This document shows, in pieces, positions 1 through 34,521 of a DNA stretch of 34,521 bases. The notes below the pieces were generated by a model. It was not told the DNA's origin, ran no database searches, and saw only the letters and a program-made list of their open reading frames with translations. The position numbers and the translations under genes are program-made. The stretch comes from an uncultured Lachnospiraceae bacterium (GTDB lineage: Bacteria; Bacillota; Clostridia; Lachnospirales; Lachnospiraceae), in NCBI GenBank assembly GCA_902788555.1, contig CADAKQ010000028.1:1-34521 (forward strand), written 5' to 3'. Positions within the stretch are counted from its first letter, which is position 1; each line of letters starts with the position of its first letter.

Positions 1-105
1 TAAACAACTTTGTCATGGATGTAACTTTATAAACCATTGTACGAAAGGCTTAAAATCAAGGCTTTTTTGTGCAAAATAAATAAGAAAGTGTAGAGAGAAT
101 AAGCT

Positions 106-780
106 ATGGTTAGTATTACTGTAAAAGATATGTACAGCTTAGAGCACACAAAGGCAAAGGAGTGGCTCGAGAAGCTCACTTATCCGTGGGAGGTTTTACC
201 GAAGATTAAGGATATCATTCTTGCCTTGGGCGAGAGGATAGATAAGGAATGTCCTGATGATTATATAAAGCGTGGGGAAAATATCTGGATTCATAAAACA
301 GCAACGGTTTTTGATACTGTTTACATGGCAGGACCGGTAATAATAGGTGCAGGTACCGAGGTAAGACAGTGTGCGTTTATAAGAGGCAATGCTCTTGTGG
401 GAGAAAACTGTGTTGTCGGTAATTCAACGGAATTAAAGAATGTAATAATCTTCGATAATGTTCAGGTTCCGCATTACAATTATGTTGGTGATTCGGTTCT
501 CGGTTATAAATCTCATATGGGTGCCGGTTCAATTACCTCAAATGTAAAAAGCGATAAGACACTCGTTGCAGTAAAATCGGAGGACTTTGAAATAGAAACG
601 GGCTTAAAGAAATTCGGAGCGATGCTGGGAGACTTTGTAGAGGTGGGATGTAACTCTGTTTTGAATCCCGGTACTGTTATATGTCCACATTCCAATATAT
701 ATCCGGTATCCTGTGTACGGGGAGTAGTGCCTGCTGAAAGTATATTTAAAACAGGCGGAGTAATAGTACCAAAAAAATAA
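106..780 (+). CDS. Hexapeptide-repeat (left-handed beta-helix) protein, GlmU C-terminal-like
   Basis: A 224-residue protein made mostly of imperfect hexapeptide turns (roughly residues 65-215, e.g. GPVIIGAGTEVRQCAFI and GENCVVGNSTELKNVII), which form a left-handed parallel beta-helix as in GlmU-type acyl/nucleotidyl transferases. The first 60 residues are a helical cap, and there is no N-terminal nucleotidyltransferase domain, so the name 'UDP-GlcNAc pyrophosphorylase' often given to such proteins is not justified by catalytic residues. Probable role: sugar-nucleotide or acyl-transfer chemistry, substrate unknown. The start has a GAGAG ribosome site at about 92-97. The gene is convergent with the AP2-like gene, only 2 bp away. 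Confidence 0.8.
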   Translation: MVSITVKDMYSLEHTKAKEWLEKLTYPWEVLPKIKDIILALGERIDKECPDDYIKRGENIWIHKTATVFDTVYMAGPVIIGAGTEVRQCAFIRGNALVGENCVVGNSTELKNVIIFDNVQVPHYNYVGDSVLGYKSHMGAGSITSNVKSDKTLVAVKSEDFEIETGLKKFGAMLGDFVEVGCNSVLNPGTVICPHSNIYPVSCVRGVVPAESIFKTGGVIVPKK

Positions 781-782
781 CA

Positions 783-1574
783 TTATTTTTCTATATGATA
801 AAGCTTATCGGAAACGGTAAGCTTTTCGTATATATTAAGATATTCCTCTTTAGAAAGAGAAACGATATAATTCTTGGTATAGTTTTTATTGATTCCGTTT
901 TCGTGCAATATGTCAACTGCTTTATTGTAGGCTATGGCAGCATGTTCCTCGGTTTCATATCTTCCGATGATGTGATTTCCGACTTTGTGAATGACAGCCG
1001 TATAAACAGGCTTTCCCTTTATCTCTTCCATAAGGACACCTGTATAATTATTGATGATTTTTATATTTGAATATCTGTAATCGTATTCGTCATTGTTGCT
1101 CATAATATAGTCTCTTCCGTAAACGGCAAAAGGCTTTATGCCGTATCTGCCGAGTATCTTATACTGACTTCCGTAATCGCTTACAAAGAGATAACCGCCG
1201 CGCTTTTGAATTTGGTGAGAGGCATAAAAAAATAAATCATCACGATCAAATTTGAGAACGATATCCGTGGAAAGATAATATTCAAAATAATTCTTTTTCA
1301 GATAAATTGGTGTAGGAAAGTAAATGCCGTTGTCCCGAAAATTGATAAGAGATATAAATTTACTGTAGGAAAGCTTCATGCTGTCAGTATAGTCTTCAAG
1401 GGTAAAGCTTGTGTCTTCAATTATATTTTTAGCCTCGGTATAAATATTTTGTGCAGTCTCCCTGGAATCGGAGCTGCCAAGACTGATATGTTTTTTTCTG
1501 TATGTAATAGATGCTCTGTAGTAGGTCATGCCGTTTTTTTTCTTTGCCTCATATACACCTGCACTTTTAGACAT
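783..1574 (-). CDS. Stand-alone protein with two AP2-like DNA-binding domains
   Basis: 263 residues from the ATG at 1574, chosen because a TGAGGAT ribosome site lies just upstream (about 1582-1589 on the minus strand); the longer open frame up to 1829 has no ribosome site. Residues 4-50 (GVYEAKKKNGMTYYRASI, then LGSSDSRETAQNIYTEA) and about 205-250 (YTAVIHKVGNHIIGRYETE, then EHAAIAYNKAVDIL) each match the AP2/ERF pattern: G-V/Y, an aromatic strand, G-x-Y/F, then an AA-x-AY helix. AP2 domains in bacteria occur in homing endonucleases, integrases and as free DNA-binding proteins. No nuclease motif is visible in the middle 150 residues. Likely a sequence-specific DNA-binding protein with unknown target. 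Confidence 0.65.
   Translation of the reverse strand: MSKSAGVYEAKKKNGMTYYRASITYRKKHISLGSSDSRETAQNIYTEAKNIIEDTSFTLEDYTDSMKLSYSKFISLINFRDNGIYFPTPIYLKKNYFEYYLSTDIVLKFDRDDLFFYASHQIQKRGGYLFVSDYGSQYKILGRYGIKPFAVYGRDYIMSNNDEYDYRYSNIKIINNYTGVLMEEIKGKPVYTAVIHKVGNHIIGRYETEEHAAIAYNKAVDILHENGINKNYTKNYIVSLSKEEYLNIYEKLTVSDKLYHIEK
800..828 (+). terminator. Hairpin with GAAA tetraloop, probable terminator
   Basis: AAAGCTTATCG (800-810) and CGGTAAGCTTT (815-825) pair over 11 positions with one T-G pair, closing a GAAA loop, followed by a short TTTT. It lies inside the 3' end of the convergent AP2-like gene and could end transcription of the hexapeptide gene. Confidence 0.45.
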
Positions 1575-1745
1575 TTTTATAATCCTCATCTTTCTTTTAA
1601 AATCCGTCATGTAAAGATATATTTTAATTATGTCGATATATATAATAGTGTGAGAACATATTATTATTTTAATATATACTTTGTTATTTATCAACAAAAT
1701 ACTTGGGTAAAATTGTTTAATGTTACTAAAATAATTCAAATATAC

Positions 1746-1774
1746 TTGACCGTGTTCGGGAGTTGAATTATAAT
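1746..1774 (+). promoter_or_regulatory. Sigma-A promoter for the 3D-domain gene
   Basis: TTGACC at 1746-1751, a 17-bp spacer and TATAAT at 1769-1774, which is near consensus. The expected start is near 1781, giving a leader of about 60 bases before the 3D-domain gene at 1845. Confidence 0.75.
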
Positions 1775-1844
1775 CACAGTGTATGTGTGATGTAATGATT
1801 TTGTAACAAATTTGATAAATTGGGTTCACACAGAGGTGGTTTAT

Positions 1845-2657
1845 ATGGATTTTAACTTTGATAAAACCAAAGAAAAGTTAATTGAATCAGCTAAAGAGTA
1901 TTCGGCAAAATATTATAAGGCAGCAGGAGCAGCACTTGTTGTTGTTGTGCTTTTGGTTTTGTCTTTGATTACATTGGTTGAAAGAGTCAATAAATCACAT
2001 CAGTCGGTAGGTATCATTATGTCTTTGTCTGATGTTTCGGCAGGCAGGGAAGCGTTTGCAGGCAATACCTTTGATGAAAAAGGTATCACATATGTGGATA
2101 TGCAAAATGTAAACTATGAAACTGAGGAGCTTGCGCAGCTTGAAAAGACTGAAAAGCAGGTTGATGATATTCTTGCTGCAAGAAGTCAGGAGAAGAAGGA
2201 TCAGGCTGTTTTGGCTGCACTTACTGCCGAGCATGCATCTGCGGCAGATTTTAATGATTCAGAGGCTGTTGCCGCTGAAAATAATCAGGAGCAGGTGGCT
2301 GCACCTGTATTTTCAACCTTTACACAGATTACCTATGCGGATGAAAACGGTAATTATACCTATCTTGGTGAGTTTACTATTACGGGATATTGTGCTTGTC
2401 CGATTTGTTGCGGAAAATGGAGTAATCCAAGCAATCCTATAACCGCAAGCGGTGTAACAGCAGTAGCAGGAAGAACGGTTGCAGCGGATATTTCAAGATA
2501 TCCGTTTGGTACAAGACTTATGATAAACGGTCAGATATATACGGTAGAAGATGTCGGTGGTGCCATCAAGGGAAATCATATTGATGTGTTCTTCAATTCT
2601 CATGAAGAGGCTCTTGCATTCGGTAAACAGTATATGTCAGTATATCTTGTTCAATAG
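1845..2657 (+). CDS. Membrane-anchored 3D-domain cell-wall protein
   Basis: 270 residues. The start at 1845 is set by the ribosome site GAGGTGG (1833-1839); an upstream in-frame ATG at 1812 has none. Residues about 23-45 form a single membrane segment (AAGAALVVVVLLVLSLITLV). An Ala/Gln/Glu-rich linker follows, and residues about 175-270 form the 3D domain (double-psi beta-barrel related to MltA lytic transglycosylase): FTITGYCACPICCGKW, TASG, then the three aspartates in AADIS, VEDVGG and HIDVFF. The family (YabE/YocH/YuiC type) acts on peptidoglycan outside the membrane. Monocistronic, between a strong promoter and a strong terminator. Confidence 0.85.
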   Translation: MDFNFDKTKEKLIESAKEYSAKYYKAAGAALVVVVLLVLSLITLVERVNKSHQSVGIIMSLSDVSAGREAFAGNTFDEKGITYVDMQNVNYETEELAQLEKTEKQVDDILAARSQEKKDQAVLAALTAEHASAADFNDSEAVAAENNQEQVAAPVFSTFTQITYADENGNYTYLGEFTITGYCACPICCGKWSNPSNPITASGVTAVAGRTVAADISRYPFGTRLMINGQIYTVEDVGGAIKGNHIDVFFNSHEEALAFGKQYMSVYLVQ

Positions 2658-2682
2658 GATATGATTTTTAAGAGATTATTAT

Positions 2683-2729
2683 TTGGAGATGGAGCGGTTT
2701 TGAAGCACGCATTCATCTCCGATTTTTTT
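2683..2729 (+). terminator. Rho-independent terminator after the 3D-domain gene
   Basis: GGAGATG (2685-2691) pairs with CATCTCC (2714-2720), followed by GA and seven T's (2723-2729). Confidence 0.8.
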
Positions 2730-2730
2730 C

Positions 2731-2759
2731 TTGTTTTTGATAAAAGTGTGTGTTATTAT
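2731..2759 (+). promoter_or_regulatory. Probable sigma-A promoter for thrC
   Basis: TTGTTT (2731-2736), 17 bp, TATTAT (2754-2759). The match is moderate. It directly follows the preceding terminator and leads to the thrC ribosome site AAGGAG. Confidence 0.5.
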
Positions 2760-2821
2760 TCGATATAGTGTTTGTTTAATAGGCTAAATAAATTGAATTC
2801 AGATAAAAAAGGAGATTTGAT

Positions 2822-4309
2822 ATGGAGCTTATATATAAGAGTACAAGAAATTCAGATGAAACTGCTACAGCATCTATGGCGATACTTAAAGGACTTGCCG
2901 ATGAAGGCGGTCTGTTTGTTCCGGATTTTATTCCTTCCTTTGATGTAACCTTAGATGAACTTGCCGGTATGGATTATCGTGAGGTGGCTTATAATGTTAT
3001 GAAGCTTATGCTTACGGATTTTACTGAGGAGGAGTTAAGACATTGTATTAACAGTGCTTATGATGATAAATTTGATACTAAGGAAATTGCTCCTTTGGTT
3101 AAAAAGAATGGTGCTTATTTTCTTGAGCTTTTTCACGGACAGACTATAGCCTTTAAGGATATGGCTCTTTCGATACTTCCATATCTTCTTACTACTTCAG
3201 CAAAGAAGAATAGTGTTAAAAATGAAATTGTTATACTTACGGCTACCTCAGGAGATACCGGAAAGGCTGCACTTGCAGGCTTTGCGGATGTTCCGGGAAC
3301 AAGGATAATTGTATTTTATCCAAAAAACGGTGTCAGTCCGATACAGGAAAAGCAGATGGTAACCCAGAAGGGAGATAATACTTTTGTAGTCGGTATTAAG
3401 GGGAATTTCGATGATGCCCAGACAGGCGTTAAGAAGATGTTTTCAGATACGGAATTAAATAATTATCTTAACGAAAAGGGATATCAGTTTTCATCAGCCA
3501 ATTCCATAAATATCGGAAGACTTGTACCTCAAATGGTTTATTATGTCTATGCATATACAAGGCTTGTTGCTGATGGAACAATCAAAGCAGGTGACAAGAT
3601 AAATGTTGTTGTTCCGACAGGTAACTTTGGAAATATTTTGGCAGCTTATTATGCTAAGCAGATGGGACTTCCTATAAATAAGTTTATATGTGCTTCAAAT
3701 GAGAATAAGGTGCTTTACGATTTCTTTTCTACGGGAAAATATAATCGTAACAGGGAATTTATTCTTACGTCATCACCTTCAATGGATATTCTTATATCAA
3801 GCAATCTTGAAAGACTTATATATAAGATTGCAGGTAATGATGCGGCAAAAAATAAGGAGCTTATGACGGCACTTTCCGGTAAGGGAGAATATACGATAAC
3901 CGAAGATATGAAAAAGGAGCTTTCGGATTTTTATGGTAATTATGCATCTGAGGAAGAAACGTCAGCAACCATAAAAAAGATTTATGAAAGTGACGAATAT
4001 ATTATGGATACACACACGGCGGTAGCGGCAGCGGTTTATGATAAGTATGTGGCAGAAACAGATGATAAAACACCTACCGTTATAGCATCTACGGCAAGCC
4101 CGTATAAGTTTACGAGAAGTGTTATGAATGCTATCGACAGTGAATATGATAAGAAGACGGATTTTGAATTGGTGGATGAGCTTAATCGTCTTTCCGGTGT
4201 TAAGGTTCCTCAGGCAATTGAGGATATAAGAACAGCACCTGTACGTCATAATACAGTCTGTGAAAAAGAAGAGATGCTTGATGAGGTAAAAGGTTTTCTT
4301 GGAATTTAG
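2822..4309 (+). CDS. thrC: Threonine synthase
   Basis: 495 residues, full length for the longer (E. coli/yeast-like) class. It converts O-phosphohomoserine to threonine and phosphate using pyridoxal phosphate, in the cytoplasm, as the last step of threonine synthesis. Evidence: the N-terminal pattern YKSTRN and DEGGLFVP; the cofactor lysine in FHGQTIAFKD (about K112); the phosphate-binding loop ATSGDTGKAA (141-150); VVPTGNFGNILAAYYAK; and the C-terminal TASPYKF segment. An AAGGAG ribosome site lies 7 bp before the ATG. No T-box or other leader element was seen in the 160 bp upstream, so amino-acid control is not evident. hom and thrB are not in the window. Confidence 0.95.
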   Translation: MELIYKSTRNSDETATASMAILKGLADEGGLFVPDFIPSFDVTLDELAGMDYREVAYNVMKLMLTDFTEEELRHCINSAYDDKFDTKEIAPLVKKNGAYFLELFHGQTIAFKDMALSILPYLLTTSAKKNSVKNEIVILTATSGDTGKAALAGFADVPGTRIIVFYPKNGVSPIQEKQMVTQKGDNTFVVGIKGNFDDAQTGVKKMFSDTELNNYLNEKGYQFSSANSINIGRLVPQMVYYVYAYTRLVADGTIKAGDKINVVVPTGNFGNILAAYYAKQMGLPINKFICASNENKVLYDFFSTGKYNRNREFILTSSPSMDILISSNLERLIYKIAGNDAAKNKELMTALSGKGEYTITEDMKKELSDFYGNYASEEETSATIKKIYESDEYIMDTHTAVAAAVYDKYVAETDDKTPTVIASTASPYKFTRSVMNAIDSEYDKKTDFELVDELNRLSGVKVPQAIEDIRTAPVRHNTVCEKEEMLDEVKGFLGI

Positions 4310-4329
4310 TTTTCGGTAAAAATTATATA

Positions 4330-4371
4330 AGACAGTTCGTTTGTACCATCCTGTCTATAAAAAAAACCAGG
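4330..4371 (+). promoter_or_regulatory. Probable preQ1-I riboswitch aptamer
   Basis: Stem P1 is AGACAG (4330-4335) with CTGTCT (4351-4356). The loop contains TTCG...GTACCATC, then an A-rich tail (ATAAAAAAAA) and CCAGGA (4366-4371). This is the preQ1 class I layout: a short hairpin, a loop with a conserved cytosine, an A-rich strand lying in the minor groove of P1, and a downstream GG that pairs with loop CC to make the pseudoknot. Placement directly upstream of queD-queE-folE-queC fits the known regulon. Ligand type is inferred from the layout and from the genes. Confidence 0.7.
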
Positions 4372-4391
4372 ACTGAAGATAGTAATTAACT

Positions 4392-4427
4392 ATGCCATGG
4401 AAGTCTTAGGGTTTCTGTGGCATTTTT
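4392..4427 (+). terminator. Attenuator terminator of the queuosine operon leader
   Basis: ATGCCA (4392-4397) pairs with TGGCAT (4418-4423), with weaker inner pairing of GGAA with TTTC, followed by TTTTT (4423-4427). It sits 29 bases before the queD start. AGGACT (4369-4374), which overlaps the aptamer pseudoknot strand, can instead pair with AGTCTT (4402-4407) inside this hairpin, so ligand binding would favour termination. Confidence 0.65.
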
Positions 4428-4455
4428 ACTTTATTTTGAAAATATGGAGGAATGT

Positions 4456-4878
4456 ATGTACACTTTAAAAACAGGTTCAGGCTTTGACAGTGCACATTTT
4501 CTAAAGGGATACAATGGAAAATGTTCAAATATTCATGGCCATCATTGGAGAGTTGAAATTGTAGTCGGAAAAATTGACTTGAATACTGATGAGCAGACAA
4601 GAGGAATGGTGGTTGATTTTTCTGATTTGAAAAAGGATTTAAGAGAATTGACGGATGGTCTTGACCATAGTCTTATAATAGAAAAAGGAAGCCTTAAGGA
4701 TAGTACACTTTTTGCTCTTCGTGATGAAGGCTTCAGGGTGGTTGAGATTGATGTAAGACCAACTGCAGAAAATTTTGCAAAATATTTTTATGAGCTTATG
4801 AGTGAAAAGGGATATAAGGTTTTGGAAGCTACAGTATACGAAACAAGAGAAAATTGTGCAAGCTACAGGGCGGATTGA
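4456..4878 (+). CDS. queD: 6-carboxy-5,6,7,8-tetrahydropterin synthase
   Basis: 140 residues. It converts 7,8-dihydroneopterin triphosphate, the FolE product, to 6-carboxytetrahydropterin, the second step towards preQ0 and queuosine. The 6-pyruvoyl-tetrahydropterin synthase fold is clear: zinc ligands H14 (SAHF), H27 and H29 (NIHGHHW), catalytic C23 (GKCSN), the LDHS motif and a C-terminal VYETREN. The start at 4456 rather than 4417 is chosen because GGAGG (4446-4450) precedes it by 5 bp and because 4417 falls inside the attenuator hairpin. First gene of a tight operon; queE follows with 1 base between stop and start. Confidence 0.92.
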   Translation: MYTLKTGSGFDSAHFLKGYNGKCSNIHGHHWRVEIVVGKIDLNTDEQTRGMVVDFSDLKKDLRELTDGLDHSLIIEKGSLKDSTLFALRDEGFRVVEIDVRPTAENFAKYFYELMSEKGYKVLEATVYETRENCASYRAD

Positions 4879-4879
4879 A

Positions 4880-5548
4880 ATGGGAAAGTATAAGGTTGTT
4901 GAAAAATTTGTCAGTATAAACGGCGAGGCAAGGTGTGCCGGAGAGCTTGCTGTATTTATAAGATTTGCAGGCTGTAATCTTAATTGCTCATACTGTGATA
5001 CGAGATGGGCAAATGAAAAAAATGCACCATTTGAGATACTGAGTGAGGAAGAAATATATGAATATATAAAAGACAGCAAAGTGAGAAATGTAACACTGAC
5101 AGGCGGGGAGCCGTTGCTTCAGGAAAACATAAAAAGATTGATTACGCTTCTGTCTAAGGATAAAAATCTTAGGATAGAGATAGAAACAAACGGAGCAATC
5201 AGATTGGATGAGTTTATCGGTATAGGAGAGAATGTCACATTTACCGTTGATTACAAGCTTCCGAAAAGCGGTATGGAAAGTAAAATGGAGCTTGACAATT
5301 ATAGGCTTCTAAGGGATATTGATACCGTAAAATTTGTAGTTTCTGATTATGAGGATTTGGTTAAGACCAAGGAGATAATTAAAAAATATAGGCTGGATGA
5401 GAGACTTCAGGTATATATAAGTGCATGTTTTGGAAAGATAAAAAATGAAGATATAGTTAAATTTATGATAGAAAACAAAATGAATCTGGTAAGACTTCAG
5501 CTTCAGATACATAAATATATCTGGAGTCCTGACAAGAAAGGAGTATAG
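4880..5548 (+). CDS. queE: 7-carboxy-7-deazaguanine synthase, clostridial type (radical SAM)
   Basis: 222 residues. A radical SAM enzyme that ring-contracts 6-carboxytetrahydropterin to 7-carboxy-7-deazaguanine. The cluster-binding CxxxCxxC is C32-NLN-C36-SY-C39, followed by [13 protein letters not shown] is the SAM-binding GGE motif. The start at 4880 sits one base after the queD stop; upstream residues in the same frame overlap queD and are not needed. The ribosome site is weak (AGGGCGGA), which suggests translational coupling to queD. The C-terminal third is more divergent, as in the clostridial subfamily. Confidence 0.9.
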
Positions 5549-5549
5549 C

Positions 5550-6128
5550 ATGGCTATAGATAAGGATGCAATAAGAGAACATATTAGAGGAATAATAAAA
5601 GCACTTGGGGACGATCCTGAAAGAGAGGGATTAAAGGAGACTCCGGATAGAGTTGCCCGAATGTATGAGGAAGTCTTTGAAGGTATGAATTATACCAATG
5701 ATGAAATAGCTGAAATGTTTGCAAAGTATTTTGAAAAACCGGAAAGCGACTGCAAGGAAATGGTTTTTGTAAAGGATATAGAGGTATTCAGCTATTGTGA
5801 GCATCATATGGCACTTATGTATGATATGAAGGTTTCTGTTGCATATATACCTAAGGATAAGGTGCTTGGTCTCAGTAAAATTGCAAGAATAGCAGATATG
5901 GTTGCAAAAAGGCTTCAGCTCCAGGAAAGAATCGGAACGGATATAGCTTATATTATGAAAAAAGTAACCGGCTCGGAGGATGTTGCGGTAATAATCGAAG
6001 GCTGTCATAGCTGTATGACTGCAAGGGGTATAAAAAACAGAAGCTCAAAGACCATAACAACTACCTTCAGCGGACAGTTTCTTTCCGATGCCGCCCTGCA
6101 AAACAGATTGATGCTGCTTTTAAAATAA
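5550..6128 (+). CDS. folE: GTP cyclohydrolase I
   Basis: 192 residues, normal length. It opens GTP to 7,8-dihydroneopterin triphosphate, the shared entry to folate and 7-deazaguanine synthesis. Zinc ligands: C83 and H86 in YCEHHMA, and C152 in EGCHSCM; the QERIGTDIA and [11 protein letters not shown] segments are typical. A GGAG site overlaps the end of queE. Its position between queE and queC shows that this copy serves the queuosine pathway, perhaps in addition to a folate-dedicated copy elsewhere. Confidence 0.95.
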
Positions 6129-6151
6129 AAGGGATATGAAAGGAAGAGAAT

Positions 6152-6826
6152 ATGAAAAATAAGGATGAAGCCGTTGTTATATTTAGCGGCGGTCAGGATA
6201 GTACGACCTGCCTTCTTTGGGCGAGGGAGAAATATAAAAAAGTATATGCGGTTTCTTTTGATTATAATCAGAGGCATGTTAGAGAGCTTGATTGTGCAAA
6301 GGAAATTTGTGCAAAGCTTGATGTAGAGCATCAGATACTTGATATGAATTTGTTAAATCAGCTTGCACCTAATTCACTTACGAGAGATAATATAGATGTT
6401 GATGTAACTGCACCCGGGGACGGTACACCGCCGAATTCGTTTGTTGACGGAAGAAATATGGTTTTTATTCTTTTTGCAGCCATTTTTGCAAAGCAAAAGG
6501 GAATAAGTGATATTATTACGGGGGTATCACAGAGTGATTTTTCAGGCTATCCTGATTGCAGGGATATATTTATTAAATCAATGAATGTTACATTAAATCT
6601 TGCCATGGATTATGAGTTTGATATTATAACTCCGCTTATGTGGATTGACAAGGAAGCAACATGGGAGCTGGCGGATTCACTTGGTGGCTTTGAATTGGTA
6701 AGAGAAAAAACGCTTACCTGTTATAATGGAATTATAGGGGACGGATGCGGTAATTGTCCGGCTTGTAAGCTTCGTAAGAGGGGATTGGAGGCGTACCTTG
6801 AAAAAAAGACTTCTGTTAATAATTAA
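6152..6826 (+). CDS. queC: 7-cyano-7-deazaguanine (preQ0) synthase
   Basis: 224 residues. It uses ATP and ammonia to turn 7-carboxy-7-deazaguanine into preQ0. The PP-loop is SGGQDSTT (residues 12-19). The C-terminal zinc site is the cysteine cluster CYNG...[10 protein letters not shown] (about 189-205), followed by the conserved [22 protein letters not shown] precedes the ATG. The last 29 bases overlap the next gene. No queF (preQ0 reductase) follows, so preQ1 must be made by an unlinked QueF or obtained otherwise. Confidence 0.95.
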
Positions 6827-7793
6827 CCCCAATGCCGGAAAGACGGCGATAAAGGATGTGTTATTTGAAATAATAATGGTTTTCTCCGAAGCAGGATACG
6901 AGGTTGTAACCTATCCTACAACAGGACCCTTTGATGCGGAAAGAAAGGTCAAGACAGACGGTGCGGAGTATGATCTTATTGTTTGTGCAGGAGGAGACGG
7001 AACCCTTGAAAATACCGTAAGCGGATATATGCTTATGGGTGAAAAAAAGGTTCCTATCGGATATATTCCGTGCGGATCGACCAATGATTTTGCAAGAACA
7101 GTGGATATTCCTGCCAATAAGGTTCAGGCTGCAAGGGATATAGTAAACGGAACACCGAAATGCCTGGATGTGGGACAGTTTGCGGATAAGTTTTTCATAT
7201 ATATTGCATCCTTCGGAGTATTTACTGAGGTTTCTTATAATACCAATCAGTCATTAAAAAAGGTTATGGGACATTCTGCATATGTTGTTGAGGGTATAAA
7301 GGATTTGGCAAATGTCAAGGCATATAAGCTCGAGGCAGATTTTGACGGAAAGCTCGTAACCGGAGAATTTATATTTGGAATGATAACCAATTCACTTTCT
7401 GTCGGAGGTTTCAAGCTAAGAGGAACCAAGCATGTGGTTTTGGATGATGGAAAGTTCGACTGCCTTCTTGTAAGAAAGCCTGAAAATGTATCGGACGTTC
7501 AAAAAATACTTACGCAGGTGCTTACAAATAACATTGAGGATAAGGATGAAATATTCTTTATAGCCAAAGCTAAAAAGGTAGTTATTAAATCCGAGGAGGA
7601 AATAAAATGGACTCTTGACGGAGAGTTTGGAGGAGCACATGATGAGGTAACCATAATCAATCATCAGAAGGTGCTTAAGCTTTGCCTTGACGGAAAATAT
7701 ACACTTGATGATGCTTCGGATGAAAACATTGAATCGGATGAAAGTACCTTTGATGATTATGGTGATGATTTTGAAGATGGCTGGGATATATAA
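6798..7793 (+). CDS. Diacylglycerol kinase-family lipid kinase
   Basis: 331 residues starting at a TTG (6798) inside the 3' end of queC, with GGAGG (6787-6791) 6 bp upstream. Domain features of the DAGK/YegS/BmrU family: NPNAGKT (10-16), the nucleotide-binding [11 protein letters not shown] (64-74), and [11 protein letters not shown] (about 94-104). The family phosphorylates diacylglycerol or related lipids at the membrane, recycling lipid from lipoteichoic-acid synthesis. The tail after residue 300 is very acidic ([19 protein letters not shown]) and probably disordered. The overlap implies transcription with the queuosine genes, but a functional link is not obvious. Confidence 0.85.
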
Positions 7794-7803
7794 TGAATTA
7801 AAA

Positions 7804-7842
7804 CCCTATTAATAACATATAATGTCATTAATAGGGCTTTTT
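7804..7842 (+). terminator. Terminator of the queuosine/lipid kinase operon
   Basis: CCCTATTAAT (7804-7813) pairs perfectly with ATTAATAGGG (7827-7836), followed by CTTTTT. This marks the end of the queD-to-lipid-kinase transcription unit. Confidence 0.85.
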
Positions 7843-7843
7843 C

Positions 7844-7872
7844 TTTACTTTTTCCATAATTTGGCTTATAAT
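7844..7872 (+). promoter_or_regulatory. Sigma-A promoter for glmM
   Basis: TTTACT (7844-7849), 17 bp, TATAAT (7867-7872), immediately after the preceding terminator. Expected transcript start near 7879. Confidence 0.65.
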
Positions 7873-7910
7873 TAGTCTGATACTTTGTGTCGAAAGGAGT
7901 TTTTACAACA

Positions 7911-9266
7911 ATGGGTAAGTATTTTGGAACAGATGGCTTCAGGGGAGAGGCCAATGTTGATTTAACAGTTGAACACGCATTTAAGGTCGGAAGATATCTC
8001 GGATATTATTTTGGTAAAGATAAAAAAGGTGAGGACAGAGCCCGTGTAGTAATAGGTAAGGATACAAGAAGGTCAAGCTATATGTTTGAATATTCTCTTG
8101 TAGCAGGACTTACGGCAAGCGGTGCTGATGTATATCTTATGCACGTTACACCTACACCGAGCGTTTCATACATAGTGCGCTCAGATGAATTTGATTGCGG
8201 TATAATGATTTCAGCAAGCCATAATCCTTTTTACGATAATGGTATTAAGATTATAAACTCTCATGGTGCCAAGATTGAGGCAGAGGTTGAAGAGGAAATT
8301 GAAAAGTATATAGATGGAGAAATTCCGGAAATTCCGCTTGCTACCAAAGAGAAAATCGGAAGAACTACTGATTATTCGATGGGAAGAAACAGATATATAG
8401 GTTATCTTATGACACTTCCGACAAGAGCCTTTAAGAATCTTAAGGTCGGTCTTGACTGCTCTAACGGTGCGGCATCAACTATAGCGAAGGCCGTATTTGA
8501 TGCTCTTGGAGCAAAGACTTATGTTATAAGCAATCAGCCGGACGGAACCAATATAAATGACAACTGTGGTTCAACACACATAGAAAATCTTCAAAAGTAT
8601 GTCGTGGATAATGGACTTGATGTCGGCTTTGCATATGATGGAGATGCTGACAGATGTCTTGCTGTTGATGAGAAGGGTTCACTTGTTGATGGTGACCATA
8701 TTCTTTATATCTGTGGCAAATATTTAAGAGATAAGGGACATCTTGCAGGTAATACAGTTGTAACAACGGTTATGTCGAATCTTGGATTATATAAGGCATT
8801 TGATGCAGAAGGCATCAATTACGAAAAAACCACAGTCGGAGATAAATATGTATATGAGTGTATGATGGAAAACGGATATATGCTCGGCGGAGAACAAAGC
8901 GGACATATAATATTTGCTAAAAATGCAAGAACCGGAGATGGAGTTCTTACCTCACTCAAGCTCATGGAGGTCATGGTCGAAAATAAGTGCACTATGTCTG
9001 AGCTTTCAAGAGGACTTAAGATATATCCGCAGCTTTTGGTAAATGTAAAGGTAAAGAGCAAGCAGGAGGTAACCTCGGACAGTGATGTAATTGAGGCTGT
9101 AAAAAAAGTAGAGGAAAGGCTTGGAGATAACGGCAGAATTTTACTTAGAGAAAGCGGAACCGAGCCGCTTATTCGAGTTATGGCAGAGGCCGAAACTGAT
9201 GAGATTTGTAAAGAATGTGTGGATAAGGTTGTAAATGTTATTAAGGAAAAGGGTTACGAGGTGTAG
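7911..9266 (+). CDS. glmM: Phosphoglucosamine mutase
   Basis: 451 residues. It interconverts glucosamine-6-phosphate and glucosamine-1-phosphate for UDP-GlcNAc and peptidoglycan synthesis. Evidence: start KYFGTDGFRG; the phosphoserine loop ISASHNP (Ser about 103); the metal loop YDGDADR; the sugar-binding GGEQSGH; and the phosphate-binding RESGTEPLIRVM near the C-terminus. The start at 7911 is preferred to the GTG-region frame opening at 7887 because AAAGGAG (7893-7899) precedes it and MGKYFGTDG is the family's usual N-terminus. It is followed 16 bp later by the sugar transferase, so envelope precursor genes are grouped. Confidence 0.95.
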   Translation: MGKYFGTDGFRGEANVDLTVEHAFKVGRYLGYYFGKDKKGEDRARVVIGKDTRRSSYMFEYSLVAGLTASGADVYLMHVTPTPSVSYIVRSDEFDCGIMISASHNPFYDNGIKIINSHGAKIEAEVEEEIEKYIDGEIPEIPLATKEKIGRTTDYSMGRNRYIGYLMTLPTRAFKNLKVGLDCSNGAASTIAKAVFDALGAKTYVISNQPDGTNINDNCGSTHIENLQKYVVDNGLDVGFAYDGDADRCLAVDEKGSLVDGDHILYICGKYLRDKGHLAGNTVVTTVMSNLGLYKAFDAEGINYEKTTVGDKYVYECMMENGYMLGGEQSGHIIFAKNARTGDGVLTSLKLMEVMVENKCTMSELSRGLKIYPQLLVNVKVKSKQEVTSDSDVIEAVKKVEERLGDNGRILLRESGTEPLIRVMAEAETDEICKECVDKVVNVIKEKGYEV

Positions 9267-9282
9267 CCCTTAAAGGACTATT

Positions 9283-10815
9283 ATGAAAAGAATTCTCAGA
9301 AAACTTGAGACAACCATAATATTTGTTATTAAGACGGTGCTTTATTTTGCGTTGTTCTGGATTTTTTACGGAATGTATGCGAGGTCTAACTGGCAGCTTC
9401 TTAATCTTTCAAGAACGTCAGCAGTAACCATAGCGACCTATGTGGTTGTTTCATATATGTTTGCAAATATATACGGGCGGTATGATATAGGTAAAAGAAA
9501 GAGCAGACCGATAGTTCATTCGCTTTTTCTTGCTTCTATATTTACGGATATTATAACCTTGCTTATGCTTTCTATCATGAACACAAATGCAACCAACAAT
9601 AAGTCATTTGTTATTGAACAGCCGCTTTTGCTTGTACCTATACTTGTACTTCAGTATATAGTTATATGGATATTTGCATATGGCGGAAATAAGCTTTATT
9701 TTATAATATATGAGCCTGAAAAATGTGTAATTATTACTTCCTCGCAGAAAAGCTTGAATGAGGTTATACGAGGTATCAGAAAATATAAGCTTCAGTATAA
9801 AATAAATGTCATAGCAGATTATCATGATAAGGATTTAAAGAGATATATAACAGAAAATGAAACCATTTTTATCTATGATGTACCTATAAAAGAACGAACA
9901 GAGATAATTGAGTTTTGTTATCAGAATATGAAAAATGTATATTTCAATCCGGATATGCATGACGTTGTTGAGAAAAATTCTCACCATATTCTGCTGGATG
10001 ATTTATCCATGTATGGCAATTATTCTAAGGGCCTTACTCTTGAACAAAGAGCCGTAAAAAGAATAGAGGATGTTATAATATCCGTAATTGCACTTGTCAT
10101 AACCTCGCCTCTTTTGCTTATAGCTGCCATAAGTATCAAGATAGAGGATAAAGGAAGTATTATCTTCAAGCAGAACAGAGCAACAAGAAACGGAAAGATT
10201 TTTTCAATATACAAGCTTAGAACCATGAGAGAGGATGTTGATAATTATTCTGCTATTGAGGATGATGAGAGAGTTACAAAGGTTGGACGTGTATTGAGAA
10301 AATACAGAATTGATGAAATTCCGCAGTTCTTTAATGTATTAAAGGGAGATATGAGTGTTGTCGGTCCGAGACCGGAGATGCTTGCCAATATATTTAACTA
10401 TACGGATATACTTCCGGCATTCGAATACAGACTCAGAGTAAAGGCGGGAATTACCGGACATGCACAGATAGCCGGAAAATATAATACATCACCAAAGGAC
10501 AAGCTTATGCTTGATTTGATGTATATAGAAGAGTATAGTATGTGGTTGGATATAAAGCTTTTATTTCAGACACTTATTGTTTTACTTAAGCGTGACAGTA
10601 CGGAAGCCTTTAAAAATGATGATGAGCTTGTTTTTAATGAGTATAGTGAGGATGAAGCAATTAAATCCGACGTCATAGAAGAAGAGCTTAGTCATGAGGA
10701 GGAAAAGGAAGAGCAACACGCTGAAGATAAAAACGAGGCTAAGGAAGAGGTAAAATCAGAGGAAAAGAAACATAAAGAAGAACAAAAGAAAAAGCATAAA
10801 GGCGAACATAAATAA
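9283..10815 (+). CDS. Polyprenyl-phosphate sugar-1-phosphate transferase (bacterial sugar transferase family)
   Basis: 510 residues. Four N-terminal membrane segments (about 13-34, 43-62, 77-98, 112-134), a soluble Rossmann-like middle, a fifth hydrophobic segment (about 257-278), then the catalytic bacterial sugar transferase domain (KRIEDV, IFKQNRATRNGKIFSIYKLRTM, KYRIDEIPQFFNVLKGDMSVVGPRPE, VKAGITGHAQIAGKYNTS). It starts exopolysaccharide or cell-wall glycan assembly by moving a sugar phosphate onto undecaprenyl phosphate. After about residue 445 there is an unusual tail of roughly 60 residues made almost only of E, K, D and H (e.g. HEEEKEEQHAEDKNEAKEEV). The ribosome site is AAAGGA. Operon with rmlD. 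Confidence 0.88.
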   Translation: MKRILRKLETTIIFVIKTVLYFALFWIFYGMYARSNWQLLNLSRTSAVTIATYVVVSYMFANIYGRYDIGKRKSRPIVHSLFLASIFTDIITLLMLSIMNTNATNNKSFVIEQPLLLVPILVLQYIVIWIFAYGGNKLYFIIYEPEKCVIITSSQKSLNEVIRGIRKYKLQYKINVIADYHDKDLKRYITENETIFIYDVPIKERTEIIEFCYQNMKNVYFNPDMHDVVEKNSHHILLDDLSMYGNYSKGLTLEQRAVKRIEDVIISVIALVITSPLLLIAAISIKIEDKGSIIFKQNRATRNGKIFSIYKLRTMREDVDNYSAIEDDERVTKVGRVLRKYRIDEIPQFFNVLKGDMSVVGPRPEMLANIFNYTDILPAFEYRLRVKAGITGHAQIAGKYNTSPKDKLMLDLMYIEEYSMWLDIKLLFQTLIVLLKRDSTEAFKNDDELVFNEYSEDEAIKSDVIEEELSHEEEKEEQHAEDKNEAKEEVKSEEKKHKEEQKKKHKGEHK

Positions 10816-10829
10816 ATGGAGGAAGTATA

Positions 10830-11672
10830 ATGAAAAGAATATTGGTCACAGGCTGTAACGGACAGCTTGGAAGGGCAATCAATAAGGAATATGAAAAGGA
10901 AGAGGTTACATTAATCAATACAGATGTTGCAGAGCTTGATATAACAGATATAAAAGCGGTTTTGGATTTTATAACAGAGCAAAAGCCGGATGTTATTATA
11001 AACTGTGCAGCTCATACCAACGTTAATTTATGTGAGTCACAGTGGGATCTTGCCTATAAGATTAATGCGATAGGTCCAAGAAATTTAAGTATTGCCGCAA
11101 CACGTATCGGCGCTAAGCTTATTCATGTTTCTACGGACTATGTTTTTGATGGTTCGGCGGACACTCCGTATGATGAGTTTTCACCTGTTGCACCGCTTGG
11201 TGCTTACGGAAAGACCAAGCTTGAAGGAGAAAATTTTGTAAAGCAGTTTGCGGATAAGTTTTTCATTGTTAGAACAGCCTGGCTTTACGGAGACGGTAAA
11301 AATTTTGTCAGGACTATGCTTAGTCTGGGAAAAGAAAAAGGAGAGGTAGGAGTTGTTGCTGACCAGGTTGGCTCACCGACAAGTGCCAAGGAGCTAGCAA
11401 GGGCTATACATGTGTTGGAGCCTACAGATAATTATGGTATATTTCATGGAACCTGCGAAGGCTTTTGCTCATGGGCAGATTTTGCAGAAAAGATATTTGA
11501 GCTTGCAGGTATGGATGTAAAGGTCAATCGACTTACAACAGATGAATATCCGACTCCGGCAAAGAGACCTGCATACTCGGTACTTAACAATTATATGCTT
11601 TCGCTTACTACGGATTTTAAGTTCGCTTATTGGGAGGATGCACTGAAAGAGTATTTTAATGAAATGGCATAA
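10830..11672 (+). CDS. rfbD: dTDP-4-dehydrorhamnose reductase
   Basis: 280 residues. An extended short-chain dehydrogenase that makes dTDP-L-rhamnose with NADPH. Nucleotide loop VTGCNGQLG (6-14); TDYVFDG; catalytic Y126-x3-K130 in AYGKTKLEGE; C-terminal KRPAYSVL. GGAGG precedes the ATG and the gap to the sugar transferase is 14 bp, so both probably serve one surface polysaccharide. rmlA, rmlB and rmlC are not in the window. Confidence 0.93.
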   Translation: MKRILVTGCNGQLGRAINKEYEKEEVTLINTDVAELDITDIKAVLDFITEQKPDVIINCAAHTNVNLCESQWDLAYKINAIGPRNLSIAATRIGAKLIHVSTDYVFDGSADTPYDEFSPVAPLGAYGKTKLEGENFVKQFADKFFIVRTAWLYGDGKNFVRTMLSLGKEKGEVGVVADQVGSPTSAKELARAIHVLEPTDNYGIFHGTCEGFCSWADFAEKIFELAGMDVKVNRLTTDEYPTPAKRPAYSVLNNYMLSLTTDFKFAYWEDALKEYFNEMA

Positions 11673-11673
11673 A

Positions 11674-11725
11674 AAGAGGGGAAGGGGAGCCACTTGGTTA
11701 TAAGTGAACTCCCCTTCCTATTATG
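11674..11725. terminator. Bidirectional terminator between rfbD and the PilZ gene
   Basis: GGAAGGGGAG (11680-11689) pairs with CTCCCCTTCC (11709-11718), and CACTT (11691-11695) with AAGTG (11702-11706). On the minus strand the stem is followed by CCTCTTTTT, so it best serves the PilZ gene; on the plus strand the T-run comes 14 bases after the stem. Confidence 0.75.
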
Positions 11726-11739
11726 AGAAAGATTTTTTT

Positions 11740-12084
11740 CTAAAGGGTTTCACCATATTCTTCAAAAATATGGTCGTACATAGATGGAAGACCGATAAAC
11801 TCACAGCCGTATCTGTAACCGTAGTCTCCAATTTCAGTTCTATACAGAATTTTAACAACGGAAAGTATTATTTCATCTGTGTTATCAAATTCTATAGTTG
11901 CATTGAAATAATAATCGGTTGGCAGCTTGGTAACTGACATAAAACCGATACCTGCTCTTGATATATCAAAAACCTCAATCTCGGTATCAAGTGCCTCAAT
12001 TTTAATTCCGTCTTGTTTAAAAAGATTAGATACTTCCAATTTTATCTTGATAGGAAGTCGCTTATTTTTTCTTTTCTCTTCCAT
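11740..12084 (-). CDS. PilZ-domain c-di-GMP-binding protein
   Basis: 114 residues. The ATG at 12084 is chosen for its GGAGG site (12089-12093) rather than the one at 12114. A single PilZ domain: the arginine motif RKNKR (residues 4-8, RxxxR) and the DxSxxG motif DISRAGIGF bind cyclic di-GMP. No output domain is attached, so it presumably acts through a partner. A GGDEF/EAL protein encoded at 29.6-31.3 kb is a possible source of signal turnover, but nothing links the two beyond co-occurrence. Confidence 0.85.
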   Translation of the reverse strand: MEEKRKNKRLPIKIKLEVSNLFKQDGIKIEALDTEIEVFDISRAGIGFMSVTKLPTDYYFNATIEFDNTDEIILSVVKILYRTEIGDYGYRYGCEFIGLPSMYDHIFEEYGETL

Positions 12085-12196
12085 AAATACCTCCGTATTA
12101 TTAATTTCGCACAAATATTTTCTTAATTATAACAAATTTTTTGCAATTATGCTATATAAATATTTTATTTTTTATAAAAAGATTGTAATTATTCGG

Positions 12197-12224
12197 TTTA
12201 TTCTTTTGACTATTAGTTTATAAT
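12197..12224 (+). promoter_or_regulatory. Possible promoter for the 12252 gene
   Basis: TATAAT at 12219-12224 with TTTATT (12197-12202) 16 bp upstream. The better-looking TTGACT at 12206 is only 7 bp away and cannot be the -35 of this box. Confidence 0.35.
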
Positions 12225-12251
12225 ATAAATATCAGGAAAGGACAGGATGTT

Positions 12252-12980
12252 ATGAAGATTAGATTGAAGGTAACTCAGCCTAATCCGGAAAAGTTTATAG
12301 ATGAGGTAATAGACAGATATCATTTCGGTATAAACAGTAGGAGGGAATTGACTGAGATATACTATAAAATAATGGAAACGGCAGAGCCTTACGCAGAATA
12401 CAGAATTAATCAGAGAGTTACGGGAATAAGATTAATAGATGATAATCAGGCGGCAATAGTCAGTATGACCTTGGGAATAGGGCTTGATGATTTGAAGGAT
12501 TCCTATACAAAGAAAAGTGAGCTTGATAAGGCATATATGCTCGACTGCATAACAAATGAGCTTTTGATGAAAATGTATGTTGAGTTCAACAATATGTATG
12601 CCAGATATCACAGAAGATATGTAAAAAGATACGTTTTTATAGGAGATGAAATAAGTACAAATAAAATTCCCGAGCTTCTAAATGAGATAAAAGAAAAGGA
12701 TTGTATCGCACAGGAAAAAAGGTCAGATGAAGATAAGAAAATTGAGATGACCGCATTTAATGAAGAAATCGGAAGCTTGGACTTGGATAAGCAGGAAAAG
12801 GATATACACAATAAGGAAATATCCGCCAATGAATACGGAGTTTTATCTCCTGCAAAGAGTGTTGTATTTTATGCGATTCTGACAGAGAATCCCAATAAGA
12901 TCTGTGAAGGAATATGTGAGAATTGCAACAATAAAGCTTGTGAAAATAATCCCCTTTATGAGGAAGAGGAAAATGAATAA
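12252..12980 (+). CDS. Protein resembling the cobalamin-dependent methionine synthase activation domain
   Basis: 242 residues. The sequence has the helical middle TNELLMKMYVEFNNMYARYHRR, the strand-turn EYGVLSPAKSVVFYAIL and a C-terminal cysteine cluster CEGICENCNNKAC. Small free-standing MetH-activation-like proteins of Clostridia show the same order: a helical region, a P-x-KS-V segment and a C-terminal CxxC...C tail. They may bind SAM or help reactivate corrinoid proteins. A charged insert (about residues 148-195, rich in K, E and D) separates the two parts. AAAGGA lies before the ATG. Assignment is by pattern memory only. Confidence 0.45.
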   Translation: MKIRLKVTQPNPEKFIDEVIDRYHFGINSRRELTEIYYKIMETAEPYAEYRINQRVTGIRLIDDNQAAIVSMTLGIGLDDLKDSYTKKSELDKAYMLDCITNELLMKMYVEFNNMYARYHRRYVKRYVFIGDEISTNKIPELLNEIKEKDCIAQEKRSDEDKKIEMTAFNEEIGSLDLDKQEKDIHNKEISANEYGVLSPAKSVVFYAILTENPNKICEGICENCNNKACENNPLYEEEENE

Positions 12981-12988
12981 AATTTTTA

Positions 12989-13017
12989 TTTACATTGACT
13001 TTTTAACATTGTATAAT
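12989..13017 (+). promoter_or_regulatory. Sigma-A promoter of the potABCD operon
   Basis: TTTACA (12989-12994), 17 bp, TATAAT (13012-13017). Leader of about 40 bases to the GTG start of potA. Confidence 0.7.
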
Positions 13018-13065
13018 GTTTGCATTATGTGTGAATAATATACGTTTTTACAAGGAGGAAAAAAA

Positions 13066-14124
13066 GTGAGCGAGGTTTTGATTGAATTAAAGGGACTAAG
13101 CAAAAACTTCGGTGAACAACAGGTACTTAAGGGTATAGATTTGAATATTCGTGAAAATGAATTCCTTACACTTCTTGGTCCTTCCGGCTGTGGTAAGACA
13201 ACTACTTTAAGAATTATTGCCGGTTTTGAGGAACCGAGTCACGGTGAGGTTATCTTTGACGGAGTGGATATAGCTAAGATTCCTTCTTATAAAAGAGAGG
13301 TTAATACTGTCTTTCAGAAGTATTCACTTTTTCCTTTTTTGAATGTTTATGACAATGTTGCTTTTGGTTTAAAGATAAAAAAGATGGATAAAAAGCTTAT
13401 AGAGCATAAGGTAAAGAGAATGCTCAAGCTGGTTGGACTTGAAGGCTTTGATAAACGTGATGTTACCAAGCTGTCCGGAGGTCAGCAGCAAAGAGTAGCC
13501 ATAGCCAGAGCTCTGGTAAACGAGCCTAAGGTGCTCCTTTTAGATGAGCCTTTAGGTGCGCTCGATGCAAAGCTTCGTAAGGAGATGCAGATTGAACTTA
13601 AAAAGATTCAAAAGGAAGTCGGTATTACATTTATATTTGTAACACATGATCAGGAGGAAGCACTTTCCATGTCGGATACCGTTGTGGTTATGCATGAGGG
13701 TGTAATCCAGCAGGTGGGTACGCCTGAGGACATATATAATGAGCCGGAAAACAGATTTGTCGCAAGCTTTATCGGTGAGTCCAATATAATTGAGGCAACT
13801 ATGATAAAAGACTGTCTTGTAGCCTTTGACGATTATGAATTTGAATGTGTAGACAAAGGCTTTAAGAATAATGAGGCTGTTGAGGTTGTTATACGTCCTG
13901 AGGATATAGACATAGTTAAGCCTAAGGAGGCAAAGATAAAGGGTAAGGTTTCATCAATCATATTTAAGGGCGTACATCATGAGATAGTTGTTAAAACCAA
14001 GCACAGGGATTATCTTATACATACTACCGATTATTTCAAACCGGGACTTGAGGTGGGACTTAAGTTCGGACCGGATGACATCCATGTAATGTACCGTATG
14101 GATTGGGAGAACGGAGGAAACTAA
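13066..14124 (+). CDS. potA: Spermidine/putrescine ABC transporter ATP-binding protein
   Basis: 352 residues from a GTG start preceded by AAGGAGG. Walker [11 protein letters not shown] (38-47), Q-loop region VFQKYSLFP, signature [14 protein letters not shown], Walker B VLLLDEP, H-loop FVTHDQEEA, and a C-terminal TOBE domain (VIRPEDI). It powers polyamine import together with PotB, PotC and PotD. The stop codon overlaps the potB start (TAATG). Confidence 0.95.
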
Positions 14125-14951
14125 TGAAGCATTTTCGCAAGATGATTTGGCCATATATAATATGGGCAGGTGTTATAGTGGTTCTTCCGCTTCTTATGAT
14201 TATACTTTACTCAGTTACAAAGGGTGGAAATGAACTTTTAAATATACAGTTTACATTTGATAATTTTAAAAGAATGACTGAGCCGATATATGTGGATGTT
14301 TTTGTCAAATCCTTTAAGCTTGGAATAATATCTGTTATAATTTGTCTTTTGGTGGGATATACCCTTGCATATTTAATTACTTCCTTTAGTGAAAAGGTTC
14401 AAAGTGTTTTAATTCTTGTCGTCACAATTCCGATGTGGATTAACACATTGCTTAGAACCTATGCATGGATTTCTCTTTTATCAGACAATGGTCTTATTAA
14501 TACTGTGCTTGTAAAGCTTGGATTTGAACCAATAAATATGATGTATACAGATTTTGCGGTTGTTCTCGGTCTTGTAAGTGACCTGCTTCCGTTTATGGTT
14601 ATACCAATATATACCTCCCTCAGCAAGATGGATCATTCGCTTATAGAGGCGGCTCATGATTTAGGAGCAAATAAGTTCAAGACCTTCTGGAGAGTGACCT
14701 TTAAGCTTTCCATACCGGGAGTTTTAAATGGAGTAATTATGACCTTCCTTCTTTCTATCTCAACCTTCGTCATACCGAAGCTTTTGGGAGGAGGACAGTA
14801 TACACTTATCGGTAACCTTATCGAGAATCAGTTTATCTCGATAGGTGATTGGAATTTCGGAAGTGCCATATCGGTTATACTTGCATTTATTATACTTATG
14901 TCAATCACTTTTATGAAGAAGATTGACAAGGATGAGATAGAGGAGGAGTAG
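14124..14951 (+). CDS. potB: Spermidine/putrescine ABC transporter permease
   Basis: 275 residues with six membrane segments and the permease EAA loop EAAHDLGANKFKTFWRV, which docks on PotA. The ATG at 14124 shares its A with the potA stop and has GGAGG 9 bp upstream; the frame opening at 14103 lies inside potA and is not used. Confidence 0.93.
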   Translation: MKHFRKMIWPYIIWAGVIVVLPLLMIILYSVTKGGNELLNIQFTFDNFKRMTEPIYVDVFVKSFKLGIISVIICLLVGYTLAYLITSFSEKVQSVLILVVTIPMWINTLLRTYAWISLLSDNGLINTVLVKLGFEPINMMYTDFAVVLGLVSDLLPFMVIPIYTSLSKMDHSLIEAAHDLGANKFKTFWRVTFKLSIPGVLNGVIMTFLLSISTFVIPKLLGGGQYTLIGNLIENQFISIGDWNFGSAISVILAFIILMSITFMKKIDKDEIEEE

Positions 14952-14957
14952 CAGCTT

Positions 14958-15776
14958 ATGAAAAAGAAAAAAATAGGCGCTATCCTTTACATAGCACTTT
15001 GTTTTATATTTTTATACCTGCCGATAGTTGTTACGATGTTTTATTCATTTAATTCATCCAAATCGCTTACAAAGTTTCAGAGCTTTTCTTTAAGATGGTA
15101 TCAAAATCTTTTTGAAAGCAGCGACATAATGAGTGCGGTATGGGTTTCGCTTTCCATAGCAGTCCTTGCAACTATCATATCAACAGTGTTGGGTACACTT
15201 ACCTCTATTGGACTTTCTAAAAATAAAAAGGTTTTAAAGGAACTTGTGGTAAATGTAAACAATGTTCCGATTATGAATCCTGATATTGTTACGGCTATAG
15301 GTCTTATGATTCTTTTTTCCGCATTTCATCTGGAAAAAGGTTATCTGACGATGCTCCTTGCTCATATTGCGTTTTGTACACCTTACGTAATAACGAGTGT
15401 CTATCCAAAGGTAAGAACTATGGACCCAAACCTTGCCAATGCGGCTATGGATCTTGGGGCTACACCGTTTCAGGCACTTACTAAGGTTATTCTTCCGATG
15501 CTTAAGGAAGGAATCTTTGCAGGTGTGCTTTTGGCATTTACAATGTCCTTTGATGACTTTGTAATTTCATATTTTGTAACGGGTAACGGTGTATCCAATA
15601 TTTCGATTGTCGTTTATAATATGACAAAGAGAACCAATCCGACCATTAATGCGCTTTCGACAATAGTTATTTTGGTTATTGCGATTACGCTTATTTTGGT
15701 AAATGTTATCCCTGCTATAGCAGGAAGAAAGAAAAAAACTGATACTGATCAACAAAAGGAGGAGATAATAAGTTGA
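14958..15776 (+). CDS. potC: Spermidine/putrescine ABC transporter permease
   Basis: 272 residues, six membrane segments, N-terminal LYLPIVVTMFYSFNSS typical of PotC, and the EAA-type loop NAAMDLGATPFQALTKVILP. It pairs with PotB to form the channel. It starts 6 bp after potB with GAGGAG overlapping the potB stop, and its stop overlaps the potD start. Confidence 0.93.
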   Translation: MKKKKIGAILYIALCFIFLYLPIVVTMFYSFNSSKSLTKFQSFSLRWYQNLFESSDIMSAVWVSLSIAVLATIISTVLGTLTSIGLSKNKKVLKELVVNVNNVPIMNPDIVTAIGLMILFSAFHLEKGYLTMLLAHIAFCTPYVITSVYPKVRTMDPNLANAAMDLGATPFQALTKVILPMLKEGIFAGVLLAFTMSFDDFVISYFVTGNGVSNISIVVYNMTKRTNPTINALSTIVILVIAITLILVNVIPAIAGRKKKTDTDQQKEEIIS

Positions 15777-16840
15777 AAAAAACGTCTATCATGAAAAAAA
15801 TCACCGGTGCAGTTATGGTGATGACTCTTAGTATGAGCCTTTTAACAGGCTGTGGAAGTAAGAGTGACAAGACCTTAAAGGTCTATAATGCAGGAGAGTA
15901 TATTGACACTGACCTTATTCATGATTTTGAAAAGGAATTTGATTGTAAGGTGGTTTACGAAACCTTTGATTCCAACGAATCTATGTACACAAAGGTACAG
16001 AGTGGTGAGAAATATGATGTAATCATTCCATCTGATTATATGATTGAAAGACTTATCAGGGAGGATAAGCTTCAGAAAATCGACTGGTCACTTATACCAA
16101 ATGCAGATGGTCTTGATGAAAATGTCTTAGGACTTGCCTGTGACCCTGATAATGAGTATTCGGTACCTTATTTCTATGGTAATGTTGGTATTCTTTACGA
16201 TAAAACAGTAGTTGATGAGGCTGATTTAAAGGATGGCTGGGAAATTCTTAGAAATGAAAAGTATAAGGGTATGCTTTATATGTATGATTCAGAGAGAGAT
16301 TCCTTCATGATAGCTTTAAAAGCACTTGGATATTCTATGAATACAACTGACAAAAAGGAAATTGACGAAGCTTACGAATGGCTTGCAAATCAGAGAGATA
16401 CCATGGAGCCTGTTTATGCAGGTGATGATGTTATCGACAATATGATTTCCGGAAATAAGGCAATGGCCATAGTTTATTCGGGTGATGCAACTTATATTAT
16501 GTCCGAAAATGAAAATCTCGCTTTCTTCGCTCCTGAAGAGGGTACGAATATATGGAATGATGCAATGATTATTACCAAGGATTGCACCGATACTAAGCTT
16601 GCACATGAGTTCATTAATTTCATGCTTGAGCCTGACAACGCATATGCCAATACTGCTGAGGTTGGTTATACTTCACCGATTATAGAAGCCCGTGAAAAGG
16701 CAGCAGCGGATGACTACGCAGATATTGATGCGTACATTCCTGATATGACACGTGCTAATGATGAGGTGTTCAGATATCAGGATTCCGAAACCAAGGCATA
16801 CTTCGCTGAACTCTGGACTAAGATTAAGGCTGCGAATTAG
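15773..16840 (+). CDS. potD: Spermidine/putrescine-binding lipoprotein
   Basis: 355 residues. The best start is a TTG at 15773 overlapping the potC stop (TTGA), with GGAGGAG about 8-10 bp upstream; the ATG at 15791 would lie about 27 bp from that site. Signal peptide with lipobox LLTGC, so the mature protein begins at a lipidated Cys around residue 27. Polyamine-binding fold (extracellular solute-binding family 1): LKVYNAGEYID, DVIIPSDYMIERLI, VPYFYGNVGILYD, AIVYSGDATYI. It captures polyamines outside the membrane for PotBC. Confidence 0.93.
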   Translation: MKKTSIMKKITGAVMVMTLSMSLLTGCGSKSDKTLKVYNAGEYIDTDLIHDFEKEFDCKVVYETFDSNESMYTKVQSGEKYDVIIPSDYMIERLIREDKLQKIDWSLIPNADGLDENVLGLACDPDNEYSVPYFYGNVGILYDKTVVDEADLKDGWEILRNEKYKGMLYMYDSERDSFMIALKALGYSMNTTDKKEIDEAYEWLANQRDTMEPVYAGDDVIDNMISGNKAMAIVYSGDATYIMSENENLAFFAPEEGTNIWNDAMIITKDCTDTKLAHEFINFMLEPDNAYANTAEVGYTSPIIEAREKAAADDYADIDAYIPDMTRANDEVFRYQDSETKAYFAELWTKIKAAN

Positions 16841-16843
16841 GGT

Positions 16844-17030
16844 GTTTGATGGCGCTGATACAGCCTGTATATAAGGACAGATTTGAGGTTTTTGAATAGC
16901 CTTAAAAAACAAAAAAGTACTTATCACAGCTCGCTTGCGCTAACGCTGTTGATAAGTACTTTTTTGATTATTCAAGGCTGCTTTTTGTTTATGACTGTCC
17001 TTATATACAGGCTGTATCCCGCCATCAAAC
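16844..17030. repeat. 187-bp nested palindrome with terminator core
   Basis: Outer arms: 11 bp (16844-16854 with 17020-17030) and a perfect 23-bp pair (16858-16880 with 16995-17017). The inner core is a 16-bp pair (16911-16926 with 16950-16965) that ends in T's on both strands, so it can terminate potD and the convergent hslO. Loop: CAGC, TCGCTTGCGCTAAC, GCTG. A second small stem GACATG-CTGCG-CATGTC (17031-17046), followed by T-rich sequence, adjoins it. The nested structure is far longer than a terminator needs and suggests a mobile palindromic repeat around or within a terminator. Confidence 0.85.
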
Positions 17031-17121
17031 GACATGCTGCGCATGTCATATTTTTCTTTTTACATACTGTTTTAATTACTTAAAGAATTTAAAATGAGTC
17101 AACAAAAACCGTTTCAAAAAT

Positions 17122-17979
17122 TTATTTTCTCTCTAAGAATGTTAGTAGTTCATCTGTAGAAAATATATACTTGGTGTGGCAGAAGTCGCATACCACTTCG
17201 ATAGGTTGGTTGTCTTCTATCATGGAAGCAATTTCTTTTTTTCCGAGACTGATAACTGCGGCTTCAACACGCTCCTTACTGCAATCGCAGACATAGGCAC
17301 ATGGAAGAGTATCGGTTATTTCGATGGTGTAATCCTCAAATATTTTGCCGATTATTTCTTCTATAGTAAGCCCTTCCTCAAGAAGCTTTGTGAAAGAGAA
17401 GTCCTTGAGTCGTTCCTCAAGCATGGATATGGTGCTTTCCTCCGCAAATGGCATAAGCTGGATGATGAAACCGCCTGCTGTTTTCACAGAGGTATCATCA
17501 TTTAAGGTCACGCCTAGTGCCACAGATGAAGGGATTTGCTCGCTGGTTGCAAAATAATATGTCAAGTCTTCGGCTATCTCACTTGATACCAGATGAGTCT
17601 GACCGATATACGGTTCTTTAAGACCAATGTCTTTTATAACACTCATTACACCAAGGTCAACAGCCTTTGCAACGTCCTTTGCAGGAAGCATTACATCCGG
17701 TTCGCTGACATATCCCTTTACCTCACCTTTGGTGTTGGCTGTGACTAAAAGCCCCTTTAGTGGCCCCTGACATTGTATTCTTATGGTAAGCTTATCATCG
17801 TCATTTTTGCACATTGCACCCATCATGACTCCGCCCATAAGTAGTCTTCCCAATGCGTTTGTTGCTACCGGGCTCGTATTATGCGTGATTCTCGCTTTTT
17901 CAACTGTGTCTGTGGCAACGCAGGCAAAAAATCTGACCTGATTTTCTACCGCCATACCTCTTATAATATAATCTGACAT
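17122..17979 (-). CDS. hslO: Redox-regulated chaperone Hsp33
   Basis: 285 residues. Hsp33 holds unfolded proteins during oxidative stress and is switched on when its zinc-bound cysteines form disulfides. The four cysteines are present: CDC in VCDCSKERVEAA and CDFC in VVCDFCHTKYIF near the C-terminus. The N-terminal DYIIRGMA, GALMGG-like GRLLMGGVMMGAM and the QGPLKG segment are typical. A GAGG site precedes the ATG on the minus strand. It lies downstream of the methyltransferase at 18078-18890 with about 100 bp between them. Confidence 0.95.
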   Translation of the reverse strand: MSDYIIRGMAVENQVRFFACVATDTVEKARITHNTSPVATNALGRLLMGGVMMGAMCKNDDDKLTIRIQCQGPLKGLLVTANTKGEVKGYVSEPDVMLPAKDVAKAVDLGVMSVIKDIGLKEPYIGQTHLVSSEIAEDLTYYFATSEQIPSSVALGVTLNDDTSVKTAGGFIIQLMPFAEESTISMLEERLKDFSFTKLLEEGLTIEEIIGKIFEDYTIEITDTLPCAYVCDCSKERVEAAVISLGKKEIASMIEDNQPIEVVCDFCHTKYIFSTDELLTFLERK

Positions 17980-18077
17980 TGTTTTTACCTCTTTTATGTT
18001 TTATCTCTTTTATGCTTTTTGTTTGCTGTATATTTTATTTATAGTTATGCTTAAAATAATCGAATTGCCATTATATA

Positions 18078-18890
18078 TTATTTTCCACACTCTCTTGCGA
18101 TTACATATATCCTTTCGCCGCTTTCATCTGCGGGATTTTTGGTAAATGCATCATAAGCCGTTATATATTCAAGTCCTGATTTTTCAATCAATTCTTTAAT
18201 CTCTGATAGAGTATATCCCTTTTGCAGATGGAGTTCCTCGTATTTTCTATATAAATTGCTGTTGACTGAATTCCTTTGGGAGCTTTTTTTATCAACATCA
18301 GTATTAATCGGTTCTTCTTTTTCCCTGATAAAAATACTAAGACTAAGCTCATTTATATTATTTTCAGTATCATAATAATTATCCCATATAAAGCTTATAT
18401 CGTCTCTGTCTTCGGCGATGGTTGCATCTGCAACTACATCCTTGTAGTAATGTCTGGTATTGAAGTCAAATATAAATATGCCCTTAGGATCAAGGTAGTT
18501 ATTCACAAGCCGAAAAACCGTAAGCAATTCGTCGCTGTCTGTTATATAATTTATACTGTCGCATAAACTGATGCATGCAGCTACAGTACCATAAAGCTCA
18601 AACTCTCTCATATCCTGACACAGATATAGGGAAGAAGAATTGTTTTTGGATCTCTTGCTTTCTGCAATATCAAGCATTGAATCAGAATTATCTATACCTA
18701 TCATATCATAGCCTGTTTTTGCAAGACGTTCGGTTATGTTTCCGGTGCCGCAGCCAAGCTCGGCAATTATGCCATCCTTTATGCCGTATTCAATTAGCAG
18801 CTTATGCAGATATGAAAACCATTCATCATATGGGATATTATCCATAAGCTCATCATATACTGCAGCAAAATCAGAATATACTTCGGACAT
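18078..18890 (-). CDS. Class I SAM-dependent methyltransferase
   Basis: 270 residues. Motif I is IIAELGCGTGNITERLAKTG (about 37-56), motif II acidic GIDNSDSML, and later ACISLCDSINYIT and IFIFDFNTRHYY. The order and the N-terminal FAAVYDELMDNIPYDEW fit the small-molecule methyltransferase group often found in Firmicutes. Substrate unknown. GGAG lies 8 bp before the ATG. It may share transcription with hslO. Confidence 0.85.
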   Translation of the reverse strand: MSEVYSDFAAVYDELMDNIPYDEWFSYLHKLLIEYGIKDGIIAELGCGTGNITERLAKTGYDMIGIDNSDSMLDIAESKRSKNNSSSLYLCQDMREFELYGTVAACISLCDSINYITDSDELLTVFRLVNNYLDPKGIFIFDFNTRHYYKDVVADATIAEDRDDISFIWDNYYDTENNINELSLSIFIREKEEPINTDVDKKSSQRNSVNSNLYRKYEELHLQKGYTLSEIKELIEKSGLEYITAYDAFTKNPADESGERIYVIARECGK

Positions 18891-19068
18891 ATTTTTCTCC
18901 TTAATAATTACGACTGATGAATTAAGTATGCAGTTGATGCTATATTAATAAGCTAAATTGTTAACACGCCATCAATTATATGTGAAATTATAATTTATTG
19001 CAATATATTAAAGGATAGAATAATTAGAAAAATTAAAATGTTATGAAAAATAGGTGGTTGGAAAATTA

Positions 19069-19097
19069 TTGTAATAAATGGAGGGTTATATTATAAT
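19069..19097 (+). promoter_or_regulatory. Sigma-A promoter for the DUF4869/ATPase pair
   Basis: TTGTAA (19069-19074), 17 bp, TATAAT (19092-19097). The start would be near 19104, about 37 bases before the ATG at 19141. Confidence 0.65.
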
Positions 19098-19140
19098 CAT
19101 TATATTAAGATTTTAAAATAGTTTAATGGATGGTGACAAT

Positions 19141-19587
19141 ATGTTGAATATTTTTTTTGGCGATATGACTGATAATGATAAATATCTTGAAAATCCGGAA
19201 GTTTATTTTGATAATACTTATGAAGACAGATGGTTTGATGATGAAGAAGTTAAAGAAATGGTAAAAGATATAGATAATTCTAATGTAGTTAGTTCACATT
19301 TGATTGAAAGCCCTGTTTTTGGCGGAATGCCTGTAAGGGATTTGTCAGGCGGAGTAAAAACTTTAATTCTGATGAAATTTGATAACGAGCATATAGTTAA
19401 TGCTTCATACTGCGGAGACAACTGCGCAAAGTGGATTTTGCGTATTGCAAAAGAAAAAGACTTAACTATTAGATTGGGATATTTGATGGATTTTGGAGAT
19501 GGATTAATTAATGTAAAGGTAGCTAATTCAGGAAAAAAGTTTGATAATTGTAAAGATTTATTTCTTGAGGCTATTGATTATTTATAG
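19141..19587 (+). CDS. DUF4869-like protein of unknown function
   Basis: 148 residues from the ATG at 19141, with GGTGA just upstream; the ATG at 19126 lacks a clear ribosome site. It opens MLNIFFGDM and carries VYFDNTYEDRW, LIESPVFGGMPVRDLSGGVKTLILMKFD and YCGDNCAKWILRIA, a pattern I associate with the DUF4869 family of Firmicutes. No catalytic motif is evident and the protein is acidic. The next gene, 11 bp on, is a P-loop ATPase, and the two look like one transcription unit with more A/T-rich codons than their neighbours. Function unknown. Confidence 0.6.
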   Translation: MLNIFFGDMTDNDKYLENPEVYFDNTYEDRWFDDEEVKEMVKDIDNSNVVSSHLIESPVFGGMPVRDLSGGVKTLILMKFDNEHIVNASYCGDNCAKWILRIAKEKDLTIRLGYLMDFGDGLINVKVANSGKKFDNCKDLFLEAIDYL

Positions 19588-19598
19588 GCGGTGTTGAT

Positions 19599-20597
19599 AT
19601 GAAAGGTTCTTATGAAGTAACAGTATATAATAAGGATATTCATTATAAGTTTACAATAAAGCGTAATATTACGGTAATCCGTGGTGATAGTGCCACAGGA
19701 AAAACTAAATTGTTTAACTTAATAAGGGATTATGATGATGTTGGCAATAGCAGTGGAATAATATTACAATGTCAGAAAAGATGTACTGTTTTGTCAGGAG
19801 CAAATTGGAAAGCGGCATTATCAGGTATAAATGATAGTATTGTATTTATAGATGAACAATCTTCATTTATAAATAGTGTTGAATTTTCTGATACAATTAA
19901 GTGTTCAAATAATTATTTTGTAATCATAACCAGAGAAAAATTAGCAATGTTGCCATACAGCGTAGAAGAGGTTTATGGTATATATAGTTCCGGGAAATAT
20001 ACTAATATTAAGAATGAATTTTCTGATAAAGAAAAAATATTTAATGTATTTTATCCTATTTATGAAAATAAAAGTATAAACAGTCTTGATGATTTTGATT
20101 TAATAATAACAGAAGATTCAAATTCAGGTTTTGAGTTTTTTGGTTCTTATAATAAAGAATGTTTAAGTGCTAACGGAAAATCCAATATAAAGGATTTGAT
20201 TAAATCAAATATAAACAAAAGAGTACTTGTAATAGCTGACGGAGCAGCTTTTGGTCCGGAAATGTTAGATGTGGATAAGTTGTTAGAGAAAATGAAAGAT
20301 ATGAGTATTTTTCTTCCGGAATCTTTTGAATGGTTAATATTAAAGACCGGTGATATCAAAATATCTGAGCTTAATGATATTTTGCAAAATCCGGAAGAAT
20401 ATATAGAGAGTACACAGTACTTTAGTTGGGAGAATTTCTTTTCTTTTTTGTTGCATGAACATACTATAGGAAGTGTGCAGGCATATACAAAAAGTAAATT
20501 AAATCCATACTATTTAGGGAAGGGCATGAAAAAGAAGATAGAGAATGTAATTAAACAATTTGGCTTGGATTTTAATGATATTAAAAATGATAAGTGA
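19599..20597 (+). CDS. P-loop ATPase partner of the DUF4869-like protein
   Basis: 332 residues, GGCGGTG ribosome site. Walker A GDSATGKTKL (about 29-38); Walker B SIVFIDEQ (about 83-90); then NYFVIITREK, which may be a sensor or switch strand. After the ATPase part come DLIITEDSNSGFEFF (about 169-183) and RVLVIADGAAFGPEM (about 207-221). Two acidic-residue-tipped strands at this distance recall a Toprim-like domain as in OLD or DUF4435 proteins, but that is an inference. The C-terminus is helical and basic. Such proteins are sometimes mislabelled translation initiation factor 2. Function unknown; the pair could be regulatory or defensive. Confidence 0.55.
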   Translation: MKGSYEVTVYNKDIHYKFTIKRNITVIRGDSATGKTKLFNLIRDYDDVGNSSGIILQCQKRCTVLSGANWKAALSGINDSIVFIDEQSSFINSVEFSDTIKCSNNYFVIITREKLAMLPYSVEEVYGIYSSGKYTNIKNEFSDKEKIFNVFYPIYENKSINSLDDFDLIITEDSNSGFEFFGSYNKECLSANGKSNIKDLIKSNINKRVLVIADGAAFGPEMLDVDKLLEKMKDMSIFLPESFEWLILKTGDIKISELNDILQNPEEYIESTQYFSWENFFSFLLHEHTIGSVQAYTKSKLNPYYLGKGMKKKIENVIKQFGLDFNDIKNDK

Positions 20598-20619
20598 GTA
20601 TGAATTATTTTTACATACT
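20597..20619 (+). terminator. Weak hairpin after the ATPase gene
   Basis: AGTATG (20597-20602) pairs with CATACT (20614-20619) around an AT-rich loop; there is no T-run, so it may be only a partial stop. Confidence 0.25.
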
Positions 20620-20653
20620 ATAGGAGTTAAAATATTTTTAAAAGGAGAACACT

Positions 20654-21097
20654 ATGGGAGAAATCAGTTTTGAAACACCAACCCCTATTTATTACTGTGC
20701 TGTGGATTACAGCAATGCTACGGTTGAGGTTGCTGCAAAAGGTACGATATTTGTCGATGATTCGTGTGAGGATGACAAAAAAGAGTACATAAAGCAGAGA
20801 GTACTTAATTATCTTAATATCGAGGTTGGAAAATTAAGCGGAAATGTTCCGGTTGAGGCTCTTTTAGAGAAAAAAGATGAGCTTGTACAGAATATTATAA
20901 ATCAGCTCGCAGCGGAGCAGATATCCGTAAATCTTGTAATTGAGGATATAGGTGCAACTGAATCATCCATAGAACCTGTTGCACATCTAAAAAGTACGAT
21001 TAATGACGGACAGAAGAATTCTATGTCTTTCACCGGAGTGGTTATGTCACCGGGGGCGGCAAATATGATTGGTAACCTTTTTAACGGTGGAAGATAA
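20654..21097 (+). CDS. Small protein paralogous to the 22750 gene, possibly SPFH-like
   Basis: 147 residues, AAGGAG site. The N-terminus FETPTPIYYCAVDYSNATVE and GTIFVDDSCEDDKKEYIKQR align with FGTLAPIRYMAPDFDNTMVS and GTILIEQDVEDAFKERIK in the gene at 22750, so the two are paralogs. The stretch VQNIINQLAAEQISVNLVIEDI resembles the end of SPFH/Band 7 domains (helix, then a 'gi-v--v-i--i' strand). The C-terminus is Gly/Asn-rich without a zinc ribbon. No transmembrane segment. Role unknown; it may form a cytoplasmic scaffold with its paralog. Confidence 0.5.
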   Translation: MGEISFETPTPIYYCAVDYSNATVEVAAKGTIFVDDSCEDDKKEYIKQRVLNYLNIEVGKLSGNVPVEALLEKKDELVQNIINQLAAEQISVNLVIEDIGATESSIEPVAHLKSTINDGQKNSMSFTGVVMSPGAANMIGNLFNGGR

Positions 21098-21204
21098 AGA
21101 CGATAAGTGAAGATTTTAAATTCATTACAAAAAAAGACATAAATAATAGAATAAGTTATAGTAAAAATAATAGCATAAAATAAGTCGATTAACAGGAGGA
21201 AACA

Positions 21205-22578
21205 ATGGCTAAGGATACTAAAGACAAGAAACTTACAGTAGCAGGATATAAGGGAATTTCAACAGAAAATCTGGAGAGCTTTTCTAAAGATTTTAATAAA
21301 GACCGCGCCAATCTTATCGCAGCAAATGCGGCAGTAAAAAGCGGAGTACTTGAGGCGGCGGCAGATTACAGTAGGATTGGAGAACTTCCTATGAGCTTTT
21401 CCGTTGATTTAAAGCAGGGAAAGATTACTAATCAAAAAGCAAGCGGACGTTGTTGGCTTTTTTCTGCATTAAATACCATGCGTTTTGAGATAATACACAA
21501 GTATAATCTGGATAATTTTGAATTGTCGCAGAATTACCTTTTTTTCTATGATAAATTGGAAAAGGCTAATTTCTATCTTGAAAGCATTTTAAAGACTTTG
21601 GATGAGCCTGTGGACGGAAGACTTTATTCGTTTATAAATGCTGCACCATTAGGTGACGGCGGGCAGTGGGATATGTTTGCCAATCTTGTGGAAAAGTATG
21701 GAGTTGTTCCTAAGGAAAGCTATGATGATGCGGCAAGCTCCACAAGCTCAAGATGGTTCGATCAGTATCTTACTACAAAGCTTAGAGAGGATGCATATAA
21801 GTTAAGAACATTGTCAAAAGAGGGTAAGAAGAAGTCTGAACTTGAAAAGGAAAAGACAAAAATGATTTCGGAGTTTTATCGTATGCTTTGTATCTCTTTG
21901 GGTGAGCCGCCTAAAAAGATAGATTTCACACTTCGTGACAAGGACGACAAGGTATATCAGGACTTTGGAATTACACCGCAGGAATTTTATAAAAAGTATG
22001 TGGGTATGAAGCTTACGGATTTTGTGAGTATAATAAATGCACCTACCGAGGACAAACCATTTGGAAAGCTGTATACGGTTAAATATTTAGGAAATGTAGC
22101 TGAAGGTAAGCCGATTACATATCTTAACCTTAAAATGAAAGAGATCAAGAAAGCAGTTATTGCACAGCTTAAGGATGGACATCCTGTATGGTTTGGCTCG
22201 GACTGCAGCAAGTATTCACTTCGTAAAGAAGGAGTATTTGATAAGAAGGCTGCCAATCTCGAACAGCTTTATGATGTAAAATTTGGCATGGATAAGAGTG
22301 AGAGCCTTATCTATGGTGACAGTGCCATGAATCATGCCATGGTAATACTCGGTGTAAATATAAATGAAGCCGGTAAGCCGGATAGATGGCGTATAGAAAA
22401 CAGCTGGGGCAAGGATGCAGGAAAAGATGGATATTATGTGGCATCCGATGAGTGGTTTGATGACTATGTATATCAGGTGGTTGTAAATAAAAAATATCTA
22501 AGCAAGGATACAAAAGAGCTTTTAAACCAGCCGCTTATAGAACTTGAGCCTTGGGATCCTTTTGGAACGTTGGCTTAG
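21205..22578 (+). CDS. pepC: Aminopeptidase C (bleomycin hydrolase family C1B)
   Basis: 457 residues, normal length. A cytoplasmic cysteine aminopeptidase, usually a hexameric barrel. The triad is visible: Cys83 in KASGRCWLFSALNTMR, His in SAMNHAMVILGVN and Asn in RIENSWGKD. GGAGG lies before the ATG. It is placed between two paralogous genes of unknown function, and is followed by a long perfect palindrome. Confidence 0.95.
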   Translation: MAKDTKDKKLTVAGYKGISTENLESFSKDFNKDRANLIAANAAVKSGVLEAAADYSRIGELPMSFSVDLKQGKITNQKASGRCWLFSALNTMRFEIIHKYNLDNFELSQNYLFFYDKLEKANFYLESILKTLDEPVDGRLYSFINAAPLGDGGQWDMFANLVEKYGVVPKESYDDAASSTSSRWFDQYLTTKLREDAYKLRTLSKEGKKKSELEKEKTKMISEFYRMLCISLGEPPKKIDFTLRDKDDKVYQDFGITPQEFYKKYVGMKLTDFVSIINAPTEDKPFGKLYTVKYLGNVAEGKPITYLNLKMKEIKKAVIAQLKDGHPVWFGSDCSKYSLRKEGVFDKKAANLEQLYDVKFGMDKSESLIYGDSAMNHAMVILGVNINEAGKPDRWRIENSWGKDAGKDGYYVASDEWFDDYVYQVVVNKKYLSKDTKELLNQPLIELEPWDPFGTLA

Positions 22579-22595
22579 TTCGTCATTTTTTCTTA

Positions 22596-22691
22596 GAGAT
22601 GGTTATATAGGATATATTTTATGATGTACGCATAGCTCGCTGTCGCTCACGCTATGCTTAACATTAAAAATATATCCTATATAACCATCTC
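22596..22691. repeat. 96-bp palindrome with perfect 25-bp arms
   Basis: 22596-22620 and 22667-22691 are perfect inverse complements (25 bp). The centre holds a second stem GCATAGC (22630-22636) with GCTATGC (22651-22657) closing the loop TCGCTGTCGCTCAC. The arms share no sequence with the palindrome at 16844, yet the loop matches it at 11 of 14 positions. There is no long T-run after the right arm. It lies in the 171-bp gap between pepC and the zinc-ribbon gene. Confidence 0.85.
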
Positions 22692-22749
22692 ATAGGAAAC
22701 ACCGTTGATATAAGAATAAATTGAGAAACAAGATTTAGGAGGAAAAAGT

Positions 22750-23259
22750 ATGACAGATGTTAAATTCGGAACATTAGCGCCTATTAGGTATATGGCTCCT
22801 GATTTTGACAACACGATGGTTTCATATAAGGTGTATGGAACAATATTAATTGAACAAGATGTAGAGGACGCATTTAAAGAGAGGATTAAAAGCGAAGTCT
22901 TGTCGATGATTCCTATAGTGTTCTCCGAATTTCATGCAAGAGAAGTAAAATGTCTGGAGCTTCCTGCTATGTGCTCTGAGATGAGTAAGAAATTGACTGA
23001 AAGACTTAGGGAGATTGACCGCAAGTGTAATGTCAACGTTGGCGGTGTAGTAATGGATGAAGAATCCAAGAAGATAATCGAAGAAAAACAAAGAGCAAAA
23101 ATTATTGCAGATAATCCTGCCATAGCACAGGTGGAGCAGATAAGAGCTATGCAGGCAGCAGGAAGCGTAAATCGTCCGAAGTTTTGTCCGAATTGCGGTA
23201 CACCGGTTGGACCGACAGGTAAATTCTGTGGAAACTGTGGCAGCCCGCTTGGCGTTTAA
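22750..23259 (+). CDS. Paralog of the 20654 gene with C-terminal zinc ribbon
   Basis: 169 residues, AGGAGG site. Residues 1-115 match the 20654 gene; residues 110-140 form a charged helix (EESKKIIEEKQRAKIIADNP); the last 30 residues are a zinc ribbon with two CxxC pairs (FCPNCGTPVGP, FCGNCGSPLG). Zinc ribbons of this kind follow SPFH-like 'virion core protein' domains in many Firmicutes. Function unknown; the ribbon probably mediates protein contact. Confidence 0.6.
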   Translation: MTDVKFGTLAPIRYMAPDFDNTMVSYKVYGTILIEQDVEDAFKERIKSEVLSMIPIVFSEFHAREVKCLELPAMCSEMSKKLTERLREIDRKCNVNVGGVVMDEESKKIIEEKQRAKIIADNPAIAQVEQIRAMQAAGSVNRPKFCPNCGTPVGPTGKFCGNCGSPLGV

Positions 23260-23272
23260 AAGTGTGTTAAGG

Positions 23273-23308
23273 GATATGTGACATGAGGCGTGAGCCGTGT
23301 CACATATC
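23273..23308 (+). terminator. Hairpin after the zinc-ribbon gene, probable terminator
   Basis: GATATGTGACA (23273-23283) pairs perfectly with TGTCACATATC (23298-23308); inner GGC/GCC pair around GTGA. The tail TGTTGTTTC is only moderately T-rich. Confidence 0.55.
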
Positions 23309-23350
23309 TGTTGTTTCATATAAATTTTAGTTTTCGGAAGGAGAAAAACC

Positions 23351-24886
23351 ATGCCAAAATGGTTAAAGGATACTGTATTTTACGAAATTTATCCTCAGAC
23401 ATTTTATGATACCAATGCCGATGGAATAGGTGATATACGAGGAATAATTAAAAAGCTTGACTACATAAAGGAGCTTGGCTGTAATGCTCTTTGGATTAAT
23501 CCGTGCTTTGATTCACCATTTAAGGATGCGGGATATGATGTAAGAGATTATAAGAAAATAGCTTCAAGATATGGAACCAATGATGACATGAAGGAGCTTT
23601 TTGATACGGCGCACAGTAAAGGTATTCGTGTACTTTTGGATCTTGTTCCGGGACATACTTCCGAGGAACATATATGGTTTAAAGAAAGTGGAAAGGCAAC
23701 GAAGAATGAATATTCAGGCAGATACATTTGGACGGATTTTTGGATTAAGGGTATAGCAAATCATCCGTATATAGGTGGTGAAACCGAGAGAAACGGTACA
23801 TATATGCTTAACTTCTTTAAATGTCAGCCCGCACTTAATTACGGATGGAAGGAAAAGAAGGAAAGCTGGCAGACAGGTATGTATGAGGAGGATGCACTTG
23901 CAACCAGAGAGGCTATAAAGGATGTTATGCGTTTCTGGCTTGATATGGGCTGTGATGGTTTCCGAGTGGATATGGCTGACTCCCTTGTTAAGGATGATGA
24001 TGAGGATAAGTCCGGAACCTGTGAAGTATGGCGTGATATAAGAGCTATGCTTGATGATGAATATCCTGAGGCTGCTATGGTTTCTGAATGGAGTAATCCA
24101 CGCCTTGCTATAAACAGTGCAGGCTTTGACATGGATTTTTATCTTGATCATATGTATAACGGATACAATACACTTATGCGAGATTATGAATCAAATGAAG
24201 TTGATAACAGCTATTTTAAGAGTGATGCAGACGGTGATATAAACAGATTTTTGGAGGACTATCTCACAAAATATAGTCAGACCAAGAATCAGGGATATAT
24301 AAGCTTTATGACCTGTAATCACGATACGATAAGACCAAGCTTTAATTTAAATGTGGATGAGTTGAAGGTTGCATATGCATTTCTATTTACCATGCCGGGA
24401 GTACCGTTTTTATATTATGGCGATGAGATAGGTATGAAATATATACCGGATATGCCTTCGAAGGAGGGCGGATATACACGTACCGGCAGCAGAACGCCTA
24501 TGCAGTGGAATAATGATATAAATGACGGATTTTCTATGGCAGACAAGGAACTTTTATATCTGCCGGTTGATGAGAGTGAAGCTTTTGTATCTGTGGAAAA
24601 GCAAATGAATAATGAGAACTCGCTTTTATATACTGTGAAGAACATACTTGCCTTAAGGCATAGGTACGAAGACCTGCAGGCTGATGGTTCATTTGAAGTT
24701 ATCTGCAGTAAAAAGGATGAGGCTTTTTCATATAAAAGAGGCAATCTGATTATATTGATAAATCCAAAAAACAAGGCGGTTTCAACAGATGTTGATATAA
24801 GCGGATATGAGAAAATATATGAGATAGGTGGGATGGATGGAAAACTAGTCAAACCGCAATCTTTTATAATTTTTGAAGAGAGATAA
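23351..24886 (+). CDS. GH13 alpha-glucosidase / alpha-amylase family enzyme
   Basis: 511 residues. (beta/alpha)8 barrel with GH13 conserved regions: VLLDLVPGHTS (region I, with DLVPGHT replacing DxVxNH), GFRVDMAD with nucleophile D207 (region II), AAMVSEW with acid E246 (region III), and FMTCNHDTIR with H324/D325 (region IV). No signal peptide, so cytoplasmic; likely hydrolyses short alpha-glucosides, like oligo-1,6-glucosidase or trehalose-type hydrolases, though the specificity cannot be read. GGAAGGAG precedes the ATG. First gene of a run with the phosphatase, methyltransferase and glycerate kinase genes. Confidence 0.9.
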   Translation: MPKWLKDTVFYEIYPQTFYDTNADGIGDIRGIIKKLDYIKELGCNALWINPCFDSPFKDAGYDVRDYKKIASRYGTNDDMKELFDTAHSKGIRVLLDLVPGHTSEEHIWFKESGKATKNEYSGRYIWTDFWIKGIANHPYIGGETERNGTYMLNFFKCQPALNYGWKEKKESWQTGMYEEDALATREAIKDVMRFWLDMGCDGFRVDMADSLVKDDDEDKSGTCEVWRDIRAMLDDEYPEAAMVSEWSNPRLAINSAGFDMDFYLDHMYNGYNTLMRDYESNEVDNSYFKSDADGDINRFLEDYLTKYSQTKNQGYISFMTCNHDTIRPSFNLNVDELKVAYAFLFTMPGVPFLYYGDEIGMKYIPDMPSKEGGYTRTGSRTPMQWNNDINDGFSMADKELLYLPVDESEAFVSVEKQMNNENSLLYTVKNILALRHRYEDLQADGSFEVICSKKDEAFSYKRGNLIILINPKNKAVSTDVDISGYEKIYEIGGMDGKLVKPQSFIIFEER

Positions 24887-24891
24887 ATGAT

Positions 24892-25689
24892 ATGAACGAG
24901 AGTATACTTTTAAAATTTGAGAACCTGCATAATACCAGAGATCTTGGAGGAATGGTGACAAAGGATAATAAAAACATAAAAAAAGGAAAGCTTTTCAGAA
25001 GCGGACATTTGTTTGAGGCCAGTGAAAATGATTTAAAGAAGCTTTCAGATTGTGTAGATGTTATAGTTGATTTCCGTACGGATAAGGAAAAGGATGAAAA
25101 GCCCGATCCTGTTATCGGGCAGATTGATTATCATCATCTTCCGATTATTGAAAGTCTCACAGCAGGTGTTACAAGAGAGAAGGATGCTGATGAAAAGGCA
25201 ATGGAAATGCTTATGATGGAACCGGAAAAAGCCAAAGCATATATGTGTAACACATATATCGGATTTGTAGGAGGAGATTTTCCGCTTGCTCAATACGAAA
25301 AATTTGTAAGGCTGTTACTTGAGGATAGGGATAAAGGAGTGCTGTGGCACTGTACGGCAGGTAAGGACAGAGCAGGCTTTGCATCAGTGATAGTTGAAGA
25401 AATTTTGGGAGTGGAGAGAGATGTTATAAAAGAGGACTATCTTAAAACCAATGTGTATCTTAAAGAGGACATAAAGGTTCTTGTTAATATGCTTCAAAAT
25501 ATGACAGGTGTAAAATCTGAAAAATCCGAGGAGGCGTTAAAATATTTATTTGGTGCCGAACCGGATTATCTGGATACATTATATAAAGAGATTGATGATA
25601 GGTTCGGAAGCTTTGAAAACTTTATAACTTTCGGTCTGCATATAAGCAAAGAAGAACAGGAAGAGCTTAGGGTTAAATATTTGGAGTAA
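24892..25689 (+). CDS. Tyrosine-protein phosphatase (PTP-like, IphP/Y_phosphatase3 type)
   Basis: 265 residues. NTRDLGG near the N-terminus, KLFRSGHL, VDFRTDKEK and the P-loop HCTAGKDR (C154 nucleophile, R160) are the family's motifs. No signal peptide or membrane segment, so cytoplasmic; it may act on phosphotyrosine, phosphoinositides or other phosphate esters. It begins 5 bp after the GH13 stop with GAGAG as ribosome site, so the two are co-transcribed. Confidence 0.88.
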   Translation: MNESILLKFENLHNTRDLGGMVTKDNKNIKKGKLFRSGHLFEASENDLKKLSDCVDVIVDFRTDKEKDEKPDPVIGQIDYHHLPIIESLTAGVTREKDADEKAMEMLMMEPEKAKAYMCNTYIGFVGGDFPLAQYEKFVRLLLEDRDKGVLWHCTAGKDRAGFASVIVEEILGVERDVIKEDYLKTNVYLKEDIKVLVNMLQNMTGVKSEKSEEALKYLFGAEPDYLDTLYKEIDDRFGSFENFITFGLHISKEEQEELRVKYLE

Positions 25690-25694
25690 TATTT

Positions 25695-25722
25695 TGTGAT
25701 ATGGGACGTGATCCCTGTCACA
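25695..25722 (+). other. Hairpin in the gap before the methyltransferase-like gene
   Basis: TGTGA (25695-25699) with TCACA (25718-25722) and GGGA (25703-25706) with TCCC (25712-25715), loop CGTGA. No T-run follows. Like the stem at 23273 it has a GTGA loop and TGTCACAT on the right side, so the two could be relatives. Confidence 0.5.
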
Positions 25723-25737
25723 TCAAGGTCAAAATTA

Positions 25738-26583
25738 ATGAATAATATATACAGGCAATTGAAAGAAAAGTTCATAATGAAGGATGCGTTTTCTGACTGG
25801 AAGGATTATCGTGAGAGTCTTACAGATATCGTTTCATCATATCCGGGGGAAAAGCTTGCCATAGTAGGTGCGGGAAGATGTAATGATATAGATGTAAACA
25901 GACTTTATGAAACTTTTTCCGGTATAACCCTGATTGATATAGATGAGGAAGCAATGAGGGAAGGAATGGCACACCTTGATGATGAGACTATGGAAAAGAC
26001 GGAAATAAAAAGACTTTCCGTAAACGGACTTTACGAAGAAGATATAGATTCGTTTTGTGATGAGCTGTTAAATTATGTGAGGACTCAAGGTAATAATCTT
26101 ACAAAAGAAGCTTACGAGAATAAGCTGCTTGATATGCTCGATGAGTTAAAAAATGAAATGCTTTCAGGTATGGAGCTTTTGGATGAAAGGTTTATTAGAG
26201 AAAGCTTTGATGTTGTCGTTTGTAACGGAGTTTTTAGTCAGCTCTTTTCTATGATATCTTATTTTGTTCATTCGGTTTCCTATAGTATAAGTGATGCAGG
26301 TTTATTTGATACTGCAGATATCGTGGTGGGAGCTGATAAAAAGTTATCTTTAATAAATGATGAAATTATACCTGTTATAATAAAAGGTATTATTTGCATG
26401 GCTGAAAAAACAGTTATATTTGGAAATGAGTATAATAAGGCTGAAGGAGCATATCAGTGTATAAAGTTCATAAAAGATAACTATGAAGCTGATGAAAAAA
26501 TAATAAGGTGGAATTTTAACTCAAAAGAAAAAACAGAGTATGATATGCTTATTCAAATAATAAATAAAAATATTGAGATTTGA
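25738..26583 (+). CDS. SAM-dependent methyltransferase-like protein
   Basis: 281 residues from the ATG at 25738 (AAGG at 25725-25728). A longer frame opens with GTG at 25696 but would run through the hairpin there; an internal ATG at 25777 is also possible. GEKLAIVGAGRCNDIDVNRL is a motif I-like glycine loop followed by the acidic ITLIDIDEEAM; FDVVVCNGVFSQLFSMISYF is the motif IV region. Between them lies a helical insert of about 70 residues (roughly 90-155). Substrate unknown. 18 bp before glycerate kinase. Confidence 0.6.
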   Translation: MNNIYRQLKEKFIMKDAFSDWKDYRESLTDIVSSYPGEKLAIVGAGRCNDIDVNRLYETFSGITLIDIDEEAMREGMAHLDDETMEKTEIKRLSVNGLYEEDIDSFCDELLNYVRTQGNNLTKEAYENKLLDMLDELKNEMLSGMELLDERFIRESFDVVVCNGVFSQLFSMISYFVHSVSYSISDAGLFDTADIVVGADKKLSLINDEIIPVIIKGIICMAEKTVIFGNEYNKAEGAYQCIKFIKDNYEADEKIIRWNFNSKEKTEYDMLIQIINKNIEI

Positions 26584-26601
26584 GATGGTAAAGGAAAACA
26601 T

Positions 26602-27738
26602 ATGAATATAATGATAGCAATGGATTCTTTCAAGGGGAGTCTCACTTCTCTTGAAGCCGGAAATGCTGTACGTGAAGCAATTATAAATAATTTCAAAAAT
26701 GTAAATGCTGAGGTTTTTGAAGTCGCAGATGGCGGAGAAGGATTGACCGAAGCATTACTTTCCATGCATGATCATAAGATAAGAAAAAACTATGTTACAG
26801 GACCTATAGGTAAAAAAGTTGAAGCTGCCTATGGCATTTATAATAAAGACGGTAAAAAATGTGCGGTTATGGAAATGGCAAAGGCTGCAGGTCTTACACT
26901 TGTGCCGGAAGAAAAAAAGAATCCGCTTTATACTACAACTTATGGTGTAGGTGAGATGATTCTTGATGCCGTAAAGGAAGGATGTCAAAGCTTCATAATA
27001 GGAATTGGAGGAAGTGCAACAAATGATGCGGGTATAGGTATGCTTCAGGCGTTGGGATTTCATTTTCTTCGTAAGGATAATAGTGAGGCTTCGTTTGGAG
27101 CAACAGCCTTAAGAGATACAGTAAGCATATCTGATGAAGATGTTACGGATAAACTGCATGATTGTGAATTTCGTATAGTATGCGATGTGAAAAATCCTTT
27201 GTATGGTGATAGTGGCAGCAGCATGGTATATGCACCTCAAAAGGGAGCAACATATGAGCAGGCGAAGGATATGGATGCATGGATGAAGCGGTATGCGGAT
27301 ATTGTTAAAAAGTATTATCCGAAGGCAGATGCATCTGCAAGCGGTGTTGGTGCGGCAGGCGGACTCGGCTTTGCCTTTCAGGCATTTCTTGGAGCGAAAT
27401 TAGAGCGCGGTATAGAGGTAGTGCTTAACGAAAACGGATTTGCCAAGAGTGTTAAAGAGGCTGACCTTGTGATAACGGGTGAAGGAAAATTGGATGAACA
27501 GACTGCCATGGGTAAAGTACCTGTTGGCGTTGCGGAATATGCAAAGAAGTATGGCATAAGAGTAATTGCGTTTGGCGGTCTGGTTGATAAGGATTCGGTA
27601 GAAAAGCTTAAAACTTGCGGGATTGATGAATGTTATCAAATCACACCTGAAGAAATGGATATCAAGGAGGCTTTAAAAAGGAATGTCGCTATAGACAATC
27701 TTAAGGAAAAAGTTGGTAATATTATACACCGGACGTAA
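26602..27738 (+). CDS. Glycerate kinase (GlxK/GarK family)
   Basis: 378 residues, full length. It phosphorylates D-glycerate with ATP to a phosphoglycerate. Family features: IMIAMDSFKGSLTSLEAGNAV at the start, EVADGGEGL, GIGGSATNDAGIGMLQALG, SGVGAAGGLGFAF and ITGEGKLDEQTAMGKVPVGVA. AAAGGA before the ATG. Last gene of the run that starts with the GH13 enzyme; a terminator follows. Confidence 0.93.
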   Translation: MNIMIAMDSFKGSLTSLEAGNAVREAIINNFKNVNAEVFEVADGGEGLTEALLSMHDHKIRKNYVTGPIGKKVEAAYGIYNKDGKKCAVMEMAKAAGLTLVPEEKKNPLYTTTYGVGEMILDAVKEGCQSFIIGIGGSATNDAGIGMLQALGFHFLRKDNSEASFGATALRDTVSISDEDVTDKLHDCEFRIVCDVKNPLYGDSGSSMVYAPQKGATYEQAKDMDAWMKRYADIVKKYYPKADASASGVGAAGGLGFAFQAFLGAKLERGIEVVLNENGFAKSVKEADLVITGEGKLDEQTAMGKVPVGVAEYAKKYGIRVIAFGGLVDKDSVEKLKTCGIDECYQITPEEMDIKEALKRNVAIDNLKEKVGNIIHRT

Positions 27739-27779
27739 GGGAGTTGAAAGAAATAAAAATAAGTGTTATAATTTTTTTG

Positions 27780-27812
27780 CATCTACGAAAGCGTAAGTAG
27801 ATGAATTTTTTT
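27780..27812 (+). terminator. Rho-independent terminator after glycerate kinase
   Basis: CATCTAC (27780-27786) pairs with GTAGATG (27797-27803), then AA and seven T's (27806-27812). An A/T-rich stretch on the left could also allow use on the other strand. Confidence 0.8.
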
Positions 27813-27856
27813 GATTGCATAGTTAGCCTGAACTAACATATATGGAGGCTTTGATT

Positions 27857-28690
27857 ATGGAGAAATATCATATTGAAAAAAATACCGTGCAGGAGACCTT
27901 GATAATTCCTTTATATGGCAGAAAGATTTGTTCGGATTATTTTCCTCATCTATTTAAGGATGAGGAGGCAAATCGTATCTGCAATATGCTGGATTATGAT
28001 TTTTCCGAAAAGGGAAAAAAGATGGAAAAGGGTATAGGGCTCTTTGGAGCTCTCGAGGTTGCTCAAAGACAATACGACCTTGCGTGGGAGGTAAAGGATT
28101 ATCTGGAAAAACATCCAAATGCTGCTGTGGTAAATCTCGGCTGTGGCTTGGATGATACATTTAGAAAGTGCGATAACGGAACCTGTAAGGGCTATAATAT
28201 CGATATGCCGGATGTTATAGCTATAAGAAATGAGCTTCTTCCTGCAGGCGACAGAGAAAAAAATTTGTCATATGATTTAAATGATTATAGCTGGATGGAG
28301 GAGATAGATGCCGGTAGCGGAGCAGTATTTTTTGCTGCAGGAGTTTTTTATTATTTTAAGACTGAGGTTTTGAAAAAACTCTTTTCGGCTATGGCTGAAA
28401 AATTTCCTAAGGGTGTACTGGTATTTGATTCATGCAATAAGAGGGGTGCAAAGATGATGACAAAGACCTGGCTTAAGGAAGCAGGTATAAGTGATGTAGG
28501 TGCATTCTTTTCTGTTGAGGATTATAAAGAGCTTGAAAGCTGGAGCGATAATTTTAATTCCGTTTCGGCAAAGAGTTATATGCGTGGATACAGAGACATA
28601 TATAATGATGTGAAGGGTGTACACAGAACGATGATAAAATTCTGTGACAAGATGGTTTATATGAAGATAATAAAAATTGAGTTCAAGTAA
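27857..28690 (+). CDS. Leucine carboxyl methyltransferase-like O-methyltransferase
   Basis: 277 residues from ATG 27857, with GGAGG (27844-27848) 8 bp upstream; the ATG at 27842 is part of that ribosome site. Residues about 85-115 (AAVVNLGCGLDDTFRKCDNG, YNIDMPDV) match the LCM/TcmP methyltransferase family, where a GCG-D-F loop precedes the acidic D-P strand. FFAAGVFYYF is the motif IV region. These enzymes O-methylate small molecules or carboxylates; the substrate here is unknown. Confidence 0.75.
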   Translation: MEKYHIEKNTVQETLIIPLYGRKICSDYFPHLFKDEEANRICNMLDYDFSEKGKKMEKGIGLFGALEVAQRQYDLAWEVKDYLEKHPNAAVVNLGCGLDDTFRKCDNGTCKGYNIDMPDVIAIRNELLPAGDREKNLSYDLNDYSWMEEIDAGSGAVFFAAGVFYYFKTEVLKKLFSAMAEKFPKGVLVFDSCNKRGAKMMTKTWLKEAGISDVGAFFSVEDYKELESWSDNFNSVSAKSYMRGYRDIYNDVKGVHRTMIKFCDKMVYMKIIKIEFK

Positions 28691-28734
28691 TATTATTGAA
28701 GACTTAATTTGAATTATAGATAAGGAGAGATAAA

Positions 28735-29358
28735 ATGGGATTATTTAAAGATTATGTTAATCAGACCAGAAAGCCGGAGGGAACACTCGGTAAAATGATG
28801 CTGAAGGGGATGAACAGTGGTCATGCAAAGATGGCAGATTGGGGACTTTCACATTTGACTAAGATTGCACCAAAGGAAATAGCAGAGCTTGGATGCGGTG
28901 GCGGAAGGAATGCTGGAGAGCTTCTTAAGAAATACAGTGATGCAAATGTAACTGCTATAGATTACTCACCGCTTTCTGTTGAAAAAGCAACTGAATACAA
29001 TAAAGCGGAGATAGAAGCAGGAAGATGTGTCGTGAAAGAAGGTGACGTTTCCAAGCTTCCTCTTGAAGAAGGCATATTTGATCTTGCTACGGCATTTGAA
29101 ACAATTTACTTTTGGCCGGGACTTGAAAAGTGCTTTGGCGAAGTAGCAAGGATATTAAAACCGGGCGGATATTTCATGATTGTAAATGAATCCGACGGCA
29201 CAGATAAGGCAAGCATCAAGTTTGAAAAAATCATCGAAGGTATGAAGGCTCATACATCAGATGAGATAGAAGAAGCACTTAAGGCGGCAGGATTTTCCAA
29301 GATAAAGGTTGACCATCATAAGTCAAAACCTTGGATAACAGTATTAGCAAAAAAATAA
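28735..29358 (+). CDS. Class I SAM-dependent methyltransferase (UbiE-like)
   Basis: 207 residues, AAGGAGAG site. Motif I IAELGCGGGRNAGELLKKY (about 46-64), acidic TAIDYSPLSVEKA, motif IV-VI FDLATAFETIYFWPGLEKCF and VARILKPGGYFMIVNE. Similar to small-molecule methyltransferases of the Methyltransf_11 type. Substrate unknown. 44 bp after the previous methyltransferase, so probably co-transcribed with it. Confidence 0.85.
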   Translation: MGLFKDYVNQTRKPEGTLGKMMLKGMNSGHAKMADWGLSHLTKIAPKEIAELGCGGGRNAGELLKKYSDANVTAIDYSPLSVEKATEYNKAEIEAGRCVVKEGDVSKLPLEEGIFDLATAFETIYFWPGLEKCFGEVARILKPGGYFMIVNESDGTDKASIKFEKIIEGMKAHTSDEIEEALKAAGFSKIKVDHHKSKPWITVLAKK

Positions 29359-29402
29359 AAGTAATATAGTGGTTATAAAATTAAATATATGATATAATAA
29401 CG

Positions 29403-29443
29403 AAAAAAGATGGTATCATGCATGCATGAATGCCACTTTTTTT
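29403..29443 (+). terminator. Terminator after the methyltransferase pair
   Basis: AAAAAAG (29403-29409), TGGTAT-CATG and CATGA-ATGCCA form an imperfect stem centred on ATGCATGCAT, followed by CTTTTTTTC (29436-29444). Confidence 0.65.
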
Positions 29444-29461
29444 CTATTATTTGGAGAAGCA

Positions 29462-29491
29462 TTGATGATTGTTAGCTTACTGTGTTATAAT
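29462..29491 (+). promoter_or_regulatory. Promoter for the GGDEF-EAL gene
   Basis: TTGATG (29462-29467), 18 bp, TATAAT (29486-29491), just after the preceding terminator; leader of about 100 bases to the start at 29598. Confidence 0.6.
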
Positions 29492-29597
29492 ATCGAGTAT
29501 AAGCGAAAACCAAAGCATATACGGAGCAGATATAAGAACTTTGAAGATGCGTGCTTGCGAGATAGAAAATATATTCGGGATGAAAAGGGGGCATTTC

Positions 29598-31298
29598 ATG
29601 GACGATATTAAAAGAGAGAAATACTATGAATTACTTGAGAAGATATCCGATTATACAAGCAGAGCCAATAATTTTGACAGGGAGAAATTTATAGAGCTTT
29701 TGTCGGAATTTTGTATTATGTTTCGACTTGCTAAGGGTGTTACGGAGTTTTATACCAATCCACGTCACGAACAGGAAGGAAAAGGTGAGGTTCTTGTTGA
29801 CTTTGATAACGGTAAGGGCGAGGTTGTAGTTTTAAAAAACAGAGTGGTTACGCCTGCGTATGCAGTAATTATAGGCACTATATATATGGCTAAGGATGAG
29901 GAACCTCTCGATGATGAAGAGCTTGAAAAGGTGGATATAGTGCTTCGTATGGTTCTTAGCCTGGTTGCCAGAAACCGTTTGCAAAATACCATGTATAAGT
30001 TTGCATATTATGATGATGACAATTATCCTAATATCCGTTATTTTATGCAAAATATTGAAAGATTAAATCAGGAAAATAATCTTAAAGGCTATGTCGCCGC
30101 ATGCTTTAATCTTAAACATTTTTCCATTATAAATCAGGACATAGGTAAGGAAAACGGAGACGTTGTTCTTCGTAATTACTTTAATCTGTTAAACGAAGCT
30201 ATCGGCGATGATGGTATAGTATGCCGTATGGGCGGTGACAATTTCGTTATGTTGTTTGAAAATAATTTATCTGATCATATATTTAAATTGCTTTCGGGTG
30301 CGCCTGTTTCCTATGATGAGGCAAATGGAAATACTAAACGTGTAATAGTATCAGCAAGGGTGGGCGCATTTATAATACCTGACGATTTTGAAGTATCTAA
30401 TCCGGGCAAGATTATGGAGAGGATTTATCCGGCACTCCAGATGGCAAAGCAGATGGACATAAGCCCTGTATTTTATGATAAAAAGCTTTCAAGCGGTCGT
30501 GAAAAGGTTATGCAGGTCAGAAAGAGATTTGCCGAGGCGATAGCTTCTGATGAGATATATGCGTATTATCAGCCTAAGGTTAATGTATATACCGGTGAAA
30601 TTGAAGGTGCGGAAGCTCTTTGCAGGTGGATAAGAGACGGAAAAACAGTTATGCCTATGGAATTTATCCCGGTACTTGAAATGAATATGGATATATGCAA
30701 GCTTGACTTTCATATGCTGGAGCTTGCCTGCCGTGATATAAGAAGATGGCTGGATGAGGGCAAAAAGGTTGTTCGTATATCCGTCAATTTTTCCAGAAAG
30801 CATCTGATAGATGTGGATTTGACGACACATATCCTTGAGATAATTGATAGATATAATGTACCGCATGATTATATAGAAATTGAGCTTACAGAGACAACCA
30901 CGGATGTGGAGTTTAAGGATTTGAAACGAATCGTCAAAAGCTTGCAGCAGGATGGCATATATACCTCTGTTGACGATTTCGGTAATGGATATTCTTCAAT
31001 TAATCTTATCAGATCAATTCCGTGGGATGTACTCAAAGTTGACAGGAGCCTTCTTCCTGTGGAGGATGATGACGAGACGGATACTACAGAAAAAATCTAT
31101 AAATCCGTTGTATCAATGGCACACGATATAGGCATAAATTGTATTACCGAAGGTGTTGAGACAAAGAAACAGATTGAGATATTAAGAAACAATAATTGCA
31201 GCATAGCACAGGGCTTTTTCTTTGACAAACCACTCCCGGTGGAGGAGTTTGAAAAACGCTTTGAAGATAATAAATATATTGATTTGATAAAAGGATAA
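29598..31298 (+). CDS. GGDEF (degenerate)-EAL cyclic di-GMP phosphodiesterase
   Basis: 566 residues from ATG 29598 (GGGGG 8 bp upstream); the open frame back to 29469 would include the promoter. An N-terminal GAF-like region (about 1-125) is followed by a GGDEF domain in which the signature reads GGDNF, so cyclase activity is unlikely. The C-terminal EAL domain keeps its active-site residues: EALCRW, VNFS, ELTET, DDFGNGYSS, LKVDRS, TEGVE and QGFFF. It therefore probably degrades c-di-GMP to pGpG in the cytoplasm, with the GGDEF domain perhaps acting as a GTP sensor. No membrane segment. Confidence 0.9.
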   Translation: MDDIKREKYYELLEKISDYTSRANNFDREKFIELLSEFCIMFRLAKGVTEFYTNPRHEQEGKGEVLVDFDNGKGEVVVLKNRVVTPAYAVIIGTIYMAKDEEPLDDEELEKVDIVLRMVLSLVARNRLQNTMYKFAYYDDDNYPNIRYFMQNIERLNQENNLKGYVAACFNLKHFSIINQDIGKENGDVVLRNYFNLLNEAIGDDGIVCRMGGDNFVMLFENNLSDHIFKLLSGAPVSYDEANGNTKRVIVSARVGAFIIPDDFEVSNPGKIMERIYPALQMAKQMDISPVFYDKKLSSGREKVMQVRKRFAEAIASDEIYAYYQPKVNVYTGEIEGAEALCRWIRDGKTVMPMEFIPVLEMNMDICKLDFHMLELACRDIRRWLDEGKKVVRISVNFSRKHLIDVDLTTHILEIIDRYNVPHDYIEIELTETTTDVEFKDLKRIVKSLQQDGIYTSVDDFGNGYSSINLIRSIPWDVLKVDRSLLPVEDDDETDTTEKIYKSVVSMAHDIGINCITEGVETKKQIEILRNNNCSIAQGFFFDKPLPVEEFEKRFEDNKYIDLIKG

Positions 31299-31354
31299 GA
31301 TGAGCTTATAAATAATGCTTTTGCAGATTAAAAAAAACATGAGGTTTGATAATT

Positions 31355-32008
31355 ATGAAAAGACAGAGTAAATTTATTATGGCAGGAGTAAGTGGATTGA
31401 TGTTCGTCATCTGGATTTTGTTGGTTCGCACGGTGGACGTTGACAGTATCGGTCCGGAAGGAACAAGAGTAGGACTTTCACATATAAACAAGTCAGTTTC
31501 GGATTCTCTGGGGCAAAGGTTATTCTGGTATGATGCTACGGAAGTGCTCGGAATTATTGCTATTCTTGTGGCAGCAGCTTTTGCATTTACAGGATTAGTA
31601 CAGTTGATAAAGAGAAAAAGCCTTTCAAAGGTTGATAAGGAAATATTCGCTCTCGGAGGACTCTATATTATTGTTATAGGGCTATATGCATTATTTGAAG
31701 TTGTAGTTATTAATTTCAGACCTGTCATAATGCAGGGCGAAGAGCATCCGGAGGCTTCATTTCCGTCATCACATACCATGCTTATATGTGTAGTTATGGG
31801 TAGCACGATAATGCTTTTGGATAAATACATAAAGAATAATTCACTTTGTAATGCACTTAAGATTTTGTGTGCCATAATAATGGTTGTAACTGTTGTCGGA
31901 AGACTTGTTTCAGGCGTTCACTGGTTTACGGATATAATAGGTGGAGTAATTATCAGTGTAGCATTACTGGCACTTTTTTCGGGGATTTTAGATGTGGTAA
32001 GGGATTAA
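31355..32008 (+). CDS. PAP2-family membrane phosphatase-like protein
   Basis: 217 residues from ATG 31355 (GAGG at 31341-31344). About six membrane segments. Catalytic motif 2 is FPSSHT and motif 3 is RLVSGVHWFTDIIGG, both intact. Motif 1 (KxxxxxxRP) reads EVVVINFRP, so the usual lysine is glutamate; this might alter activity. Members remove phosphate from lipid phosphates such as phosphatidic acid or undecaprenyl pyrophosphate outside the membrane. Confidence 0.85.
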   Translation: MKRQSKFIMAGVSGLMFVIWILLVRTVDVDSIGPEGTRVGLSHINKSVSDSLGQRLFWYDATEVLGIIAILVAAAFAFTGLVQLIKRKSLSKVDKEIFALGGLYIIVIGLYALFEVVVINFRPVIMQGEEHPEASFPSSHTMLICVVMGSTIMLLDKYIKNNSLCNALKILCAIIMVVTVVGRLVSGVHWFTDIIGGVIISVALLALFSGILDVVRD

Positions 32009-32240
32009 GGCAAAAAAAAGAACCTGACTTGTGACCAATGTCATTAAGTTAAGATGACAAAACAAAGCTCTCTATATCAGAAATGGTATAGGGGTCTTTT
32101 ATTCTAAAGAAGTTGTGACATCTATCTTTGACATGATAGCTGAGAAAAAAAGAAAAAATAGCTTCAAATAATGTGTCAAAGCATGATTTATCAGTAGTAA
32201 ATAAAAGCGAACAGCAGGCTATCTGAAAATTATAATAAAG
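32009..32240. other. Gene-free stretch, origin unclear
   Basis: No frame with a ribosome site and no recognisable protein. The sequence is AT-rich, with several stops in each frame. It could be a decayed transposase or other accessory remnant, but no motif supports a family. Confidence 0.3.
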
Positions 32241-32243
32241 TAG

Positions 32244-32383
32244 CATTTGCCGTCTTTTTGTGGTATAACAACCGCAAGCGGTCGTTATCGCATTAGCTCG
32301 CCAAATAAATGCTTCGCATTTGCTTGGCTCACTTTATTGTGGCAAACTCGGGTTATAGCACACATTATATAAAATTGCAAATG
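32244..32383. repeat. 140-bp nested inverted repeat
   Basis: CATTTGC (32244-32250) pairs with GCAAATG (32377-32383), and GTGGTATAAC (32260-32269) with GTTATAGCAC (32352-32361, one mismatch). Inner hairpins are ATAAC-ACCGC/GCGGT-GTTAT (32265-32288) and CCAA-AATGC/GCATT-TTGG (32301-32327). The centre starts AGCTCGC and ends GCTCAC, as do the loops of the palindromes at 16844 and 22596, but a small hairpin is inserted between. Confidence 0.65.
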
Positions 32384-32390
32384 GTATTTC

Positions 32391-32429
32391 AGAGTCAGGA
32401 TACGAATGGGTTTCCGGCTCTTTTTTTAT
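32391..32429 (+). terminator. Terminator-like hairpin before the excisionase gene
   Basis: GAGTC (32391-32396 region) pairs with GGCTC, with GGA/TCC inside, followed by seven T's. It lies about 20 bp before the excisionase start, so it could also be a leader attenuator. Confidence 0.55.
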
Positions 32430-32448
32430 TATAACTTAAGAGGAAACT

Positions 32449-32694
32449 ATGGAGAAGATAGTTGACGAGACGGTTGATGCTATGGAAAAATATGCTGTGC
32501 CTATTGAAAAGAAGATTAATAAGAAGATTAATCTTACAATTAAAGAAGCTGCCGAATACTCTAATATCGGAATTAACAAGATTGCAGAACTTTTGAGAAA
32601 TCCGATGTGTAATTTTGTATTATATGTCGGGAACAGGAAATTGGTTAAGAGAAAAGAGCTTGAGCAGTATTTATCGACGAGGCGGGAGATTTAA
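32449..32694 (+). CDS. Tn916-type excisionase (Xis) / small winged-helix protein
   Basis: 81 residues. The C-terminal 55 residues, beginning INLTIKEAAEYSNIGINKIAELL, then a hydrophobic strand and RKLVKRKELEQYLSTR, are the MerR-like winged helix of Tn916/ICE excisionases. In such elements xis directly precedes a tyrosine integrase; none follows here, so the gene looks like a remnant or a lone DNA-binding protein. Ribosome site AGAGGA. Confidence 0.75.
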   Translation: MEKIVDETVDAMEKYAVPIEKKINKKINLTIKEAAEYSNIGINKIAELLRNPMCNFVLYVGNRKLVKRKELEQYLSTRREI

Positions 32695-32770
32695 TGAACT
32701 AATTTTAATAATTCAGGCTAATCCATTGAAAATATATAGATTTTATGGTAACATAACTAAGTTGTATTAG

Positions 32771-32906
32771 GCTTATTTCTATAATGATAAGGACTATAGA
32801 AAGAAGCTTGGAAGATACGTAAAAATCAAACTGAAAGTCTGGAAATCATTGAAAATAAAGGAGAAATTAAGATATTATGAAATTAGGTATAGATGATGAA
32901 TCCTGA
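32771..32906 (+). pseudogene. Possible decayed C-terminus of a group II intron maturase
   Basis: One frame reads RKKLGRYVKIKLKVWKSLKI, and after a frameshift the next reads MKLGIDDES and a stop. Group II maturase tails have the same order: a basic R-R-x-I/V segment, W-K-x-W-K, a short gap and N-L-x-K-L-G-I. The stretch is short and the match is from memory, so this is weak. Confidence 0.3.
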
Positions 32907-33101
32907 TTTCATATATCTTTATATATTTCCTTAAAATTCTTTAATACTTTATTTGTTCAATTTTTATCCCTGATTAAATTACATATAAATTCATATAGTT
33001 TGTTATAACTTTTAGAAAATTGGCACAGTAAATGGCACAGTGGATATTTGCTAAGTGTCAGGGAGAAGTTTTGTTACAGCAAAAAATTTATATGTGATAT
33101 G
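32907..33101. other. Gene-free AT-rich stretch with a 9-bp direct repeat
   Basis: No supported gene. TGGCACAGT occurs at 33021-33029 and 33033-33041, three bases apart. Closely spaced repeats of this kind occur around integrase attachment or arm sites, but nothing confirms it here. Confidence 0.35.
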
Positions 33102-33184
33102 CTTTTTGTTTATTTTATATAATTATATCTAAAAAAATAAACAAAAAGTGTTTATAAAATAATATTTTTTTAATATAATAAACA
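33102..33184 (+). promoter_or_regulatory. Operator array and promoter of the XRE-ImmA gene
   Basis: A perfect 15-bp inverted repeat (33102-33116 with 33134-33148). Within it and beyond, the half-site TGTTTAT occurs four times in alternating direction: 33107-33113 (+), 33137-33143 (-), 33149-33155 (+), 33178-33184 (-). TTTATA (33151-33156), 17 bp, TATAAT (33174-33179) is a promoter fully inside the second inverted pair, so a bound repressor would block it. Autoregulation by the XRE domain downstream is inferred. Confidence 0.65.
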
Positions 33185-33201
33185 TGAAAGGAGATGATGA
33201 C

Positions 33202-34233
33202 ATGTTTAATAAGAATCTGAAGTACTATAGATTAAAAAAGAATATGAGTAAGAAGGATTTGGCAAAAGCGTGTGGCATAACTCCTATGGCTATTACTTAC
33301 TATGAGCAGGGAACCAGAAAACCGGGTATTGAAATTATTAATAAAATGGCAGAGGTTTTGGGTGTAGGTTTATCTGATTTTATATCATCACATAATGATT
33401 CCTTGATTTTTGCTCATGGAGAATTTAGAAAAAACAGCACCTTCCCTAAATCGCAGCAAGATTATGTCAGGGAATCAGTTGAAGAATATTTTGGCAGGTT
33501 TTTTGACGCAGTATACTGCTTGGGTGGACATCCGATACCACCATCACCTCAGATTCATTCTTTAAGTGCGTCGGGAGATTATAGAAAAGATGCTTTGGAA
33601 TTAAGAACTCATCTTGGAATACCTAAAATAGGTCCAATAGAAGATTTAGTTACCGTATTAGAAAATCAAGGTATATTAGTTATGATGCTTGATATCGATA
33701 ATCGCCATTTTTCAGGTATGAATGGAACTGTAAATAATCATCCGTACATTGTAGTTAATAGTAATATGACTGCTGAAAGGATACGTTCTACCATTGCACA
33801 TGAATTAACGCATATGATGTTTGAAGTAAAAGATAAAGATGGAGAAGAAAAATTTGCGACTGAGGTAAGTGGTGCGTTCCTAATGTCCGATGATGATATA
33901 GTGCGCGAATTAGGCATACATAGAAGTGCTATAACTAAGGATATGATATTTGTTTGTAAAGAATATGGTATATCTATGTATATGTTGGTTATGCGTTCAT
34001 CTCAGGCAGGAGTCGTTTCATCTACTGTTGCTCAAGATTTTTATATTAAAGCCGGAAAAGCAGGATGGCGTACCAAAGAGCCGTCCAGAATTGAGAAAGA
34101 AAAACCTTTATTATTCGAGCAGTTGGTATACCGTGCAATCAATGAGGAAGGAATCAGTATCCAAAGGGGAGCGGAAATGTTAAAAATTCCATACAAGGAC
34201 GTTGAGTCAAGGTGTGGTCTCGTGGAGGTGTGA
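33202..34233 (+). CDS. XRE-family regulator fused to ImmA/IrrE metallopeptidase
   Basis: 343 residues from ATG 33202 (AAAGGAG at 33188-33194); the ATG at 33184 lies upstream of that site. The N-terminal 60 residues are an XRE helix-turn-helix (LKYYRLKKNMSKKDLAKACG, then ITYYEQGTRKPG). Residues about 130-260 form the ImmA/IrrE (M78) peptidase with the zinc motif HELTH (200-204) and a downstream Glu in EEKFATEVSGAFLM. Such fusions act as repressors whose peptidase part cleaves or senses a partner; many are antitoxins. The PIN-domain gene begins 3 bp after its stop. Confidence 0.88.
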   Translation: MFNKNLKYYRLKKNMSKKDLAKACGITPMAITYYEQGTRKPGIEIINKMAEVLGVGLSDFISSHNDSLIFAHGEFRKNSTFPKSQQDYVRESVEEYFGRFFDAVYCLGGHPIPPSPQIHSLSASGDYRKDALELRTHLGIPKIGPIEDLVTVLENQGILVMMLDIDNRHFSGMNGTVNNHPYIVVNSNMTAERIRSTIAHELTHMMFEVKDKDGEEKFATEVSGAFLMSDDDIVRELGIHRSAITKDMIFVCKEYGISMYMLVMRSSQAGVVSSTVAQDFYIKAGKAGWRTKEPSRIEKEKPLLFEQLVYRAINEEGISIQRGAEMLKIPYKDVESRCGLVEV

Positions 34234-34236
34234 CAT

Positions 34237-34521
34237 GTGGAATATATAAGCAGCGATACAAATGTATGGATAGACTTTTACAAAATTTCAAGGATTGAGA
34301 TTCCTTTTTCAATAGATTATACATATATCATGTTTAAAGAAGCCATAGAACGAGAATTGGTATATCCCACAGAGCTAAAGTCAAAATTATTGGAGCTCGG
34401 ACTGAAAGGGGTTGAAATTACGGCTGATGAATTGTTTTATGCTGATGACTTGTCTTCAAAATACAGACGTCTTTCGGTGTTTGACAGAATAGCTCTTGCT
34501 ATTGCTAAAAAAAGAGACATA
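34237..34521 (+). CDS. PIN-domain protein (probable ribonuclease toxin), partial
   Basis: The first 95 residues, cut by the window end. GTG start at 34237 with GGAGG (34224-34228) 8 bp upstream; the overlapping ATG at 34235 hits a stop at once. It opens with the PIN signature YISSDTNVWIDF (first acidic residue D7); GVEITADELFYAD could supply the second acidic residue (E60 or E65); and RLSVFDRIALAIAKKRDI has the third (D83) in the usual S-x-x-D-x-x-A-L-A helix. PIN proteins are Mg-dependent RNases, often toxins. Coupled to the XRE-ImmA gene, which makes a toxin-antitoxin-like pair. Confidence 0.75.
   Translation, partial: MEYISSDTNVWIDFYKISRIEIPFSIDYTYIMFKEAIERELVYPTELKSKLLELGLKGVEITADELFYADDLSSKYRRLSVFDRIALAIAKKRDI

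Follow-up and report, generated by a model that had tools for sequence, protein, structure and literature searches.

Dispersed palindromes in bacteria are normally recognised through conserved stems or ends, and the uptake tags of Neisseria are placed in terminators. Noncoding palindromic repeats of the mitochondrial and plastid DNA of Volvox carteri, as outlined in PMC2670323, form hairpins with variable stems and a loop that is often TAAA/TTTA, and are often inserted within one another. Template switching in quasi-palindromes, in the outline provided by PMC8604942 and PMC7202029, equalises the arms and inverts the spacer. The hairpins described below, from a Lachnospiraceae genus, have an apical tip in common and outer arms that mostly differ from locus to locus.

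The stretch of DNA analysed (the window) is a whole contig, C28, of 34,521 bases, from a genome of 2.70 Mb labelled G000; the genomes of the genus that were compared, 37 with G000, are labelled G0xx, and contigs and loci are designated Cx and Lxxx. Two long hairpins of the window, 22596 and 16844 (Table 1), carry a common loop, TCGCTNNCGCTNAC, on unrelated arms. Both loops were as the initial annotation had given them, and the pattern TCGCTNNCGCTNACGCT fits the two with 0 mismatches. Folding gave z = -11.2 for the 22596 palindrome and z = -15.1 for nt 16841–17040, which holds the nested palindrome of 16844. The inner hairpin of the latter has the same kind of loop but a divergent tip, matching the tip covariance model (R1) weakly at 26.7 bits. 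The 22596 palindrome is present in the G012 and G030 orthologues, while that of G027 is without the right arm. The third repeat cited in the initial annotation, at 32244, bears only a resemblance to the motif; the stem-extension score around its AGCTCGC...GCTCAC centre is 0, compared to 23 and 32 for the other two palindromes, and R1 finds no match there at E <= 0.1. As nothing pairs outside its centre, it was rejected as a member of the family. Small hairpins like GACATGCTGCGCATGTC, seen by eye, recur directly outside the nested palindromes of C9:128976 and C13:60705, and partly in G001. The window further contains an AT-rich inverted repeat with 36-nt arms (nt 33081–33169), upstream of a gene encoding HTH and IrrE-like peptidase domains, and no Rfam 15 structured RNA was matched within it at gathering score.

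Table 1. Coordinates of the palindromes, their parts and the neighbouring genes in the window.
Feature	Position	Strand	Details
Long palindrome (22596)	22588..22699	+	inverted repeat, 49-nt arms, 80% complementary, 14 nt between
Conserved tip module of 22596	22622..22666	+	45 nt; 65.9 bits to model R1
Loop of 22596 hairpin	22637..22650	+	14 nt, TCGCTGTCGCTCAC
Peptidase C1-like gene, beside 22596	21205..22578		
Zinc-ribbon domain gene, beside 22596	22750..23259		
Outer nested palindrome (16844)	16844..17030	+	self-inverse match 16844-17030
Inner hairpin of 16844 element	16915..16961	+	loop TCGCTTGCGCTAAC at 16931-16944; T-run afterwards
Small hairpin	17031..17047	+	GACATGCTGCGCATGTC; directly outside 16844 outer palindrome
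Solute-binding protein gene, flanking 16844	15773..16840	+	convergent with Hsp33 gene
Hsp33 gene, flanking 16844	17122..17979	-	convergent with solute-binding protein gene
Centre of third repeat (32244)	32295..32332	+	short hairpin within AGCTCGC...GCTCAC

With up to three mismatches allowed, the loop pattern AGCTCGCTNNCGCTNACGCT occurs at 20 places in G000 and its reversed control at none, and by eye 17 of the 20 lie within long hairpins (L013, L016 and L020 do not). A 400-kb sample of G000 (G+C 0.368) contains 18 hairpins at score >=16 and 4 at >=24, against 8 and 0 in a sample of the same size from the tip-free congener G019 (G+C 0.425); the Markov-randomised copies, one per sample, hold none at >=16. 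A chance origin was rejected on these grounds, and the initial annotation's description of a conserved loop on variable stems holds genome-wide, far above chance.

The conserved unit is larger than had been proposed. The loop is indeed shared, but as the centre of a 45-nt tip that also includes an internal loop. Fifty-three tips (of 54 listed, an incomplete G027 copy being left out) align gap-free over 45 nt. Six outer and seven apical pairs, parted by a 2x3 internal loop (AC / TTA), carry a 14-nt loop, TCGCTNNCGCTCAC. The fifth outer pair is non-standard in 30 of the 53 rows, so that the internal loop may be larger. In this alignment 93.3% of cells are paired, and since its rows were picked by motif the conservation within it comes partly from row selection. 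Double-sided changes in the tip pairs number 87, compared to 32.1 +/- 3.5 after shuffling (0 of 500 shuffles reach 87), and slid registers never yield more than 4; further pair types show no excess (15 vs 15.0 in shuffles). Besides the type A loop TCGCTNNCGCTCAC there are a type B, CACGYTNNCRCTTAAC-like, and a third, shorter one. Long hairpins of G000 at L232:15897, L239:13966 and L242:7000 have loops that share a TGCATAAATGC-like sequence, perhaps another apex family.

Beyond the tip the arms are locus-specific at most loci and well paired with small bulges, the stem continuing for a median of 20 base pairs (range 4–39, n = 44), often after a one-base bulge; read ungapped, just 8 of the 17 top-scoring tips have >=11 pairs within the first 20 positions of the arms. 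Among the 17 tips of G000 that reach >=58 bits (136 pairs), identity is 0.904 at 12 loop positions and 0.357 at the two central N positions, and falls from 0.382 at the inner 8 arm positions to 0.265 at the outer 12, for which shuffling gives 0.260. On average, then, the outer arms show no relationship, in agreement with the first reading of the two window palindromes. Certain arm classes nevertheless recur, e.g. in three copies with AATAATAAGAGGTATCGA-like arms; A and B loops are both carried by the same arm class, and outer ends TGTGAC...GTCACA return at some loci. A palindrome of the TGTGAC..GGGACAGGCACCTTGTCACA-like type occurs tip-free (L231:16445-16515) and as the outer arms at L002, L008, L012 and L014. 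The right flank of L004 (C9 of G000) holds another palindromic repeat, about 100 bp long and with a AACTCGCTNCGCTCARACAGTT-like loop; among the matches listed it is found at many places in G012, G027 and G030 and at a few in G013. Two G030 loci, C15:33431-33587 (L050) and C5:63449-63541 (L038), have head-to-tail partial copies (left arm and tip, about 70 nt apart) adjoining the hairpin.

The family is confined to part of the genus. At E <= 0.01, R1 finds 43 tips in G000, 70 in G012, 58 in G027, 53 in G030, 24 in G010 and 12 in G001, and a single one in G009 and in G013, while the remaining 29 of the 37 genomes have none; up to 150 candidates were scored per genome, so that counts may be low. 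The 45-nt tip is therefore common to 43–70 hairpins per genome in the four richest species. At E <= 0.1, the 47 rows of G000 reduce to 44 places once the second strand of three places is removed. The pattern CTCRCTNNCGCTCACG was counted over the 37 genus genomes (G000 14, G012 14, G027 17, G030 16, G001 and G010 one each, absent from the remainder). Under stricter filters, which still find 34 in G000, no tip was detected in 149 family members belonging to other genera. A looser loop pattern, run on 397 family genomes, had one or two matches in each of 33 genomes outside the genus, a number close to that for its reversed control (30 genomes), and a wider spread beyond the genus was therefore rejected. 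A scan of database contigs returned at least 109 stretches; among the matches listed, hairpin scores above 12 were reached only in RUG10816, RUG14549, RGIG4472 and RGIG3620, which are Lachnospiraceae MAGs, and two of the record titles mention roe deer omasum and goat rumen. Viral contigs gave no match to a strict pattern, and plasmids, queried with nt 1–20000 of the window, gave just three weak or short matches, in ordinary genes.

The orientation of the tips was counted at 43 places in G000 with a simple ORF caller, leaving out C31:30460, a repeat of C11:70487 near contig ends. Both neighbours are on the tip strand at 13 places and both on the other strand at 14, while 10 places are convergent, 2 divergent and 4 unassigned; strand preference is absent, yet few tips lie between divergent genes. 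The same caller flags 4 of the 44 places as inside an ORF, which are taken as spurious or contig-edge calls. By eye, several copies at gene ends finish in T-runs, among them 16844 and the G012 orthologue of L018; no T-run follows 22596, and some copies, such as L002, lie just 5' of a ribosome-binding site.

Change between orthologues was followed in 22 comparisons, which are not independent; the loop pattern served to find 13 of them, and to pick the G000 member in every case. Several redundant pairs, the G027 orthologue of 22596 that is without its right arm, and the L035 pairs, whose flanks showed non-orthology, are left out of this set. Among 610 arm pairs compared, 61 are changed on both sides, 49 of these from one Watson-Crick pair to another, where about 10 double changes would be expected if the arms were independent at a divergence of 0.13. 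One-sided changes number 36, with G-U retained in 8. Many G-U intermediates would be expected under selection for RNA pairing, but not if one arm is copied onto the other; the low G-U share, compared informally, counts against an RNA-level role.

The loop differs at 20 of 308 positions (0.065) in the full 22 pairs, half of the arm rate (0.13), and selection on it was at first suspected. Such selection found no support once the nine orthologous pairs found through flanks or the whole region, and not through the loop, were examined. In these the loop differs at 15/126 positions (0.119), the arms at 29/321 (0.090), the tip stem at 21/279 (0.075) and the flanks, omitting the pieces that differ by >=30% (2 of 18), at 468/3718 (0.126). 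Since the loop rate there is like that of arms and flanks, no selection on the loop is visible once it has been inserted. A set of 27 comparisons, in which some flanks are misaligned and the non-orthologous L035 is included, gave 0.074 for the loop, 29/837 (0.035) for the tip stem, 0.123 and 0.208 for the arms and 0.167 for the flanks. The tip stem being slower than the flanks, and the loop slower than the arms in the 22 pairs, some constraint on the tip is possible, and the tip stem may be weakly held by selection.

Comparison of orthologous loci shows mirrored arm changes, flips of the centre and differing apices on shared arms. At L008 the centre is inverted in G012, as the reverse complement of the G000 centre, and the left half has been lost from G030. 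The L001 loop is inverted in G030, and the tip hairpin is missing there in G009 and G013. At L012 the outer arms are common to G000 and G012 while the inner hairpins differ, and the right flank is rearranged in G000. The arms of L018 in G000 are paired at 39 of 39 positions; the outer part of these arms is an inverted copy of the left flank, after which the loop and right arm occur a second time. In G012 the same locus is a plain terminator with a single left flank. The direction of this change is ambiguous, because a deletion between the two loop copies would also yield the G012 state. One orthologous gene end has the same kind of loop on different arms in G000/G012, G030 and G010/G001, another hairpin in G027 and another kind of sequence in G013 and G009. 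At the 16844 locus, G030 has an extra hairpin nested in the left arm, with a GTACACGCA...TGCTTAGCAC frame and another loop, which is missing in G000, G012 and G027; in G001 the outer frame is kept and the inner arms are different. At L001, L004 and L005 the palindrome as a whole is there in some genomes and missing from others. At L005, a stretch of ~160 nt including the hairpin is found in G000, G010 and G030, is missing in G012, G027, G013 and G009, and has a different short stretch in its place in G001. Filled and empty sites, compared by eye, showed no consistent target-site duplication. The sequence between paired copies at G012:C4 / G027:C1 was considered as a transposon and rejected, since its ORFs (by eye, in the G027 region) read as a two-component pair.

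The hairpins make up a clade-specific family in a single Lachnospiraceae genus, of palindromes that are dispersed and often nested; in our tentative reading, at close to even chances, the arms arise by template switching and the tip spreads between palindromes. Replication template-switching at the hairpin would both create the arms and maintain their match, with one arm copied onto the other, the centre flipped, or flank copied inverted. We infer that the arms are kept alike at the DNA level because template switching, as outlined in PMC8604942, equalises arms and inverts spacers. The tip, or tip and inner arm, would be placed at the apex of pre-existing palindromes, such as terminators or repeats of the TGTGAC...GTCACA type, either through template switching between palindromes or by a putative enzyme acting in trans; spreading of the tip to the apices of existing palindromes is suggested less firmly than the matching of the arms. 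The element would act on DNA and not as a strand-specific RNA, to which the even orientation and the divergence of the loop in the nine pairs both point, although some copies may double as terminators. In a bolder form, which is rather unlikely, the tip would be a minimal mobile unit that homes to palindrome apices, host terminators and repeats becoming its arms, and nesting would result from repeated apex insertion and fold-back copying of flanks. If true, tip homing would represent a class of bacterial mobile DNA defined by a hairpin tip and not by its ends.

A more conventional account, also rather unlikely on present evidence, is that of an ordinary MITE-like palindrome, in which the whole hairpin is mobile, the tip is needed for transposition and the arms drift with compensatory change. 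The presence or absence of whole palindromes at L001, L004 and L005 also fits a mobile unit that includes the arms, as do the arms common to several loci (the three AATAATAAGAGGTATCGA-like copies among them), the weak similarity of the inner eight arm positions and the slow change of the tip stems. The arms of orthologues, however, differ by only ~0.13, yet outer arms from separate loci are no more alike than shuffled sequence over the 136 pairs, so that the constant terminal inverted repeats of a MITE are lacking, and drift would also have to account for an arm class that bears both A and B loops and for the shared outer arms with different tips of L012. Movement as REP elements by a RAYT (Y1) transposase would suit short, mostly intergenic palindromes present in dozens of copies per genome in a single clade, but it is very improbable. 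The Y1_Tnp domain (PF01797) has no match in G000, G012, G027, G030 and G010 and one in G001 (these six MAGs are 75–97% complete, so that a copy may have been missed), although it is present in 8 of the 37 congeners, and no mobility enzyme was found by this search. A GTAG/CGTC tag within 6 nt of the stem base, on either strand, occurs at only 2 of the 44 hairpins of G000, and it is the tip stem that is conserved and not a stem for the family as a whole, the outer arms being at shuffled level. Membership of the REP/RAYT elements is therefore not supported.

An action at the RNA level, as a terminator or mRNA stabiliser with a protein or RNase binding its loop, is improbable but less so than the REP reading. 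Copies with T-runs at gene ends (16844, and the G012 orthologue of L018), the excess of convergent over divergent places and the slower loop of the full 22 pairs would agree with it. Tips are as often antisense as sense, though, G-U was kept in few of the one-sided arm changes, the loop diverges like arms and flanks where pairs were not found through it, and copies such as 22596 and L002 are placed without a T-run or just before a ribosome-binding site. For the same reasons of orientation and divergence, the initial annotation's suggestion that the loop is at present a selected recognition site for a protein or RNase is not supported; it is possible that the tip was recognised during past spreading. 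The proposal of an uptake-like tag placed in terminators, after the manner of Neisseria, can draw on a motif repeated inside hairpins. It fits poorly with the missing T-run of 22596 and the position of L002, with just 43–70 copies in the richest genomes, with a motif in the loop and not in the arms, and with its changes at orthologous sites, and is hardly credible. Among the readings put forward at the outset, a transposition-like mark comes nearest.

No description of a tip-conserved family, nor any bacterial counterpart of nested palindromes with a shared loop, was found among the titles and abstract openings that searches of an open-access library returned. The hairpin repeats of sponge mitochondria, as sketched in PMC2800124, similarly invade intergenic DNA, but they have conserved stems and differing loops, whereas the tip family has a conserved apex and differing outer stems. 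REP and REPIN sequences with their RAYTs are likewise small, mostly intergenic palindromes with many copies per genome (in the summary of PMC3116915), and their families are marked by a terminal GTAG/CGTC tag (in that of PMC3733652); the tip family differs in its conserved apex, in the absence of such tags and in the absence of a Y1 gene from the richest genomes. Template switching, as outlined in PMC8604942 and PMC7202029, resembles the changes seen here in making arms alike and inverting the spacer, but was shown for single short inverted repeats, while in the present case its target would be many dispersed hairpins that have one tip in common. A conserved apex with chance-level outer arms, mirrored change, flips and apex exchange provides natural material for asking whether replication template-switching can spread and remodel chromosomal palindromes, and close relatives with and without the family make the question of mechanism testable by comparison. 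This may be a little-known way in which small palindromes spread and keep their halves matched. The closest analogue is the nested palindromes of Volvox organelle DNA, which in the account of PMC2670323 are also noncoding hairpins with stems of varied length, a shared loop and nesting, and this way of working recurs here in the nested hairpin of G030 and in the shared tips. The Volvox repeats belong to organelle DNA, have loops of 3–5 nt and possess consensus sequences (PMC2670323, in outline), whereas the tip family resides in a bacterial chromosome and has a 45-nt tip with a 14-nt loop and an internal loop, and dissimilar outer arms. The likeness meant here is one of mode, and it raises the question of whether a single mechanism underlies nested palindromes in organelles and in bacteria.
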